The notes under the pieces were generated by a model. It was given only the letters and a program-made list of their open reading frames with translations. It made no database searches and was not told the DNA's origin. A stretch of DNA of 64,000 bases. Origin: Hyphomicrobiales bacterium. Lineage in GTDB: Bacteria > Pseudomonadota > Alphaproteobacteria > Rhizobiales > Rhizobiaceae. Position 1 is the first letter of the stretch, and each line of letters starts with the position of its first letter. Of the stretch, positions 1-64,000 are shown piece by piece. The translations under genes and the position numbers were made by a program. Where the stretch lies: contig UCOA01000082.1 in NCBI GenBank assembly GCA_900474095.1, positions 1-64,000 on the forward strand, written 5' to 3'.

Positions 1-261
1 ATAGAGCGCATAATTCTGAAACACCATCGAGCAATTGCGCAGACCCGGACGTAACGTAGTAACGTCCCGCTCGCCGATGCGGATTTCTCCGGATGTCGCC
101 TGTTCCAGCCCCGCAATCATCCGCAGCGTGGTTGTCTTGCCGCAGCCGGAGGGCCCGACGAGAACCACGAATTCCTTGTCGGCAATCACCAGATCGAGTG
201 GAGGAATGACCGCAACGCTGCCAAAAGACTTGGTGACCTGATCCAAACGCACCTGCGACAT
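1..261 (-). CDS. ABC transporter ATP-binding protein, MalK/UgpC type (3' part outside window)
   Basis: This is the N-terminal 87 codons of a cytoplasmic ATPase that would energise the sugar permeases encoded just upstream on the same strand. The reading begins [14 protein letters not shown] and contains a Walker A motif GPSGCGKTT at about residues 38-46. It then reads into the Q-loop region (MVFQNYAL), where the window ends. It lies about 115 nt after the binding-protein gene, in the same direction, so it is probably the last gene of the transporter operon. The CUT1/MalK assignment rests on this context and the motif. The ABC signature and Walker B are outside the window. Confidence 0.9.
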
Positions 262-332
262 GCTGTAACCTTTTCATGAGAACTCCCGCCTGCCCTAAGC
301 GGTGATGGTTCTTTCTTCCTTCCACGATGTGT

Positions 333-362
333 GATCCCATCCCGGCACCGCCGGGATGGGAT
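333..362 (-). promoter_or_regulatory. intercistronic stem-loop 3' of the binding-protein gene
   Basis: A perfect 13-bp inverted repeat (ATCCCATCCCGGC / GCCGGGATGGGAT, 3-nt loop) lies between the stop of the binding-protein gene and the ATPase start. No T-run follows on the minus strand, so it is unlikely to be a complete intrinsic terminator. It more likely stabilises or partly attenuates the mRNA, keeping the binding protein in excess over the ATPase. Confidence 0.7.
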
Positions 363-375
363 TTATTGGGAACGC

Positions 376-1830
376 CTACTTCGCAGGAAGGCCCATCGAC
401 GAGCGATAGGCTGCCAATTGCTTGTCACGACCAAACTCGTCCGTCAGCTTGTTCCATCCGTCTGCCACAGTATCCAGCGCCTGCTGCGGCGTCACTTCTC
501 CAGCTAACGCCTTGGAAAGCTCGATCTCGAGAATTTCCGTATAGGAGAAGTAGCCCGGCAGGCGCATGTCGAGAGCCGTGTTCTTGGCGGTCACGGCGTC
601 CTTCTGGCTCCCGAGATATTCCTTTGCCTCACGCTCGGAAAAGATCTTCGACCACACCTCCGTATTTGTCGTGTGCGAAAGACGGTAAGGATTGACGCCT
701 GTGCCGCCGGTGATCGCTGCCTGACTGGAAACCGCCGGGCTCGTCAGGAACTGGATATAGTCCCAGGCCGCCTCCTGGTTCTTGGAAGAGGACGGAACGG
801 CCGCCTGCCAGCCGCCGAAGGCCATGAAGGACGTCTGGACGACGTGGTCGAACTTGTCCCACTTCTTGGTCTTGTAGTTCCAGATCTCGTCCGATCCCGG
901 CAGCGATGCCGAGCCGACACTACCAGCAACCTTCGACTGCTTCGGGTCGGCGGCTATGACGCCGGTATCGCCCCAGCCGATCGACTCGGCGACCTGACCA
1001 CCGGCAAAGGCCGCGTTCACTTCGCCGAAGGAGAAGTTCAACGCATTCGGCGGCGCCAGCTTCGAAGCGCGGATATATTCCTCCAGGCCGCGCACCCAAC
1101 CCGGATTGTTGACCTGCGCATCCATCGTGTCCGGATCAAAGAACATGCCGCCTGGATTGTCCGGATGGCTGGTGTAGCCCGCCACGTGACTGAACAGGAA
1201 CCAGAATTGCTGGCCACCACGGCGGAAGGCTTCCGCCGTACCCCAGAGGCCCTTGTCCGGTTGCTGGAAGAACTCGGCGATGTCGAGATATTCCTTCCAG
1301 GTCTTCGGCGGCGCGAGATCATGGCCATACTTTTCCTTGAAAGCCTTCTGGTTGTCGGCGTTCTCGAAAAGGTCGATGCGGTAGCTATAGGTATGCGCGT
1401 CACCGTCCATGGTCTGCGACAGGACCTTGCCGTTCCAGACCATCAGTTGCTCGCGGTAAACCGGGGCGATGTCCTCCCAGTCAGCACCCGATTGCATGGT
1501 TTTCGGCATTTCTGAGAGATAATCGGTGAAGTCCGGTGCCCAGGCTGGTGCGAAGGCGACCACGTCGAACGTGTCTTCGCCCGAGGTAAGCGAGGTCACG
1601 ATTTTCGGATAGAGTTCCGACCACGGAAATTCGACCACATTCACCTTGCCGCAGGTCTTTTCTTCCCAGCTCTTTGCCGCGAGTTGCAGCGCAGAGGCGA
1701 TGTAAGGCCCCGTCTGCGTGGTGGCAGTTAGCGTGATACCGGTGTAGTCCGGTTCGCACGCGAGCGCGGTTGTGGTGCCTGCCGCCGCAAGCAGTACTGC
1801 GGCCGTTGAACTCAGTAGCAATCTTCTCAT
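376..1830 (-). CDS. ABC transporter sugar-binding protein (family 1 extracellular solute-binding)
   Basis: A periplasmic solute receptor of 484 aa for a CUT1 sugar transporter. I start it at MRRLLLSSTAAVLLAAAG because this gives a classic Sec signal peptide (basic n-region, Ala/Leu core, cleavage near ALA-C) and because a GGAGG-like site lies just upstream. The open frame extends further 5' to 2163, but that extension overlaps the permease gene. The mature protein is rich in Trp and Tyr (for example WEEKTCG, WKEYLDIAEFF), as is usual for family 1 binding proteins. Neighbours are two permeases upstream and an ATPase downstream. The ligand is inferred from the operon (deoC, ribokinase-like, RbsD-like) to be a pentose such as deoxyribose or a nucleoside-derived sugar. 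Confidence 0.88.
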   Translation of the reverse strand: MRRLLLSSTAAVLLAAAGTTTALACEPDYTGITLTATTQTGPYIASALQLAAKSWEEKTCGKVNVVEFPWSELYPKIVTSLTSGEDTFDVVAFAPAWAPDFTDYLSEMPKTMQSGADWEDIAPVYREQLMVWNGKVLSQTMDGDAHTYSYRIDLFENADNQKAFKEKYGHDLAPPKTWKEYLDIAEFFQQPDKGLWGTAEAFRRGGQQFWFLFSHVAGYTSHPDNPGGMFFDPDTMDAQVNNPGWVRGLEEYIRASKLAPPNALNFSFGEVNAAFAGGQVAESIGWGDTGVIAADPKQSKVAGSVGSASLPGSDEIWNYKTKKWDKFDHVVQTSFMAFGGWQAAVPSSSKNQEAAWDYIQFLTSPAVSSQAAITGGTGVNPYRLSHTTNTEVWSKIFSEREAKEYLGSQKDAVTAKNTALDMRLPGYFSYTEILEIELSKALAGEVTPQQALDTVADGWNKLTDEFGRDKQLAAYRSSMGLPAK

Positions 1831-1874
1831 GTTTTCCTCCCAGGAATTGAAAAATGAATTGGGTTGTCGGACGG

Positions 1875-2903
1875 TCACTTTATCGCTCCCAAGAGCAGGC
1901 CAGACCGCATGAGCCTGCTCAAAATGCCCGCCATGACGACCATGGGTATGATCGCGACCAGGGCGGCTGCCGATATCGACCACCATTCGTCGCCGCGCTG
2001 GCTGTTCTGTCCCGCGACGAGAATGGGAAGGGTCTGCCATTTGGAACTGGTCAGGAAGAGCGCGAACAGGAACTCGTTCCAGACGAAGGCGAGCGTGATC
2101 ATGAATGTCGCGATCAGGCCCGGCTTGGACATGGGCAGGACGATACCGAAGAAAATCCTCCACGACGGCACATTGTCGACCATCGCCGCCTCTTCGACTT
2201 CAACCGGCAGTGCCGCGAAGAAATCGCGCATCAGCCAGATCACGATCGGCAGCGAGAAGGCGACATAGGCGAAGGTGAGGCCTGTATAGGTGTCCACCAG
2301 CTTGAACCCCATCTTGCCCATCTCCGTATACATCAGGAACAAGGCGAAGGCGGCGACGATCGGCGGAAACATGCGCTGGCTGACGAACCAGAAGACGATA
2401 TCATCATTGCCGAGGACAGGTCCTGGGAGCTTGATCCGGCTGGAGCCGATGGCAAGCCCGAGCGCTGCGATAAAGGCGTAGATCAGCGAAATAGCCTGTC
2501 CGTAGCCCAGCACATGGCGGCCAAGCAGATATCCGCCGAAGGCGACGACGACGAAAATCACGCCGGACAGCAGCTTGACCTCGAAGGTGAAGCGCACCAA
2601 CGCATAGGCTGCCATCGATCCGATGAAGGTGGCCAGCACCGATGCGGAAAGCCCGATGATCGTCGAGGCGATGAAGGTGTTGTAGAATTGGCCGCGCGCG
2701 CCCGACAGAAGCTCGCTCCAGGCCGTCAGCGTCGGGTCGAAATCGACGAACGGAATATAGGTCGGCCCGCCGACGACGCCGAGCGGCGACTTGAACGAGG
2801 TGATCGCCACCCAGTAAAGCGGAAAGAAGGTGAAGGCGAGCCACAGCAGGCAGCCTGCAAGCGCCCACCAGCGGCCGGATCCTTTGAAGTTGCGCACGCT
2901 CAT
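1875..2903 (-). CDS. CUT1 ABC transporter permease, MalG-like, with internal insertion
   Basis: An inner-membrane permease of 342 aa that pairs with the MalF-like protein encoded immediately upstream (4-nt overlap). The N-terminus has a TM helix (WWALAGCLLWLAFTFFPLYW). The cytoplasmic coupling (EAA) loop is present near residue 240 as EVEEAAMVDNVPSWRIFFG. MalG-type proteins are usually about 270-300 aa. The excess here is a hydrophobic insertion at roughly residues 105-170, between YALVRF and FWFVSQRMFPP, which may add one or two transmembrane segments. The gene is followed by the binding-protein gene on the same strand. Confidence 0.88.
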   Translation of the reverse strand: MSVRNFKGSGRWWALAGCLLWLAFTFFPLYWVAITSFKSPLGVVGGPTYIPFVDFDPTLTAWSELLSGARGQFYNTFIASTIIGLSASVLATFIGSMAAYALVRFTFEVKLLSGVIFVVVAFGGYLLGRHVLGYGQAISLIYAFIAALGLAIGSSRIKLPGPVLGNDDIVFWFVSQRMFPPIVAAFALFLMYTEMGKMGFKLVDTYTGLTFAYVAFSLPIVIWLMRDFFAALPVEVEEAAMVDNVPSWRIFFGIVLPMSKPGLIATFMITLAFVWNEFLFALFLTSSKWQTLPILVAGQNSQRGDEWWSISAAALVAIIPMVVMAGILSRLMRSGLLLGAIK

Positions 2904-3775
2904 TTGTGCTTCTCCAGGTAGGGCTTCAGGATGGCTAGATAGACGAGCCCGATAACGGTAATGACGATCAGGAACAGGAAGGACAGGGCGGAAGTGTAGC
3001 CGAGGTTGAACTTCTTGAAGCCCTCCTGGTACGCGAACAAGGTAAGCGTTTCGGTCGAAATACCAGGCCCTCCGCCTGTCATCACGAACACCGTGTCGAT
3101 GATCTTGTAACTCTCGATGAGGCGGATGAAGACCACAGCCACCGAAATCGGCAGCATCATCGGAAAAGTGATCCCCCAGAACTGCTGCCAGGGGCTGGCA
3201 TTTTCAAGCGCGGCTGCCTCGTAGACGTCGTCCGGTAGGGTTTGCAGCCCGGCGAGCAGCATCAGAATAACGAAGGGTGTCCACTGCCATACTTCGACAG
3301 AAATGATGGCGCCGATTGCCCATCGGGTCTGCGTCAGAAACGGCAGATTGGGAAAGCCGAAGGCGGTCATCAGTTCATTGAGCGGACCCATTGTAGGATT
3401 GAGAATCTGGCGGGCAATCAAGGCGACGGCAACGGGCGCTACCAGCATCGGCACCAGAAAGCTGACCCGGAACAGACCTTCGCCGGGTACGCGACGGTTG
3501 AGCGCCAGCGCCACGGAAAAACCTATGACATACTGCAGCGTCACGGCGACAAACGCGATGATCGTCGTCGTCCAGGCGACATTCCAGAAACGCGGGTTCT
3601 GAAGCAGTTCCGTATAGTTGCCGAAGCCGACGAAACGCGCCGGGATTGGCGGCACGAGACGCAGGCTCATGAAGCTGGTCGTCAGCGAATAGATCAGCGG
3701 GAAGATCGAGATCACCAGGACGATCAGCAAGGCCGGCCAGATGAAGAAATGTTTGACCGGATCGTTACGGGTCAT
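2900..3775 (-). CDS. CUT1 ABC transporter permease, MalF-like
   Basis: An inner-membrane permease of 291 aa. It begins MTRNDPVKHFFIWPALL and has about six hydrophobic segments with the usual EAA coupling loop (DDVYEAAALENASPWQQFWG). The start overlaps the stop of the upstream kinase gene by 4 nt, and its stop overlaps the next permease start, which indicates translational coupling. Length and motifs are normal for this family. It would form the membrane channel together with the MalG-like partner. Confidence 0.9.
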   Translation of the reverse strand: MTRNDPVKHFFIWPALLIVLVISIFPLIYSLTTSFMSLRLVPPIPARFVGFGNYTELLQNPRFWNVAWTTTIIAFVAVTLQYVIGFSVALALNRRVPGEGLFRVSFLVPMLVAPVAVALIARQILNPTMGPLNELMTAFGFPNLPFLTQTRWAIGAIISVEVWQWTPFVILMLLAGLQTLPDDVYEAAALENASPWQQFWGITFPMMLPISVAVVFIRLIESYKIIDTVFVMTGGGPGISTETLTLFAYQEGFKKFNLGYTSALSFLFLIVITVIGLVYLAILKPYLEKHK

Positions 3776-4704
3776 GCAGCGCCCCCTTCCTGAAGGAGCG
3801 CCTCGATTTCCTCGATCTTCGGCATCGCCGGCGCGGTACCCCGCCGCGTCACAGCAATACCGGCCGTCGCGCAGCCGAAGCGCACGGCCTCGACGGCACT
3901 AACGCCCCGCGAGAGCGCCGCCGAGAAGCCACCGACAAATGCGTCGCCGGCGCCGGTGGTATCAATGACAGCTCCCGACGAGATCGCCGGAACATGAACC
4001 GATTGCCCGGCCGTATGGTACAACACGCCGCGGCCGCCAAGTGTGATCAGGGCGGCCTTCACCCCCTTGCCAAGCAAGGCGTCGCCAGCCCGCCTGGCGT
4101 CGTCGAGCGTGGCGAGCGGAAAGCCGACGAGAGCCGCTGCCTCCGTTTCGTTTGGCACAATATAGTCGCACAGCGGATAGATCGCGTCTGGAAACGACTC
4201 GGCCGGCGCTGGATTGAAAACAGTGGTAACGCCCGCCGCATGGGCGATTTCCAGGGCGCGCTGCGCCGCTTCAGCCGGTTGTTCGAGCTGGGTCACGAAA
4301 ACCGCCGATTGCTCAATGGTTTCGCGTGCCGCCTCAACATCACCAACGCCGATGGTGCCTGCGGCACCGGGATAGACGATAATCGCATTGTCGCCGTTGC
4401 CGTCATTGACGTAGATGAAGGCCGCACCTGTCGGCATATCGTCCATCTGCACGACTTTCGGCGTCACGCCCGCTTCCGCATAGGTCTTCAGCGCCATCTC
4501 GCCGAACGTGTCGCGGCCAATCTTTGAGATGAAGGAGACTGTAGCACCGGCGCGGGCAGCGGCAACCGCCTGATTGGAACCCTTTCCGCCCGGACCTACG
4601 GAAAAACCCGTCCCGGTGATGGTTTCACCGACATTGGGCATTCGCCTGGCCAGATAGGCCGTGTCGGCGACGAAAATCCCGAGGATCGAAACACCCGCCT
4701 TCAT
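3772..4704 (-). CDS. ribokinase/PfkB-family carbohydrate kinase (possible deoxyribokinase)
   Basis: A cytoplasmic sugar kinase of 310 aa. I use the start MKAGVSILGIFVADTAYL (4704) rather than a longer upstream reading, because the PfkB fold begins directly there. PfkB signature 1 is GPGGKGSNQAVAAARAGA (about residues 40-57). Signature 2 with the catalytic Asp is DTTGAGDAFVGGF, near residue 250. It lies 11 nt after the RbsD-like gene and overlaps the MalF-like permease start. With deoC in the same cluster, the inferred reaction is phosphorylation of deoxyribose (or ribose) at O5, but substrate cannot be read from sequence. A ribokinase-only role is the alternative. Confidence 0.85.
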   Translation of the reverse strand: MKAGVSILGIFVADTAYLARRMPNVGETITGTGFSVGPGGKGSNQAVAAARAGATVSFISKIGRDTFGEMALKTYAEAGVTPKVVQMDDMPTGAAFIYVNDGNGDNAIIVYPGAAGTIGVGDVEAARETIEQSAVFVTQLEQPAEAAQRALEIAHAAGVTTVFNPAPAESFPDAIYPLCDYIVPNETEAAALVGFPLATLDDARRAGDALLGKGVKAALITLGGRGVLYHTAGQSVHVPAISSGAVIDTTGAGDAFVGGFSAALSRGVSAVEAVRFGCATAGIAVTRRGTAPAMPKIEEIEALLQEGGAA

Positions 4705-4715
4705 TGTCTTCCCCT

Positions 4716-5171
4716 TCAAACGGTTTCCGGCGGAATCACGCCTTTGGTGAACAGGAAGCAGCCGTAGAAGCGGGTTTCGCCGGTCGTGATGACGCAATAA
4801 GCCTTTTTGGCTTCCTCATAGAAGGCGAAACGCTCGATGCCATACATCGGCACAGGCTTGCCTTCTGCAGCGTCGATTTCGGCCTGGACTTCCTGCTGCA
4901 CCGGAGGAATCTCGTCGGGCGCGCCCATGATTTCCATGCGTCCGGCAGATGGCTGCAGCGGCGTATCCAGTGGCATCACCGAAAGAATGGCTTTGATTGC
5001 GCGCGCGCTGGATACATTGTCGATCCGCAGCAGCGTGCCGAGCGCCGTTTGCCGGGAAATGGAATCCGAAGGAAAATTGGTGTCGGAAACGACGACCGTG
5101 TCGCCGTGACCCATGGAGCGGAGCGCGTGCAGCACATCCGCGTTCAGAGCCGGATCGATATTCTTCAGCAT
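4716..5171 (-). CDS. RbsD/FucU-family sugar mutarotase
   Basis: A 151-aa cytoplasmic protein beginning MLKNIDPALNADVLHALRSMGHGD. The HALRSMGHGD segment carries the catalytic His typical of the D-ribose pyranase / L-fucose mutarotase family. The C-terminal ETRFYGCFLFTKGVI also matches the family pattern. These enzymes interconvert anomers or pyranose and furanose forms so that the kinase receives its preferred form. Its place just upstream of the ribokinase-like gene supports this. A gap of about 156 nt separates it from the aldehyde dehydrogenase gene. Confidence 0.85.
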   Translation of the reverse strand: MLKNIDPALNADVLHALRSMGHGDTVVVSDTNFPSDSISRQTALGTLLRIDNVSSARAIKAILSVMPLDTPLQPSAGRMEIMGAPDEIPPVQQEVQAEIDAAEGKPVPMYGIERFAFYEEAKKAYCVITTGETRFYGCFLFTKGVIPPETV

Positions 5172-5327
5172 GGAAGTCCTTCCTCATTTGCACCATTTCG
5201 CAGCGACGCGCCGAAAAATGGACCCCATAACCGCCAGGTCTTAGCGCCTTGCGATTTCCTCTAATTCCGTCGCCTCTTGCCTTTTTGCGCGGTTCTCCTC
5301 CCGCCCAGGTGACCAGAGCTGGATTTC

Positions 5328-7721
5328 TTATTCTCCGTAGGGGATCCAGATATTCTTCACATCCACAGCACGACGAAGATACAGCGCACCTTCGGCGGAG
5401 GCCTTGTCCATCCAGTCAGTTACCTTACTGTCCACGAAAGTTCGCTTCAGATTGCCCGAAGACAGCTTTTCCACCGTCGCCGAAAGTTCGGTGGAGCCGA
5501 AGGCCCACACCGCATCGACATCATTGTGCGCGGCTAGGGTCCTTGCCAGTTCGTCCGCCGATCCAGTGACGATATTGACGACACCAGCAGGCACATCCGA
5601 CGTTTCCAGAATGGAATAGAAATCCGTCGCCGACAGCGGATAGGGCTCGCTCGGCACCACGACGACACGGTTGCCGGTGGCAATCAGGGGCGCCACCAGG
5701 CTGACAAAGCCGAGCAAGGGCGCTTCCGGCGGGCAAATGATGCCAACGACACCGATGGCTTCCGGCATAGCCAGAGCAACGCCGCGAAGCGGCGGCTGGT
5801 GAACGACGCCTTCGTATTTGTCCGCCCAGGCTGCATAGGTGAAGAGGCGCGAAATCGCGGCGTCAACCTCTGCCTTTGCATTGGCTGCGGACGCTCCGGT
5901 CATTGCTGTTATCCGCCCGGCGAACTCATCGGTGCGGCCGCTAAGGTTTTCGGCGATATAGTAGAGAATCTGGGCGCGGTTATGGGCGGTAGCGTTCGAC
6001 CAGGCGGAGGCGGCTTGGGCGGCAACCACGGCATTGCGGATGTCCTTGCGATTGCCCTCGCCAGTTTCGCCGATCGCCTTGCCCTTGGGTGAGGCGATGA
6101 CACGGGAATAGTTGCCGTCCGGCCGCGCCTGCTTGCCACCGATGAAGAGCTTTGCCGTCCGGTCAACGGTGGACAGGGTAAAATCGTTGTCCGCCGGCTT
6201 CACTTGCAAAAGTGCGGGCGTTGCTGCGCGCGCCTTGCGACCGATCCAGGCCTTCGGCTTCAGATATTCGTAACAACCTTCCCGTCCGCCTTCCCGGCCG
6301 AAACCGGATTCGCGCTTGCCGCCAAAACCGACGGCGGCGTCGAACAGATTGGTGGCATTCACCCAGATCACGCCTGCTGCGAGCTTCGCCGCAACATTCA
6401 GCGCCAAGCCGATCGTCTCGCTCCAGAGGCTCGCGGCGAGGCCATAGCGCGTGTGATTGGCAAGCTGGATCGCCTCTTCCGGTGTACGGAAAGTCATGGA
6501 GACGGCAACCGGCCCGAAGATTTCCTCAGTCGCGACGATCGATGTCGGCTGCACGCCGCTGAGAAGCGTCGGCGGATAGAAGCTGCCGCCCTTCGGCATA
6601 TCGATCCTGGCTTGATGGAGCGTCGCGCCTTCTGAAACTCCCTTTTTCACCAGCGCCTCGATGCGCGTCAATTGCACGGGCGCGATGATCGCACCCATGT
6701 CGATGCACTTGTCCAGAGGCTGGCCGACCCGCAATGTCTGCATGCGGCGCTTTAACCGCTCATGGAAAAGCTCGGCGATGCCTTCTTGAACTAGAAGCCG
6801 CGAACCTGCGCAGCAGACCTGCCCCTGATTGAACCAGATCGCATCGACGACGCCTTCCACGGCGCCGTCGATATCGGCGTCGTCAAAAACGATGAAAGGC
6901 GACTTGCCACCGAGTTCCAATGTCAACGATTTGCCGCTGCCCGCTGTACGCTCCCGGATGATGCGCCCGACTTCGGTCGATCCGGTAAAGGCAATCTTGT
7001 CGATATTCTCATGTCCGACAAGCAGCGCTCCTGTTTCGCCGTCTCCCGTCACGATGTTAAGCACGCCCGGCGGAAGGCCGGCCGCGGAGGCGACTTCGGC
7101 AAAGAGAAGCGCCGTCAGTGATGTGAATTCCGCAGGCTTCAGAACGACGGTATTGCCGAGTGCCAGAGCCGGCGCCACTTTCCAGGCCAGCATCAGGAAC
7201 GGGAAATTCCACGGGATGATCTGACCGACGACGCCCACCGGCACATGATCGGCAAATTCCGTGTCCTGGATTTGCGCCCATCCGGCATGATGATAGAAAT
7301 GACGGGCTGCCAGCGGCACGTCAATATCGCGGGTTTCGCGAATCGGTTTGCCATTGTCGATCGCCTCGACCACAGCAATCAGGCGCGCATGCCGCTGGAT
7401 CATCCGGGCAAGCGCATAGAGATGACGCGCGCGCGCATGGCCCGGCAGCCGCGCCCATGACGCCTGTGCCTTGCTGGCCGCAGCAACCGCATTATCCACA
7501 TCCGCCGCGTCGCCGTTCGCGAGCTTCGCCAGGACCTTGCCTGTTGCTGGCTCGAACGTGTCGAAGTTCTTAGCGGACACTGAGGGCACGAAGGTGCCAT
7601 TGATGAAGTGACCGAAACCGGAAGTGTGGCGCGCCAGCCATTGGCGAGCTTCTGTGTCTGCTTCAAGTGCGGGTCCGTAGGACATTTCGTCGAAATACTT
7701 GGCAACAGTCATCTGGATCAT
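5328..7721 (-). CDS. two-domain aldehyde dehydrogenase (ALDH16-like architecture)
   Basis: A 797-aa protein with two tandem ALDH-fold units. The first (about residues 25-490) is catalytic, with the Glu motif LELGGKSP and the nucleophile in GQVCCAGS. The second (about 510-790) resembles an ALDH NAD-binding half (FIGGKQARPDG, GVVGIICPPEAPLLGFVS) but has no recognisable catalytic Cys motif. Ordinary ALDHs are about 480-500 aa, so this is the double-length type seen in ALDH16. It overlaps the deoC stop by ATGA, so the two are translationally coupled. The inferred role is oxidation of the acetaldehyde released by DeoC. A broader aldehyde range is possible. Confidence 0.85.
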   Translation of the reverse strand: MIQMTVAKYFDEMSYGPALEADTEARQWLARHTSGFGHFINGTFVPSVSAKNFDTFEPATGKVLAKLANGDAADVDNAVAAASKAQASWARLPGHARARHLYALARMIQRHARLIAVVEAIDNGKPIRETRDIDVPLAARHFYHHAGWAQIQDTEFADHVPVGVVGQIIPWNFPFLMLAWKVAPALALGNTVVLKPAEFTSLTALLFAEVASAAGLPPGVLNIVTGDGETGALLVGHENIDKIAFTGSTEVGRIIRERTAGSGKSLTLELGGKSPFIVFDDADIDGAVEGVVDAIWFNQGQVCCAGSRLLVQEGIAELFHERLKRRMQTLRVGQPLDKCIDMGAIIAPVQLTRIEALVKKGVSEGATLHQARIDMPKGGSFYPPTLLSGVQPTSIVATEEIFGPVAVSMTFRTPEEAIQLANHTRYGLAASLWSETIGLALNVAAKLAAGVIWVNATNLFDAAVGFGGKRESGFGREGGREGCYEYLKPKAWIGRKARAATPALLQVKPADNDFTLSTVDRTAKLFIGGKQARPDGNYSRVIASPKGKAIGETGEGNRKDIRNAVVAAQAASAWSNATAHNRAQILYYIAENLSGRTDEFAGRITAMTGASAANAKAEVDAAISRLFTYAAWADKYEGVVHQPPLRGVALAMPEAIGVVGIICPPEAPLLGFVSLVAPLIATGNRVVVVPSEPYPLSATDFYSILETSDVPAGVVNIVTGSADELARTLAAHNDVDAVWAFGSTELSATVEKLSSGNLKRTFVDSKVTDWMDKASAEGALYLRRAVDVKNIWIPYGE

Positions 7722-8737
7722 CCAATCGGGTGTCTGTTGAGGGCGGAATAGGCTCCGGTGACGTGGTGCTCTAGCTGCCGCTCGATATCAGCAAGCAGGC
7801 TCGATGCGCCGATACGGAAAAGGTCGGGTTCCAGCCACTCGCGACCCAGTTCGTCCTTCATCAGGAACTGGTAGTTCAGCACGTCCTTTGCCGCGGAAAT
7901 GCCGCCGGCCGGCTTGTAGCCAATCTTGATGCCGGTGCGCTCCTGATAGGCGCGGATCGCCCGCAGCATGGTCAATGTCACGGCCAGCGTCGCGTTGACG
8001 CCTTCCTTGCCGGTCGATGTCTTGATAAAATCGGCACCTGCCATCATGCAAACCAGCGACGCCTTGGTGACATTGCGCAACGTCTTTAGGTCACCGGTCG
8101 CCAGAATTGCCTTTACATGGGCATCGCCGCAGGCCGCGCGATAATCCCTCATTTCGTCGTAAAGCGCTGTCCAATTGCCGGTCAGCACATGCTCGCGGGT
8201 GATGACGATATCAATTTCCCTGGCGCCGTCGGCAACCGACGCTTCGATTTCCTTGACTTTGAGATGGTGTGGGCTGAGGCCGGCCGGAAAACCGGTCGAA
8301 ACCGCCGCGACGGGAATGCCGGAATCTCCGAGCGCCTCGACGGCCGTTGCGACAAAACGATGGTAGACGCAGATGGCGCCGGTGGTGATCGAACGGCCGC
8401 TCATGCCAAGGGCATCCAGAATGTCGGCGCGGATCGGGTTCATCGCCTTGGCGCACAATCGTTTGACACGCTCGGGCGTGTCGTCGCCGTTCAGCGTCGT
8501 CAAATCGATGCAGGTAACTGCCTTCAGGAGCCAGGCGGCCTGTGCGTCCTTCTTGACCGTTCGACGGCCCGGCAAGGTCGCCACGCGACGTTCGGTCGCC
8601 GACAGGTTGACGCGTGAATTCAGCACCCACGAGAGATCCAGTTGCATCCCCGGATTGCGCACCGAGGCATGGTTTGACAGCATCGGGGTCGCCTCGTCAC
8701 TGGCCAACCTATGCAGCTGCCCGCTTTCTGATTCCAC
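7718..8737 (-). CDS. deoC: deoxyribose-phosphate aldolase
   Basis: A class I aldolase of 339 aa that cleaves 2-deoxyribose-5-phosphate to glyceraldehyde-3-phosphate and acetaldehyde in the cytoplasm. The Schiff-base lysine segment is clear (ADFIKTSTGKEG), and the second conserved lysine lies in KIGYKPAGGIS. A long N-terminal extension (about 85 residues before LLKAVTCIDLTTL) makes it larger than the 220-260 aa E. coli-like enzymes, as in several proteobacterial and animal forms. The start is GTG at 8737, with GGGAGG about 7 nt upstream. It is the first structural gene after the deoR-type regulator. Confidence 0.93.
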   Translation of the reverse strand: MESESGQLHRLASDEATPMLSNHASVRNPGMQLDLSWVLNSRVNLSATERRVATLPGRRTVKKDAQAAWLLKAVTCIDLTTLNGDDTPERVKRLCAKAMNPIRADILDALGMSGRSITTGAICVYHRFVATAVEALGDSGIPVAAVSTGFPAGLSPHHLKVKEIEASVADGAREIDIVITREHVLTGNWTALYDEMRDYRAACGDAHVKAILATGDLKTLRNVTKASLVCMMAGADFIKTSTGKEGVNATLAVTLTMLRAIRAYQERTGIKIGYKPAGGISAAKDVLNYQFLMKDELGREWLEPDLFRIGASSLLADIERQLEHHVTGAYSALNRHPIG

Positions 8738-8804
8738 TTGTTATCCTCCCGGCGTGCTGGAAATGGCGTCTTCACCAAGCCCATCGATGGTTTGTTATTT
8801 TTAT

Positions 8805-8848
8805 ATCACCATTTTGTGATCTTTCCATCAGAATGAGGCGACGTCAAG
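8805..8848 (-). promoter_or_regulatory. candidate deoC promoter and DeoR operator
   Basis: The 144-nt gap between the regulator and deoC contains a -35-like CTTGAC on the minus strand (8843-8848) and a weak -10 near 8819-8826. Overlapping the -10 end is a 16-bp palindrome, ATCACCATTTTGTGAT (8805-8820; arms ATCAC/GTGAT). Its position would block transcription initiation, as expected for a DeoR-family repressor encoded next door. The operator assignment is inference. Confidence 0.45.
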
Positions 8849-8881
8849 TTTGATTCTCACCAGAAATGTAGAAATAGGCGA

Positions 8882-9610
8882 TCAAGCGCCGAATTCTTTA
8901 ATTCCATCTTCGGTGATGACGGCATCGAAAGATTGCAGGTCGCTGAAGAAAGCTGGCTTCAGCTTCCCGATCTTGCTGCTATCGATGAGGAGAATGTTCT
9001 TCTGGGCCCGGGACATCACCTTCCGCTTAATTTCCGCCTCGTGGAAATGCGCGCATGTCGCACCGCGACGGCTATCGACGCCAGCGGCGGAGAGAAAGGC
9101 GACATTGATGCCGAGCGAATCCAGCGTCTCGAGCCCTGAGGAACCCGAAAAGGACGCTGAAGCCGGATGGTAGAGACCGCCCAACATAACGAGGCGAACG
9201 TTCGGTTTGCGGGCCAGCCGCTCGGCTATATTGAGGGCGTAACAGATCGCAGTCAGATGATAGTGATCCGGGAGAAGGTCAACAAGATGCGGCAGCGTCG
9301 TGCCACAATCGATGAAGATGGTGTCGTCATCGTGAACGTATTCAATAGCGTGGGAGCAAACTTGCCTCTTTGCAACGGCATGACTATCCGCGGCTCTGGA
9401 TAGTTCATAGGGATTGTCGTTCTCCAGATCTGAGGCAGGCACGATATGGCCGCCGAAAAATGCGAACCGATCCGCGTTGGCGCTCACATCGCGTCGCACT
9501 GTCATTTCGGAAACGCCGAGTATCTGGGCAGCTGTTTTTATGTGGAGAATGCGGTGCTGTGACAGCGCATCAGACAGCGCTTCGATGCGATGTCCCTTAC
9601 GAGGGTTCAT
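8882..9610 (-). CDS. DeoR/GlpR-family transcriptional regulator
   Basis: A 242-aa cytoplasmic regulator. The N-terminal DeoR helix-turn-helix is visible at about residues 20-57 (IKTAAQILGVSEMTVRRDVS). The C-terminal sugar-phosphate sensor domain contains DDTIFIDCGTTLPHLVDLL and ends at KEFGA. It lies upstream of deoC in the same orientation. DeoR-type proteins respond to phosphorylated sugars, so deoxyribose-5-phosphate is the likely inducer here. This is inferred from the operon rather than visible in the protein. Confidence 0.92.
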   Translation of the reverse strand: MNPRKGHRIEALSDALSQHRILHIKTAAQILGVSEMTVRRDVSANADRFAFFGGHIVPASDLENDNPYELSRAADSHAVAKRQVCSHAIEYVHDDDTIFIDCGTTLPHLVDLLPDHYHLTAICYALNIAERLARKPNVRLVMLGGLYHPASASFSGSSGLETLDSLGINVAFLSAAGVDSRRGATCAHFHEAEIKRKVMSRAQKNILLIDSSKIGKLKPAFFSDLQSFDAVITEDGIKEFGA

Positions 9611-10038
9611 TCGATCCTGCCCTTTCCTTTTTTCGAGGAATATCTTTGTGATGAGATTTTAACAAGTGGCGCCAACGATCCGGCACAAAACAATTGTCAG
9701 CACAAGAATTTGGAACTCCGACCGACATGAGTGGCTCATATCCCGCATCAACTTCTTTTCGTTATTGCACGAGACAATGCGTTTTGTGTTACTGAATTTT
9801 CATTTTTGGTAGGAAATGCACAAGAGTGACTGAGTTGCCTGGAAAAGAGGATGGATAACAGAAGCGGGAAAATTGGAAACGGGATCCAGCCTGGATCAGT
9901 TGATGGAGCGGTATATCGCGGCACGACTGGCAATCATTGATGCGGGACCATCATGAGGCAAAGACAATCCTGCTCGAGCGTTCCTCATAGCCGAGCCATG
10001 TCGATGACTTCGGGAAATGAAACAGCCGCGGCCCTCTT
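9611..10038. other. intergenic region without convincing gene
   Basis: AT-richer than its surroundings just upstream of the deoR-type gene (about 9640-9800), consistent with a promoter region. Open frames on the minus strand here have no recognisable protein pattern. The right end runs into the repeat at 10039-10077. Confidence 0.5.
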
Positions 10039-10077
10039 GGTGGAAAAATAGCCAGCCGCCGCTGTAGGTTGTACAAT
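10039..10077 (-). repeat. 39-bp dispersed element, copy 1 (inverted relative to 18680-18718)
   Basis: Read on the minus strand, this begins ATTGTACAACCTACAGCGGC and matches the plus strand at 18680-18718 in 33 of 39 positions by hand alignment. It includes a TGTA-N5-TACA palindrome and ends in a GGCTATTTTT run. It sits immediately 5' of the ligase gene, so it could also carry promoter or operator function. Confidence 0.6.
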
Positions 10078-10083
10078 GGGCGA

Positions 10084-11124
10084 ATGAAGAAGCCTTCGGA
10101 ACCAAGCTCGATCGGAGTTCTGCAGGATGCCGGCGCTCCGCTGCGGCGCCGACCCCGCAAGTTTCGCGACCCGGCGAAGCCCCTGCGACTTGACCCGATG
10201 CCGACGCGTATCGAACCCTGCCTTGCGACGCTGGTACCCACGCCGCAAATCGGCTCCCAGTGGGTCTTCGAGGTGAAGTGGGATGGCTTTCGCCTGGCTG
10301 TCCACATCGAGTCAGGCAGGGTGCGCATTTTGACGCGCGGAGGTCACGATTGGAGTGATCGCTTTCCAGCAATCGTCGCCAAGGCGCGCCAGCTGCGACT
10401 GCAGACGGCAATCCTCGATGGCGAGGCCGTCGTGCTCGACGAGAAAGGCCGGCCCGACTTCGGTATGCTGCAGCGGGCGCTCAAGCGCCGACCGGCGGCG
10501 CACGAAGTCGAGGAGATTGTCCTCTTCGCCTTTGATCTGCTCTATCTTGACGGCTGCGATTTGCGCCGACTGCCGCAGCGCGAACGCCGGCGGCTGCTGG
10601 AGACGATCCTCGCGGGCCACAAAGGCGCCATTCATCTCTCCGGCGAAGTAGAAGCGGACGGGGCGAGTTTCTTCCGGGTTGCCTGCGAGCACGGGTTCGA
10701 AGGGATCATCGCCAAGGATCGCGAACGCCCCTATCGCTCGGGCCGGCGTCCGGAGTGGCTGACGGTCAAATGCGTGCGCCGGGACAGGTTCGTGATCGTT
10801 GGCTTCGAGCCCGGCACGGTGCCAAAGTCGCTTGGCCGGCTCCTCCTGGCCGCTCGGAAGGGCGATGGCCTGGCCTATGTCGGCGGCGTCGCAACCGGCT
10901 TCACGCACCAGACGTCGGTGAAGCTGCGCGCGCTTCTCGAGGCAATCGCGACGACAGCGCCGACGGTTACTATCAAGCGGAAGGCTGCCATCTTCACGGT
11001 GCCACTGCTTTCCGCGGACATTGAGTATCTTGCCTGGACTGAAGACAGCAAGCTGCGCCGTCCGTCCTTCAAGGAGCTGCATGGGATCGCCGACATGGCG
11101 ACGATCTATCGGCTGGAGGGGTAG
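10084..11124 (+). CDS. ATP-dependent DNA ligase, LigC-like (adenylation + OB domains only)
   Basis: A 346-aa cytoplasmic ligase. The AMP-accepting lysine motif is FEVKWDGFR (about residue 65). Later nucleotidyltransferase motifs include LDGEAVVLDEKG, FAFDLLYLDG, EGIIAKDRE and WLTVKC. The remainder is an OB-fold domain. No polymerase or phosphoesterase domain is attached, unlike the LigD at 25-28 kb. Family members seal nicks or act in NHEJ or base-excision-type repair. I use the ATG at 10084; an in-frame TTG lies 15 nt upstream inside the repeat element. No Ku gene is adjacent. Confidence 0.88.
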   Translation: MKKPSEPSSIGVLQDAGAPLRRRPRKFRDPAKPLRLDPMPTRIEPCLATLVPTPQIGSQWVFEVKWDGFRLAVHIESGRVRILTRGGHDWSDRFPAIVAKARQLRLQTAILDGEAVVLDEKGRPDFGMLQRALKRRPAAHEVEEIVLFAFDLLYLDGCDLRRLPQRERRRLLETILAGHKGAIHLSGEVEADGASFFRVACEHGFEGIIAKDRERPYRSGRRPEWLTVKCVRRDRFVIVGFEPGTVPKSLGRLLLAARKGDGLAYVGGVATGFTHQTSVKLRALLEAIATTAPTVTIKRKAAIFTVPLLSADIEYLAWTEDSKLRRPSFKELHGIADMATIYRLEG

Positions 11125-11202
11125 ACCGTCCCCAATTTGCTTTGCATTTTTTGAGTGAAAGCGCACATTATAGATCGTCGTTTCGCCTAAGGGTGATTGG
11201 CC

Positions 11203-11403
11203 ATGTCCCTATATGAAGACGTCATCAGTGACGCGTCGATTGCGATGATGCGGCGCGTGCTTTGCAATGAATGTGCCCGTCGAAGGATCAAAACCGATAG
11301 CATTCAGGGAGAGGATCTCGCGCGCGTCATCATGCATGCATTTCTTGCTGGGATGACCGAGGAATGCGAACTGGCTGTCCTCGCGCGTAATCTGGTTGAC
11401 TAG
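11203..11403 (+). CDS. small conserved-type hypothetical protein (paralogue of 31568-31774)
   Basis: A 66-aa acidic, Cys-containing protein beginning MSLYEDVISDASIAMMRRVL. It is not a named family that I recognise. It shares the pattern MRRVL-x-(N/V)-xC-x10-16-(A/S)-x7-G-(M/V)-T-(E/D)-E-x-EL with the small protein at 31568-31774, so the two look like paralogues. It follows the ligase gene by about 80 nt on the same strand. No membrane segment is visible. Confidence 0.55.
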   Translation: MSLYEDVISDASIAMMRRVLCNECARRRIKTDSIQGEDLARVIMHAFLAGMTEECELAVLARNLVD

Positions 11404-11413
11404 CGCGCAGGCC

Positions 11414-11447
11414 AAAAAATAGCCTCCTCCTGGACGTGAAAAGAGGC
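11414..11447 (-). terminator. orphan Rho-independent terminator 1 (minus strand)
   Basis: On the minus strand a stem GCCTCTT / AGGAGGC is followed by TATTTTTT. The only imperfect pair is a G-U wobble when read on the minus strand, which favours that direction. No protein gene feeds into it, suggesting a small untranslated transcript upstream (11448-11520). Confidence 0.5.
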
Positions 11448-11520
11448 CGGCACTTGTACCCGATTGGCCGGAACGTTATCGGGCTCTCATATTGTTATCC
11501 CACGGGCGATCACCGGCAAT

Positions 11521-11555
11521 AAAAAAGAAAAGTCCTCCCGCGTTCGCGGAGAGGA
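11521..11555 (-). terminator. orphan Rho-independent terminator 2 (minus strand)
   Basis: On the minus strand a GC-rich stem (TCCTC/GAGGA plus CCGCG/CGCGG with one bulge) is followed by CTTTTCTTTTTT. No protein gene leads into it. On the same strand, TTGACC near 11618-11623 could be the -35 of a short transcript ending here. Confidence 0.55.
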
Positions 11556-11702
11556 TTCTTCTCGCCTGGAGCGTTCGAATTCCACAGGCGGCGCAACAAA
11601 TCATGGCACCAGACTTAGGTCAACGGCGCCAATACTTTGGCGGCGTGGCAAGCCGTGCCTTTTCCTCAGAAATGAGGGAAGGGTTCATTGGCGAGCGCGA
11701 CG

Positions 11703-11732
11703 AAAAAGGCCCCTTCCCGGCAGGAAGAGGCC
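11703..11732 (-). terminator. orphan Rho-independent terminator 3 (minus strand)
   Basis: Minus-strand stem GGCCTCTTCC / GGAAGGGGCC (10 bp, one G-U pair on that strand) with a 5-nt loop, followed by TTTTT. Upstream on the same strand lies a smaller hairpin (GGGCGAAAGCCC), giving the look of a structured RNA of about 100 nt. No protein gene leads into it. Confidence 0.55.
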
Positions 11733-12015
11733 AAATTGTAATCCGGGGCTTTCGCCCTGCTAAATTGCCAAACAACTGTTTGATTGGCTATTGCTTTTGA
11801 TAATTGTGTGGAGCTCGGTCTGGAAGCGTACAGAGCGGCTTTTCCCCGTCTGGAGCGACGGGTGCAGGAGCAGCGTCATGCGGGCCGAAGCGCCCTCGGC
11901 GCAATCGCGGCGGCCTCCTTTCTGCTCGCAGCCTTTCGCGGTCTTTGAACCGTCCTCCCGAAGGCTACACGCGCGATGGGTGCGAAGATTTCCCTCAGCA
12001 GCCATATTCAAAGTG

Positions 12016-12046
12016 CTTTGCGCGTCTGAAAAGACACGCGGCGCTG
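12016..12046 (+). repeat. 31-bp dispersed palindromic element, copy 1
   Basis: Begins CTTTGCGCGTCTGAAAAGAC and ends CGGCGCTG. It forms a GCGCGTCT/AGAC(A)CGC hairpin. It matches the reverse complement of 18536-18566 in 29 of 31 positions, so the two copies stand in inverted orientation either side of the Liv/racemase cluster. I recall very similar GCGCGTCT...AGACGCGC elements being common between genes in Rhizobiaceae. Confidence 0.7.
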
Positions 12047-12063
12047 TGGGACGGCGCAATCAA

Positions 12064-12077
12064 TTTTGTATACAAAA
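12064..12077. promoter_or_regulatory. perfect palindrome, candidate GntR/FCD operator
   Basis: TTTTGTATACAAAA is a perfect 14-bp palindrome about 95 nt before the binding-protein start. It fits the GT-Nx-AC pattern typical of FCD-type GntR regulators. A TTGACA (-35-like) lies 14 nt downstream, at about 12091. The cognate regulator would be the GntR gene at the end of the cluster. This is inference. Confidence 0.5.
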
Positions 12078-12171
12078 ATAGACAATAATGTTGACAACAA
12101 TGTATTTTAGGATTTCCTTTGGCGTATCCGCACCGCCACGGCGCACCGGATGCTAAAAAATGGGGAGTGAG

Positions 12172-13371
12172 ATGATCAACAGACGCTCGACATTGAAATC
12201 GCTGGCGCTCGGCGCCGTTTCGCTGCTAGCAATCGCGGCCGGAGGCACCTTTTCGGCGCAAGCCGAAAACAAGATGCTCAAGATCGGCTTCGTTGGCGTG
12301 ACCAGCGGTCCCGCCGCCGCCTGGGGTACGTCCAACGTGCGCTCGATGCAGACACGCGCCGACTGGATCAACGAGACCGGCGGCGTAAAGATCGGCGATG
12401 ACACCTACAACATCACCATCGTGACCTTCGACGACCAGAAGGATCCCAAGCGTGCCATCGCCGGCATGGAGAAGATGGCCCAGGAAGGCATCCGCTATGT
12501 CGTCGGACCGAATGTCGACGACGGCGCCGCCGCCGTTCGCCCGGTGGCGGAATCCAAGGGGATCATCTATTTCCCCTATGCCTTCCCGAAATCGCTCTAT
12601 GTCGCACCGGCTTCGAACGCGGTGCTCGGCATGGTCGCCAATTATCAGTCCGGGCCGGCGATTTACAAATACCTGAAGGAAAACAAGGGCGTGAAGAGGG
12701 TCGCCTTCATCGCCGCCAATGAATCCGATCCGCTCAGCCAGCGTGACAGCGGCGTTGCCGCCGCCAAGGAACTCGGGCTCGAAGTGGTCGCCGAGACCGA
12801 CACCTACCAGACCGACACGCGCGACTTCACGCCCGTGCTGACACCCATCATGCAACTGAAGCCAGACCTGCTCGTGCTGTCGGGCGTCGCACCGGCCAAT
12901 GCGCCGTTGCTGATCCGCGCGGCACGCGAACTCGGCTATGAAGGCCTGATTTCGGCCGAGACAGCGCAGGACGCGACGGTGCTGCAGGAAGGCGCCGGCG
13001 AACTCGCCAACGGCTTCATCTCGGTCGGCGGCGCCTCAACGCCCGAGATCCGCACGCCGATGATGGAGGAATTCATCGATCGCTACATCAAGAAGTTCGG
13101 CGAATACAACGACGAGTCCAATACCAAGGTCTACGCGCTCGAATACATCATCGAAACGCTCAAGGCGAACCCCAAGGCGATCGACGACGTCGAGGAGTTC
13201 AAGAAGACCATGGACACGTTCTCGGCGCCCAATCCCTATGCCAAGAACGGCACGCTGAAATATGTCGGCATGACGTCCTTCGGACAGAAGCGGCAGGTCT
13301 CGGTGCCGATGGTGGTGACCGAGTTCAAGGACGGCGCGTTCCAGACGCTGTTCGTCGGTGAAGTGGACTGA
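12172..13371 (+). CDS. branched-chain amino acid-type ABC transporter binding protein (LivJ/HAAT)
   Basis: A 399-aa periplasmic receptor. I start it at MINRRSTLKSLALG, because GGGGAG lies 6 nt upstream and a twin-Arg-containing signal peptide follows (cleavage near AQAEN). The mature part has the HAAT pattern IGFVGVTSGPAAAWG, VTFDDQKDPKRA and VVGPNVDDGAAAVRPVAES. It heads an operon with two Liv permeases, two Liv ATPases and a hydantoin/Asp-Glu racemase-like gene. The ligand is therefore more likely a hydantoin, carbamoyl-amino acid or amino acid derivative than a simple branched-chain amino acid. That is inferred from context. Confidence 0.88.
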   Translation: MINRRSTLKSLALGAVSLLAIAAGGTFSAQAENKMLKIGFVGVTSGPAAAWGTSNVRSMQTRADWINETGGVKIGDDTYNITIVTFDDQKDPKRAIAGMEKMAQEGIRYVVGPNVDDGAAAVRPVAESKGIIYFPYAFPKSLYVAPASNAVLGMVANYQSGPAIYKYLKENKGVKRVAFIAANESDPLSQRDSGVAAAKELGLEVVAETDTYQTDTRDFTPVLTPIMQLKPDLLVLSGVAPANAPLLIRAARELGYEGLISAETAQDATVLQEGAGELANGFISVGGASTPEIRTPMMEEFIDRYIKKFGEYNDESNTKVYALEYIIETLKANPKAIDDVEEFKKTMDTFSAPNPYAKNGTLKYVGMTSFGQKRQVSVPMVVTEFKDGAFQTLFVGEVD

Positions 13372-13443
13372 CATTCGTCGCGGTCACGTTGTGTTCGTCC
13401 TGCGAGCGAGACCGGGAGCTGGTGAAAGCCCGGCACCTCAATC

Positions 13444-13469
13444 GAGGTTCGGGAATAGTCCCGAACCTC
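13444..13469 (+). promoter_or_regulatory. intercistronic stem-loop 3' of the binding-protein gene
   Basis: A perfect 11-bp inverted repeat, GAGGTTCGGGA / TCCCGAACCTC with loop ATAG, sits between the binding-protein gene and the LivH-type gene. No T-run follows. It probably protects the upstream mRNA or attenuates read-through, raising the binding protein to permease ratio. Confidence 0.7.
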
Positions 13470-13490
13470 CCACCGACTGGATCCGTCGCT

Positions 13491-14357
13491 ATGGAACAGG
13501 TGATTGCCAACGGACTCTATCTGGGCGCCCAATACGCACTGATCGCGCTCGGACTGACGCTGATCTTCGCGCTGATGAACGTGCTCAATTTCGCCCATGG
13601 CCAGATGTATGTGCTGGGCGGCTTCGTGACCTATTCGATCTACGGCCAACTCAAGCTGCCTTTCGTGATCGCGCTGATCTGTTCGGGTGTGACGCTCGCG
13701 ATCGTCGGCGCGCTGATGGAGAAATTCCTGTTCCGCACGGTGATCCGGCGCAGCAAACGCGAGGAAAGCACGATGCTGCTTGCGGCCGCGACCGCATTCT
13801 TCCTCGATGCCGTCGTGCTGTTGCTGTTTGGTGAGAAGCAGCGCGGCGTGCCGAAGATCATCAGCGGCGTCTTCGTCTCCGACAGGGTGATCCTGCCCTA
13901 TGACCGGATTCTCGTCGGCGTTGTCGCCATTGTGATGATCGCCACCTTCATGCTCTTCATGCAATACAGCAAGCCGGGCCGGGCCATGCGGGCGCTGGCG
14001 CAGGATCGCATCGCCGCGCAACTGATGGGCGTCAAGGTCGAACGCTATTCGATGATCGGCTTCGCGCTCGGGGCGATGCTAGCCGGCATCGTCGGCGGGC
14101 TCCTCGTCAGCATCACCGGCGTCAATTCCGGCATCGGCGGGCCGATCTCGATCAAGGCCTTCCTGATGGTGATGATCGGCGGCGCCGGCGTTGTCGGTGG
14201 CGCGATCGCCGGCGGCTTCATCCTCGGCATGATGGAATCGGTCGGCCTCACCGTGCTGCGCGCCTACGGCGACATCACTTACCTCGTCATCTTCGCGTTG
14301 CTGATGATCTTCCTGAGCATCCGCCCTCACGGGCTGATGGGCAAACCGTGGGGTTGA
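13491..14357 (+). CDS. branched-chain-type ABC permease LivH-like
   Basis: A 288-aa inner-membrane permease starting MEQVIANGLYLGAQYALIALG, the canonical LivH N-terminus, followed by ALMNVLNFAHGQMYVLGGF. The open frame extends further 5' through the stem-loop, but the family start is this ATG. The later segment GLLVSITGVNSGIGGPI and the C-terminal RPHGLMGKPWG are typical. It pairs with the LivM-like protein encoded 4 nt downstream. Confidence 0.92.
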   Translation: MEQVIANGLYLGAQYALIALGLTLIFALMNVLNFAHGQMYVLGGFVTYSIYGQLKLPFVIALICSGVTLAIVGALMEKFLFRTVIRRSKREESTMLLAAATAFFLDAVVLLLFGEKQRGVPKIISGVFVSDRVILPYDRILVGVVAIVMIATFMLFMQYSKPGRAMRALAQDRIAAQLMGVKVERYSMIGFALGAMLAGIVGGLLVSITGVNSGIGGPISIKAFLMVMIGGAGVVGGAIAGGFILGMMESVGLTVLRAYGDITYLVIFALLMIFLSIRPHGLMGKPWG

Positions 14358-14361
14358 CGCG

Positions 14362-15351
14362 ATGAGTAGGTCACGAGCCAATACCGTCAAGATCGTCTCG
14401 GCCGCCCTGTTCCTGCTTGTGCTGCTGGTGGTGGTCCCGCTGCTGATCGCGGCAACGGGGCGAAGCGATCTTTATTACACACTCACATCCGTAGCGCTTC
14501 TCAGCATCATCAGCGCGGGCGTGTGGATCACCTTCTATATCGGCCGCATCAACATCGGCCAGGGCGCCTACGCGCTGATGGGCGGCTACGTCTCCGCCAT
14601 CCTGGTCATGAACTACGGCGTATCGTTCTGGCTGACCTTGCCGCTGGCGGGCCTGTTCTGCGCCGCCGCAAGCGTTCTCATCGGACTGCCGATCCTGCGC
14701 CTGCGCGGCGTCTATTTCGCCATGGTCACGCTGGTGCTAACCGAGGTCACCCGCCTTCTCGCCCTTGCCGTGCCGACGATCACCAACGGCGCCTCGGGTA
14801 TCGTCAGCATTCCCCTGCCGGCCGGCATAAGTTTTTTCGGCGTCACGCTCGTTCCGGATTTTGCAACGCTCGCGAATCCTCGCCTCGCCTTCTACATTGT
14901 TTCCGTATTACTGATGGCGCTTTGCTTCCTGGGCCTCTACCGGCTCGCCCATTCCCGCATCGGCCAGCTCTGCCAGTCGCTGCAGCAGAACGAGGAGCTC
15001 GCCTCCTCGATCGGCGTCAACATCGCCTATCTCCGCATTATCGCCTATGCGCTGTCGTCCTTCCTCGGCGGCGTCGGCGGAGCGATGTTCGCATCGATCT
15101 CCCAGTCGATCTACCCGTCGAGTTTCACGGTCGCCGACTCGGTTAATTTCATGCTCAACTGCTTCCTCGGGGGGCTCGGCTATGTTCTCGGGCCGATGCT
15201 CGGCACCTTCGTCCTCTATTTCGGCTGGGACCTGTTGTTCGAGACCGAAGAGTTCCAGCTCCTGATTTTCTCGACAGTGCTGATCGCGTTGATGCTGGTG
15301 TTACCGAACGGCCTGCTGAGCCTGACCCTGCCGCACAAGTGGAGGGCCTAG
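14362..15351 (+). CDS. branched-chain-type ABC permease LivM-like
   Basis: A 329-aa inner-membrane permease with multiple hydrophobic segments. It has the LivM signature region GRINIGQGAYALMGGY, and GLPILRLRGVYFAMVTL shortly after. The C-terminus PNGLLSLTLPHKW is typical. It is closely spaced between the LivH- and LivG-like genes, so all are probably one transcript. It forms the heteromeric channel with the LivH-like protein. Confidence 0.92.
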   Translation: MSRSRANTVKIVSAALFLLVLLVVVPLLIAATGRSDLYYTLTSVALLSIISAGVWITFYIGRINIGQGAYALMGGYVSAILVMNYGVSFWLTLPLAGLFCAAASVLIGLPILRLRGVYFAMVTLVLTEVTRLLALAVPTITNGASGIVSIPLPAGISFFGVTLVPDFATLANPRLAFYIVSVLLMALCFLGLYRLAHSRIGQLCQSLQQNEELASSIGVNIAYLRIIAYALSSFLGGVGGAMFASISQSIYPSSFTVADSVNFMLNCFLGGLGYVLGPMLGTFVLYFGWDLLFETEEFQLLIFSTVLIALMLVLPNGLLSLTLPHKWRA

Positions 15352-15354
15352 GCG

Positions 15355-16134
15355 GTGGCTGATATTCTCGAAATCGTCGGCCTCACCAAGCGTTTCGGCG
15401 GCCTCGTCGCGGTCAACAACGTATCCTTCTCCGTGCGCGAACGCGAGATCCTCTCGGTGATCGGGCCGAACGGCGCCGGCAAATCGACGCTGTTCAAGCT
15501 GATCGCCTCGTTCCTGCGGCCGACGGAGGGCGAAGTGCGTTTCAGGGGTGAACGGATCTCGGGACTCGCACCGCACATCGCTGCCCGAAAGGGCGTGGTG
15601 CGGACCTTCCAGGAGACCACGATCTTCAAGGACATGACCGTGCGCGACAATGTCGTGACGGCCCATCATCTGCGCTCGCGCGCCAGCCTTGCCGGATTCT
15701 ATTTCGGCAGCGCGGCGGCGCGCGGCGACCTGGATGCATTCGGCACGTCGGCAGATGAGATCCTTGCCTTCCTCGGCCTGGCGACGATGCAAAGCGAGGT
15801 CGCCAGCACCCTGCCCCACGGGCATCTGCGCGCACTCGGCATCGCCATCTCGCTTGCTACCAATCCGTCGGTCATTCTGCTCGACGAGCCCTTCGCCGGC
15901 ATGAACCACGACGAAACGAGGCGGGCGATCGAGATCGTGCGGAAGCTGCGCGAACGCGGTATCACCGTGCTCCTGGTCGAGCACGACATGCCGGCGGTCA
16001 TGAACATCTCGGACCGCATCGTAGTGCTCAACTTCGGCCTGAAGATCGCCGAGGGGGTTCCGGCAGAAATCCAGCAGAACCCCAAGGTCATCGAAGCCTA
16101 TCTCGGTGCCGAAGACGAATCGATCGGATTGTAG
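15355..16134 (+). CDS. branched-chain-type ABC ATPase LivG-like
   Basis: A 259-aa cytoplasmic ATPase starting with GTG, 3 nt after the LivM-like stop. Walker A is GPNGAGKST (about residues 39-47) and Walker B is SVILLDEPFAGMNH. The ABC signature is unusual: it reads LPHGHLR where LivG proteins normally have LSYGQQR or LPYGxQR. The D-loop and H-loop (LLVEHDM) are normal. It works as a heterodimer with the LivF-like protein encoded next. Confidence 0.92.
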   Translation: MADILEIVGLTKRFGGLVAVNNVSFSVREREILSVIGPNGAGKSTLFKLIASFLRPTEGEVRFRGERISGLAPHIAARKGVVRTFQETTIFKDMTVRDNVVTAHHLRSRASLAGFYFGSAAARGDLDAFGTSADEILAFLGLATMQSEVASTLPHGHLRALGIAISLATNPSVILLDEPFAGMNHDETRRAIEIVRKLRERGITVLLVEHDMPAVMNISDRIVVLNFGLKIAEGVPAEIQQNPKVIEAYLGAEDESIGL

Positions 16135-16137
16135 GTC

Positions 16138-16860
16138 ATGGAACCACTGCTGAAATTCGATGACGTCGAGCTTTATTACGACCACGTCTACGCCCTGAAG
16201 GGCGTGTCGATCGAGGTGCACGAAGGCGAGACCGTGGCGCTGATCGGTGCAAACGGCGCGGGCAAGTCGTCTATCCTACGCGCCATCACCGGTCTCAGAA
16301 AGATCCGCAAGGGCGAGATCCGCTACCACGGCAGCCGGATCGACGGCACGGCACCGGATGAGATCGTCCGGATGGGCATCTCCATGGTGCCGGAGGCACG
16401 CCGCGTCTTTCCCTTCATGACCGTGCGCGACAACCTGCTGATGGGCGCCTTCACCCGCACCAACAAGATCGAGATCCAGCAGAGCATAGACATGGTGTTG
16501 ACGCGCTTTCCGCGTCTCAAGGAGCGCTTTTCGCAGCAGGCCGGAACGATGAGCGGCGGCGAACAGCAGATGCTGGTCATCGGCCGGGCACTGATGGCGC
16601 GCCCTCGCCTGCTGCTGCTCGACGAGCCCTCGCTCGGCGTCGCGCCGAAGCTGGTGCAAGACATCGCGCGTTCGATCGTGGCGATCAATCGCGACGAAAA
16701 GGTCAGCGTTCTCCTTGTCGAGCAGAATTCGCGCATGGCGCTGCGCGTTTCCCAGCGCGCCTACGCGCTGACGACCGGCAAGGTGGCGCTCAGCGGAAAT
16801 TCGGCCGAGATGCTGGCCGACGAGCGGGTCCGGCATCTCTATCTCGGCGGCGAAATCTAG
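16138..16860 (+). CDS. branched-chain-type ABC ATPase LivF-like
   Basis: A 240-aa cytoplasmic ATPase with Walker A GANGAGKSS, signature MSGGEQQ, Walker B RLLLLDEPSLGVAP and H-loop-region LLVEQNS. All are intact, unlike the altered signature in its LivG-like partner. It starts 3 nt after the LivG-like stop and is 23 nt from the racemase-like gene. Confidence 0.93.
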   Translation: MEPLLKFDDVELYYDHVYALKGVSIEVHEGETVALIGANGAGKSSILRAITGLRKIRKGEIRYHGSRIDGTAPDEIVRMGISMVPEARRVFPFMTVRDNLLMGAFTRTNKIEIQQSIDMVLTRFPRLKERFSQQAGTMSGGEQQMLVIGRALMARPRLLLLDEPSLGVAPKLVQDIARSIVAINRDEKVSVLLVEQNSRMALRVSQRAYALTTGKVALSGNSAEMLADERVRHLYLGGEI

Positions 16861-16883
16861 GCGGCGAAACTAGGCGGTAGAAC

Positions 16884-17639
16884 ATGCGCATCCTCGTCAT
16901 AAATCCAAATACCACCGCTTCGATGACCGACAAGATCGGCAAGGCGGCAGAGGTCGCGGCCTCGTCCGGAACGCAAATCGTGGCGGTCAACCCGAAGGAT
17001 GGCCCCCCGAGCATCGAGGGTTATTTCGACGAGGCTTTCGTAGTCCCGGGCATCATTGCGGAAATGGCAAAGGCGGGCGCGATGGATGCCTATGTGATCG
17101 CCTGTTTCGACGACACCGGTCTGGACGCGGCGCGCTGTGCCGCCGACGCTCCGGTGATCGGCATCGGCGAGGCGGCCTTCCATATCGCAACGCTGATCGC
17201 CGGCAAGTTCAGTGTCGTCACCACGCTCGCCCGTTCGGTGCCGGCGATCCAGCACAACCTGTCGAAATACGGCCTCGCCTCGCGCTGCGCCAAGATCCGC
17301 GCCTCGGATGTCCCCGTGCTCGACCTCGAGCTGCCCGGTTCCGATGCCGGCCGCAAGATCTCCGCCGAGATTGCCCGGGCAATCACAGAAGACAAGGCGG
17401 AGGCGATCGTCCTTGGCTGCGCGGGCATGGCAGACCTCGCGCATGCGCTTTCGCAGGAACACGGCGTGCCGGTGCTCGACGGCGTCGCCTGCGCGGTAAG
17501 GCTCGTCGAAACGGTTTCGGCGCTGGGTCTAAGGACATCCAAGGTCGGTGGCTATGCCGCCCCGCTCGCCAAACGATTTGCCGGGCTCTACGCGCCGTGG
17601 TCTCCGGCAGGTGACAAAAGCGCCGACGGCACGCCATAG
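16884..17639 (+). CDS. hydantoin racemase / Asp-Glu racemase superfamily protein
   Basis: A 251-aa cytoplasmic enzyme beginning MRILVINPNTTASMTDKIG, the standard opening of hydantoin racemases. The two catalytic cysteines of the superfamily are visible as AYVIACFDDTG (about residue 76) and EAIVLGCAGMADL (about 175). Members racemise 5-substituted hydantoins or related amino acid derivatives. Linkage to a Liv-type importer and a GntR regulator suggests salvage of hydantoins or similar ureides. No hydantoinase or carbamoylase lies in the window, so the rest of the pathway would be elsewhere. Confidence 0.85.
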   Translation: MRILVINPNTTASMTDKIGKAAEVAASSGTQIVAVNPKDGPPSIEGYFDEAFVVPGIIAEMAKAGAMDAYVIACFDDTGLDAARCAADAPVIGIGEAAFHIATLIAGKFSVVTTLARSVPAIQHNLSKYGLASRCAKIRASDVPVLDLELPGSDAGRKISAEIARAITEDKAEAIVLGCAGMADLAHALSQEHGVPVLDGVACAVRLVETVSALGLRTSKVGGYAAPLAKRFAGLYAPWSPAGDKSADGTP

Positions 17640-17748
17640 GCCCACGGCGCTGCAATTATGGGACTGCGGCTCGGCCGAGTGGGGCGGCTGGGATTGACCG
17701 GAAGGCGAGCCATATGAGACTTCATAGGGGCCGACTCGCCAGAAAACG

Positions 17749-18459
17749 ATGAACATGTTGACAACACTCAGGCCCGAAAACGATCGTCAAAAGCCGGCGG
17801 CGCGCTGGTCGCCGATCTATCATAGTCTCAGGGACGCCATCGTCGGCCACCGCCTGTCCCCCGGCACGAAACTGCCGGAGGATGAGCTGGCGTCGATCTA
17901 TTCGGTCAGCCGGACAGTCATCCGCGCCGCCCTCCAGGAGCTTTCGCACGATTGGCTGGTGCGGCTGGAGCCCAATCGCGGCGCCTTCGTCGCGCAACCC
18001 TCGCCCAAGGAGGCGCGCGAGGTCTTCGAAGCACGCGCCTTGATCGAGCCGAGGGTTGCAGCACTTGCCGCCAGAGCGGCGAAACCGGGGGATGTGGGTC
18101 TTCTGCGCCACCATCTCGAAAGGGAGTATGAGGCTCTGCACGCCGGACGCGACAGCGACGCGATCATGCTGTCCGCCCTGTTCCACGTTGGCATCGCCGA
18201 AATCGCCGATCAATCCGTCATGACGGGCTTCGTCCGCGATCTCGTTTCCCACTCCTCGCTGATCATCGCGCTCTACTGGAAACGACGGGACACCACCTGC
18301 GAGAGCCACGCCCATCACGCGCTGGTCGATGCCATCGAGGCAGGTGACCCAGACAAGGCTGCGGACCTGATGAAGGAACATATGCTCGACCTGCTGTCGG
18401 GTCTGGACCTGAACCGCACGGAGCAGAAGCCGGGCAACCTCGCCGATATCTTGCGCTGA
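17749..18459 (+). CDS. GntR-family regulator, FCD (FadR) subfamily
   Basis: A 236-aa DNA-binding protein. The N-terminal winged helix-turn-helix is at about residues 20-82 (LPEDELASIYSVSRTVIRAA). The C-terminal all-helical FCD effector domain contains the metal-binding pattern with FHVGIAEIA and HHALVDAIEAGD. It lies about 110 nt after the racemase gene on the same strand and is the likely regulator of the cluster, with TTTTGTATACAAAA at 12064-12077 as candidate operator. The effector is unknown. Confidence 0.9.
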   Translation: MNMLTTLRPENDRQKPAARWSPIYHSLRDAIVGHRLSPGTKLPEDELASIYSVSRTVIRAALQELSHDWLVRLEPNRGAFVAQPSPKEAREVFEARALIEPRVAALAARAAKPGDVGLLRHHLEREYEALHAGRDSDAIMLSALFHVGIAEIADQSVMTGFVRDLVSHSSLIIALYWKRRDTTCESHAHHALVDAIEAGDPDKAADLMKEHMLDLLSGLDLNRTEQKPGNLADILR

Positions 18460-18535
18460 TATCGTGTTCCTGTATTCGGCGCATCGAGCCCATCCACCGC
18501 CAAATGCGTTACACGCAAGGCGCAGTAGCATTTTT

Positions 18536-18566
18536 CAGCGCCGCGCGTCTTATCAGACGCGCAAAG
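18536..18566 (-). repeat. 31-bp dispersed palindromic element, copy 2 (inverted)
   Basis: The reverse complement of this stretch matches 12016-12046 in 29 of 31 positions. It contains a perfect 8-bp stem GCGCGTCT / AGACGCGC with loop TATC. It lies just 3' of the GntR gene. Confidence 0.7.
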
Positions 18567-18679
18567 GTCGACAGGCGGTTTCAGGTTGACAAAACAGATC
18601 CGTTGCACGCCTGCGGTTCCTTAGGAGATATTGTGCGATCCTGCGAGCACAGAACGAGAACAACTCGCGCGACTTCGGA

Positions 18680-18718
18680 ATTGTACGACCTACAGCGGCC
18701 TATGGCTATTTTTTCGCC
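18680..18718 (+). repeat. 39-bp dispersed element, copy 2
   Basis: Begins ATTGTACGACCTACAGCGGC and ends in GGCTATTTTTTCGCC. It matches the minus strand of 10039-10077 in 33 of 39 positions. The TGTA-N5-TACA palindrome is conserved in both copies. Confidence 0.6.
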
Positions 18719-18768
18719 GTACTGGGCGGCAACTTGAGCACCGCCCAGCGCCTGGAGTTAATCGCGGA

Positions 18769-18990
18769 TTAGCGCTCCGTGCTGGCGGTCTTCGTATCCG
18801 CAGTGGCACCATTGTCGCTTCCGTTGTTGGTGCCGTCGGTGGTGCCTTTATTTTTTTCCTGTCCCCAGCCGTTATTTCCCTTTGCAGACTGTTCGGGTGG
18901 GCAATAGTCGCCCGCGGCAGCGATGCTGGCTCCGGCAAATGCGATCGCGATGCTGACGACTGCTGTCTGGGTGAGTTTTTTCGCGTTCAT
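18769..18990 (-). CDS. small secreted/periplasmic hypothetical protein
   Basis: A 73-aa protein starting MNAKKLTQTAVVSIAIAF with a clear Sec signal peptide (cleavage near ASIAAAGDY). The mature part of about 48 residues is hydrophilic and rich in Asn, Gly and Thr (GNNGWGQEKNKGTTDG, NNGSDNGA), with a single Cys near its N-terminus (DYCPPEQS). A longer open frame upstream would bury the signal peptide, so I reject it. No family recognised; the composition suggests a disordered export-stage protein. Confidence 0.65.
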   Translation of the reverse strand: MNAKKLTQTAVVSIAIAFAGASIAAAGDYCPPEQSAKGNNGWGQEKNKGTTDGTNNGSDNGATADTKTASTER

Positions 18991-19293
18991 TGCTTTTCTT
19001 CCTTCCGAAGGTCGTAACTCCAACCTGGAAGAATGACCTTGCTCGTGCGCACTGTCATGTCGGCAGTTCGTAATAGTCCTTTCCTCTAAAAGGCGTACCC
19101 GGGGAGAGGAAGAGTCGCGAACGCCGGCGTCAATTTGCTGGCCTGCCCCTGCCATTTGCACGTTCAGCTGGTGAGCAGCCAACCGAACTCCGATAAGATC
19201 AGACGGCGACCTGTTCGCCAATCTCGACGACACGGTTGGCGGGGAGGCTGAAATAGGCCGTGGGTCCCCGATCCTGAACGCGCGATGTAGAGC
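18991..19293. other. intergenic region
   Basis: Promoter side of the small secreted protein. The GST-like pseudogene lacks a normal N-terminus, and its missing 5' part might have lain at the right end of this stretch, but no readable remnant is clear. Otherwise I see nothing convincing. Confidence 0.4.
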
Positions 19294-19929
19294 TTGTCTT
19301 GCCAGCCCCGCAATCCGGCTCGATGGAAGGACGTCACAGCGTCTGACAAAGTCGCGCTCTTTCTCGAACTTGCGGGCCTCGAGTGGGAAAGCGTGTTTGT
19401 GAACTTTCTAAACGGCGAGACGCGAAACGAGAAATGGCGGAGCGACGTGAATGAGCAAGGGGAGGCTCCCGTGTTGGAACATGGGAGCGTAAAGCTAAGC
19501 CAGTCCGGTGTCATCCTCGACTATCTGTCCGAGTTAACCGGAAGGTTTAGCGCGGGAACGGCCGATGAGCGGCGTGAAATTCTGCGATGGATCCTCTTCG
19601 ACAACCATAAGTTCACTTGCTACTACGCGACGCTGCGATTTATGTACGGACTTTAGAAAGCGGGAGAGACGCCGGTGACGGCGTTTCTGAGGCAGCGGGC
19701 GCTCGCGGCATGCGGCATTGTCGACGCACATCTTGAGAACCGATCATTTATGCTCGGCGATCGCCTGACAGTCGCGGACCTGTCTCTTGCAGGCTATGTC
19801 TTCATGCCTGAGGAAACTGGCATTGACCATAGCGCCTTTCCGGCCATCGCCGCCTGGAAAGACCGCATAAAAAGCATGCCGGGCTGGCGTCATCCGTACG
19901 ACCTGATGCCCGGCCCGACGTCTATGTAG
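19294..19929 (+). pseudogene. glutathione S-transferase-like gene with in-frame stop
   Basis: Two open segments in one frame (19294-19656 and 19675-19929) are separated only by a TAG at 19654-19656 and six codons. The first encodes a thioredoxin-like GST N-domain (KVALFLELAGLEWESVFVNF, APVLEHGS, LSQSGVILDYL). The second encodes the helical C-domain (LENRSFMLGDRLTVADLSLA, FPAIAAWKDRIKSMPGW). The normal N-terminal strand and catalytic-loop Met start are missing, with only a TTG available. It is therefore probably inactive. A sequencing error at the TAG would not explain the missing N-terminus. Confidence 0.75.
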
Positions 19930-20259
19930 GTGCCGAGGTTCCTCAGAGATCGATCGAACTTTCGCAGCTCACGCGCGTCCGGTCTTGGCAAGAGCCGGAC
20001 GACACCAGAGCCACAGCCGAACCTTCCGCTTCAAGAAAACCGCTCCGACGCTTAAATGCCTACATGGCTGCATCTAGAGGGTTTTCAACGCGGATCGATT
20101 GTGCGCCGGGCGAGGACGAAGACGCAACGCCAAGGACCTTCCGACCGGACCTGGTTCGGAGCGAAGCGACCATTCCGGGCCGCACGCGAAGCCTTCATGC
20201 ACATCGAAGACGACCTGGAACGCTGGAAAACAGGAACTGGCCGGTCTGGGGATATAAAG
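19930..20259. other. intergenic region
   Basis: Between the GST-like pseudogene and the tiny membrane ORF. Open frames here have no family pattern, RBS or plausible composition. Nothing convincing seen. Confidence 0.4.
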
Positions 20260-20334
20260 TTATTGGCTGGTTGCGGCCAGCCAAACAACCGGGGCAAGAA
20301 TAAGAACTATGATGAGAAGCGTGGTGAGGTCCAT
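20260..20334 (-). CDS. tiny single-pass membrane protein (24 aa)
   Basis: A very short minus-strand reading frame encoding MDLTTLLIIVLILAPVVWLA followed by ATSQ, essentially one transmembrane helix. A GGAG lies 6 nt before the ATG. It resembles the small hydrophobic proteins often found near stress genes in rhizobia, but it is too short to assign. It is convergently arranged with nothing obvious and lies downstream of the histidine kinase gene on the same strand. Confidence 0.4.
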   Translation of the reverse strand: MDLTTLLIIVLILAPVVWLAATSQ

Positions 20335-20443
20335 GTAGGTCTCCTCGGAGTACCTGACCATCTCCATAGCGCTTACCTGCGCGGTGCGTTGCTCGCGATG
20401 GCACTCCAACCCAACTCAACGTACAGACCTGGGTTTAGTTCCA

Positions 20444-21475
20444 TCACACCGCTTCATCCCGGTGTGTAATTGAAACTCTGGTTCCGGGCATCGCGTCCAC
20501 CACGGTGATCCCGGCTCTCAACTGGTTGCTGAGCGCCTCGACTATGCCCGTCCCCAAGCCGGGTTTTGCGTCATCCGCGTTCATCGGCATCCCAATGCCG
20601 TCATCGGCCACCTGAAGGCTCCAGTCTTTTCCCTTGGCGTGATAGTCGACGGTGATTTTCCCTTTGCGCTGGTTGGGGAATGCGTGCTTGAGCGCATTGA
20701 TCACAAGCTCGGTGACGATCAGACCCAGGCTTACGGAGGTGTTTGCTCCGGTAACCACTTTGTCCACATCAACGTCGATCGAGAGTTGTTCGTGATCATG
20801 GATCATGGAAGCCCCAAGGCTTCTGCAAAGCTGCTCGAAATAGCAGCGTAGCTCGACCTCACCGACACTGGATGCCGCGAGTTGCTGCTGGACCGCGGCG
20901 ATTGACATCACCCGGCTGTGCGCGGACTGCAAATGAGTGCGGGTCTCGTCGGACTGAACCTTTCGGGCGCTCTGCAAAAGGATGCTCGCGATGATCTGCA
21001 GGCTGTTGGCCACCCGATGCTGAACCTCCTGCAGGAGGATCGCCTTGTCCCGCAGCAGGTCGTCCTTCACCCTCTCTGCTACCCGCGCATCCGTGACGTC
21101 CGTCACCGCCAAAATCAGTCGGACTTGCGACGCGTCCGCATAGTCAAGCTTTTGAGCATCAAGAACCAGACGCCGGGTATCCTGGCTGGGCCGCTTCAAA
21201 TCCATCTCGTATCCACGGACATCCGCCATCCCTGCCGCCGTTGCTTCAAGCAAGGCCGATAGCTGCGCGACGTTCCATTCGCCATCGCCGAGCTGCGAGA
21301 ACTGTTTTTCCGGGGCCGTCTTGGGGTCGATCAAAAATGCCTGGTAGAAAGAGGTGCTGGCCGCGATCACGCAGAGATTGTCGTCGAGAAGCAGGATCGG
21401 GGCACTGGAGGATGCAATGACCGCGAGGGCAAGACTGAGCGAGGCTTCAGGATAGAGAGGCGTGACGGCTGTCAT
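20444..21475 (-). CDS. PAS-like sensor histidine kinase, HisKA_2/HWE type
   Basis: A 343-aa predicted soluble kinase. The N-terminal half (about residues 10-130) is a PAS-like sensor ending at LAVTDVTDARVAERVKD. The dimerisation/phosphoacceptor segment is LLQEVQHRVANSLQIIAS, with the conserved His. It is followed by the SRVMSIAAVQQQL region typical of the HisKA_2/HWE group used in the alphaproteobacterial general stress response. The ATPase domain shows the N box ELVINALKHAF and G boxes DDGIGMP and GLGTGIVEAL. No transmembrane helix is seen. No response regulator is adjacent. The start could also be 51 nt further upstream. Confidence 0.85.
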   Translation of the reverse strand: MTAVTPLYPEASLSLALAVIASSSAPILLLDDNLCVIAASTSFYQAFLIDPKTAPEKQFSQLGDGEWNVAQLSALLEATAAGMADVRGYEMDLKRPSQDTRRLVLDAQKLDYADASQVRLILAVTDVTDARVAERVKDDLLRDKAILLQEVQHRVANSLQIIASILLQSARKVQSDETRTHLQSAHSRVMSIAAVQQQLAASSVGEVELRCYFEQLCRSLGASMIHDHEQLSIDVDVDKVVTGANTSVSLGLIVTELVINALKHAFPNQRKGKITVDYHAKGKDWSLQVADDGIGMPMNADDAKPGLGTGIVEALSNQLRAGITVVDAMPGTRVSITHRDEAV

Positions 21476-21600
21476 TGCTGTGTCCTTTGGGCCAGAGGCT
21501 CGCGGTGCGAAAGCCATTCCCCGCATGGACGTGGATTAATTCGATGTGGGAAGAAAACTGATCCACGAGGATACTATCACTAATACCAAAAAACGCGGAG

Positions 21601-21993
21601 TATGTTTTAGAATCGCTCGGGCTCGGGGTGATTGGCCTCGCAACAGCGCTCGGCCTCTCCGCAGTGATCAGGGCCTCGCCGCTGCTCTACGCCGCATTAC
21701 GGTGGTCAGGGGTCGCTTATCTCGTCTACCTCGCCTAGGACGCTTGGCGCAACAGCACGCGTTCGGACGACGTTCCAGTCGAGCCTGCCGCGCGGTTCAT
21801 CGTGAGGGGTTTGATTACCAACCTCCTCAACCCCCGGGCTGCAATGTTCTATCTCGGGGTTTTGCCCACCTTCCTTGATCCCGCTTTCCATCCTGCGGGG
21901 CAGGCAGTAATACTCTCCGCTATCTATGTGCCGGTGGCTACGACCGTGCATGCAACGATTGTAACCTTGGCCAGCCTCCTACGGTCCAGCTTT
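21601..21993 (+). pseudogene. LysE/RhtB-family amino acid exporter remnant
   Basis: A single frame reads YVLESLGLGVIGLATALGLS, then RASPLLYAALRWSGVAYLVYLA, an in-frame TAG (21736-21738), and RGLITNLLNPRAAMFYLGVL followed by PTFLDPAF. These are the hallmark segments of LysE/RhtB exporters, in order. The N-terminal helix is missing, the region before GVIGLA is compressed, and the C-terminus fades out near 21993. It is a decayed exporter with at least a 5' deletion and one nonsense mutation. Confidence 0.75.
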
Positions 21994-22232
21994 GTCCAGA
22001 TTAGAGACCATTCGTCCTCACCGCCGGCATTGTAGGTATAGTGGCCGGGCCGGCATATCGCTTGACCGGTGTTCGTCAATATCCACCCGGGCGGACTCCA
22101 CTTGGCAGCTGCAGGTTCGTGACCCGTTAGAGATCCTTGCGCCCACGCACTCGTAGCGTCCAGACAAATTGCGTCATTGGACACCGTCACCTTGTCACTT
22201 GCGCTGAAGGGGTTTCGAATGTGGGGTTTCAC
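21924..22232 (-). CDS. hypothetical protein, GTG start
   Basis: A 102-aa frame beginning (GTG) MKPHIRNPFSASDKVTVSND. A good AAAGGAGA ribosome site 7-8 nt upstream lies inside the palindrome at 22238-22256. The central part is Trp- and Gly-rich (AKWSPPGWILTNTG, GHYTYNAGGEDEWSLIW), which looks like real protein rather than a shadow frame. Its 3' end overlaps the LysE-like remnant on the other strand, so the C-terminus may be non-native. No family recognised. Confidence 0.4.
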   Translation of the reverse strand: MKPHIRNPFSASDKVTVSNDAICLDATSAWAQGSLTGHEPAAAKWSPPGWILTNTGQAICRPGHYTYNAGGEDEWSLIWTKLDRRRLAKVTIVACTVVATGT

Positions 22233-22237
22233 GACAA

Positions 22238-22256
22238 TCTCCTTTTTAAAAGGAGA
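22238..22256. promoter_or_regulatory. 19-bp perfect palindrome carrying a Shine-Dalgarno on each strand
   Basis: TCTCCTTTTTAAAAGGAGA, arms TCTCCTTTT/AAAAGGAGA around a central T. Each arm supplies an AAGGAG site: one for the minus-strand GTG at 22232, one for a weak plus-strand ATG frame at 22259. It may be an operator or a small bidirectional hairpin. Confidence 0.4.
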
Positions 22257-22338
22257 ACATGGGCTTCGGATCGTTTTTCATAGGCGTAAGAGTAGCCGAC
22301 GTGCAGGACAGCGCAACTGGTAAAACTTCCAGTTGCTT

Positions 22339-22476
22339 TTACTTCATCAGCAAGGGCCACCAAAACCACGCGGCCCCGGCGTTCAGCACGCACGCGGCAA
22401 AGCACGAGAACACCGTTGGCCGCTGGAAGGCGAGGGCGGCCGATAGGACGGCGAGGGCAGAAACTGCGTAGGTCAT
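22339..22476 (-). CDS. small hydrophobic membrane protein (45 aa)
   Basis: A 45-aa frame, MTYAVSALAVLSAALAFQRP at the start and AAWFWWPLLMK at the end, giving two short hydrophobic segments around a Cys-containing turn. Hydrophobic and Trp-rich composition argues for a real micro-membrane protein, but the ribosome site is weak. It lies between two minus-strand hypothetical genes. Confidence 0.3.
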   Translation of the reverse strand: MTYAVSALAVLSAALAFQRPTVFSCFAACVLNAGAAWFWWPLLMK

Positions 22477-22523
22477 GATGGCAGATCCAAACAATTAGGT
22501 ACAAGCTAAGACGCGAAGCCCCG

Positions 22524-22832
22524 CTATTCTCCACGCAAAATCTCCGCCTTCCCATCCAGCACGATCAGCGCGCGGATCATGTCGGCTAGGTCGAGCAAAA
22601 TAGCCTTGAGGTCATCATCATTGCAGCTAGCCTCTGCCATTATCGCTGATATCTCGATGTCGAACAGCGCATCCCTCATTCCGCGGCTGGAGCGAATTCC
22701 GGTCTCGATCCGCATCTCCCGCACCGTTCTCACCGCACGATCAACGAGCCGGTGGCGCTCGTTGGCGCTCAGCATGTCTATCCCGTTTGCTGCTCGCACC
22801 AGTTCTGCGATGAAGTCGGTTGTCGCGGTCAT
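22524..22832 (-). CDS. hypothetical helical protein
   Basis: A 102-aa, probably all-helical, acidic/basic-alternating protein starting MTATTDFIAELVRAANGIDM and ending VLDGKAEILRGE. No signal peptide or membrane segment, and no family recognised. A CTTGAC promoter-like hexamer lies on the same strand near 22870. The frame is open further upstream, but this ATG is where protein-like composition begins. Confidence 0.5.
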   Translation of the reverse strand: MTATTDFIAELVRAANGIDMLSANERHRLVDRAVRTVREMRIETGIRSSRGMRDALFDIEISAIMAEASCNDDDLKAILLDLADMIRALIVLDGKAEILRGE

Positions 22833-23384
22833 CTGCCGATGATTTGCCGATAGGGTAATCGAAGTCAAGAACACGGGTTTTCTTGGCGACCGGCGCCGAT
22901 ACACGGCTGGTAGCACTCGAAACCATTGAATGTATCCCAGCGCTGCGTACAGCACCGCGAAAGACTGAAAATTCGATAAGCGTAGATATTCCGGCGGCGT
23001 TCTTGCCGAAGGCACACAAATGCGCCCGGCTGGTGTCGAGCGCATTCGCTGATCAATCGCGCGGTTCCCATTCGAGGATCGCCTGCAGCGTGGGGTCACC
23101 CTGGCCGGGAACCGGCCGAGATTGGCGTTGTAGCAGAGGCGCCGAATCGAAAGGGTGTAGTAGGATTGTCGTCCTGGTTCTTCTTCTTGCAGATATCGCC
23201 GACCTCTATGTCGTGGCCTGGACGTGAGAAAGCGAATTTGAATGGTTTCACCTGGACACCCGTCGCGGGCATGAAATCAGCGGCCGACCAGCGTATCGCT
23301 GGGCGCGGCCCCAGTAGTAGAGCGCGAACGTGTGGGAGGGAAGGCCTCTAGGCTGCCTCCCCTCCTCCGCCTCATCGAGGAGGA
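22833..23384. other. intergenic region of about 550 bp
   Basis: Apart from a possible promoter (CTTGAC near 22870, minus strand), the open frames in this region are short, Arg-rich shadow-like readings. No tRNA, repeat or convincing gene seen. Confidence 0.4.
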
Positions 23385-23816
23385 TCACGCGAAAAACGCA
23401 CGCAGGCGTGCCCAGATTCCCGCCGGCCGATCAATATGTTTTGCCCGGATATAACGCGCCGTCTTTGCCGCGCTTACCGTCGTGCCGAAATGACAGAAGC
23501 AGACGATGTCGTGCAACTGGTCGTCGGAGAGTTGGAAAAACCGCTTCGCCTCCCCGTAAGTGTCGTTCTCCAACCCGGCGGCCCGAAGCAAAGGATCAGC
23601 GAAGGCGACCGAAAGGGCCGAATTGTCGCACCGCAGTGCCGCTCGCACCCTGGCCGGCTGATATTCCGTCTCACGCAGCGTCGAGAGTACCCGGTGTGGA
23701 TCAGCCTCGAGAAGGTCCACCCAACGTTGGAGGCGCTTATCGCGCGGCAGGAGCTGAGGGAAATCCTGGCCAATCCTGGCAAGGGTCCGCAGATCGTCAA
23801 GGTCGTGATGCTTCAT
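23385..23816 (-). CDS. hypothetical protein
   Basis: A 143-aa protein starting MKHHDLDDLRTLARIGQDFP, with GGACGA just upstream. It is mostly helical and soluble, and contains a Cys/His-rich stretch DDQLHDIVCFCHFGTTVSA that could bind metal. The C-terminus is ARYIRAKHIDRPAGIWARLR. I do not recognise the family. Composition and RBS support a real gene, and the Nudix gene follows upstream on the same strand. Confidence 0.6.
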   Translation of the reverse strand: MKHHDLDDLRTLARIGQDFPQLLPRDKRLQRWVDLLEADPHRVLSTLRETEYQPARVRAALRCDNSALSVAFADPLLRAAGLENDTYGEAKRFFQLSDDQLHDIVCFCHFGTTVSAAKTARYIRAKHIDRPAGIWARLRAFFA

Positions 23817-23994
23817 TTCGTCCTCCCGACGAGTGATGCTGGCTAACATTCCCGACCAAACGCGGAGGGCGCTCGATCGAGGGCTATAATTTTAGAGGTA
23901 TGGCATGTACCCACAATATCAATAACCACCTCGTCAGCATCGCGCACCCGACCTGACCCCGACCTGCCGCTTTCAACAGCGAGGTGGCTCCGCG

Positions 23995-24474
23995 TTAGAC
24001 GGAGTATTTGTCTCGCCTCTGACTGCGTGCACTATCGAAGCGTCGCAGAAGCGATACCAGTTCCGGCTCGTCAACGAGCAGCGCAGCTTCACTGGGCCGT
24101 AGCCATTGACGTATACGCTGCCCTCTTTCTTTCCACCGATAAAGGATGGTTTTTGCCTTCAGCGGGTAAACGGTTACTCTTACCGGCAGGAAGCAACTGA
24201 GGTCCCGCTTCCAGTAGAAATACTCGCCAAACGGGTCAGGCTGGATCTTTCCCCTAATGCCTGCTTCCTGCTTTGCTTCAATCGCCGCCGCTTTCTGCGG
24301 GCTTTTGCCCCTTATCCGCCAGCCCTTGGGAAGGGTAAATCGGCGCGTTTCACGAGTCGTAATTAAAAGGATCTGCACAGAACCGTCCTTGAGGACGCGG
24401 TATGGCAGGGCGCTGACTTGTTCGAGAATCTTACCGTTCTCGGCTTGCTGCTTGCGTCGCAAATGCTTGTTCAT
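23995..24474 (-). CDS. Nudix hydrolase-like protein with altered Nudix box
   Basis: A 159-aa cytoplasmic protein. The Nudix region is TLPKGWRIRGKSPQKAAAIE followed by AKQEAGIRG. The spacing fits G-x5-E-x7-REuxEExGu, but the Arg is Ile, and the first Glu of the EE pair, which normally helps bind Mg, is Gln (codon CAG). The rest (PFGEYFYWKRDL, WLRPSEAALLV near the C-terminus) resembles diphosphoinositol-polyphosphate-type Nudix proteins of rhizobia. Activity may be reduced. It stands alone. Confidence 0.8.
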   Translation of the reverse strand: MNKHLRRKQQAENGKILEQVSALPYRVLKDGSVQILLITTRETRRFTLPKGWRIRGKSPQKAAAIEAKQEAGIRGKIQPDPFGEYFYWKRDLSCFLPVRVTVYPLKAKTILYRWKERGQRIRQWLRPSEAALLVDEPELVSLLRRFDSARSQRRDKYSV

Positions 24475-25182
24475 CGCGGCGTTCCGTTCACATCGCTACA
24501 ATCAACTGCGCGAGCGACCGAAGGTTCCGCAAATCGAAAAGGCACCGTTCGTTGGAGCGGCCCCGGTCCGCCGGTGAGACCAGGCAGGAGTAGATTGAGC
24601 AAGTTTTGGGATGTAGAAGCCACATTGGCTTCAAGCCGTGCGCACTTCGTCCGCGAGGGTGTGGCGAGTCGGTGGCGAAGAGGCAAGCCGCGATGCCCTT
24701 TAAGGTGACAGGCGCTCCGTGGGGTAAATTCAGCTAATGTGGGGTTGGCCGCTTACAGGTATCTGGCAAACGGTTTTTTGACGACACAGGGGCATAATCG
24801 TCCGCGTTTTGCGATAGACTGACAGTCTCTGTTTTCCATTCTGACATGGTTGGTGTTTTCCTATCCCCTGGGAAGAGGCGATTTTTATGACCGATCAGAT
24901 CACTGTGACATGTGGGCATCCGACTCATGATCTCGGAGAAACCTCCAGCGGATGACTGGTTCATGCGCGGGGAATTCCTGGCCGGATCCAAATGGAAGCA
25001 GCAGAATTGCGGCCTGCGCTTCGGGAGGCCGCCGCGCTATCGCGCGTCATCACCCCTGCCGGAAATTGGCCGCTCAGGCGAGAATTCCACGATCGCTCCG
25101 TCCATGTGTGGCAGGAATCGGCCCGCTTTTCCTGCCCTGCGCTGACAAAGATGCAGCGTTCTGCCGCTCATCGCTAAACCAA
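24475..25182. other. intergenic region of about 700 bp
   Basis: Separates the Nudix gene from the 3' end of ligD. Short frames (for example one beginning MTDQITVTCGHPTHDLGE at about 24886, with a GAAGAGG upstream, ending after 22 codons) are not supported well enough to call. No terminator with a clear T-run or repeat was found. Confidence 0.4.
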
Positions 25183-27831
25183 TCAAACTGCCTGCCTTGC
25201 TTTTTTTAGACGCTTGATGGCCTGCTCGAGCGGCCGCTGACTATCGCAGTAGTCCTGCCACGCCGAGCTTTTCGCAAGAAGCGCAGGGCCAGTACGAATT
25301 GTAAACCGGCTCGGATTGAGGCCAGCTTTGACCTGGGTCCATGTCAATGGCATCGATACAGTTGCTCCGGGCCTCGCGCGCGGCGAAAGCGGCGCGACCG
25401 CCGTCGCCATGCGGTCGTTGCGCAAATAGTCTAGGAAGATACGTCCCTCACGTTGGCTCTTGGCCATCTTGGTCAGGTAAAGCTCCGGATTGTCGCGCGC
25501 CATCTGCTCACAGACATCATGGGCAAAGCCTTTCGCAATGTCCCAGCCGAGTTTCTTGTCTTTCGCGACCACAAGAGGTGTCACCACATGCAGCCCCTTA
25601 CCACCCGTCGTTTTGCAGAAGCTCACCAGGCCCAACTCCTCCAGCCGGTCGCGGATTTCGCGAGCTGCTTCGACGACGGTGGGGAATTCGACGTCAGGAC
25701 CGGGATCGAGGTCGAACACCAGACGGCCAGGAACTTCCGGCTGACCGGGCAAGCAGTTCCACGGATGAAGCTCGACGCCGCCAATTTGAGCGATGGCGGC
25801 AAGACCTTCGACGCGGTCGATCTGCAAGTAGGGCTTCTTGTCGCCAAAAACCGTGACTAATTCCAGCAGGTTCGATGTCCCTGGCATGGCATGGCGCTGG
25901 AAGAACTGTTCTCCCCCGATTCCATCCGGTGTTCGAATGATCGAGCATGGACGCCCTTTGATGTGACCGATCAACCAAGAACCGACGGCTTCATAGTAGC
26001 GCGCCAGATCAACTTTGGTCACAAGCTCTCCGTCGCCGCCATCCGACCAAAGCGGCTTGTCGGGACTGGAGATCATCACACCCATCACCTCCACCTTTCC
26101 GCCCCTGCGGAAACGCTTCGGCACCGGTTGTTCCGCCACTGGATCTGCCATGTCGATCCTGGACGGTGGCGCCGGCTTCTCGGCCTCGACCTCTGCCGCC
26201 GGTTTATCCTGTCGCAAGCCTTTGAATGCAGCCTGCCGCACCTGGCCATCGGCCGTCCAGCCGGCAAACTCGATCTCGGCAACGAGCTCGGGCTTTAACC
26301 AGACGATATCGGGACTTTTCTTCGGCGCGCCAATCCCCGTAAACGGCGATTTGGACGTCTTCTTTCCATGCAGCTTAGGCAGGAGCGTCTCGACGATCTT
26401 AGCACTAAAGCCCGTGCCGACGCGCCCGACATAGGCGAAGTGATCACCGCGATTGACGCCGACGAGAAGAGAGCGGAACTTGCCGTTGGTTTCCGCATAA
26501 GCGCCGATCACCACTTCATGCCCGGCGCGGCATTTCGATTTTGTCCAATTCGCCGTTCGTCCCGATTGATAGGGCGCATCGCTTTTTTTGGAGACGATCC
26601 CTTCCAAGGACAAGCGACAGGCAGATCGGAGAACGGCATCGCCACCGGTATCGAAATGCTCGACGAAACGTAGACGCGGATCGTCGCCCGCATCCGATAG
26701 CAGCGTCGCCAGTCTGTCCTTTCGTTCCGTCAGCGGCAACCCGCGCAGATCATCCTCTCCATTGAAGAGCAGGTCGAAGGCAAAGTACACCAGATCGCCT
26801 GTCTTTCCTTGCGACAGCGCTGCCTGCATTGCAGCAAAATCAGGGGCGCCGTTTTCGTCGAGCGCGCAGATTTCTCCATCGATGATGGCGTCGGGAAGCG
26901 CAGACGCTGATTTGGCGATGATCGGGTATTTGGCCGTCCAATCTAGACCCTTGCGGGTTTTCAGGGTTGCCTCGCCATCCTCAATTCGCACCTGAATGCG
27001 ATAGCCGTCGAACTTGATCTCGTGGATCCAACCCTTGGCGGATGGCGGGCGCGCCAAGGTTTGGCACAGCTGCGGCGAGATGAAATCCGGCATGACAGAT
27101 TTCGCTCGCTTGGCAGCCGCCGGCTTTTTTGCGGTCTTCACCCCCGCTCGGCGCTCCTTGGCAGCAAGACCCTTGTTGCTGTCCCAGATCGCGTCCGCCT
27201 CGACCGCGCCGTTCTGCATCATGAACGGCTTTGGCTTCATGCCTTTCCCGGATGCGATCACCTCCATCGGCCTACCGGAAGCCACCGATGTGACGTTTTC
27301 CGCGAGAACGGCCGCTCCATCCCCTTCGACCGAGAAATCGTCGTGATGCTTAATCAACAGCCAGTTGGTTCGTTTGCCGCCGTCGCGGTCGTGGCGCATG
27401 CGCACGAGGACGAAACTCCCATGAAGGCGCTTGCCTTCCAACGTAAACTTGAAATCCCCTTTGGCGAGTGCTTCCTCAGGCGTCTTCTTTCCTTCCGGCT
27501 CCCAGTAGCCGCGATCCCACAGCATCACCGTGCCACCACCATACTGTCCCTTCGGGATGGTGCCTTCGAAGTCACCATATTCGAGCGGGTGATCTTCAAC
27601 CTCTACCGCCAGCCGCTTGTCGTGCGGATCAAGCGATGGGCCCTTGGTTACGGCCCAGGATTTGAAGACGCCGTTTAGTTCAAGCCTGAGGTCATAATGC
27701 AGACGGGTGGCATCGTGCTTCTGGATCACAAACCGTCGGCGGTTCGATGCTTTGACCTGAGCTTCACCGCTCGGTTCGCCCGTCTTTTTGAAATCGCGTT
27801 TGGCACGGTATTTCGAGAGATTGTCGGTCAT
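25183..27831 (-). CDS. ligD: DNA ligase D, NHEJ (phosphoesterase-ligase-polymerase)
   Basis: An 882-aa multidomain repair enzyme for non-homologous end joining. The 3'-phosphoesterase domain spans about residues 30-180 ([30 protein letters not shown]). The ATP-dependent ligase domain spans about 235-540, with the adenylated lysine in HEIKFDGYR and motifs [21 protein letters not shown] and NWTKSKC. The C-terminal primase-polymerase domain spans about 590-870 ([35 protein letters not shown]). I start it at [18 protein letters not shown] (27831). LigD normally works with Ku; no ku gene is in this window. Confidence 0.93.
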
Positions 27832-27899
27832 CAACGCCCGGCTCCTCACATTCTGACAAAGAGACATGACCGGCTTCTTCTACCGGCGTGATCACTGAC

Positions 27900-28121
27900 T
27901 TAGCGGCCCGAAAAGCCAATCGCACCAGCCTCACCAGGACTGCGTTGAACAGCTTCTGCCTTACCGGCTGCAATATCCGCTGAGATCTCGGGATTGGTGT
28001 CGGATTGAATGAGAATATCGGGCCGTGAAATGCCGTGCTGTTTGACCAGGTGTTCGACCACAAGGTCGGGTGGCTCCAGCGTTTCGAAATTGGCCCGGAT
28101 TGTGGTGCTGTCGTCCGCCAT
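27900..28121 (-). CDS. small acidic hypothetical protein
   Basis: A 73-aa soluble acidic protein beginning MADDSTTIRANFETLEPPDL and ending AGAIGFSGR. Protein-like composition, but no recognised family. It is just upstream of ligD on the same strand (68-nt gap), and its start faces the dinB leader, so the two might share a divergent promoter region. The upstream extension to 28148 is less likely. Confidence 0.45.
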   Translation of the reverse strand: MADDSTTIRANFETLEPPDLVVEHLVKQHGISRPDILIQSDTNPEISADIAAGKAEAVQRSPGEAGAIGFSGR

Positions 28122-28308
28122 TGGTGTATCCTGCCTTGTTGATGTCACAAGATCAGAACGCCTTGGCAGGCCAGTAGTTTCCCCGCGTGCAGAAAGCCGC
28201 GTAACTGGAACTGTTGATATCGCCGTGATGACTGCTATGTTCCTGCTTTGTTTCGATGTAAAGCCTTCAAATGAGATGCCAAACCCGCAGCCTGATCCTC
28301 AAGTCGCC

Positions 28309-29415
28309 ATGAACGACTTAACGACAACGCAGATGCGCAAAATCATCCATGTCGACATGGATGCTTTTTACGCGTCGGTCGAACAGCGCGACAACCCGCA
28401 ATTCCGTGGGTTACCGCTTGCTGTCGGTGGATCTGCGGCCCGCGGCGTTGTGGCGGCCGCAAGCTATGAGGCCCGCGCCTTTGGTGTCCATTCGGCGATG
28501 CCGTCGGTGACGGCCAAGCGGAAATGCCCGGACCTGATTTTCGTGCCGCCACGGTTCGACGTCTATAAAGTGGTTTCCCAGCAAATTCGCGAAATCTTCG
28601 CCGAATATACGTCCCTGATCGAGCCGCTATCGCTCGACGAGGCCTATCTCGACGTCACCGTGAATTTGAAGGGCATGGAAATCGCCACCGAGATTGCCCT
28701 GGAGATCCGCACTAAGATCAAACAGGTCACAGGGCTCAATGCTTCGGCCGGCATTTCCTACAACAAGTTTCTCGCCAAGATCGCCAGCGACCTGAACAAG
28801 CCGAATGGCCAGGCTGTGATCACCCCGAAGAAGGGGCCAGGGTTTGTCGAAGGCCTGCCCGTCAAGAAATTCCATGGCGTTGGGCCGGCGACAGCCGAGC
28901 GCATGCGAAAATACGGGATCGAAACCGGGCTCGATCTGAAATCGAAGTCGCTTATTTTCCTGCAGGAGCATTTCGGGAAGTCCGGTCCTTATTTTTATGG
29001 CATCGCCCGTGGCATTGACGAGCGCCAGGTAAATCCCGACCGCATCCGCAAATCGGTAGGAGCCGAAGACACATTCGTTGAGGATATTGATGATCTCGAA
29101 TGCGCGACGGCGGAGCTGAAACCACTTGCTGAGAAGGTCTGGCGCTGTTGCGAGGCGCAGGGCGTCAGCGGCAAGACGGTAACCGTGAAAATCAAATATT
29201 CCGATTTTACCCAGGTAACGCGCAGCCGGACCGGCATTTTGCCGTTCACAAACATGGCTGATATTCTCGACGCGGCATCCGGGCTTCTGGCAACCGTCTA
29301 TCCTTTCAAACGCTCCGTACGCCTGTTGGGCGTGACACTATCGTCGATGACCAACGACCAGCCCCCCGATGCGAACGAGGAGCAGCCGCAACTCGATCTC
29401 AATCTGCAGCAGTGA
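28309..29415 (+). CDS. dinB: DNA polymerase IV (Y-family translesion polymerase)
   Basis: A 368-aa error-prone polymerase for damage tolerance. The first catalytic motif is IIHVDMDAFYASVEQRDNP (about residues 12-30), and the second is PLSLDEAYLDVT (about 105), with the Asp/Glu metal ligands intact. The HhH region (KFHGVGPATAERMRKYGI) and little finger follow. I use the ATG at 28309, with MRKIIHVDMD at 28333 as alternative. The long open frame upstream reads non-protein-like sequence. The gene ends 17 nt before the terminator hairpin of the sRNA on the other strand. Confidence 0.92.
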   Translation: MNDLTTTQMRKIIHVDMDAFYASVEQRDNPQFRGLPLAVGGSAARGVVAAASYEARAFGVHSAMPSVTAKRKCPDLIFVPPRFDVYKVVSQQIREIFAEYTSLIEPLSLDEAYLDVTVNLKGMEIATEIALEIRTKIKQVTGLNASAGISYNKFLAKIASDLNKPNGQAVITPKKGPGFVEGLPVKKFHGVGPATAERMRKYGIETGLDLKSKSLIFLQEHFGKSGPYFYGIARGIDERQVNPDRIRKSVGAEDTFVEDIDDLECATAELKPLAEKVWRCCEAQGVSGKTVTVKIKYSDFTQVTRSRTGILPFTNMADILDAASGLLATVYPFKRSVRLLGVTLSSMTNDQPPDANEEQPQLDLNLQQ

Positions 29416-29431
29416 CAGGGCTCTGGAAACG

Positions 29432-29586
29432 AAAAAGCCTGCCGCGGGAGGAGGTGCGGCAGGCTTTTCCAAAAGAACCGAACAGCGACTGGGAGGAGGA
29501 GTGACGCTGTTCCAACAGACGTCCCTTGGGAGGAGCGGGCCGTCTGAATTCGAAGCTCTGCGGGAGGAGATGCATCGCTTCGATGG
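29432..29586 (-). ncRNA. multi-hairpin CUCCUCCC-loop small RNA (alpha-r14 / 'cuckoo'-like)
   Basis: The minus strand encodes four consecutive hairpins, each with CTCCTCCC (or CTCCTCCTCCC) in its loop. Hairpin 1 is at 29550-29583 (stem TCGAAGC/GCTTCGA), 2 at 29516-29546 (CAGACG/CGTCTG), 3 at 29480-29512 (GAACAGCG/CGCTGTTC), and 4 at 29433-29468 (GCCTGCCGC/GCGGCAGGC). Hairpin 4 is flanked by A and T runs and acts as terminator. Exposed anti-Shine-Dalgarno loops of this type define known stress-induced sRNA families of rhizobia and Rhodobacter. The predicted transcript is about 155 nt. The 5' end is inferred from the promoter at 29592-29619. Confidence 0.85.
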
Positions 29587-29591
29587 TTTTA

Positions 29592-29619
29592 ATCATACCC
29601 CAACCATGGACCGTGCCAA
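29592..29619 (-). promoter_or_regulatory. promoter for the CUCCUCCC sRNA
   Basis: On the minus strand TTGGCA (29614-29619), a 16-nt spacer and TATGAT (29592-29597) place a start site near 29585, just before the first hairpin. These are close to housekeeping hexamers. An RpoH-type alternative cannot be excluded. Confidence 0.5.
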
Positions 29620-29826
29620 TGTCTCATGCTGCACTGCAGCTATGCAAGAAATACAAGTCGGAAAGGCTGGCGAACAGAACAAGGTCGACCTTAGGGGAAT
29701 TCGATGCAAGACGCCCGCGTCACCAAATGCTGTACGGCTAGAGCGCGATCGAGACGCGGGCAACGCTGCAGGCGGGCGAGCGATGCTCGACTTCCGGCAT
29801 GACCTGTCTCGCCGCTCGGTCGGCAG

Positions 29827-30255
29827 TCAGGCCGCACGCTTCTTGCGAAAGTGCCCAAGGCCTGTGCTTTTTGCCAGTTCGGACCGTTTGGCCGCATAGG
29901 CAGGCGCGACCATTGGATAGTCGTCCGGAAGGTCCCATTTCGTGCGGTATTGCTCCGGCGTCATCTGATACTTGGCCATCAGGTGACGCTTCAGGGATTT
30001 GAATTTTTCGCCGCTCTCGAGGCAGATCAGATAATCGTCCTGAATCGACTTTCGCACCGACACCGGCGGCTTGGGCTTTTCAGCGACAGGCTCCGGCAAC
30101 ACCTTGTCGCTGCCGACCGCGCTCAGGGCCGCATGTACATCCGTGATGATCTTCGTGACCTCGACACCGCGGATGACATGCTTCTTGACATAGGCCGAGA
30201 CGATTTCGGCCGTCAGAGTGACGAGAAGACCGTTTTGCGGTGGAAGCAGGGACAT
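29827..30255 (-). CDS. MucR/Ros-family transcriptional regulator, zinc-ligand variant
   Basis: A 142-aa DNA-binding protein with the MucR opening ([19 protein letters not shown]) and the Ros/MucR finger region [18 protein letters not shown] followed by [15 protein letters not shown]. Only the first Cys and one His of the classical Ros zinc site are kept. The second Cys position is Ser, and the last His is Tyr. The C-terminus [21 protein letters not shown] is canonical. MucR proteins control surface polysaccharide, motility and symbiosis genes. It may belong to the zinc-independent Ros-like subgroup described in Mesorhizobium. Confidence 0.88.
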
Positions 30256-30760
30256 GCGGCTCTCTCCAGGGTATTGATCGAATCCTTCCTAGACGATGAG
30301 AGCACGTTTCGAAAGGCAAGGCCGACGCTGCAAAGCTATCATCGATCAATGCACTTACAAGGGAAACGAGACGGTGCCTGATGCGCGTTGGATATTTCAA
30401 AATGTCCGCAATGAGTTGGCGACCGACACTCCGCGAAACCAATATTGTTCAGCAGCCTTCGGTTCCTCATCGCGAGCCCGATAGTGACGCCCCGACTCTC
30501 CTTTTCAGGCAAGCGGATCAGGTCCGCATTGATCGGGCTGAGACTGGAGTGGCGTAGCTGTGGAGATAGACCGGTCGAAGGTCGCCCATCTTGCGACAGC
30601 CGTGATGCCGGCTGTGAGCACGACCGCCGCCGCCTCTGGCTCGGACCACCTTGCTCCCTGGACGCGGAAGGTCTTCGACCCAACCGCGCATTGCGCCCAG
30701 CCGAAATGTCCCTCGGGCGATCTGCGACGAGCATCCGTCGGTGCGGGACATGCTTTTGCG
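30256..30760. other. intergenic region
   Basis: Upstream region of the MucR-like gene and downstream of the DUF6894-like remnant. Open frames are Arg/Ser-rich shadows. Nothing else recognised. Confidence 0.4.
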
Positions 30761-30960
30761 CTATGTCCAACGCGCCAACCGATCGCCGATCTCGATGCTG
30801 CGGCCGAAAATCGTATGGCCGTCGATCATCGGGCCACTCATCAGGGCGCGTGCTTCGGCGATCGCTTCCACTCTCGCCTGTTTGAGATCGGCAAGTTCGG
30901 CGCCCTCGAAATCGACAGTGGGCCTGCGGCGTTGATGATGTTGAAGTAGAGCCGGGGCAC
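30761..30960 (-). pseudogene. DUF6894-like small protein with frameshift
   Basis: From GTG at 30960 the minus strand reads VPRLYFNIINAAGP in one frame. After a one-base slip near 30917-30921 it continues in another frame as TVDFEGAELADLKQARVEAI, ending GHTIFGRSIEIGDRLARWT. The combined order fits the small rhizobial stress-associated family opening PR(F/L)(Y/F)F with D-x-EG-x-EL-x-DL. The family name is from memory. A single indel disrupts it, so it is a recent pseudogene or a sequencing error. Confidence 0.55.
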
Positions 30961-31432
30961 ATCGCCTCTCACACGGTGCCCGCGCGCGGTCGCCTCTGGC
31001 GGCGTAAAACCGGCAAATCATCGCTCGCTGCGAAGCACAGGTCATGATCGACCTTCAACTCACCGTATCCGCATGTCGCCCATCGTCCTTTGGCTTTGCA
31101 CCATACATAACGCACGAGCGCCGCTGAAGATTGGATTGCCAGCAGAGAGTCGGCCCGATCGACGCATGCGCGCCAATACAGCTACCTTGATGAGAGGAAT
31201 GGCCATTTTTTGGCGGAGTGATCGGCGGTATCCGGAGCAGCGCCTTGAGAAACTCGGGCACCTGCTCGGCAGGGCGGACTCATTCAGTTGAGCCATTGCA
31301 AAATCGGCCCGGTTTGTAGAACAAGCGGATTAATATGAGGATCAGAGGGTGATGGGTTAGCGTAGCCTAAAGAAATCATAACTATCTTCAGCCTGCTCGA
31401 CTGATTGAGCCTTGGTCGAGGCTAGGCAATTC
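30961..31432. other. intergenic region, possible short transcript at right end
   Basis: No convincing protein gene. The last ~100 nt lead into the terminator at 31433-31466 and include a small hairpin (AGCCT-TGGTCG-AGGCT at 31408-31423), so a short structured RNA on the plus strand is possible. Confidence 0.35.
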
Positions 31433-31466
31433 AAGCCTCCTGTTTTCGAACACGGAGGCTTTTTTC
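31433..31466 (+). terminator. Rho-independent terminator without upstream gene
   Basis: Stem AAGCCTCC (31433-31440) / GGAGGCTT (31454-31461) with a 13-nt loop and a run of Ts on the plus strand. No plus-strand protein gene ends before it, which points to an sRNA or the leader of the small gene at 31568. Confidence 0.6.
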
Positions 31467-31567
31467 GCGAGATTAGTGGGCGGTTTTCACGATCTCCATC
31501 CTCTTGCGAAGCCGGAAAGCACGCCCAATATATTGTCGGTCACTTGGATTCGCTGGGGAGTGAAAAC

Positions 31568-31774
31568 ATGCTCGACTTTCTTGATTCTGAGGATATGGCA
31601 ACATTGCGCCGTGTGCTCGATGTCCGCTGCAAGGATTTGAACATTCGCCCCGAGAGCACAGACGCAGAGATGGTGGCAAGCCAGCTCATCGAGTTATTTC
31701 AAAATGGCGTGACTGACGAGGCTGAACTGGTCACGCGATTGATTGCCATGGAACGTGTCCATCGGGTGACATAG
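31568..31774 (+). CDS. small conserved-type hypothetical protein (paralogue of 11203-11403)
   Basis: A 68-aa soluble protein, MLDFLDSEDMATLRRVLDVR at the start, with IELFQNGVTDEAELVTRLIA later. It shares length and motif order with the 66-aa protein at 11203-11403: RRVL, a Cys, then G-(M/V)-T-(D/E)-E-x-EL. I start it at this ATG rather than at upstream codons that run through the terminator hairpin. Function unknown; it could be a small regulator or stress protein. Confidence 0.55.
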   Translation: MLDFLDSEDMATLRRVLDVRCKDLNIRPESTDAEMVASQLIELFQNGVTDEAELVTRLIAMERVHRVT

Positions 31775-31807
31775 CGGAGTGATCCGAGGGATGCAGCCGG
31801 GGAGAAG

Positions 31808-32112
31808 AGTGTTCGCGTGCCGCACCTAAACAACCTGCGCGGAATCCTTGGTGCGCAGCGGCGCGATGCCCGGCAAGGTGCACGGTTGCGGACCTGGCTG
31901 GACAACCATGTACGCGCTGAATTCGCCGGCCGGATAATACCCATCGACGATGCCGTCGCGACACAGTTCGCCCATCTGCACATCCCCGACAGGCGCAATG
32001 AAGTCGATGCACTGATTGCTGCGACCGCCCTCACGGGCTCACGGTTGTCACGCGCAGTGTCAAAGACTTCGAGGGGACGGACGCAATCATTGTTGATCCC
32101 TGGCTGGGATGA
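31808..32112 (+). pseudogene. VapC/FitB-type PIN-domain toxin remnant
   Basis: The frame reads LRGILGAQRRDARQGARLRT, IIPIDDAVATQF and NEVDALIAATALT. After a one-base shift near 32036-32042 it continues as LTVVTRSVKDFEGTDAIIVD followed by PWLG and a stop. This is the C-terminal two-thirds of a PIN toxin, including a conserved acidic Asp (EVDALIAATA) and the VTR-x-x-KDF segment. The N-terminal LLDTN part and any antitoxin gene are missing. It is therefore both 5'-truncated and frameshifted. Confidence 0.75.
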
Positions 32113-32330
32113 TTTTTTGGGTTTGCTTTTTGTTCGATCTGCCACAAGCGCATCGCCTGCCGGTCTCTCACAACGAACCGATAATGCCGGCTTATCAATC
32201 GTAATTTCATCGCCCTGAGAATGGATCAGATAAACAACCAAAGTGTGAAAACTTCGCTGGCGCGCACAACAACCGCTTCAGCCGTGATCGCCGGTTTCAC
32301 AAAGGTTTTATAATCGCATATATTTCCCGC

Positions 32331-33869
32331 ATGGTGGAGCCGCGACATACCTTCGGCCCGTTTGTCCTGGACGTCGACTGCGGTTTGCTGCAGCGGAACG
32401 GCAAGTCCGTGGCTATTGGCCAACGAGGCCTGGCTCTCCTCCAAGCGTTGCTCGATGCCGACGGAGGGATCGTTTCCAAGGCGGTACTGATGGAACGGGG
32501 ATGGCCAGACACGATCGTCGAAGAAGGAAATTTAACCGTGCAAATCGCGGCCCTGCGGAAATCGCTTGGCCCCACCCCCGATGGGCGTGAATGGATTGCA
32601 ACAGTTCCCCGTGTCGGCTATCGCCTGGTTCGTCCGATCGACGGATCAGGAAAGGCCAATGTGACGCTTTCCGTCACGCCGGCACTTGCAGTTTTGCCAT
32701 TTGCAAATCTTAGTGGCGTTGCCGAGCAGGACTATTTCTGCGAGGGCGTGGTAGATGACATCATCACCGCCCTCAGCCGGTTCAAGAGCTTTGCTGTGAT
32801 AGCCCGCAACTCCAGCTTTGTTTTCAAAGACCGCGCTGTGGATGTCAGGCGGGTGGCGAAGGAGCTCGGCGTCCGCTATGTGCTCGAAGGCAGCGTCAGG
32901 CGCAGCGGCAACATGCTGAGGATCACGGCGCGGTTGGTCGAGGGCATCGGCGGCGCGCATCTCTGGGCGCAAACCTTCGACGGCGAACTGGACAACGTGT
33001 TCGAGTTCCAAGACGACATCACTGAACGCGTCGCGACCATCGTTGGTCCGCTGATCCAGAGGGCGGAGATCGACCGCTCGCGGGGCGAGCGGCCGGGCAG
33101 CATTGCTGCATACGACATCTATTTAAGGGCGCTGTCCAAAATTCTGACGGAATCGGCGAGCGACAATGCCGAGGCCTTTGCACTCCTCGCTGAGGGGCTG
33201 ACGCTCGAGCCCGACAACGCACTGCTCAACGCCCATGCTGCTTGGGCACTGGAGCACCGGATTACCATGGGCTGGCCACCGCTCGGGCCCGAAGACCGCG
33301 AGAAATGCTTCATGCTGGCGAGAAGGGGTCTGGAGAATTCGGCAGGCGACCCGGCAGTTACGGCGCATTGCGCCATGGCGCTGCTTCAGGTGGCCAGAGA
33401 ATACGACTGGGGCATGGCGATACTGAAGGAGGCTGTCGAGGCTAACCCTAACAATCTGATGGTCGTCACCGCAGCAGGCGTCGCCAACCTGCATTGCGGC
33501 AACGTCGAAATGGCGCTCGCCTTATTCCATCGCGCGAGCCGGCTCTCGCCACGCGATCCCCTCGCCCACATTTCGCTATGCGGCACAGCACATGCGCAGA
33601 TGATCTTGGGAAATTACAGCGAGGTCCTGATTTGGGCTGCGCGAGCGCTTGCAATCAATCCGAATTTCGATGCCAGCCTCTGGATGCTGATCGCCGCCAA
33701 CGCACATCTCGGCCGCCTCGATCAAGCCCGCCATTTCCTCGATGAACTAAGAAAATCCTCTCCGGCTATCACGATCGCGCGCATCAAGGCAGGACAGCCG
33801 GCAAAAGACCCAAGCAGGATTTCTGCCATCCTCGAGGGTTTACGGATCGCTGGACTTGAGGAAGACTGA
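32331..33869 (+). CDS. winged-helix regulator with TolB-N-like and TPR domains (CadC/adenylate cyclase-like group)
   Basis: A 512-aa protein. The N-terminal OmpR/PhoB-type winged helix spans about residues 5-98 (LDADGGIVSKAVLMERGWPD, LGPTPDGREWIATVPRVGYR). A TolB-N-like segment follows (ALAVLPFANLSGVAEQDYFC, ARNSSFVFKD, YVLEGSVRRSG), and then TPR-like helical repeats fill about 260-480. No transmembrane helix is obvious, unlike CadC. This architecture is frequent in rhizobia; signals and targets are usually unknown. It stands alone on the plus strand. Confidence 0.85.
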   Translation: MVEPRHTFGPFVLDVDCGLLQRNGKSVAIGQRGLALLQALLDADGGIVSKAVLMERGWPDTIVEEGNLTVQIAALRKSLGPTPDGREWIATVPRVGYRLVRPIDGSGKANVTLSVTPALAVLPFANLSGVAEQDYFCEGVVDDIITALSRFKSFAVIARNSSFVFKDRAVDVRRVAKELGVRYVLEGSVRRSGNMLRITARLVEGIGGAHLWAQTFDGELDNVFEFQDDITERVATIVGPLIQRAEIDRSRGERPGSIAAYDIYLRALSKILTESASDNAEAFALLAEGLTLEPDNALLNAHAAWALEHRITMGWPPLGPEDREKCFMLARRGLENSAGDPAVTAHCAMALLQVAREYDWGMAILKEAVEANPNNLMVVTAAGVANLHCGNVEMALALFHRASRLSPRDPLAHISLCGTAHAQMILGNYSEVLIWAARALAINPNFDASLWMLIAANAHLGRLDQARHFLDELRKSSPAITIARIKAGQPAKDPSRISAILEGLRIAGLEED

Positions 33870-34073
33870 CGGCGCCGCAACTCCCTCGAACATGGGAGCG
33901 TGACCATGGCGTCCTGGCAGCCAAGCGGACGCGAGGCCAAGCAGTCAGGAATATTGCTGTCGCCTTTGGAAAATTTAATACTTTTTTAGCATCCTCTGAA
34001 GGACCCTAAACGGGCCTGTCATAGAAAATACTCCTCTCGGCCTCGACTGGCGCGCGATTAGAGGAGACACACA

Positions 34074-34301
34074 ATGCTGACGACTTTGACGATCCTTTCC
34101 CTCGACCAGGGTAAAATCTATTCACCGCCTCCCGATCAGTTGGACGAAGTGGCGGAGACGGAGACCAATTCATTTTCCCGCATTAGGCAAATCGTGCCGA
34201 CCGGAAAGACCGCTGGCATCGTACTTGATTGGTTGCCTTCGCCGATCTTTGGCCTGCGCCGAGCCTTTGACCGACTGGTTTCGTTACGCAGTTCGAAATG
34301 A
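34074..34301 (+). CDS. small hypothetical protein
   Basis: A 75-aa frame starting MLTTLTILSLDQGKIYSPPP with GAGGAG at a good distance (about 8 nt) upstream. The middle is polar (DEVAETETNSFSRIRQIV), and the end is LRRAFDRLVSLRSSK. No family recognised. The ribosome site is the main support; there is no operon context. Confidence 0.4.
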   Translation: MLTTLTILSLDQGKIYSPPPDQLDEVAETETNSFSRIRQIVPTGKTAGIVLDWLPSPIFGLRRAFDRLVSLRSSK

Positions 34302-34561
34302 AACGTGAAATCGCGAAGGCTCCAAATCTCAAGCCTCGGAGAGGCGCATCGTCGCCAAACTCGGCATAGTCAAGCGGTGCAGCCGTAAAGGCAGCTTCGG
34401 CTGTCGTGAGAGCACGCCTAGCCGCATCCCCCGTCATTGGTCCGAATGTGGAATTTGCCCAACCCTGCACGCATGATCCCGGGCGGTCATTGCCGCGGAG
34501 GCGATATGCAGCAGATCGTCGCGCGTCGCTCCATCCTGCGCCTGCAACCGTCCACTAAGCG

Positions 34562-35231
34562 TCAAGCTGCGCGCTTGTTGGATTTGCGCAATTTGATGAC
34601 CTTGAAAAGCCCCACCGGAGATGATGATAACCAATCGGTGAGCTCAACGCATGACTGGCCGTCGATCCACCTCGTGAGACGCTGAGACCGGAAGGTCGCG
34701 CTCCAGCCGATCGCCTCAACAAACGGGGCCATGATCCGCTCCACAAGACCGATGACGCCAGCACCGTCACTGATCTTACTTGCAATTATGATCGCCCCAT
34801 CCGGCTTAAGGACGCGAAGGCACTCGTCGAGCGCGGCCTCCGGTTCAGGCAAAAGGGTGAGAACGAAGGGCAGGATCACGACATCGAAACTATTCGTTGG
34901 ATTCCAGGCTCTGGGCGTTGCCGACGCGCAAGTCGACCTGGTCAAGACCATGAGCCTTAATCTTATCTTTGGCTCTCGCCATCATCTCTTGCGAAATGTC
35001 TATCCCCGTAACGTGGCACGTTCTGGCGTACTTGGGGAGCAAAAGTCCTGTTCCGACTCCTACCTCCAACACGTTACCGTCTTTTGCCGATGCCAATTCA
35101 ATGATTTTGCCATGGGAATCTGCCAGGATGCCAGCGTAGAGGCGATCATAGACTGGAGCCCAAAACCGGTAAACGCGTCGCTGACGCTCGATTAGATCGT
35201 CTTGGCTGAGGTAACGAGATGCGCTGGGCAC
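34562..35231 (-). pseudogene. frameshifted phosphatidylethanolamine N-methyltransferase-like gene
   Basis: Two overlapping minus-strand frames together make one class I methyltransferase. The first (35231 down to about 34895) has the PmtA-like opening RVYRFWAPVYDRLYAGILAD and the SAM motif LEVGVGTGLLLPKYA. The second (from about 34910 to 34562) continues FDVVILPFVLTLLPEPEAAL and CLRVLKPDGAIIIASK. An indel near 34895-34915 separates them. Intact PmtA would methylate phosphatidylethanolamine towards phosphatidylcholine in the membrane. A functional copy presumably exists elsewhere. Confidence 0.75.
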
Positions 35232-35331
35232 GGGTAGAGCATCCTTTGAGCGAATGTCTTGAAGAGCGGTAGCAATCGCGTGCAGTGCCTCTCAGAGGAC
35301 ACCGCGCAGCGATCACAGGTGTTGCATTTGA

Positions 35332-35589
35332 TCAGCGCTCAACGAACTTGTTGAAGCGGCTGGTTTCGCCGTCTTTCGTTTTGTCCTGGTACAGGAAGGC
35401 GAGCTTGTTTTCGTCGAAGATCTTGAAAAAGTCCTCCCAGCTGATTTCGTCGAAGTCTTCTTCCTCTTCGCCAAAGTCGATGCGAAGGACACCGCCCTGT
35501 CCCTTTGTGCGGATCACGGAGGGTCGACCGTCTCGCGCTTCGGCCCACTCCCGGATGGTCTTGTGGTTCGTTGTCGTTCCTGAACTCAT
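35332..35589 (-). CDS. conserved hypothetical small acidic protein
   Basis: An 85-aa protein starting MSSGTTTNHKTIREWAEARD with a very acidic core (RIDFGEEEEDFDEISWEDFF) and an ending DGETSRFNKFVER. I recall this pattern (HETIRxWAEAR, VLRIDF, ISWxEFFxxFDE) as a widespread uncharacterised family in plant-associated bacteria, without a function. Start choice: this ATG rather than the one 12 nt upstream, which is equally possible. Confidence 0.7.
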   Translation of the reverse strand: MSSGTTTNHKTIREWAEARDGRPSVIRTKGQGGVLRIDFGEEEEDFDEISWEDFFKIFDENKLAFLYQDKTKDGETSRFNKFVER

Positions 35590-35643
35590 CGTTTGCTCCA
35601 TATAGTGATAGCGTCACGCGTTTGCTGCTTCTGTTATAGCCCG

Positions 35644-35799
35644 TTAAAGGAGCTGGCTTTTCTTCCAATCGCGATAGGGGGCGAGTAACTGCCCTGGGAA
35701 CCGCCGTTCAATCTCCGCTTCAATTATCGCTATTCGCGCAAGAGTCTCATCTCGACCAGCGCTTTCAGCGCCCTCACTCACCGCTTCCAGCGTCCTCAT
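35644..35799 (-). CDS. small hypothetical protein (51 aa)
   Basis: A 51-aa frame MRTLEAVSEGAESAGRDETL, ending AIIEAEIERRFPGQLLAPYR then DWKKSQLL. Its ATG overlaps the stop of the preceding 29-aa frame as ATGA, suggesting translational coupling. No family recognised. Possibly a remnant of a larger gene in this decayed region. Confidence 0.3.
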   Translation of the reverse strand: MRTLEAVSEGAESAGRDETLARIAIIEAEIERRFPGQLLAPYRDWKKSQLL

Positions 35800-35885
35800 G
35801 GGGTGAAAACCTCACCATCCGTCATTGCTTCAAGTCGGGACGCTAGATCTGCAACCGAATCGTTCAGCAGGTTACTGGCGGTCAT
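35796..35885 (-). CDS. tiny hypothetical protein (29 aa)
   Basis: A 29-aa frame starting MTASNLLNDSVADLASRLEA and ending MTDGEVFTP, coupled by ATGA to the next small frame. Helical and acidic. It may be only the end of a decayed gene; a longer open frame extends upstream without protein-like composition. Confidence 0.25.
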   Translation of the reverse strand: MTASNLLNDSVADLASRLEAMTDGEVFTP

Positions 35886-36156
35886 CGGCGTTCCTCGTCT
35901 GCGAAACCTATCAACTTCAATTGACGGTTTAAGTTCCAACTCCGCATCGCAGGCCGGCTGCTTTCGCAAACGGAAATCCAGGCAGCTGCTGGCGAACGTC
36001 GTCCCCGAACCCCTTTGTCCTCGGTCATATCCGTCAGCCTGTCCGCCAATCCCAATACGCAAAGGCTCACTTGCAGGATTTCTGATGGAATTGCCGCTCC
36101 GTTGCGCCGATCTGGGACCTTGAGCGTCAACGCGACGAACGGCCTGATTTGCCGCT

Positions 36157-36385
36157 GTGAGACTGCTGCTCGACACCAATGCACTGTCCGAGGCAACCAA
36201 ACTGTGTCCTGCCGGACCCGCCCCTGGAATGGCTTGATGGGGTCGACGAAGATCGTGCCTTCATCTGCGTTGTGTCGATTGCGGAAAAGCGAAGCGGTCT
36301 AGGGCTCGCCCCGATTGATGGCTGGATCGCTGCAACCGCAATTGACGAACTAGAATTTGAACCGACTATAGCCGGGAAGGGATGA
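36157..36385 (+). pseudogene. second VapC-type PIN toxin remnant
   Basis: GTG at 36157 reads VRLLLDTNALSEATKL, a textbook PIN N-terminus with its catalytic Asp. A frame change near 36205 then gives PPLEWLDGVDEDRAFICVVS followed by IAEKRSGLGLA, and the gene jumps straight to PIDGWIAATAIDE. The middle of the domain is deleted. It is unrelated in position to the remnant at 31.8-32.1 kb, so two separate toxin genes have decayed in this 5-kb stretch. Confidence 0.7.
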
Positions 36386-36711
36386 ACCTGCTGACAAACC
36401 ATGCCGGCATTGATCGGCGAACACCTCCCTTCGTTGGTTGCATGAGGTCATTCGTGACGTCACAAAGAGGGCATGTTTCCCGGCTTGGAATACTATGTTC
36501 CTAAGGCATACGAACAACAGCGCGAAACTTTTCAGTCGCCTCGGCACTAGGGAGTGATCGGGTGAATGGTCTTGTATCTCCGACACATCAAAGCCAACGA
36601 CGACGTAACCGTGATTGATTGCATCTTGGGCATCGTCGTTGTACCCTGCGTACGGTGACCAGTGCTTAGCCGGAGTCAAAGTCCGGACGCGCGTTTCAAC
36701 CCGGTGAATAA
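36386..36711. other. intergenic region upstream of nuoH
   Basis: Contains the presumed promoter of the nuoH-nuoI-CBS unit, but no hexamers stand out. No FixK/FNR-type TTGAT-N4-ATCAA box was seen. No gene recognised. Confidence 0.35.
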
Positions 36712-37710
36712 GTGGCCATTGACATGGAACTTATCGTCGCCCTTGGCCTGATCGTCTTCAAGGTCGCGTTTCTGATTGCGATCCTGCTGCTCCTGCCCTT
36801 GCCGCTAACCTGGCTGGAGCGCAAGATCGCCGGACACATGCAGCAGCGGATGGGTCCGATGCGCGTGGGGTGGCACGGGCTGCTGCAGCCTGTAGCGGAC
36901 GGAATCAAGCTCTTAACCAAAGAGGACCACATTCCGGCCGAGGCCGACCGCTTCCTGTTCAAGCTGGCGCCAATCCTGGCGCTCGCCCCGCCCTTTGTAG
37001 TGTTCGTCGCGATCCCGTTCGGCGAAAGCGTCTCGGTCCTCGGGACCGAGATCACGCTCTACGTCTCCAACATGAACGTGGCCCTCCTTTTCGTCTTCGC
37101 GGTGATCGGGATCGAGGTCTATGGCGTCATCTTCGGCGGCTGGGCCGCCAACAGCAAATACGCTGTCCTGGGCAGCCTCAGGACCTGCGCGCAGATGATC
37201 AGCTACGAGATCCCGATGGGGTTCGCGGTCATCGGCGTGGTCATGTTGGCGCAATCCATGAGTCTGCTCGAGATCGTGAGGGCACAAGCCGATCTCTGGA
37301 ACATCGTCTACCAACCGGTCGGTTTCTTCGTGTTCTTCGTCGCCGGGCTGGCCGAGGCGCAGCGCATTCCCTTCGACCTGGCGGAGGCGGAAGGCGATCT
37401 GGGGGCCGGGTTCCATACCGAATACAGCGGTATTCGCTTTGCCTTCTTCATGATCAGCGAATATGCCATCGTGTTGCTGGTATCGGTCCTGGTGGTGATT
37501 CTGTTCTTCGGCGGCTGGAACGGTGTCCTGATCCCCCTGCCGCCGCTCCTCTGGTTTGCCCTCAAGGTCGCGTTCTTTGTCTATGTGTTTATCTGGTTCC
37601 GCTTCACTTTCCCCCGCTACCGCTACGACCAACTGATGGCGATCGGATGGAAAGTCTTGCTTCCTCTATCGATGGCGAACATAATCATCACCGGTATTGC
37701 TTTCGTTTAG
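36712..37710 (+). CDS. nuoH: NADH-quinone oxidoreductase subunit H
   Basis: A 332-aa inner-membrane subunit that, with NuoB and NuoD, shapes the quinone-binding cavity of complex I. Conserved segments include TWLERKIAGHMQQRMGPMRV, GWHGLLQPVADGIKLLTKED, GSLRTCAQMISYEIPMG and the acidic loop RIPFDLAEAEGDLGAGFHTE. Eight or so TM helices are apparent. The start is GTG at 36712, or ATG at 36724. It is followed 8 nt later by nuoI. It is transcribed towards, not with, the rest of the nuo genes. Confidence 0.95.
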   Translation: MAIDMELIVALGLIVFKVAFLIAILLLLPLPLTWLERKIAGHMQQRMGPMRVGWHGLLQPVADGIKLLTKEDHIPAEADRFLFKLAPILALAPPFVVFVAIPFGESVSVLGTEITLYVSNMNVALLFVFAVIGIEVYGVIFGGWAANSKYAVLGSLRTCAQMISYEIPMGFAVIGVVMLAQSMSLLEIVRAQADLWNIVYQPVGFFVFFVAGLAEAQRIPFDLAEAEGDLGAGFHTEYSGIRFAFFMISEYAIVLLVSVLVVILFFGGWNGVLIPLPPLLWFALKVAFFVYVFIWFRFTFPRYRYDQLMAIGWKVLLPLSMANIIITGIAFV

Positions 37711-37718
37711 GGGCGCCG

Positions 37719-38285
37719 ATGTCGCGCGCACGAGACACAATTGGGACATGGATCGGTTGGGCGTTCTTCGCCGATCTAGCGAACGGCTTGGCTCTGACTT
37801 TTGGCTACATGTTTTCCAAACCCGTTACCATGCAATATCCGGATCAGGAAAAATGGTTGCCCTACCCGCGTTACCGCGGCCATCACTTCCTAAAACGCGA
37901 CGAAGAGGGCGAGATCAAATGCGTGGCCTGCGAACTCTGTGCGCGGATCTGTCCCTGCGACTGCATCGAAGTCGTCCCTTACGAGGACGAAAAGGGCAAC
38001 CGTCGCCCGGCAAAATTCGAAATCGACACGGCTCGGTGCCTGTTCTGCGGGCTGTGCGAGGACGCGTGCCCGGCGGATGCGATCGCGCTTGGCCAGCAGT
38101 ACGAATTCTCGAGTTTTTCCTCAGCTGATCTGGTGATCGGTCGCGACGATCTGCTCGCTAAGCCGGGCAAGGCGGCAACCGGCGGCGGCGTGGTTGCCGC
38201 GCGCTTGAATACGAAGAAGGACGTGCTCGTCGAAACGAAAGAGACGCAGGGCTACAACTGGTGGCGGAATATCCGGAGAACGTGA
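37719..38285 (+). CDS. nuoI: NADH-quinone oxidoreductase subunit I
   Basis: A 188-aa peripheral-arm protein carrying clusters N6a and N6b. The two 4Fe-4S motifs are CVACELCARICP and CLFCGLCEDACP, followed by the usual Tyr/Phe-rich tail (TQGYNWWRNIRRT). The start is ATG, 8 nt after the nuoH stop. The same frame is open far upstream across nuoH, but that is an overlap artefact. The CBS gene follows after 45 nt. Confidence 0.95.
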   Translation: MSRARDTIGTWIGWAFFADLANGLALTFGYMFSKPVTMQYPDQEKWLPYPRYRGHHFLKRDEEGEIKCVACELCARICPCDCIEVVPYEDEKGNRRPAKFEIDTARCLFCGLCEDACPADAIALGQQYEFSSFSSADLVIGRDDLLAKPGKAATGGGVVAARLNTKKDVLVETKETQGYNWWRNIRRT

Positions 38286-38330
38286 ACGCGCGCCAGCTGT
38301 CAAACCGAAGCGCTCGGATAGGAGGCTCAA

Positions 38331-38789
38331 ATGTTTGTCGGCGAAATCATGAAGAACAAGGGTGTCGGTGTCATCGCGGTCGCTCCCGATCAGACTATGG
38401 TGGAAGTCCTGAGGCTGTTTCGCGACAACAATATCGGCTTCGTCGTCGTCAGCCAATCGAACAGCGAATACCTGGGTACGCTGTCGGAGCGGGATTGCTG
38501 CAATGCGGTGGCGGAATATGGGGCCGAGGCGGCGATGATGCGAGTCGCGGACATTATGAACCGCAATGTGGCGACCTGTTCGACACGGGATTTGCTGCCC
38601 GTCGCGATGGGGATCATGACCCAGCGGCGTACGCGTCATGTGCTGGTCATGGATGATGACGACGTTGTCGGCGTGGTTAGCATCGGTGATGTGGTTAAAC
38701 ACAGGCTCGACGAAGCGCAGCGCACGGAGCAGGATCTGCAGGATTACATCTGCGGGACCAGGTATCACGACGTCGCCAGCTCGATGTGA
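38331..38789 (+). CDS. CBS-domain pair protein
   Basis: A 152-aa soluble protein made of two CBS motifs. One is at about residues 8-60 (VAPDQTMVEVLRLFRDNNIG, LGTLSERD), the other at about 75-130 (MNRNVATCSTRDLLPVAMGI, HVLVMDDDDVVGVVSIGD). CBS pairs bind adenine nucleotides or NAD(H). A GGAGG site precedes the ATG, and the gene lies 45 nt after nuoI, so it is probably co-transcribed with nuoHI. A role as a nucleotide sensor for complex I is plausible but unproven. It ends 55 nt from the convergent nuoG stop. Confidence 0.88.
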   Translation: MFVGEIMKNKGVGVIAVAPDQTMVEVLRLFRDNNIGFVVVSQSNSEYLGTLSERDCCNAVAEYGAEAAMMRVADIMNRNVATCSTRDLLPVAMGIMTQRRTRHVLVMDDDDVVGVVSIGDVVKHRLDEAQRTEQDLQDYICGTRYHDVASSM

Positions 38790-38844
38790 AGACGCTGGGT
38801 CAGGCAGCTTGCCGGGGGCCTTGCGGTGCCTTGGCCCCAAATCT

Positions 38845-41421
38845 TCAGACCCCACGCCAGATTCGATTCGGGCGGTCGACCTCAAGAGCGGCGTGCACCT
38901 TCTGGACCTCCACCGGGCATGGGTATTCGCCCCGTCGCATGAGGCTGTTGAGACGCAAGGCTCTGTAGTTTTCCGGTACGAAGACGAGGCCCTTGGGAAA
39001 CCGCCTGTCGACCTTGAGCTGCGCCGTCAGTTCGCCCCGGGCGGAACGCACGACCACCTGATCGCCATCCGAAAGGCCAAGCTGCGCGGCATCCTGCGCG
39101 CTCATCGCGACGTAGGGGTCGTTGGCGACCGTATTCAGGATCTCCGACCGTTCGGAAAGATAGCCGTTGTGGAACAGGCAGTCGCCGGTGATCAGCATGA
39201 GCCGGCCGGCTGCTGTCGGGGCGGGCGGCGCCGCGAAGAACTTGGCCGGCGGTGGCGCCGACGCCACCTTGGTAAATGCGCCGTCGGCGCCAAGCCCGTC
39301 CTGCATCAACCCCTGAAAGGCCGGAACCAGCTGGGCGATCTCGTCGAAAATTTCGCCTTGTGTCGAGGGCTGCAGCGCCTGGTTGCGGAGCGCCGCGACG
39401 AAGTCGAAGATCGCCAGATTGCCTCGCGCCTCGAAACCGGGCTCACGGAATTTTCGAACCTTCTGGATCCGGCCCTCATTGTTGGTGAACGTGCCGGATT
39501 CCTCGCCGTAGCCCGCCGCAGGCAGGACGACCTCGGCCAGACCCGCCGTATCCGTGAGGAAGGTGTCCTGTACGATCAGGAGATCGGCGGCGCCAAGCGC
39601 CCGCGTCACGAAATCCCTGTCGGGATAGGCGATCAGGGGGTCGGTTCCGGCGATGTAGAGCGCGCCCATCCGCCCGCTGACGCAGAGCTCCAGGATGGCA
39701 TCGAGATCCGCGCCGGGTTCAGACGGGATTTCGACGCCCCAGTTCCGTGCAAGAGTGCGCGTCGTATCATCGGTGACTGCCTGCAGCCCCGGCAGAGCCG
39801 CCGGCAGAACCCCCATGTCCCAGGCGCCCATCTGGTTGGCACGGTCAAAGAGGAACTGCATCGCCGGAGCCTTGCCGAGCAGGCGGAGAACCTGCAGAAG
39901 ATTGTTGAGTTGCTGCAGTGTCGCGCGCGCTTCGGGTGATCTCAGGAGGTCGACGCTAACAAGCACGGTGACGCTTCGGCCTTCCTTCAGTGCGGTCGCC
40001 AGACGATCCGGCCCGTCACTGCCGGTATTCACCGCCGGTCCTCCGATTGTCGCTTCGATGGTCGCAAAAACGTCGCCCGGCAAGGCCTCACCAGCCGCCG
40101 CCATGAGCTCGGCTACCACCGCCGCAAGGCTCGCCGCTTCTCCGCCCGGCGGCACGCGAACCACCACCCGGGCATCGGCGTCCAGGCGGGATGGCCGCGG
40201 CGAGAGCATCAGCAATCCGGTCTGCCGTCGCCGCGCGCCGTCCCGCAGCAGGTATTCGGTGACCGGGTTCTCCTCGGTCACGTTGCCGCCAACGACGAGC
40301 ACGCAGTCGCTGGCGATCACTTCGTCCAGCGGCGCGCGGCTGTAGAAGCCTGCCACCAAGGGACCGAGCGTATCGAAGGGCGTGGACCAGCGCGTCGAAC
40401 AGTCGATGTTGTTGGTCCGGAACACCGTCCGCATCAGCTTCTGGAACTGATAAAGCACCTCGTTGGGCAGGCGCGGCGAGGCCAGCCCACCGGCAGCCTT
40501 GCTCTCGACGGCCGACAGCCGCCGGCGCAGATAGTCTCCCGCTTCGTCCCAGGAAACCGGCATCAGGGCGCCGTCACGACGGATCATCGGCCGCTTGATC
40601 CGGTCCCGGCTCGTGACGAAATCGAGGCCGAAGCGTCCCCGCACGCAGAGCGTTTCGCGGTTGACGCCCTCGTTCCACTTCGAGCGCACCCGCATGAACT
40701 CGCCCTTGCGCGTACCCACCGTCAGCTGGCAACCGGTGCCGCAGTGCGGGCAGATCGTATCGGTCTCGGCCAGATCCCAGGGCCGCGCCTTGTAGCGATA
40801 GGGGAAGCTCATCAGCGCGCCGACCGGGCAGACCTCGACGCAATTGCCGCACTGGTCGCAACTCGCGAGGCTGCCCTCGAAGCCGGTCACGGCGGTGTCC
40901 ATGCCTTTTTCAATGGTGCCCAGGGCGACTGCGCCGACTACCTCCTCGCACATCCGGACGCAGCGTTGGCACTGGATGCAGCGGTTGACATTCATGATGA
41001 TGACCGGGCTGAGACGGATGTCCTCGGAGTGGAACACACGTTTGGCATCGCGAAACTGGCTTTCGCGAGGCCCGTAGGCCATCACCAGGTCCTGAAGCTC
41101 GCACTCGCCACCCTTGTCGCAGATCGGGCAGTCGAGGGGATGGTTGGCAAGCAGCATGTCGAGCATAGATGAGCGTGTTTCATCGATCAGCGGCGTGTTC
41201 GCCCGCACCACCATGCCGTCAACGACCGCTGTGGCGCATGCTGGTTGCAGCCGCCGCAGCCCCTCGATCTCCACCAGGCACATGCGACAGGAGGCCAGCG
41301 GCGGCAGGCGCTTCAGATAGCAGAAGGTCGGGATGTCGATGCCCAAACGCTCGGCGGCCTGAAGCACCGTAGAGCCCGCCTCCACTTCCAGCGTTTGATC
41401 ATTTATCGTGATGCTAACCAT
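38845..41421 (-). CDS. nuoG: NADH-quinone oxidoreductase subunit G, long form
   Basis: An 858-aa peripheral-arm subunit with an N-terminal 2Fe-2S domain (PPLASCRMCLVE), an HxxxC-type cluster (HPLDCPICDKGGECELQD), the N4/N5 region (CIQCQRCVRMC, CDQCGNCVEVCP) and the N7 ligand pattern CPHCGTGC with ETLCVRGRFG. A molybdopterin-oxidoreductase-like domain fills the rest. Alphaproteobacterial housekeeping NuoG is, from memory, nearer 690 aa without the C-terminal extension, so this is the E. coli-like long type. Start MVSITINDQTLEVEAGST (41421). It is the last gene of the minus-strand nuo operon. Confidence 0.95.
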   Translation of the reverse strand: MVSITINDQTLEVEAGSTVLQAAERLGIDIPTFCYLKRLPPLASCRMCLVEIEGLRRLQPACATAVVDGMVVRANTPLIDETRSSMLDMLLANHPLDCPICDKGGECELQDLVMAYGPRESQFRDAKRVFHSEDIRLSPVIIMNVNRCIQCQRCVRMCEEVVGAVALGTIEKGMDTAVTGFEGSLASCDQCGNCVEVCPVGALMSFPYRYKARPWDLAETDTICPHCGTGCQLTVGTRKGEFMRVRSKWNEGVNRETLCVRGRFGLDFVTSRDRIKRPMIRRDGALMPVSWDEAGDYLRRRLSAVESKAAGGLASPRLPNEVLYQFQKLMRTVFRTNNIDCSTRWSTPFDTLGPLVAGFYSRAPLDEVIASDCVLVVGGNVTEENPVTEYLLRDGARRRQTGLLMLSPRPSRLDADARVVVRVPPGGEAASLAAVVAELMAAAGEALPGDVFATIEATIGGPAVNTGSDGPDRLATALKEGRSVTVLVSVDLLRSPEARATLQQLNNLLQVLRLLGKAPAMQFLFDRANQMGAWDMGVLPAALPGLQAVTDDTTRTLARNWGVEIPSEPGADLDAILELCVSGRMGALYIAGTDPLIAYPDRDFVTRALGAADLLIVQDTFLTDTAGLAEVVLPAAGYGEESGTFTNNEGRIQKVRKFREPGFEARGNLAIFDFVAALRNQALQPSTQGEIFDEIAQLVPAFQGLMQDGLGADGAFTKVASAPPPAKFFAAPPAPTAAGRLMLITGDCLFHNGYLSERSEILNTVANDPYVAMSAQDAAQLGLSDGDQVVVRSARGELTAQLKVDRRFPKGLVFVPENYRALRLNSLMRRGEYPCPVEVQKVHAALEVDRPNRIWRGV

Positions 41422-41451
41422 AGCTTCCTCTCGGCCTTCTGCGCACACACC

Positions 41452-42717
41452 TCAGTGAAACGGACACCTGCGCTCCTCGATATGGGCGACGAATTCATGC
41501 TCGAAATGCTCCAGCGCGGCCCGCAAGCCCATGGCCGCCCCGTCGCCCAGAGCGCAGAACGTGTTGCCGAAAATGCCCTTGCAGAGCGTCTTCAGCTGTT
41601 CCAGATCGCCCGGCGCGCCCTGGCCCGCTTCGATCCGGCGCAGCACTTTCACGGCCCAGTTCAGCCCCTCGCGGCAAGGGGTGCACTTGCCGCAGGACTC
41701 GTGGTGGAAGAACTCGATGATCCGCGTCGCGACCTTGACCATGCAGGTCGAGTCGTCGATCACGATCACCCCGGCCGAGCCGAGCATGGAGCCGACAGCG
41801 GACAGCGAGTCGAAGTCCATTCCCACGTCCAGACCGCGCTCCGGGATCACCGGCGCCGAGACCCCGCCGGGGATCACCGCCTTGATCTTGCGCCCCGGCA
41901 GCGGCCCGCCGGCATACTCCTCGACCAGTTCACGCAACTGTATGCCCATCGGCAACTCGTAGAGGCCGGGTTTGCGCACCTGCCCGCTGAGGCAGTAGAG
42001 CTTCGGACCGGGGCTCTTCACCGGGCCGATGCCGCGGAACCACTCAAACCCCCGCACGACGATATGCGGCACGCAGACGAGCGTCTCGACGTTGTTGATC
42101 ACGGTCGGGCTGGCGTAGAGCCCCTCGACCGCCGGAAACGGCGGTTTCAGACGCGGCTGTGCCCGCTTGCCTTCGAGCGAATCGAGCATCGCGGTCTCCT
42201 CGCCGCAGATATAGGCGCCGGCGCCGCAATGAATGTGCACGATGAAACTGAAATCCGAACCCAGAATTCGCCGTCCCAGATAACCCTTTGCATGTGCCTC
42301 CCCGATCGCCTGCTCCAGCCGATGGATCGCCAGCACGTATTCCCCACGGATGTAGACATAGGCAGTTTCCGCTCCAATCGCGTAGGCGCTGATCGCCATG
42401 CCCTCGATCAGTTGGTGCGGGTCACGCTCCATGAGGATCCGGTCCTTGAAGGTGCCCGGCTCACCCTCATCGGCGTTGCAGCAGAGATATTTCGGCTTGC
42501 CGGCGCGTTTCGGCACGAAGCTCCATTTCATGCCCGTCGGGAATCCGGCCCCGCCGCGGCCGCGCAGGTTCGATGACTTGACGATATCGATGATTTCGTC
42601 GGGCGTGTGTTCCCCAAGGGCCTTGGCCAGCGCCCGGTAGCCGCCGCCGGCCTCATAGTTCGCAAGCAGATGACCATCCGGCGCGTCCACGTTTCTGAGA
42701 AGAACCGGTTCGAACAT
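41452..42717 (-). CDS. nuoF: NADH-quinone oxidoreductase subunit F
   Basis: A 421-aa subunit that binds FMN and NADH and carries cluster N3. The NADH/FMN region reads NLRGRGGAGFPTGMKWSFVP (about residues 55-74), with CCNADEGEPGTFKDR after it. The 4Fe-4S motif is ESCGKCTPCREGL near residue 350. It lies 30 nt before nuoG and 4 nt after nuoE. Length and motifs are canonical. Confidence 0.96.
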   Translation of the reverse strand: MFEPVLLRNVDAPDGHLLANYEAGGGYRALAKALGEHTPDEIIDIVKSSNLRGRGGAGFPTGMKWSFVPKRAGKPKYLCCNADEGEPGTFKDRILMERDPHQLIEGMAISAYAIGAETAYVYIRGEYVLAIHRLEQAIGEAHAKGYLGRRILGSDFSFIVHIHCGAGAYICGEETAMLDSLEGKRAQPRLKPPFPAVEGLYASPTVINNVETLVCVPHIVVRGFEWFRGIGPVKSPGPKLYCLSGQVRKPGLYELPMGIQLRELVEEYAGGPLPGRKIKAVIPGGVSAPVIPERGLDVGMDFDSLSAVGSMLGSAGVIVIDDSTCMVKVATRIIEFFHHESCGKCTPCREGLNWAVKVLRRIEAGQGAPGDLEQLKTLCKGIFGNTFCALGDGAAMGLRAALEHFEHEFVAHIEERRCPFH

Positions 42718-42721
42718 GGCG

Positions 42722-43243
42722 CTACTCTCCCGGCGGTGCTGCGGGGGCGAGAACGGGACCAGTCGCTTGCCGCGCCACTGCCCTCAGCCTGTCCAGCAGA
42801 GCGTCGACCCGCGCAAAGTCGAGGTCGCCGTGATAATCGTCGCCGACTTGCATCACCGGAGCCATCTCGCAAGCACCCAGGCATTCGACGGTCGAAAGCG
42901 TGAACAGCCCCTCGGGAGTCGTGCCGCCCTTCGTTATCCCCAGCATTGCCTCGAGGTGCTTCAGCAACGCCTCGGATCCACGCAGCATGCACGATACATT
43001 GTCGCAGAGTTGCAGATGAAACATCCCAACCGGCTCGGTATGGAAGAGAGTGTAGAAAGTCGCCAGCTCGTAAACCCAGATCCGCTCGACGTTGAGGATG
43101 TCGGCGACTTCTTCCAATACCGGGCCGGGCAGATGGCCATGTTCCTTCTGCGCGATCAGAAGTGCCGGCATGATTGCTGAGCGCTGGTCCGGATACCGCG
43201 CCGCCGCCGCTTCGATCTTTTCGCGCATGTTCATCGCGTCCAA
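42722..43243 (-). CDS. nuoE: NADH-quinone oxidoreductase subunit E
   Basis: A 173-aa thioredoxin-fold subunit with 2Fe-2S cluster N1a. The ligand pattern C-x4-C (CDNVSC) and CLGAC is present. Starts MDAMNMREKIEAAAARYPDQ; MNMREK is an equally good start 9 nt later. It follows nuoD by 8 nt, and with NuoF and NuoG forms the NADH dehydrogenase module. Confidence 0.95.
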   Translation of the reverse strand: MDAMNMREKIEAAAARYPDQRSAIMPALLIAQKEHGHLPGPVLEEVADILNVERIWVYELATFYTLFHTEPVGMFHLQLCDNVSCMLRGSEALLKHLEAMLGITKGGTTPEGLFTLSTVECLGACEMAPVMQVGDDYHGDLDFARVDALLDRLRAVARQATGPVLAPAAPPGE

Positions 43244-43251
43244 ATCCCCTG

Positions 43252-44466
43252 CTACTTGTCCACCTCGGCCATCACCGGGTCGAGACTGCCCAGCACGGCG
43301 ATCACGTCCGCCAGATAATGCGCATTACTCGTCCCGAACAGTCCCTGAAGGTTGACGAACGACGGTGCCCGCACCTTCATACGGAACGGTTTTTCCGACC
43401 CGTCGCTGATGATATAAAACCCGAGCTCGCCCTTTGGTGCCTCTATTGCCGAATAGACCTCGCCCTTGGGTACCTTGAAGCCATAGGCCGATAGGTCGAA
43501 GTGCTGGATCAGCGCCTCCATCGAGCAATGGACCTTGTCCTTGTCCACGGGGAAAGCGATCGTCGGCATGTCGATCTGGAACGCCCCCCCGGGCATCTGG
43601 TCGAGGCATTGTTCGATGATCCGGACGCTCTCGCGCATCTCTTCGACCCGGCATTGCCAGCGCGCGTAGCAATCGCCCTCGTCGCGGATGATGACGTTGA
43701 AGTCGAGCCGGTCATAGATCTCGTAGGGATCATCGCGGCGAATGTCCCAATCAACGCCTGAGGCCCGCAGATTCGGGCCGCTCAGGCCAAGATCGATACC
43801 ATCCTCGGCGGAGATCACGCCGATCCCCTGCGTGCGCTTCAGGAACACGCGATTCTTCTCAAGCAGCCGCTCGTAGTCGCGAATCCGGTTCGGAAAGATG
43901 TCGCAGAATTCCCTGATCTTGGCGAGGCACCCGTCAGGCAGGTCCTCGCGCACGCCGCCGACCCGGCAGAAGGACGTATGCATGCGCGCGCCGGTGATCA
44001 TTTCCATAAGATCCATGATCATTTCGCGCTCGCGCATGGCATAAAGCAACGCAGTCATTGCACCCAGGTCCATCGGCAGCGCTCCGGTGATCAGGACATG
44101 GCCGGAGATCCGTGCCAACTCGGCCATCAGCACGCGGATATACTGCGCTCGGATCGGCGCTTTGATGCCGAGGAGCTTCTCCACCGCCAGCGCGAAGGCC
44201 AGGTTGTTCGACGGCGGGCAAAGGTAGTCGAGGCGGTCCGTCAGCGGGAAAATCTGGGTGTAGGTGAAACTCTCGGCCAATTTTTCTGTGCCGCGGTGGA
44301 GGTAGCCGATATGTGGATCTACGCGTGTGACATACTCGCCGTCCAGCTCGAGGACGAGCCGCAGCACCCCATGCGTGCTGGGATGCTGGGGGCCGAGATT
44401 GAGAAGCACCTCCTTGGTGTTGAGCGCTTCGCCTTCCGGCCTGCTCAATTCCGTGACTTCGGTCAT
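43252..44466 (-). CDS. nuoD: NADH-quinone oxidoreductase subunit D
   Basis: A 404-aa 49-kDa-type subunit of the quinone module. It contains LNLGPQHPSTHGVLRLVLEL, HIGYLHRGTEKLAES, FCRVGGVREDLPDG and the C-terminal GSLDPVMAEVDK. These include the His and Tyr region lining the quinone site. NuoC and NuoD are separate genes here, unlike the E. coli NuoCD fusion. Confidence 0.96.
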   Translation of the reverse strand: MTEVTELSRPEGEALNTKEVLLNLGPQHPSTHGVLRLVLELDGEYVTRVDPHIGYLHRGTEKLAESFTYTQIFPLTDRLDYLCPPSNNLAFALAVEKLLGIKAPIRAQYIRVLMAELARISGHVLITGALPMDLGAMTALLYAMREREMIMDLMEMITGARMHTSFCRVGGVREDLPDGCLAKIREFCDIFPNRIRDYERLLEKNRVFLKRTQGIGVISAEDGIDLGLSGPNLRASGVDWDIRRDDPYEIYDRLDFNVIIRDEGDCYARWQCRVEEMRESVRIIEQCLDQMPGGAFQIDMPTIAFPVDKDKVHCSMEALIQHFDLSAYGFKVPKGEVYSAIEAPKGELGFYIISDGSEKPFRMKVRAPSFVNLQGLFGTSNAHYLADVIAVLGSLDPVMAEVDK

Positions 44467-44496
44467 TTCAGGTTCCCGGGGTAGAGCGGCCTCCCT

Positions 44497-45033
44497 TTAT
44501 GGAATGTTCCTGGTGGCAAGATCCGGCAGCGTCGGCGGCGGACCTTCGGCACCGAAGGGGTTCAACTTGTCTTTGTAGCCCCGCAAGGGAAAGTCCTTGC
44601 GCTGGGGAAAGCCCTCGAACCCTTCCCACATGTAGATCCGGCGCAGATCGGGGTGGCCCTCGAACCTTATCCCATACATGTCCCACGCTTCGCGCTCATG
44701 CCAATTGGCGGTCCGCCAGACACCCGTAACCGACGGAACCCGCGGCGGATCGCCAAGGCGGCACTTGATGCGAACGCGCCATTTGTTCGGCAGCGAATAG
44801 AGGTGGTATACGGCCTCGTAGCGCGGCGCCTCGGGGTAATGATCGACGCCGCAGATGTCTGACAGGAAATTGAACCGCAGAGCCGGGTGCTCCTTTAGAA
44901 ACTGGCAAAGCTCAACGATCATTTCCGGCGGAACCGCGAAGGCATGGACACCATGAGCAAAGCCAAGATCGTCGATTGCCTCGCCGAATCGCTCCGCAAT
45001 CGGACCGCGGTTGAGGGGCGTCTCTACGCTCAT
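44497..45033 (-). CDS. nuoC: NADH-quinone oxidoreductase subunit C
   Basis: A 178-aa 30-kDa-type subunit containing [40 protein letters not shown] and [11 protein letters not shown] followed by [10 protein letters not shown], the diagnostic C-terminal block. Its start overlaps the nuoB stop by 4 nt. Connects the quinone module proteins NuoB and NuoD. Confidence 0.95.
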
Positions 45034-45533
45034 GACACCGCGACCCGGTCTAGAGGAGTCCCCGCCAGCGCCCGAGATTTGTTGATCTTCTCCTGAAGCA
45101 GAAGGAAGCCATGCATCAGCGCCTCGGGCCGCGGCGGACAGCCGGGCACATGCACATCCACGGGCACGAAGGTTTCTGCCCCTTGTACCACGGCGTAGGT
45201 GTTGTAGACCCCGCCCGAGATAGCGCAGGTGCCCATCGCGATAACCCAGCGCGGCTCCGGCATCTGGTCATAGAGCCTGCGCACGACCGGAGCGAATTTT
45301 CGCGTCACCGTGCCGGCGATGATCATCACGTCGGACTGGCGCGGCGATGGTCGGAACACCACGCCGAACCGGTCGAGATCGTAGCGTGCACAACCGGCGG
45401 AGATCATCTCGATGGCACAGCAGGCAATACCGAAGGTCTCGGGCCACAGAGCCGATTTTCGGCTCCAGTTGATAACACTCTCGGCCGTGGTGAACAGCAC
45501 GCTGTCGCGGATCGCATTGTTTACGCCTCCCAT
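45030..45533 (-). CDS. nuoB: NADH-quinone oxidoreductase subunit B
   Basis: A 167-aa subunit holding the terminal cluster N2. The cluster ligands are visible as [14 protein letters not shown] (tandem Cys), [10 protein letters not shown] and [13 protein letters not shown]. It delivers electrons to quinone at the NuoB-NuoD-NuoH interface. Its start overlaps the 3' end of nuoA by 13 nt. Confidence 0.96.
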
Positions 45534-45886
45534 TCCAGCGCTCCCTTCAGCCAGGCGTAGGCGAAGCCCACGAGCAGCAGCAATATGAAGACGAACATCT
45601 CGACATAACCGACCAGCCCGATGTCTTTCAGGACGACGGCCCAGGGAAAGAGGAACATCGTTTCGACATCAAAGACCACCAACAGGATCGCAAGTATAAA
45701 GAATTGCACCCTGAAACGGCCCCCGGCGGCCTCGCCAGCTGGGTCCATCCCGCATTCATAAGGCATGTTCTTTTCAGGATAGGGATTGGACGGGCGCAGG
45801 AGCGAGGAGACAAACAGCGTTACCCCTGCCACCAGAACAATTCCGGCGGCCATGACAAGAACCGGGAGGAACTCCGTTGCAGCCAT
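45521..45886 (-). CDS. nuoA: NADH-quinone oxidoreductase subunit A
   Basis: A 121-aa, three-helix membrane subunit with the conserved loop [20 protein letters not shown] and [17 protein letters not shown]. It is preceded by a 155-nt gap after nuoN, the longest gap in the minus-strand nuo operon. An internal promoter there is possible. Confidence 0.95.
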
Positions 45887-46041
45887 ATCGCTTTGCCCCG
45901 GTCACCCACCAAAGGGCTTTCCTCAGGTCGCGCCGCCGACCATTCGGGACCGGCAATGCGTCGCTCAGGGAAGGGACTTGGGCTATCCTTTCTTTAACAG
46001 CCAGTCTATTCCGTCGGGCGGATCAATGCAAATCCAATAGA

Positions 46042-47481
46042 TCAGTCGCCAAAAACCGAATATTGGGCAAGCCTCAGAAACCACGCCGGAAATAGGCCAA
46101 TGCCGATGGTGCCCAAGGCGGTGAAGGCGAGCGTGGTGCGCACCATGGGCGTCAGCGCCGGGTCGAACACCCTCTCCGGCTCGCGCATGTAGATCACCAT
46201 GACAATGCGAATGTAAAAATAGGCTGCGACGGCGCTCAGCAGCACTGCTATCACCGCCAGCATGACAAAACCTCGCTCGACGAGCGCGACAAGCACGTAG
46301 AACTTAGCGAAGAACCCGGCGGTCGGCGGAATGCCGGCGAGCGAGAACAGATAGAGCAGCATCAGAAGCGCGAGCCCGGGATGAGACTTGGCGAAGCCCG
46401 CATAGTCGTCGATGACCTCGCCCGAGAAATCGCCGTTCCGCATCATGATCACGGCGGCGAAAATGCCGAGATTCATGAAAGAGTAGATCAACAGGTAGAG
46501 CATCACGCTGGCGATTCCATCGGCACCGCCGGCCACTACGCCGAAGATGGCGAAACCGGCATGGGCGATGCTGGAATAGGCGAGCAGGCGCTTGAAATTA
46601 TCCTGCACCAGCGCGACGAAACTACCGAGCGCCATTGTAACCACCGCAATGACGGCGACGATGATCCAGACGTTTGAGGCTGCGACCAGCGGGTTGAGAA
46701 ACACCCGCAGGATGACCGCGAAACCAGCAGCCTTGGCGCCGACCGACATGAAGGCGGTGATCGTCGTCGGCGCGCCTTCATAGACGTCTGGCACCCACAT
46801 GTGAAACGGCACCGCGCCGACCTTGAAGACCAGCCCTGCGACGATGAAGACCACAGCCAGCAGCAATCCGGGATCAAGCGGATCGCCAGTCACCGCCGCA
46901 GTCATCCCGTCCAGTTGCGTCGTACCGGTGAGCCCGTAAATCAGCGAAACGCCGTAGAGGAAAATCCCGGTCGAAACCGCCCCAAGAATCACGTATTTTA
47001 GCGCGGCTTCGTTCGACCGCCGCTCTCGCCGCAGGAAGCCGGTCAGCACATAGGTGCACAGCACCATCAGTTCGAGACCGACATAGATCGATAGCAGATC
47101 GATCGCCGAGGCCATGATCATCATTCCCGACAGGGCGAAGAGTATCAGGACATAGTATTCGCTGCTTCCGATCCCTTCGATTTCGGCATATTTCCGCGAG
47201 AGGAGGAATGTCAGAACAGTGGCTAAGTAGAATACGAACTTGAAGAAGACCGCGAAGCGGTCGGCGACGAACATGCCTGTGTAGGCCGGCCGCACCTCGC
47301 TCGCCAGCATGAGTGTCCCCAAGGCGGCCATCAGCACGATCGCGACGGAAGCCCAGACGAGCAAATGTTCCTGCCCCTTGCGCACAAACTGTCCCAGGAT
47401 CAGCAGGATGCAGGCGCCGATGATCACCACAATCTCGGGCACGCTTGCGAGAGCGGACTGGAAAAGTGCTGCGGCGGTCAT
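46042..47481 (-). CDS. nuoN: NADH-quinone oxidoreductase subunit N
   Basis: A 479-aa antiporter-like proton-channel subunit. Key charged residues are in place: the TM5 Glu (YVGLELMVLCTYVL) and the TM8 Lys after HMWVPDVYEGAPTTITAFMS (VGAKAAGF). Start MTAAALFQSALASVPEIVVI, overlapping the nuoM stop by 4 nt. NuoN sits next to NuoK in the membrane arm. Here nuoN precedes nuoA in transcription, an order different from the standard nuoA-N. Confidence 0.94.
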   Translation of the reverse strand: MTAAALFQSALASVPEIVVIIGACILLILGQFVRKGQEHLLVWASVAIVLMAALGTLMLASEVRPAYTGMFVADRFAVFFKFVFYLATVLTFLLSRKYAEIEGIGSSEYYVLILFALSGMMIMASAIDLLSIYVGLELMVLCTYVLTGFLRRERRSNEAALKYVILGAVSTGIFLYGVSLIYGLTGTTQLDGMTAAVTGDPLDPGLLLAVVFIVAGLVFKVGAVPFHMWVPDVYEGAPTTITAFMSVGAKAAGFAVILRVFLNPLVAASNVWIIVAVIAVVTMALGSFVALVQDNFKRLLAYSSIAHAGFAIFGVVAGGADGIASVMLYLLIYSFMNLGIFAAVIMMRNGDFSGEVIDDYAGFAKSHPGLALLMLLYLFSLAGIPPTAGFFAKFYVLVALVERGFVMLAVIAVLLSAVAAYFYIRIVMVIYMREPERVFDPALTPMVRTTLAFTALGTIGIGLFPAWFLRLAQYSVFGD

Positions 47482-48950
47482 TGGCCGCTCCCTTTGTGCA
47501 CCTGCGTCAGCAGATGCTTCACCGAGGCGTCGATGATGTTGAGAAAGGGTTTTGGATAGAGCCCGATCCAAACCACGAGGACGGCCAGCGGCAGAATCGC
47601 AACCATCTCGCGGGTGTTGACGTCGCGTATCTTAAACCGGGCGCCGACGCTGGCTGGACCAAGCGCGACTTTCCTATACATGCCAAGCAGATAAGCCGCG
47701 CCCAGCAATGCACCCAAAACAGCCGCCACGCCGGCGGCCAGGTTGGCCGCAAACCCGCCCGATAGCACAAGCAACTCGCCCACGAACGAATTCGTTCCCG
47801 GCAGCGCCATCGAAGACAAGGTAAACAGCGCCAGAAACGTGGTATAGATTGGCGCCGCCTTCATCAGGCCGCCATAGTCGGCAATGCTGCGCGTATGTGT
47901 CCGCTCGTAGATCAGGCCGACGAACAGGAACAACGCGCCGGTTGTTACCCCATGATTGAACATTTGCAGGATGGCGCCCTCAAGACCGCGGAGGTTCAGC
48001 GCAAAAATCCCGAGCGTCACGAAGCCCATGTGACTAATGCTGGAATAGGCTACCAGCTTCTTCAGGTCGTCCTGTGCCAGCGCAAGCAACCCGCCATAGA
48101 CGATTGCAAGCGCCGAAAGCCAAAGCATCGGCGTCGAATAATACACTGATGCCTCCGGCAGCATCGGCAGCGAGAACCGCAGGAAGCCATAAGCGCCCAT
48201 CTTCAGGAGCACTCCGGCGAGAATGATGCTGCCGGCCGTCGGCGCCTGTACATGGGCGTCCGGCAGCCAAGTATGGACTGGAACCATCGGCACCTTGACC
48301 GCAAAGGCGATCAGGAAGGCGATGAACAGCCAGGACTGGACCCGGAAAGGCAAATCTTGCGCTGTCAAGGCGAGGATGTCGAAGGTCTCGCCGCCGTGGA
48401 AGTAGAGCACGATGACACCGATCAGGAACAACAGGCTGCCCGCCAGCGTGTAGAGGAAGAACTTGAACGCCGCATAGACCCGGCCTTCGCCGCCCCAGAT
48501 GCCGATGATCAGGTACATCGGGATCAGCATCGCCTCCCAGAAGACGTAGAACAGGAACAGGTCGAGCGCGCAAAACACTCCGAGCATCAGCGCCTGCATG
48601 ACCAGCAGACTGACCATGAACGACTTCACCTTGTGGTCGATCGCGACCCATGAGGCGAGCACACAGATCAGGCCCAACAGCGCTGTCAAGAACACGAAGG
48701 GCGCGCTTATCCCGTCGATGCCAAGCGCATATGTGATCCCGAGCGCGGGAACCCACAGCCGCGTCTCGGTGAACTGCATCTCGTGGGTCGTAGTGTCAAA
48801 GCCTGCCAGCATGGCGACGCAGGAAAGAAGGTCGATGACGGTGACGCCCAGTGCAGTCCATCGCACCGCATCGTCGCTGCGAAGAAGCATCAGAACCGCT
48901 GCGCCGACGACGGGCGTGAAGACGATGAGACTGAGTAGCGGGAACTCCAT
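47478..48950 (-). CDS. nuoM: NADH-quinone oxidoreductase subunit M
   Basis: A 490-aa antiporter-like proton-channel subunit. TM5 Glu is in LFYVFWEAMLIPMYLIIGIW. TM8 Lys follows HTWLPDAHVQAPTAGSIILA (GVLLKMGAYGF). The NuoM-type Glu replacing Lys in TM12 is in LFVGLIYERTHTRSI. Start MEFPLLSLIVFTPVVGAAVL. The frame is open upstream into nuoL, but that is shadow sequence. It clearly groups with NuoM rather than NuoL. Confidence 0.95.
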   Translation of the reverse strand: MEFPLLSLIVFTPVVGAAVLMLLRSDDAVRWTALGVTVIDLLSCVAMLAGFDTTTHEMQFTETRLWVPALGITYALGIDGISAPFVFLTALLGLICVLASWVAIDHKVKSFMVSLLVMQALMLGVFCALDLFLFYVFWEAMLIPMYLIIGIWGGEGRVYAAFKFFLYTLAGSLLFLIGVIVLYFHGGETFDILALTAQDLPFRVQSWLFIAFLIAFAVKVPMVPVHTWLPDAHVQAPTAGSIILAGVLLKMGAYGFLRFSLPMLPEASVYYSTPMLWLSALAIVYGGLLALAQDDLKKLVAYSSISHMGFVTLGIFALNLRGLEGAILQMFNHGVTTGALFLFVGLIYERTHTRSIADYGGLMKAAPIYTTFLALFTLSSMALPGTNSFVGELLVLSGGFAANLAAGVAAVLGALLGAAYLLGMYRKVALGPASVGARFKIRDVNTREMVAILPLAVLVVWIGLYPKPFLNIIDASVKHLLTQVHKGSGQ

Positions 48951-48958
48951 CGCACCTC

Positions 48959-50719
48959 CTAGCGCCACGCCACGGCAAAGACGACGGTTGCTGCGATCAC
49001 ACCGACAATCATTGCCAGCACGTAATGGGTCACAACGCCGGTCTGGAGCCGCCGCAAAGCTCCGCCGCCGCGCAGGATCAAACGAGCGACGCCGTTCACA
49101 ACGGCGTCCACGCCGGTGAGATCGACCCGCATCCCGACGCGTGCCGCCCCGCGCAGGAAGGGCAGCGCCGTGGTCTCGGACACGTCGCTCACCGCTTTCT
49201 CGTAGCGCGCCAGTGGTTTTTCGGCGATCCACATGAACACCCGGGCGCCCTTGCGATAGAACCAGTCGGTGTCAAGGCTGATCGTGTTTTCGGGGTCGAG
49301 AGACCTGAGGAACAGCACGAATCCTAGTGCGGTGAACATCAGCACGCCAAGGCTCTCGGTGACATGGACGCCCGTGTACGGTTGGAAGTCGACCGGATAA
49401 GGCAGCAAAGCGTAAAGCAACTGGGGGAACACCCCGATCACGATGCAAAGCACCGCCGCCATGCCCATAGCAACCAGCATGTTGCGAGGAGGTTCCCGCG
49501 CCTCCAGCCCCCGATCCGTTCCGAAGAACATGTAGTACGGGAGCTTGAGCCCGGTGTGCAAGAAAGTCCCTGACGACGCCATCGTCAGCGCCAGAACCAC
49601 CATCGCGCGGTGATCCTGTCCGGCGGCGGCCACCACCATTGACTTCGTGACGAATCCTGAGAAGAACGGAAATGCCGAAATCGCGAAGGCTCCAATCATG
49701 TAGAGGGCCACGGTCAGCGGCATGGTTTTGTAGAGCCCGCCAAGCTCGGTGAGCTTGCGCCGCCCCGTGACGTAGATCACCGCTCCTGCGCCCATAAAGA
49801 GGAGCGCCTTGTAGAGGATATGCGCGAAGGCATGCCCGGTGGCCCCATTCACTGCCATCTCGGTCCCGATGCCGACGCCCACGACCATGTAGCCCACTTG
49901 GCTGACGATGTGATAGGCGAGCAGCCGTCGGCAGTCGTTCTCCAGCACCGCGTAGATCACGCCGTAGAGCGCCATCGCAGTGCCCAGCCAAACGAGAAGC
50001 TCGGTGCCCGGAAACGCACGGGCCAGCACATAGACGGCGGTCTTGGTGGTGAAGGCGCTCATGAACACCGCGCCGGTGACGGTCGCTTCCGGGTAAGCAT
50101 CGGTCAGCCAGGCGTTGAGCGGAGGCACGGCGGCATTGAGCAGGAAGCCGGCCAGGATGAGGTAGGCCGCAATGCCCATCACGCCCTCGATGGGGCCGAA
50201 GAGAAGCGAACCTGAGGCGAACCCGTGGAGAATGACGCCACCGAGCAGAACGACGCCGCCGGTGATGTGAACCATGAGGTAGCGGAAGCCGGCGGCGACC
50301 GCCTGCCGACCGCCCTGGGCGAAGACCAGATAGGCAGAGGCAAACGCCATGCCTTCCCAAAAAAGGTAAAGGGTCAGGTAGTCGCCGGCGAAAACCACGC
50401 CAAGCGCGCTGCCGACGTAGACGAACGCAGCGACGTGCTGGCCGGCGCGCGTCAGGTGCAGCGCGTAGACCATTCCGACCAGCGCCATGATGGTGAAAAC
50501 GGTGGCGAACACGATGCTCAGCTTGTCCACTTTCGCGATCATGATTTCCTGCCCGAAAAACTGCGCCGCGCCGTAGCTGCCTGGCTGCATCGCGAGCACG
50601 GCCAGGATCGCAAGTAGCGGGATCAGCAGCAGATAGGCCTTGCGGATTGCGCCCTTCAGGAGGGGGATTGGCAGGGCGCCGAGAATGAACAGCAGGGCGG
50701 GATGGACGAAGTCAGTCAT
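48959..50719 (-). CDS. nuoL: NuoL-like distal proton-channel subunit with long lateral-helix region
   Basis: A 586-aa Mrp/NuoL-type membrane protein. TM5 Glu is in LTLYLFWEGMAFASAYLVF. TM8 Lys follows NAWLTDAYPEATVTGAVFMS (AFTTKTAVY). TM12 Lys is in AHILYKALLFMGAG. After TM15, a linker from DTDWFYRKGARVF to RRLQTG, then a final helix (YVLAMIVGVIAATVVFAVAW), matches the lateral amphipathic helix and TM16 of NuoL. That linker is about 76 residues from WFY to LQTG, roughly 20 more than I remember for ordinary alphaproteobacterial NuoL. It is often annotated as an antiporter subunit D. It overlaps the 84-aa gene by 8 nt. Confidence 0.85.
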   Translation of the reverse strand: MTDFVHPALLFILGALPIPLLKGAIRKAYLLLIPLLAILAVLAMQPGSYGAAQFFGQEIMIAKVDKLSIVFATVFTIMALVGMVYALHLTRAGQHVAAFVYVGSALGVVFAGDYLTLYLFWEGMAFASAYLVFAQGGRQAVAAGFRYLMVHITGGVVLLGGVILHGFASGSLLFGPIEGVMGIAAYLILAGFLLNAAVPPLNAWLTDAYPEATVTGAVFMSAFTTKTAVYVLARAFPGTELLVWLGTAMALYGVIYAVLENDCRRLLAYHIVSQVGYMVVGVGIGTEMAVNGATGHAFAHILYKALLFMGAGAVIYVTGRRKLTELGGLYKTMPLTVALYMIGAFAISAFPFFSGFVTKSMVVAAAGQDHRAMVVLALTMASSGTFLHTGLKLPYYMFFGTDRGLEAREPPRNMLVAMGMAAVLCIVIGVFPQLLYALLPYPVDFQPYTGVHVTESLGVLMFTALGFVLFLRSLDPENTISLDTDWFYRKGARVFMWIAEKPLARYEKAVSDVSETTALPFLRGAARVGMRVDLTGVDAVVNGVARLILRGGGALRRLQTGVVTHYVLAMIVGVIAATVVFAVAWR

Positions 50720-50966
50720 AATGGTCCTCGCGCCGCATGAGCCCACCCTGATGGCCGAGGAACTTGGAAACGAAAATCAGCAGCACGCATGACAAGAAGC
50801 CGTAGGCGGCCGACCAGCCCGGAAGCCAATCCCACATGTATTCGGCGTGTTCGCGAGAGACCAGCAAGTCGGCGATGACGATCAGAACAAGCACCAGATA
50901 GAACAGCCGGCGCCGCTGGTTCGCAAATTCTTCTTCACCAAAGAAACCGACCACGCGCTTGATCAT
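50712..50966 (-). CDS. 84-aa two-helix membrane protein inside the nuo operon
   Basis: A small protein starting MIKRVVGFFGEEEFANQRRR. It has two hydrophobic segments (LFYLVLVLIVIADLLVS and YGFLSCVLLIFVSKFLG) separated by a Trp-rich loop (YMWDWLPGWSAA), and a charged C-terminus. It overlaps both neighbours (8 nt with the NuoL-like gene, 4 nt with the extra antiporter-like gene), so it is translationally embedded between two pump subunits. I recognise no family. Position suggests an accessory membrane-arm subunit or assembly factor. Confidence 0.75.
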   Translation of the reverse strand: MIKRVVGFFGEEEFANQRRRLFYLVLVLIVIADLLVSREHAEYMWDWLPGWSAAYGFLSCVLLIFVSKFLGHQGGLMRREDHYD

Positions 50967-52417
50967 CTGACAACTCCTTCCGCCAAGGTGAGGAAATAGT
51001 CGGGGAAGATGCCCATCGACAACGACAGGACGGCGGTCGCAACCAGCGGGATCGTCATCAGTGGAATTTCACGGATCACCGTCGCCGGGCTCTCCTGCGC
51101 CTCCGTCCCGAAAAAGGCGACATAGCTGACCGGCAGGAAGTACGCGGCGTTCAGAACCGAGCTCGCCAGAAGCACGATCAGGAACGCGATTTCTCCCGCC
51201 TCTACCGAGCCCCACGCCAGATACCACTTGCTGACGAAGCCCCCGGTCGGTGGCACCCCAATCATGCTGAGCGAGCCGACGAAGAAAGCGCCCATCGTCC
51301 AGGGCAGTCTCCGGCCGATACCTGCCATGTCGCTGATGTTGCGCTTGCCAGACGCGCAATAGATCGACCCCGCGCAAAAAAAGAGCGTGATCTTGGAGAA
51401 CGCATGAGCCGCAATGTGGATGATCCCGCCGACCATCGCAACCGGCGACAGCAGGACCGCGCCGAGCAGGATGTATGAGAGTTGGCTGACCGTGGAATAG
51501 GCGAGCCGTGCCTTTAGGTCGTCTCGCGTCAGGGCGTAGACGGACGCCATCAGGATTGTGAACGAGACCAGATAAGCCGTGGCGATGCCCAGCCCCAACC
51601 CGTCCACCAGACCCGTGCCGAAAACATGGAACACCACCCGCAGTACGCAGAACACGCCCATTTTTACCACGGCCACCGCATGCAGGAGTGCACTGACGGG
51701 TGTCGGCGCCACCATCGCGGCAGGCAGCCAGGCATGCATCGGCATCACCGCAGCCTTGGCGAACCCGAAGAGGTAGCAGAAATAGACGACCGTCAGCATC
51801 GGCGCCGAGGCATCGACCCGCGAGAGCAGCCCTCCCGCCATAAAATCGAGCGACCCCGCAATGTGGTAGGTCAACGCCAGCGCGGCGAGAAGCACGCTTT
51901 TCGACGCGCCCATTAAATAGACGAGATACTTGCGGCTGCCCCTCCATCCCTCTTCGTCCTCGTGGTGGTAAACGAGCGGATAGGTCACGAGGCTGAGTAT
52001 CTCGTAGAAGATCACCAGCGTGAACAGATTGGCGGCGAAGGCACCTCCCACCGCCGCCGCAAGGCTGGTGGCGAAACAAGCGAAGAACCGGGTCTGCGCA
52101 TGTTCGTTCAAATGCCGCATGTAGCCGATGGAATAGATGGCCGCCACGATCCACAAAAGCGACGAGACGGTGGCAAATACCATGCCGAGCGCATCGACCC
52201 GGAAAGCGAAGTCAATGCCAGGCAAAATCTCGAACAGGCGCAAATCGACCGTGCCGCCCGCCAGCACCGTGGGCGCCATCGAGGCGACTATTGCGAACAT
52301 GGCGACCGCAGCCAACGGCGAGACGACATCGCGGAGTTTCTCGCGGTTGTTCAAAAGGAGAATCGCAAAGGCGGCCAGGCCTGCGACGGCGACGGCGAGC
52401 AGCGGCCGGATCGACAT
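50963..52417 (-). CDS. fourth antiporter-like subunit (MrpD/NuoM-type) of the complex I cassette
   Basis: A 484-aa membrane protein of the NuoL/M/N-MrpD superfamily with about 14 TM helices. The proton-path residues are intact: TM5 Glu (VIFYEILSLVTYPLVYH), TM7 Lys (YLMGASKSVLLAAL), TM8 Lys after HAWLPAAMVAPTPVSALLHA (VAVVKMGVF), and TM12 Lys (AHAFSKITLFFCAG). It lacks the NuoL lateral helix and ends shortly after TM14. L, M and N are each present elsewhere, so this is an additional pump-type subunit, not a replacement. It lies between nuoK and the 84-aa gene, with overlapping or near-overlapping ends. Confidence 0.88.
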   Translation of the reverse strand: MSIRPLLAVAVAGLAAFAILLLNNREKLRDVVSPLAAVAMFAIVASMAPTVLAGGTVDLRLFEILPGIDFAFRVDALGMVFATVSSLLWIVAAIYSIGYMRHLNEHAQTRFFACFATSLAAAVGGAFAANLFTLVIFYEILSLVTYPLVYHHEDEEGWRGSRKYLVYLMGASKSVLLAALALTYHIAGSLDFMAGGLLSRVDASAPMLTVVYFCYLFGFAKAAVMPMHAWLPAAMVAPTPVSALLHAVAVVKMGVFCVLRVVFHVFGTGLVDGLGLGIATAYLVSFTILMASVYALTRDDLKARLAYSTVSQLSYILLGAVLLSPVAMVGGIIHIAAHAFSKITLFFCAGSIYCASGKRNISDMAGIGRRLPWTMGAFFVGSLSMIGVPPTGGFVSKWYLAWGSVEAGEIAFLIVLLASSVLNAAYFLPVSYVAFFGTEAQESPATVIREIPLMTIPLVATAVLSLSMGIFPDYFLTLAEGVVR

Positions 52418-52433
52418 CACCGGGTCCAAGCCG

Positions 52434-52739
52434 CTATCCTTTCATCATGGTCACTTCGTCGACCTTGAGGGTGGATTTATTCCTCACAAGGGCGACCAAG
52501 ATACCGAGAGCGACGGCAACCTCCGCCGCAGTGATTGCGATGACGAAGATCGCGAAGATCTGCCCGCGGAAATCGCCGAAGTAACGCCCGAAAGCAATGA
52601 AATTGATATTGACGGAGTTAAGCAGCAGTTCGAGCGACATCAGCACGACCAGAATATTGCGCCTGAGCAATACGCCTGCTGCTCCGATCACGAACAGGAT
52701 CACTCCGAACAATATGTACCACGAGAGAGGCACCATCAC
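52434..52739 (-). CDS. nuoK: NADH-quinone oxidoreductase subunit K
   Basis: A 101-aa three-helix subunit (MnhC-like). The two buried glutamates needed for proton transfer are visible in [19 protein letters not shown] and [19 protein letters not shown]. Its start overlaps the nuoJ stop by 4 nt; the extra antiporter-like gene starts about 17 nt after its stop. Confidence 0.95.
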
Positions 52740-53236
52740 CCCTGCTCCTTGCGCGCCAGCACGATGGCGCCGACCAGAGCTGCCAGCAGGATGACGGAGG
52801 CGACTTCAAACGGCAGCAGATAGTCGGCGAAAAGTGTCGTACTGAGTTGCCTGACCTGATCTCCACCTGCCGTCGCGGCGGGCTCCATGACCGAAAAGCG
52901 GTCGCTCCAGAGCACGAGGACAAGCATCTCGACCCCAAGCAGGAAGAGGAGCACCAGAGCCGGCAGGTTGCCGCCCGGCACGAAGCGTTGCAACACCGCT
53001 TCGCGCACATCGATCATCATGATTACGAACAGGAACAGGACCATGATCGCGCCGACATAGACGAAGATCTGGATGACCGCGAGAAACGGCGCCTCGAGCA
53101 GGACGAAGACTGCGGAGATCTGCAGGAAACACGCCATCAGCGCCAATGCGCTGTGAACCGGATTCCGCGCCACGACCACCGTCAGGGCCGTGATCACGGC
53201 CACCGTAGCGAACAGAAGAAAGAACCCCTGATCCAT
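52736..53236 (-). CDS. nuoJ: NADH-quinone oxidoreductase subunit J
   Basis: A 166-aa, five-helix membrane subunit. Start [20 protein letters not shown], followed by [20 protein letters not shown], then [20 protein letters not shown], which is the conserved TM3 with its pi-bulge region. It is the first gene of the 13-gene minus-strand nuo operon, so the main promoter should lie in 53237-53420. Confidence 0.95.
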
Positions 53237-53489
53237 CGACCCCGACCCTCCGACGCAAACCGTCACTCGGCGCGAGACGGCCGGATTTGAGATAGCGCCG
53301 CACTCACAAATTGTGCCCTAATATCGGATATTTCACAAGATTATTGTCATGGTCGAGACAGAGCCAGGGGCGGCCCGCATGGGGCGAGGTCCGATCTTTG
53401 ATAAACATAGCGAGCGTCGGTGAGATTCAGTGTGGCTCTTGGGGAGTGGGACCAAGAACTGTTCAAAATCAATGGTAGCTGTGAGATCG

Positions 53490-54080
53490 GGGAGCTTGGC
53501 ACCTTTCTGGCCGGAAGGAAGGCACGTCGAACTTGCCACATTCTGCTGCGCCTGTCTGACCGGCGAACGCATGCTGCAGCGGGCACGGTTCGCGGCCGGA
53601 GAGACGGTCCTGGTCACCGGCGCGTCCGGCGGTGTCGGCTCCTATCCAGCTCTCTCGCGCCCGCGGCGCTGTGCTGATCGCAGTGACGGGAGCCGGCAAA
53701 GAACAGGCAATGCCCGATATCGGCGCGGGGCCGTGGTGACGCGTCGTGGCCGCGATCTCGTCGACGCAGTGCGGAAGTCCGCGAACGGGCTACCGGTCGA
53801 CGACGTCGCCGATCTGGTTGGCGGAGTGATTCTTAGTGGCCTCCTCAAAGTCCTCGGCCCGAAAGCCGATATACCCCAACGGGCACCATCGCCCGGCCCT
53901 GTCGTCCAACTCGACCCGTTGGAGACCTGAAACAGCTCGAACTGCATGGATCGAGCCCCGGCAGCCGTGCCATTCCGCCGACTGGATCCGCTCGCTCGTC
54001 GGCGACCGGCTGCCGGGACACGCAGGCACTACTCAGTCGAAAACCGCTTCGAGACGGCCGCGGTTGACCACATGCTGGTC
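53490..54080 (+). pseudogene. zinc-type alcohol dehydrogenase / quinone oxidoreductase remnant
   Basis: Scattered frames give ERMLQRARFAAGETVLVTGA followed by SGGVG, the Rossmann motif of medium-chain dehydrogenases. Later come IQLSRARGAVLIAVTGAGKE in another frame, then RRGRDLVDAVRKSANGLPVD and GGVILSGLLKVLGPKAD back in the first frame, and LELHGSSPGSRA in a third. At least two or three frameshifts separate them, and both the N- and C-termini are missing. It is a clearly dead gene just upstream of the nuo promoter region. Confidence 0.75.
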
Positions 54081-54719
54081 ACCGGCGCGATCACCGCGTC
54101 AGCAGACACGGCCTGACAACACGTGGGATGATGCCACAATCGCTACAAGTCCTAATGTGTTTCTGACAACAGCGATCAGGCGCAACGGAGCGCCAGTTGA
54201 AAAGGAAACGACCGCTACGGGCATGGTGCGCGGCTCGGTATCGTTCCTATGACGCCAAGAACAACGCCTATCGCTCTTTTGGCGGCCGGTGGCGAACCCG
54301 CCGTTCACCTCACATTTGATACCTCATGCTCCCTCGATCGCCCGCAAGAGTTATTTCGAGAATTCGGACCAACGTCACCTGCCCTTCGGGAGGACAAATT
54401 CAGCGTTGGGAGAAAGCCGAAGCGAACAATGCGGGGCATCGCAGAAGGCGCTGGTCCCGATGCTCGCGCGGTTTTGCGAACCGTGCTGACGGATTGCTCG
54501 GTCGGCTGCTGACATTGGGCGGTGCTGTGCTGATCGCCCGTAGGTCTTGCCTTGCGAGGGAGTATCGTCCTCGATACGGCGTCGTGACCGACCATATCTT
54601 AACCCCGTATTAGACCTGCCTTGTTAACGTGTCGCTTGCAGCGCCTTGCGGGCATGATGCCATTCTGCAGTGCCCGGTTCGGGAACATGTCGACGTGCTA
54701 AGGGCGAGGATTCCAGCAA
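54081..54719. other. intergenic region of about 640 bp
   Basis: Between the dead quinone-oxidoreductase gene and the GGDEF/EAL gene. Small frames lack protein-like composition or ribosome sites. It presumably contains the promoter of the downstream gene, but no strong hexamers were seen. Confidence 0.4.
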
Positions 54720-56906
54720 GTGCATAAAAACGTCTTTTCGGAGGGCCGCCGTAGGCAGCTACAAGTCGTTTCCGTCGCAACGGTTTTTGTCGTCGTCGCG
54801 GCAGTGCTGGCAGGCCTGGTCGCCGGCTCAATCAATACCCTCACAGCCACGGCCGACGCGATCGACGACGGACGTGCAAGGCATGCCGCTGCCGGAGCGC
54901 TGCAATCTCTTCGCAAACAACTGGGCGCGACGGTTCGCGATAACGCCTATTGGGACGACGCGTTTGAACAGGTCAACTCTGACGGCCGAGTGGGCTGGAC
55001 CGTCGAGAACTGGGGCTCAACGAGCGCCGACTACCCACTTTACGATACAGCGATCGTCGTCGACAGCCGCAACGTGCCGGTTATCGCGTATCGCAACGGA
55101 ACGCCGATGAATGTTGCGCCTGCACAATTCTTTAACAATTTCGAACTTCTGTTGAAGGCTGCAAGGCGCGCTGGCCCGACTGATCCGATACCCGTGCACT
55201 TCGTCCACTCGCCGGCGGGGGCAGCCCTGATCGGAGCGGCCGCCATCCAGCCGTTTGCGCGTGACTCCACCATAAAGTCCGAAGACCTTTCTGTGCTGGT
55301 ATTTGCCAAACACATCACACCAGCGGTGGTCGCCGAAGTTTCGAAAAGCTTTGGCATCGAAGGTCTCAGTCTCGACCCGCATCCTGTTGCGGGACGGTTG
55401 GAGGCAATCCTCACGGACGTGGAGGGTGACAAGGTGGCCGCGTTCACCTGGCCCTCGCAGGCCCCGGGGACGAAGAGCTACGCGATGGTCGCCAGCGGCC
55501 TGCGGGCTGCAGGCGCAGTCCTCGTGATTTTCCTGTGCGGTATCGCTATCGTCGGAGTTGTTACCGTCCGCAATTTGAAAGCCAGTGAAAGTCGCGCTCG
55601 CTCAAGGGCTTTGCGTGATGCGCTTACTGGGCTGTTGAATCGGGCGGGTCTGCTCGAGAGCATTGCCGACACATCGGCTGAGGCGAATTCGAATAACGCC
55701 GACATCAAGCTTCACTTTATCGATCTCGATGGTTTCAAGGGGATTAATGATGCATGGGGACATCATGTTGGCGACGAACTCATCGTCGCGGTCGCGCACC
55801 GCCTGACGGAAACCCTTCCGGAGACTGCGATCATTGCCCGATTGGGCGGCGACGAGTTCGCTGTTGTCACCGTAGAAGATCCTAGCCTCCCCGCATCCGA
55901 TGTTGGCCATCGCATTCAGGTTGCGCTGAAAAAGGTATTTGAGATCGGCGGCCGCACGATCGAAATTGGCGCGAGTGTCGGGGTGGCAATCTCCCCATCG
56001 GGCAAGATTGAGACGGTCGAACTTATCCGTCGCGCCGATATCGCGCTCTATCGTGCCAAGGATCTTGGTCGAGGTGTCACAGTTGATTTCGAGGCCGGCT
56101 TTGATGATGATACCAACAGACAGGCAGTCCTCGAAGCACAGTTGCGGACGACTTTGGAGACCGGCGGCATCGATGTTTCGTTCCAGCCACTTGTCGACGC
56201 GAAATCGGGTTCAATTTGTGCCGTGGAAGCACTGGCGCGCTGGATCACAGATGGTGGAGACAACATTGCTCCCGACGTCTTCATTCCGCTGGCTGAGCGG
56301 TCGGGCTTGATCGACCAACTGGGCCTGCAGGTTTTGAGGAAGTCTCTTCAGGCGGCCGCCGCTTGGCCTGCCATTGACCTGGCGGTCAATGTCTCGCCGC
56401 TTCAGCTCAAGAACCCCAGGTTCGTAAAGCAGGTCATCGATGCATTACAGGCGGCCGACTTCGAGCCAAGCCGTTTGAGTATCGAACTGACGGAAGGAGT
56501 TCTGATCTCCAACCCAGAACAGGCACGCCGCGCCATTGACGGCCTCAAAGCAAAGGGGATAAAAATTGCGCTGGATGATTTTGGATCGGGGTTTGCGAGT
56601 ATCGGTACGCTGCGCCAGTTCGGCTTCAACCGCATGAAGGTTGATCGCTCGCTAATCGCTGCCCTCGACCACGATCAGAACGCCGGAGCCGTGTTACACG
56701 CGACGATCGCACTAGCGAATGCGCTCGACATTCCTGTCACCGCAGAGGGGATAGAAACCGAAGCACAGGCCGAGGTCCTCAGGGGGTCTGGTTGCGACGC
56801 GCTGCAGGGACACTTGTTCAGCAGACCCGTTAGCGCCGAGCAAATCACGGAAGCATATTTCGTCAACAGCAGCCGCGCCCCCCGCGAAGACCGATCCGCC
56901 GCATAG
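54720..56906 (+). CDS. membrane-bound CHASE4-like/GGDEF/EAL cyclic-di-GMP protein
   Basis: A 728-aa inner-membrane signalling protein. TM1 is near residues 18-40, a periplasmic CHASE4-like domain at about 50-250 (RDNAYWDDAFEQVNSDGRVG), and TM2 near 262-282. The GGDEF domain has an intact active site (RLGGDEFAVV). The EAL domain has AVEALARW, VNVSPLQL, ELTEGVL, DDFGSGFASIGTL, KVDRSLI and AEGIET, all consistent with phosphodiesterase competence. Both activities may therefore exist. Start is GTG at 54720. No adjacent partner. Confidence 0.92.
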   Translation: MHKNVFSEGRRRQLQVVSVATVFVVVAAVLAGLVAGSINTLTATADAIDDGRARHAAAGALQSLRKQLGATVRDNAYWDDAFEQVNSDGRVGWTVENWGSTSADYPLYDTAIVVDSRNVPVIAYRNGTPMNVAPAQFFNNFELLLKAARRAGPTDPIPVHFVHSPAGAALIGAAAIQPFARDSTIKSEDLSVLVFAKHITPAVVAEVSKSFGIEGLSLDPHPVAGRLEAILTDVEGDKVAAFTWPSQAPGTKSYAMVASGLRAAGAVLVIFLCGIAIVGVVTVRNLKASESRARSRALRDALTGLLNRAGLLESIADTSAEANSNNADIKLHFIDLDGFKGINDAWGHHVGDELIVAVAHRLTETLPETAIIARLGGDEFAVVTVEDPSLPASDVGHRIQVALKKVFEIGGRTIEIGASVGVAISPSGKIETVELIRRADIALYRAKDLGRGVTVDFEAGFDDDTNRQAVLEAQLRTTLETGGIDVSFQPLVDAKSGSICAVEALARWITDGGDNIAPDVFIPLAERSGLIDQLGLQVLRKSLQAAAAWPAIDLAVNVSPLQLKNPRFVKQVIDALQAADFEPSRLSIELTEGVLISNPEQARRAIDGLKAKGIKIALDDFGSGFASIGTLRQFGFNRMKVDRSLIAALDHDQNAGAVLHATIALANALDIPVTAEGIETEAQAEVLRGSGCDALQGHLFSRPVSAEQITEAYFVNSSRAPREDRSAA

Positions 56907-57124
56907 CTCGGCATGACTGCTGCCCTCAGCACGGATGTCCCTGTCGCTGCGGGCTGGCCGCACACCATTTTGATGGCGTCACTCGGCGGCCGCTTTACGC
57001 CACCCAGACGGGCAGCGTTCCCAGAAGCCTTGTATTCTCAACGACCCGACGACGGCGATCCGGTTCTTCGTCACCCGCGGATACTCATTACCGCCTTAAG
57101 TGTCCGCTTAACGCGGACGAACGA

Positions 57125-57562
57125 TTAGCGACCTTCAAGCCATTCATCCAGCATCCGCCTGATGGCTCGGCCTGCCGGCACTTCGCGCGTAAAAGCCCAC
57201 CACGTATGGGCACCCTGCCATAGAGCGGCCATCTGCCAGCCCAGCCGTTTCGCTTCCATGGGGTCATCAGACAGACGACGGCCCAATGCATTGGCCAGCT
57301 CGCGACCCCAAGCAGCTCCACGGGCGCGCAGTTTGGGGTTCCGAATGCCTTCCCTCAGGAGGAGTAGCCCGTCGGTTGCATTCCTTTCGGCGGTTTCGGG
57401 AGCAGTAAGTCGCATGAGCAAGTTTACAGCGCCCTCTGCCGTCAATGCTTCTTCGACATCAACAGCAGCCGTTTCGGCCTCAAGCCGGTCCCAAGCACGT
57501 AGCAGGATAGCTTCTACAGGGTCTCCCGATCGCCAGGGGAAGGCCGCAGGCTTTTGCACCAC
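57125..57562 (-). CDS. hypothetical protein, possibly the C-terminal part of a TetR-type regulator
   Basis: A 145-aa helical frame from a GTG, MVQKPAAFPWRSGDPVEAIL, with LLMRLTAPETAERNATDGLL, AWGRELANALGRRL and RRMLDEWLEGR at the end. Helix composition resembles the ligand-binding half of TetR/AcrR proteins, but no helix-turn-helix precedes it and the upstream 80 nt do not encode one in frame. It may be a truncated regulator or an unrelated helical protein. Confidence 0.4.
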   Translation of the reverse strand: MVQKPAAFPWRSGDPVEAILLRAWDRLEAETAAVDVEEALTAEGAVNLLMRLTAPETAERNATDGLLLLREGIRNPKLRARGAAWGRELANALGRRLSDDPMEAKRLGWQMAALWQGAHTWWAFTREVPAGRAIRRMLDEWLEGR

Positions 57563-57765
57563 GCGCGAAGGTGAGCGCGAAGAGTGCGCAACTAACCTCG
57601 CGTCAGCTTCTTCCGGAACACTAGCTTCCCGGTAGCGCTGGCACGGACCTCAGGGCTGGAGCGACGGCCATGCCAGCGCCTCCGCGGCCGGCGTCTTCCG
57701 CGGTGCTGTGGAAGATGTCGCCATAGCTTGATCGCGGACGCCTTTGCGGCAAGCCCGCTTTGTCC

Positions 57766-59397
57766 CTAGCGAATTTCGCGAGCCAGCGCTTGCAGTCGCG
57801 TGAACGCGTCATATCGCTTGGCATGCAAGGCGGCGTTTTCGCCTCCTGCAGGCCAATAGGTGCGATCGGTGGCCGAAAGGGCCGCCATCGCCGATGCAAC
57901 ATCCGTGAAGGCGCCACCGGCGACGCTGCCGAGTATGGCGGCGCCGAGCAGGACGGGTTCTTCCGACCGCGTCGCCAGCACGGGTTTTCCTGCGGCATCG
58001 GCGACAAGCTGGCGGACGAGGTCGAGTTGGCCAGCGCCGCCGCTGATCACGATCTTGTCGACGGGCGCACCGGCTGCCTCCTGCGCATCAATGATCTGGC
58101 GAAGGCCATAGCCGATGCCACACAGACCGGCAATGTACAGCGCGACGAGATTGTCGAGACCGCAATCCATGCCAAGGCCGACGATCGCAGCGCGGGCGTG
58201 CGGGTCGGCAAATGGCGCGCGGTTGCCGAGGAATTCGGGCACGACATGGAGGCCGTTCGCATGCTCCACCACGCCCGAAAGAGTCTCTGCCTTTTCAGCG
58301 GCCAGGTCGGCGAGCAGCACCGGCAGGGAAAGCCCGCGCGTCTTTGCCAGAGCCGAGGCTTCATTTGCCGCCGGATGGAAAAACAGGAGCTGGTCAATGG
58401 CAGCGCCGGCAGCTGACTGCCCACCCTCGTTCAGCCACATGCCCGGCACCATGGCCGAAAAATACGGTCCCCAGACGCCCGGGACGAAGACCGGCTCGTG
58501 GGTCGAGGTCATCGTACAGGACGATGTGCCGAAGACGTAGCCTAGATTGTTTTCCGGCGGGCCATCGACGCCAACGGTCCCGATCCCGCCCGCATGGGCA
58601 TCGATCATGCCGGCTGCAACCGGTGTACCGGGGACGAGGCCGAGGTCCGCCGCCGCGCGCTCAGTCAGGCCGTTGCCAAGCGGCGTGCCGGGCTCGACGA
58701 CGCGCTGGCCGATGCGCGCAAAATCCTCGTCGGCAAGTACACCGAGACCGATGCCGTGAAAGTAGCTCGGGTCCCAGCGCTTCTCGTGTGCGAGATAGGT
58801 CCATTTGCAGGTGACCGTGCAGGTGGATCGGGCAAGATCGTCCGTAGCGCGCCAGGTCAGGAAATCCGCAAGATCGAAAAACTGCCAGGCGGCGTCAAAA
58901 ACCTGCGGACGGTTTTCCTTTAGCCAGAGGAGTTTCGGCGTTTCCATTTCCGGCGAGATTCGGCCGCCGACATAGCGCAGCACTTCATGACCCTGTGCGT
59001 TAATGCGCTCGACCTGGTCCACGGCTCGGTGATCCATCCAGACGATAATGTCGCGTTCCGCGTCCTCTGAGGGACCGACGGGCAGAGGCGCACCATCCTT
59101 GCCGAGCACGACGAGCGAGCAGGTTGCGTCGAATCCGACGCCAGCAATTCGCTCCGGCGCAACATCCGCCTTGGCGAGGGCATCGCTTACCGAAGCGCAG
59201 ACCGCCGCCCAGATTTCCATGCTCGACTGCTCGACCATCGCCCCTGGTTCACGAAACAGCGAGATGTCACGCCTGCCAGAGGCCAGCATCCGGCCGGTGA
59301 GATCGAAGATGCCCGCTCTTGCGCTCCCTGTGCCGACATCGACACCAATAAGGAAGCGTTCGCCGCCCGCGGAGCTTGCGGAGGAAGTGTTGCTCAT
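57766..59397 (-). CDS. FGGY-family pentulose kinase (ribulokinase-like)
   Basis: A 543-aa cytoplasmic kinase. The N-terminal ATP/sugar lobe starts FLIGVDVGTGSARAGIFD. The sugar-site region has FDATCSLVVLGKDG and WMDHRAVDQ. The C-terminal FGGY signature region is KIVISGGAGQLDLVRQLVAD with PVLLGAAILGS. It is of the D-ribulokinase/FGGY-pentulose kinase type. Start MSNTSSASSAGGERFLIG is taken over one 15 nt upstream. With the SDR gene next to it, the inferred path is pentitol to pentulose to pentulose-5-phosphate. Confidence 0.88.
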   Translation of the reverse strand: MSNTSSASSAGGERFLIGVDVGTGSARAGIFDLTGRMLASGRRDISLFREPGAMVEQSSMEIWAAVCASVSDALAKADVAPERIAGVGFDATCSLVVLGKDGAPLPVGPSEDAERDIIVWMDHRAVDQVERINAQGHEVLRYVGGRISPEMETPKLLWLKENRPQVFDAAWQFFDLADFLTWRATDDLARSTCTVTCKWTYLAHEKRWDPSYFHGIGLGVLADEDFARIGQRVVEPGTPLGNGLTERAAADLGLVPGTPVAAGMIDAHAGGIGTVGVDGPPENNLGYVFGTSSCTMTSTHEPVFVPGVWGPYFSAMVPGMWLNEGGQSAAGAAIDQLLFFHPAANEASALAKTRGLSLPVLLADLAAEKAETLSGVVEHANGLHVVPEFLGNRAPFADPHARAAIVGLGMDCGLDNLVALYIAGLCGIGYGLRQIIDAQEAAGAPVDKIVISGGAGQLDLVRQLVADAAGKPVLATRSEEPVLLGAAILGSVAGGAFTDVASAMAALSATDRTYWPAGGENAALHAKRYDAFTRLQALAREIR

Positions 59398-59462
59398 GGT
59401 TGTACCGCCCACAAATCAGGAATACCTTGGCGAGCGGCTTCGTGCCGCCCGTCGTTCTCGCC

Positions 59463-60191
59463 TCAGAGATCGACGCTGTTTGGAAGGATGACCAAGTCGC
59501 GGATCGTGACATTACGCGGCCGCGTCAGCATGAATAATACCGCATCGGCAACCTCCTTCGGCTGCATCAGGCTGCCGTTTGCGAGCGCCTCGTCCATCTT
59601 CTCCTTCGGCCAGTCGTCGAGCAGCGCCGTCACGACTGGACCCGGCAGGACCGCACCGACGCGCACCCCATGCTGCGCTACCTGCCGGCGGGTGCTGTGC
59701 ACGAAGGCTTGCACCGCAAATTTAGACGCCGTGTAGATCGGCTCCCAGACGACGGGAACGACGCCGGCGATTGAGCTCGTGAACAGGATGTCGCCGGTCT
59801 TCTTCTCGATCATGTAGGGCAGCACCGCATGCACCGAGCGGAAGGCCGCATTGATGTTGAGGTTCAGCATTCGGTCCCAGGCATCCGGATCGCCCTCTGC
59901 TACCTGACCACCGATATAGGCGCCGGCATTGGCATGGAAGACATCGAGCCCGCCGGCCGCCTCGAGGATGCGCGGCAGCATGCCGGAGACTTCGAACGGC
60001 TTCAGCAGATCGACGACGAGCGGCAGGGCATTCGGCCCCAGCTCTTTGCAGAGCAGCTCCAGCTTGTCCTGTGCACGGTCGACGAGCACCACCCTTGCGC
60101 CTTCCGAAAGCAGAGTGCGGGCGCATTCGAGCCCGATGCCGGACGCGGCACCCGTGATGGCGGCGACTTTGCCTTTCATGAGGTCAGCCAT
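59463..60191 (-). CDS. short-chain dehydrogenase, ribitol 2-dehydrogenase-like
   Basis: A 242-aa cytoplasmic oxidoreductase. Rossmann motif [11 protein letters not shown] near residue 14, NAG motif HANAGAY, catalytic Ser in [10 protein letters not shown] and YxxxK as YTASK. Overall it looks like ribitol/polyol 2-dehydrogenases. It is encoded between the kinase and the transporter (65-nt and 30-nt gaps), consistent with oxidation of an imported pentitol to the ketose used by the kinase. Substrate is inferred from the neighbourhood. Confidence 0.85.
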
Positions 60192-60221
60192 GTTCTAAAT
60201 CCTCCGTTCCAATGTTTTCTG

Positions 60222-61475
60222 TCAGGCTCGGCCGTGGCTTACACGCGAACGACGGGCGAGCGAATCGACGATGACCGCAATCGCGAGAACGCCGCCGGTA
60301 ATCATGTAGCGCAGCGACGAGCTAAGGTTCAGCAGCGTCAGGCCGTTCGAGATTGCCTGGATGACGATGATACCAAGCAGGGCCGAATAGGCGCTGCCGC
60401 GTCCGCCGAACAGGCTAGTGCCACCGATGACCGCCGCCGCGATCGCATTGAGGTTGACATCGCCGGTGCCTGCCTGCTGGCTCGACGAGGCGAGACGCGA
60501 AGCCGAGAGTACGCCACCGAGCGCGGCGAGCGTCGAGCAGAGCACGAAGGCGCTCGTGTAAATGCGTCGCACGTTGATGCCCGAGCGGCGGGCGGCTTCC
60601 TTGTTGCCACCGACGGCGAACATGGAGCGGCCCCACTTGGTGCGCGTCAGCGCGTAGTTGAGGATGACCGCGAGCGCCACGAACAGCGCGAACATCCACG
60701 GCACGCCGCGGCCGAGATTGAGGTAGAAGACGGCGACTTCCAGCGCAACAGTCAGCATCAAAGCCTTCAAGATCAAGGCACGCAGCGGCTGTGCTGAGAG
60801 GTTTGCCGCCCGGCGCTGGCGCATCCTCCGCACGCCCTTGCCGATCATGATAAGTCCTGGCATCAACGCGAGCCCGTAGGAAAGCCAGTCCGGCATGATC
60901 AGGATTTGCCCGAAGCGGACGAGCGAGGACGCGTAAGGGAGGTTGATCGAACCCGTCGGGCCGAGGATGTAGAGCTGCAACCCGAGAAGAGCGAGCAGGC
61001 CAGCAAGTGTGGCGATGAAGCTTGGCATACCGAGACGATTGTAGAGCGTGGCATAAAGCAGGCCGACGCCCGCACCGACGACAAGCGCTGCCAGGATGGC
61101 CCCGACGATAGGCAGACCCATGTTCACCCACAGGACGCCGATCATTGCCGAGGAAAGGCCGCTCATGGAACCGACGGAAAGATCGATTTCCCCGAGCACC
61201 AGCACGCAGATGATGCCGAGCGAGATGACGCCGACGGTGGCACAATCGAACAGCAGGTTCACGAGGTTGTTAGGCGCGAGAAAAATTGGGTTGAGCGCCG
61301 AAAACACGACTGAAATAACGACGAGGCCGACGGCGACCGGCAGCATGCCGAGATCACCCGCGCTCACGCGGTCTATGAAGCCCTTTGCCATGCCGGTAAG
61401 GCTGTCGTCGTGGCGCACGCGCTCGTCACCGCGGTCGAGCATCGGCTGGACACTGCTGGAAGGGTTCTGGCTCAT
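60222..61475 (-). CDS. CUT2 sugar ABC transporter permease (RbsC/XylH-like)
   Basis: A 417-aa inner-membrane permease. The family segment VISLGIICVLVLGEIDLSVG (about residues 80-99) is canonical, as is the ALTRTKWGRSMFAVGGNKEA region with AARRSGINV after it. GGTSLFGGRGS and the C-terminal LLNLSSSLRYMITGGVLA follow. It is longer than RbsC (about 320 aa), as XylH-type permeases are. Its start overlaps the ATPase gene stop by 4 nt. Confidence 0.92.
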   Translation of the reverse strand: MSQNPSSSVQPMLDRGDERVRHDDSLTGMAKGFIDRVSAGDLGMLPVAVGLVVISVVFSALNPIFLAPNNLVNLLFDCATVGVISLGIICVLVLGEIDLSVGSMSGLSSAMIGVLWVNMGLPIVGAILAALVVGAGVGLLYATLYNRLGMPSFIATLAGLLALLGLQLYILGPTGSINLPYASSLVRFGQILIMPDWLSYGLALMPGLIMIGKGVRRMRQRRAANLSAQPLRALILKALMLTVALEVAVFYLNLGRGVPWMFALFVALAVILNYALTRTKWGRSMFAVGGNKEAARRSGINVRRIYTSAFVLCSTLAALGGVLSASRLASSSQQAGTGDVNLNAIAAAVIGGTSLFGGRGSAYSALLGIIVIQAISNGLTLLNLSSSLRYMITGGVLAIAVIVDSLARRSRVSHGRA

Positions 61476-62293
61476 TCGGCTCCCCCACGGGTTTCCTGGA
61501 CGTTGACGGCCTTGCGGTCGTGGCGGCGCGAGACGGAATTGTCCGTCGCGCCCGTGATGGCGGAGATGAGCTCCTGGTTGGACGATTCCGGCGTGAAGAC
61601 GCCGTTGTTCCGACCGAGCCTCAGAACAACAATGCGGTCGGCAACGGCACGCACATCTTCCATATTGTGGCTGATGATGATGACGCCGAGACCGCGATCT
61701 CGCACGCGCTCGATGAGGTTCAGAACCTCCGCCGTCTGTGCCACACCAAGTGCTGCCGTCGGCTCGTCCAGCATGATGAGCGTCGGATTAAGCAGCAGCG
61801 AGCGCGCGATGGCGACAGTCTGCCGCTGTCCGCCGGAGAGCGAGGCGATTGGCTCGCGGACGGAGGGGATGCGCGCAGCGAGTTCACGCAGGAGTGTCCA
61901 GGCGCGCACTTCCATCGTGACTTCATCGAGCGCCCAGGGCGACATCTCATGTCCCAGGAACAGATTTGCCACGACATCGAGGTTCTCGCACAGGGCAAGA
62001 TCCTGGAACACGGTCGCGATACCGAGGTCGAGCGCCTTGGCGGGACTGTCGAGTGTCACACTCTGCCCACAGAATTCGATCGAACCGGCGGACGGCTGGT
62101 GCACACCGGCAAGCACCTTGACCAGCGTCGACTTGCCGGCACCGTTGTCGCCGACAAGCGCGACGACTTCTCCGGCCTTGACGTCGAGCTCGATATCCGT
62201 CAGCGCGGATACCGCCCCGAAATTCTTCGATATGCCGCTCAGGCGCAGCACAGATGTTCCCTTGCCGGGAGCACTTTGAAGCGTGGCTGTCAT
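61472..62293 (-). CDS. CUT2 sugar ABC transporter ATPase, single-domain (FrcA-like)
   Basis: A 273-aa cytoplasmic ATPase. Walker A GDNGAGKST, signature LSGGQRQ, Walker B TLIMLDEPTAALG and H-loop region IIISHNM. Only one nucleotide-binding domain is present, unlike the double-domain RbsA/XylG (about 500 aa), so it must homodimerise as in FrcA-type systems. I start it at MTATLQSAPGKGTSVLRLSG. The frame is open upstream across the stem-loop into the binding-protein gene. Confidence 0.92.
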   Translation of the reverse strand: MTATLQSAPGKGTSVLRLSGISKNFGAVSALTDIELDVKAGEVVALVGDNGAGKSTLVKVLAGVHQPSAGSIEFCGQSVTLDSPAKALDLGIATVFQDLALCENLDVVANLFLGHEMSPWALDEVTMEVRAWTLLRELAARIPSVREPIASLSGGQRQTVAIARSLLLNPTLIMLDEPTAALGVAQTAEVLNLIERVRDRGLGVIIISHNMEDVRAVADRIVVLRLGRNNGVFTPESSNQELISAITGATDNSVSRRHDRKAVNVQETRGGAE

Positions 62294-62320
62294 AGCCCTG
62301 TGACCTTTCAATTGATTGGG

Positions 62321-62349
62321 GTGTCCGGCCGCGAAGCGCAGCCGGACAC
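62321..62349 (-). promoter_or_regulatory. intercistronic stem-loop 3' of the binding-protein gene
   Basis: A 9-bp perfect stem GTGTCCGGC / GCCGGACAC with an 11-nt loop, between the binding-protein stop and the ATPase start. No T-run follows. Same position as the stem-loops in the other two ABC cassettes; probably 3' end protection or attenuation. Confidence 0.65.
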
Positions 62350-62358
62350 GATGGCAGC

Positions 62359-63405
62359 TTAGTTGATGATGCCGAGTTTGCGGCACCCTTCAACATATTC
62401 GCCGGTGCAGATTTCTTCCGGCTTGTTAATGCCCTTGTCGAAGATTTCGGCCTTGATGTTCTCCGCCGTGACGACCGCCGGTACAAACAGCTGAGAGGGC
62501 GTTTCGTAGAGTTTGTGGGTTGCTTCCGGCGTTTCACCCTTGAGCAACTTCACCGCTACGCCGGCCGCAGCCGCAGCGACGATTTCAGATGGCTTCGAGA
62601 TCGTGTTGTACTGGTCGCCCGAGATGATGAGCTGGAGAGCTGCGATCGTTGCGTCATTGCCTGTAACCGGCGGCATCTCCTTGACGCCGGCAGCCTTCAA
62701 TGCCGCAATGGCGCCGCCGCCCGTGCCGTCGTTCGCTGCGACAATGCCCGTGATCTGGTCGCCGAAACGGGTAATTTGGCCGGCGGTCCATTCCTGCGCC
62801 TTTGGGGGAGCCCAGTCCGGCGTATCGAATTCGGCAAGCGTTTTGTAGGGCGAAGCGTCGAGGGCGGAGTCGATGCCGTCGCGGATGAGGCCGGCGGCCG
62901 CATCGGTCGGCGAGCCGTTGATCTGCAGCACGCCTGAACCATCCGGAACGCCCTTCGCTTTCATGTGATCGACCAGCGACTGCGCTATGGCGCGGCCGAT
63001 GCCTTCATTGTCGAAGGACACGTAGTAGTCGGCTGGCTTGTCCGGAATCGGGCGGTCATAGGCGATGACCTTGATGTCCTGCGAATGGGCGATTTCGACC
63101 AGCCCTGCGGCGGCGGCTGAATCGACTGGGTCGAGCACGATGATCTTGGCGCCCTGCGCGATGACCGAGTTGAACTGCTGCTGCTGGAGCGCGACGTCTG
63201 CATTGGCGTTCTGATAGATTACCGTGCAGCTTGGGCAAAGCTTCTCCATCTCGGCCTTGAACCCGGGATAGTCGTGCTGCTCGTAGCGTGTCGAAGCCTG
63301 GTCGGGCATCAGAAAGGCGACGGTCGCATTTTCCTGCGCAAATGCGGCGTTGCCCAGCGACAGGACGAGGCCGGTCGATGCAAGCAGATAGATAAGCGTC
63401 TTCAT
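62359..63405 (-). CDS. CUT2 sugar-binding periplasmic protein (XylF/RbsB-like)
   Basis: A 348-aa periplasmic receptor. Start MKTLIYLLASTGLVLSLGNA gives a Sec signal peptide (cleavage near AFAQE), and GGAGG lies 5 nt before it. Mature features include FLMPDQASTRYEQHDYPGFK, IIVLDPVDSAAAAGLV, YDRPIPDKPADYYVSFDN and VTGNDATIAALQLIISGDQY, as in XylF-type proteins. An in-frame ATG at 63543 also has a strong GGGAGGAG, but would mask the signal peptide. First gene of the minus-strand pentitol operon. Confidence 0.92.
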   Translation of the reverse strand: MKTLIYLLASTGLVLSLGNAAFAQENATVAFLMPDQASTRYEQHDYPGFKAEMEKLCPSCTVIYQNANADVALQQQQFNSVIAQGAKIIVLDPVDSAAAAGLVEIAHSQDIKVIAYDRPIPDKPADYYVSFDNEGIGRAIAQSLVDHMKAKGVPDGSGVLQINGSPTDAAAGLIRDGIDSALDASPYKTLAEFDTPDWAPPKAQEWTAGQITRFGDQITGIVAANDGTGGGAIAALKAAGVKEMPPVTGNDATIAALQLIISGDQYNTISKPSEIVAAAAAGVAVKLLKGETPEATHKLYETPSQLFVPAVVTAENIKAEIFDKGINKPEEICTGEYVEGCRKLGIIN

Positions 63406-63584
63406 TGGTTCCTCCACGGTTGATTTTGCCAGCGACCTCAAGCCTCCAAAGTCGACATGTTCCCGACAGCTTCCGCGCTCGGTTAGCGCACAAGTCGTCG
63501 TTCGCTGCGGTCGTGCCGCAACGTCCCGGTTCGTCGGTGCCATGTCTGACTCCTCCCTTGGGTCAGTCTTGCTGATTTAGACAA

Positions 63585-63652
63585 CTTCATCGATGGAGCA
63601 ATGGTGCTCAATCGATGAAGCAAGAATTGCCACCAATCCGCATTGGTGTCAA
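63585..63652 (-). promoter_or_regulatory. promoter with two palindromic operators (candidate LacI-family sites)
   Basis: Minus-strand promoter: TTGACA (63647-63652), 17-nt spacer, CAATTC (63624-63629), start near 63617. Operator O1 at 63585-63620 is a 36-bp near-perfect palindrome with arms CTTCATCGAT / ATCGATGAAG and inner GAGCA / TGCTC. It covers the start site. Operator O2 at 63631-63648 (CACCAAT-CCGC-ATTGGTG) fills the -35/-10 spacer. Both lie between the binding-protein gene and the divergent LacI-type gene. Confidence 0.6.
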
Positions 63653-63678
63653 GGTGACCCGCCAAGCGGAGATAAAAT

Positions 63679-64000
63679 GTGAATAGAACGAGCCAAACGA
63701 AAAGGACGACCATCTACGATCTGGCTGAACTCGCTGGCACTTCTGCCAGCGCCGTCAGCGCCGTGTTGAACGGCAACTGGAAGAAGCGCCGCATCAGCGC
63801 GAAGCTCGCCGAAAAGATAACCAAGCTCGCCGAAGAACAGGGCTATGCGCTCAACATGCAGGCGAGCGTACTGCGCCGAGACCGCTCGAGGATCATCGGC
63901 ATGATCGTTCCGAAATACGACAACCGCTACTTTGGTTCGATCGTCGAGCAGTTCGAAGCGCTCGCCCGTGAACGCGGCCTCTTTCCAATCGTCACCTGCA
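63679..64000 (+). CDS. LacI-family transcriptional regulator (3' part outside window)
   Basis: The N-terminal 107 residues of a regulator that runs off the right edge. From GTG it reads VNRTSQTKRTTIYDLAELAG, with a LacI helix-turn-helix TSASAVSAVLNGNW and the hinge/entry IIGMIVPKYDNRYFGSIVEQ of the sugar-binding domain. A GGAG lies about 8 nt upstream. Divergent from the pentitol transporter operon and next to its palindromic operators, so it is the probable repressor of that operon. Confidence 0.88.
   Translation, partial: MNRTSQTKRTTIYDLAELAGTSASAVSAVLNGNWKKRRISAKLAEKITKLAEEQGYALNMQASVLRRDRSRIIGMIVPKYDNRYFGSIVEQFEALARERGLFPIVTC

Follow-up and report, generated by a model that had tools for sequence, protein, structure and literature searches.

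An accessory complex I cluster in a Rhizobiaceae bacterium with an Mrp-type module in the place of NuoL

Gene content of the cluster

We identified an accessory set of complex I genes (nuo2) in a window of 64,000 nucleotides, the whole stretch of DNA that was analysed (contig UCOA01000082.1 of assembly GCA_900474095.1, Hyphomicrobiales bacterium, Rhizobiaceae). The genes are arranged in the order J, K, X, S, L-like, M, N, A, B, C, D, E, F, G, with H and I on the opposite strand, an order that differs from that of the other nuo cluster of this genome (contig C190). They are listed below by position in the window, with profile scores and family cut-offs.

36712..37710, plus strand: nuoH2 (NCBIfam NuoH, 361 bits, cut-off 305)
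37719..38285, plus strand: nuoI2 (TIGR01971, 164 bits, cut-off 113, scored from 37800; start inferred from a 567-base relative annotated at locus L070)
38331..38789, plus strand: CBS-domain protein adjoining nuoH-I (Pfam CBS, 74.7 bits; position matched at loci L069, L070 and L071)
38845..41421, minus strand: nuoG2 (TIGR01973, 493 bits, cut-off 470)
41452..42717, minus strand: nuoF2 (TIGR01959, 643 bits, cut-off 559)
42722..43243, minus strand: nuoE2 (TIGR01958, 189 bits, cut-off 142, scored from 43228)
43252..44466, minus strand: nuoD2 (TIGR01962, 619 bits, cut-off 459)
44497..45033, minus strand: nuoC2 (TIGR01961, 158.5 bits, cut-off 122)
45030..45533, minus strand: nuoB2 (TIGR01957, 243 bits, cut-off 143)
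45521..45886, minus strand: nuoA2 (NCBIfam NuoA, 109 bits, below the cut-off of 163; position conserved)
46042..47481, minus strand: nuoN2, an ordinary NuoN (TIGR01770, 515 bits, cut-off 333; also by tree and residues)
47478..48950, minus strand: nuoM2, an ordinary NuoM (TIGR01972, 643 bits, cut-off 264; also by tree and residues)
48959..50719, minus strand: L-like, 586 amino acids, identified from its lateral helix as MrpD2 of green complex I (PRK12668, 791 bits, cut-off 564; NDH_I_L, 143 bits, cut-off 407.5)
50712..50966, minus strand: S, 84 amino acids (unmatched in NCBIfam, and in Pfam without a hit above cut-off)
50963..52417, minus strand: X, 484 amino acids, without lateral helix, MrpD1 of green complex I (PRK08375, 838 bits, cut-off 663; NDH_I_L, 196 bits, cut-off 407.5)
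52434..52739, minus strand: nuoK2 (NCBIfam NuoK, 107.5 bits, cut-off 57; both conserved membrane Glu present by eye)
52736..53266, minus strand: nuoJ2 (NCBIfam NuoJ, 136 bits, below the cut-off of 154; Pfam Oxidored_q3, 136 bits, cut-off 33)

By these scores the 13 Nuo subunits other than NuoL (NuoA-K, M and N) are all encoded in the cluster, NuoA and NuoJ falling below their curated cut-offs. From nuoJ to nuoG every gene encodes a Nuo subunit or X, S or L-like, and a gene for MnhB is absent from this interval. The four proteins that match PF00361 are encoded by a single minus-strand operon, at the positions given in a preliminary description of this DNA. They are among 11 such matches in the genome, the others being three in the canonical nuo cluster on C190 and two in each of two Mrp-like clusters. 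The CBS-domain protein is a possible regulator. Boxes of the FixK/FNR type with one mismatch were found seven times, against 5.0 expected by chance; none falls within 27834-62118, and hence none is near the nuo genes.

The small gene S, which the preliminary description overlooked, is located between X and L-like and overlaps the end of the former and the start of the latter by a few bases. Two hydrophobic stretches can be recognized by eye. Representatives are present in 96 of 97 nuo2 loci, the remaining one (L149) being cut by a contig end, and in 34 of 36 stand-alone loci, which are Mrp-type clusters of related genes. At two loci (L070 and L071) the annotation at this position reads 'hypothetical protein'.

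Replacement of NuoL by X, S and L-like

Neither candidate for NuoL in the cluster belongs to that family, with L-like at 143 bits and X at 196 bits against the NDH_I_L cut-off of 407.5. The only NuoL-family protein of the genome above this cut-off belongs to the other nuo cluster, a second, standard complex I of which nuoE-N were found on contig C190 (the stretch read ends before nuoA-D). The NCBIfam families to which X and L-like belong bear the names monovalent cation/H+ or Na+/H+ antiporter subunit D. In a tree of 111 antiporter-like proteins, M2 falls with NuoM and N2 with NuoN, while X and L-like fall with stand-alone Mrp-type relatives and neither lies within NuoL; X groups with NuoL and MrpA. 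The preliminary description had read the operon as encoding N, M, L and one extra subunit. Its view of the cluster as an accessory complex I that has four antiporter-like subunits was borne out, as were the identities of N and M; a NuoL accompanied by one extra subunit is ruled out by the scores of L-like and X, far below the NuoL cut-off. Families could be assigned to all subunits but S, and a module X-S-L-like that is common to alphaproteobacterial Mrp-type antiporter clusters takes the place of NuoL.

At all 80 loci retained on genome contigs, L-like is part of a nuo cluster; these are the best 80 of 161 relatives and thus the closest ones (84-92% identical). X lies beside S and L-like in 81 of 83 nuo-context loci, contigs ending first in the other two (L079 and L149), even though the 484-residue subunit does group with stand-alone Mrp proteins, an outcome that the preliminary description, when joined with a failure to co-purify, had set against membership of complex I. 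The same cluster is present on pSymA of S. meliloti 1021, with an L-like protein 86.5% identical. The 98 nuo2 L-like sequences compared are mostly rhizobial; some genomes appear twice, from two collections, and the sequences at L040 and L041 are more distant. Among 24 stand-alone loci examined, 23 contain a third antiporter-like gene and none is a nuo cluster. At three stand-alone loci, proteins carry MbhD, MbhE or MnhB domains. The 62 stand-alone loci include duplicate genomes, and 52 distinct ones entered one of the trees; loci L039-L058 and L062-L068 were hand-picked across the score range, and six of these score lower than the cut-off of the family.

Our trees, obtained by fast IQ-TREE searches with SH-aLRT support values and without bootstrapping, favour a transfer from antiporter to complex I (SH-aLRT 97-98). 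An AU test did not reject an arrangement that places all stand-alone proteins in a single group outside the nuo2 type (p 0.385); its tree omits one outgroup row and five stand-alone L-like rows with long branches. The fork uniting nuo2-type X with stand-alone X has an SH-aLRT of 93 without locus L056 and of 8 with it.

Lateral helix and key residues of L-like

The lateral-helix segment of L-like, counted from W to the G of QTG, is 75 residues long in 98 of 98 nuo2 sequences, whereas in canonical NuoL it measures 55 residues in 29 of 30 proteins and 45 in the other one. The lengthening of about 20 residues noticed in the preliminary description therefore holds in a proper comparison, its figure of 76 being the inclusive count W486-G561. 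Against the stand-alone relatives the segment is 18-19 residues longer. Among 60 stand-alone tails, with two proteins left out, the strict motif gives 56 residues in 38, 58 in two, and no match in 20. These values depend to some extent on the motif: a looser one used in an earlier reading gave 74 residues in 71 of 87 nuo2 proteins and shorter segments in 16, and with a second looser one 86 of 87 measured 75 residues and the remaining one 65. Applied to 50 stand-alone proteins, this second motif returned 57 residues for 22, other lengths between 46 and 74 for 23, and no match for five. A lengthening by 20 residues is fitting for one more subunit beneath the strap.

The last helix of L-like also differs from that of its stand-alone relatives. 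Scored with a profile of the canonical NuoL C-terminus, 87 nuo2 proteins reach a median of 21.6 bits, and the stand-alone proteins (45 scored of 50) a median of -1.0 and a maximum of 7.2; the lowest nuo2 score, 8.5, is just below the highest shuffle, 8.8. Since the tails of the stand-alone proteins had themselves gone into the corresponding stand-alone profile, the NuoL profile is the sole independent test. Because its last helix is like that of NuoL and unlike that of these relatives, L-like looks like a chimera of an Mrp-type core and a NuoL-type last helix. An AlphaFold model of the protein is poor (mean pLDDT 53.6, with residues 438-586 below 50).

The preliminary description considered the key Glu and Lys residues intact in all four subunits. 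For three of them we agree in the rows checked: NuoN2 retains the TM5 Glu, TM7 Lys and TM12 Lys (eight rows), NuoM2 the TM5 Glu, TM7 Lys and TM12 Glu (nine rows), and X its key Glu, Lys and His (nine rows). In L-like, however, the TM7 Lys position is Asn (Asn195) in 98 of 98 nuo2 sequences; the TM5 Glu, TM8 Lys, TM10 Lys and TM12 Lys are kept. As described in PMC9802314, purified Paracoccus K232Q enzyme (Nqo13) did not catalyse NADH:UQ oxidoreduction, and the essential role of the TM7-equivalent Lys was demonstrated there for ND4, which is the middle subunit, rather than for the distal one. Judged by its residues, L-like could conduct protons through another pairing of those that are kept.

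Proposed working and relation to known complexes I

Taken as a whole, the cluster is very probably a green complex I of the rhizobial type, in which X, S and L-like stand in for NuoL and L-like would form a distal strap or cap. We propose a membrane arm in the order N-M-X-L-like, with X in the position of NuoL and L-like at the tip. The lateral helix of L-like would reach back over X, M and N and anchor at the inner end as it does in NuoL, and the 20 additional residues, which as a helix would measure about 30 angstrom, would bridge the added subunit. Electron transfer from NADH to quinone would power the N, M and X modules at the least. The most likely role of L-like would be that of a terminal strap and cap, with a modified proton path at most, so that a yield of four protons per NADH is slightly more likely than one of five.

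A fifth proton does not follow from the mere count of four antiporter-like subunits. That only three modules pump completely, with the distal chimera that lacks the TM7 Lys forming a terminal cap together with its NuoL anchor and S, has in our estimate just short of an even chance; the long membrane arm would then alter stability, leak or regulation rather than proton number. That all four subunits pump, for five protons per NADH, is possible, though somewhat less likely than not. The single operon with four antiporter-like subunits, the 20 additional residues of the helix segment and the TM5 Glu and three Lys residues kept in L-like all speak for it. Five protons per NADH have been proposed for 2M complex I and, in PMC9040806, for unusual complexes I that carry additional pumping subunits; the authors of PMC9040806 suggest 5 to 6 protons or ions for one to two extra subunits. 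However, the step to an extra proton is weakened by the change from TM7 Lys to Asn throughout the nuo2 sequences, given that the equivalent residue is essential in Paracoccus ND4 (PMC9802314), and the published accounts consulted give no measured stoichiometry for this enzyme.

An alternative that we consider unlikely is that X, S and L-like work as a cation/proton antiporter attached to complex I and transport Na+ or K+ with no added proton. The family names of X and L-like would suit such a module, as would relatives in Mrp-type clusters and the MbhD, MbhE or MnhB domains at three of those loci; in the cluster itself, however, MnhB is not among the genes from nuoJ to nuoG, all of which are Nuo genes or X, S and L-like. 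The four-pump form of Chadwick and colleagues (2018), the 2M complex I with a duplicated NuoM to which the preliminary description assigned the cassette, agrees with the cluster in the number of antiporter-like subunits, which is four, and in the longer helix segment. Family profiles and the tree refute this assignment, which is now very improbable: there is a single NuoM, NuoL is missing, and the extra proteins belong to other families. What the cluster resembles instead is the rhizobial green complex I described in PMC9040806, with its MrpD-like pair in place of NuoL.

Whether complex I gains one proton with each added antiporter-like subunit is a question for which this enzyme is a natural test. 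Its added subunit keeps the strap and is without the Lys that is essential in ND4, and the enzyme is encoded in rhizobia that are tractable in the laboratory, among them S. meliloti 1021. The lost Lys, the anchor and S make the stoichiometry testable.

The type of cassette is already known as the second complex I of many root-nodule bacteria. According to PMC9040806 and PMC7415380, green complex I occurs in Rhizobium and Sinorhizobium next to a standard complex I and has two MrpD-like subunits in place of NuoL, both of which hold for the present genome; it is also mentioned in PMC5419562, and PMC7415380 describes it as upregulated in symbiosis and linked to nitrogen-fixing symbiosis. We found no feature that separates our cluster from green complex I as these two descriptions present it. 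Their accounts of it do not include the S gene, the loss of the TM7 Lys, the NuoL-type anchor or the length relative to stand-alone proteins; the comparison covers these accounts.

From the canonical 14-subunit complex I the enzyme differs in having the other 13 subunits and no NuoL. Stand-alone Mrp-type clusters (PRK08375, PRK12668) share homologous X, S and L-like genes in the same order, but have a helix segment of about canonical length and another last helix, and such an antiporter is encoded in its own operon without redox subunits, whereas here nuoA-G, J, K, M and N share the operon. The 2M complex I, as portrayed in PMC6606698, PMC7300363 and PMC9040806, shares with the present cluster a set of four antiporter-like subunits as well as the lengthening of the lateral helix; it carries a second NuoM and keeps NuoL, in contrast to one NuoM and no NuoL here. 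The two MrpD-like subunits of Complex_I_3 of Ca. Manganitrophaceae are reported in PMC9040806 to be nearest to those of rhizobial green complex I. That complex differs by a second NuoM, which brings it to five pumping subunits in all, and by a further lateral-helix insertion relative to the rhizobial form, given there as 26 residues, and similar for the NuoL of 2M complex I, compared with the 20 residues found here.

Composition of the accessory cluster

The accessory nuo cluster (nuo2), a rhizobial green complex I, is found on contig C76; the genome measures 6.4 Mb and is alphaproteobacterial, judging from the relatives nearest to it. The cluster has the following components.

53266 down to 38845, minus strand: NuoJ, NuoK, X (a 484-aa antiporter-like subunit), S, L-like (a 586-aa subunit), NuoM, NuoN, NuoA, B, C, D, E, F and G
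50712-50966, minus strand: S, an 84-aa open frame between X and L-like with a few-base overlap with each
Plus strand, convergent with the minus-strand nuo genes: NuoH, NuoI and a CBS-domain protein

NuoM and NuoN score above their own family cut-offs. X and L-like reach 196 and 143 bits with NDH_I_L (cut-off 407.5) and pass two antiporter 'subunit D' families (838 against a cut-off of 663 and 791 against 564, respectively). Judged by these profiles, neither is a NuoL family member, and the only protein of this genome above the NuoL cut-off is encoded on contig C190, within another nuo cluster of canonical type.

The S gene was overlooked in the preliminary description. Plasmids of Ensifer adhaerens and Phyllobacterium zundukense carry an annotated hypothetical protein at its position. 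S had nothing over cut-off in Pfam and no match in NCBIfam. We built an S profile from 16 members, of which 13 came from stand-alone loci (separate Mrp-type antiporter clusters outside complex I). It detects S in 34 of 36 stand-alone loci and in 96 of 97 nuo2-type loci; the one exception, L149, is truncated at its contig edge. S is common to complex I clusters and antiporter clusters.

The CBS-domain gene (38331-38789) adjoins nuoH-I, a position kept in Sinorhizobium, Ensifer and Phyllobacterium (L069-L071). A match to this CBS-domain protein also occurs upstream of nuoJ in five contig loci (L072, L073, L075, L113 and L142).

Distribution of the cluster and its relatives

The cassette itself is already known, since this second complex I operon was earlier reported in about 70 alphaproteobacteria and is upregulated in symbiosis, according to the available portion of PMC7415380. 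In our scan of genome contigs for L-like, the best 80 of 161 relatives were retained, and all 80 have nuoM after the gene within a nuo cluster, several of these clusters being interrupted by contig ends. These 80 come from Rhizobium, Sinorhizobium, Ensifer, Mesorhizobium, Phyllobacterium, Microvirga and related genera. Plasmid matches at E <= 1e-100 number 99 records, including Sinorhizobium meliloti 1021 pSymA (86.5%).

Among 199 genomes sampled from the window's own family, 23 contain the L-like family. The gene belongs to a nuo cluster in 12 of them, namely the window and each of the 11 loci fetched, and to an Mrp-type cluster in the other 11, all of which were fetched too. Two further genomes listed under the window's genus gave no match at the threshold used for this sample, so the cluster is patchy. 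It can also be split. In two loci (L198 and L202) nuoN is not followed by nuoA-G within the stretch read, and nuoJ-N with X-S-L is set apart from nuoA-G; the nuoG of this type is found elsewhere, on the same contig in the genome of L202 and on a different one in that of L198.

Green-type clusters from a different family (L040 in genome G181, L041 in G354) branch outside the rhizobial ones; both genomes are small and incomplete (1.4 Mb at 88% completeness and 1.6 Mb at 86%, respectively).

Across the class, 87 of 385 genomes contain the L-like family over cut-off. We fetched 27 loci, a hand-picked spread with six under the family cut-off. L-like has an X-like neighbour in every one of the 27, a weak one in L057. 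Three of the loci are nuo clusters; the other 24 are separate clusters, 23 of which include a third antiporter-like gene. Proteins of three separate clusters have MbhD and MbhE domains, MnhB, or all three. Because of these relatives in separate clusters, we regard X-S-L as a module that this complex I has in common with an antiporter-type cluster.

Lateral helix, C-terminus and origin of L-like

From the W at its start to the G of the QTG motif, a segment of L-like measures 75 residues in 98/98 proteins of this type (strict motif). In canonical NuoL it is 55 in 29/30 and 45 in one, and in stand-alone proteins 56 (38 cases) or 58 (two), the strict motif being readable in 40/60; looser motifs gave more scatter. 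The distance from the W to the C-terminus is 101-102 in 98/98 nuo2-type proteins, 80-85 in 30 canonical NuoL and 74-80 in 60/62 stand-alone proteins. The gain relative to NuoL thus falls entirely within the segment, and that relative to stand-alone proteins is 18-19 residues within it and about 6 beyond. Alignment with NuoL identifies the segment as the putative lateral helix, the predicted structure being too weak to bear on this.

Scored with a canonical NuoL C-terminus profile, the 87 nuo2-type ends reach a median of 21.6 bits and never fall under 8.5; stand-alone ends have a median of -1.0 (maximum 7.2; 45 scored of 50), and shuffled ends stay at or below 8.8. A profile made from stand-alone ends gives the opposite result. 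The nuo2-type consensus agrees with canonical NuoL at 13/24 positions, the stand-alone consensus at 2/24. The simplest reading of these ends is that L-like would be chimeric, the product of an antiporter-type gene that recombined with nuoL so that NuoL's anchor on complex I was kept, although the NuoL-like end might instead have arisen by convergence.

In a tree of 111 proteins, window-type NuoM and NuoN group with NuoM and NuoN. On the NuoL/MrpA side, X groups with its stand-alone counterparts; SH-aLRT for this is 93 if the long row L056 is omitted and 8 if it is included. L-like is nested among stand-alone L-like proteins next to L045 (SH-aLRT 97). A second tree lacking the helix columns gives the same placement of L-like (SH-aLRT 98), next to L016 from the same genome as L045. 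An AU test, run after removal of six long-branched rows, did not reject the alternative, a single group of all stand-alone proteins (p 0.385). Transfer from antiporter cluster to complex I is therefore favoured, short of demonstrated.

Key residues and predicted pumping

X, NuoM and NuoN carry the TM5 Glu and TM7 Lys as well as the distal Lys, which is a Glu in NuoM (9, 9 and 8 rows checked, respectively). L-like keeps the TM5 Glu, TM8 Lys, TM10 Lys and distal Lys (12 rows), and its TM7 position is Asn in 98/98. Of 52 distinct stand-alone relatives, 46 have Lys here, four Asn, one Ser and one Leu. The nearest of them to L-like also has Asn, so the lysine may have been lost before the move into complex I. 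By eye, X and L-like of the window both lack the Asp found just after the distal Lys in NuoL; it corresponds to D400 of E. coli, a proposed exit residue in the part of PMC9271201 available. The S gene, TM7 Lys loss, NuoL-type anchor and length relative to stand-alone proteins were not found in the portions of the literature examined, and we claim no priority.

The membrane arm would be ordered N-M-X-L-like with a strap longer by about one subunit, and such an arm is likely to exist. The available text of PMC9040806 gives an insertion of 26 residues in Manganitrophaceae and one of similar length in 2M NuoL, which makes the 20-residue gain a somewhat short fit. The odds are tilted slightly against the pumping of a fifth proton, because one module is without a lysine that ND4 has been found to require, although other lysines might take its place. 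In the portion of PMC9802314 available, purified Paracoccus Nqo13 (ND4) K232Q shows no catalysis of NADH:UQ oxidoreduction, and its authors consider the Glu-Lys pair essential for catalysis and the transverse helix purely structural. This lysine evidence comes from a middle subunit, whereas L-like would occupy the distal position.
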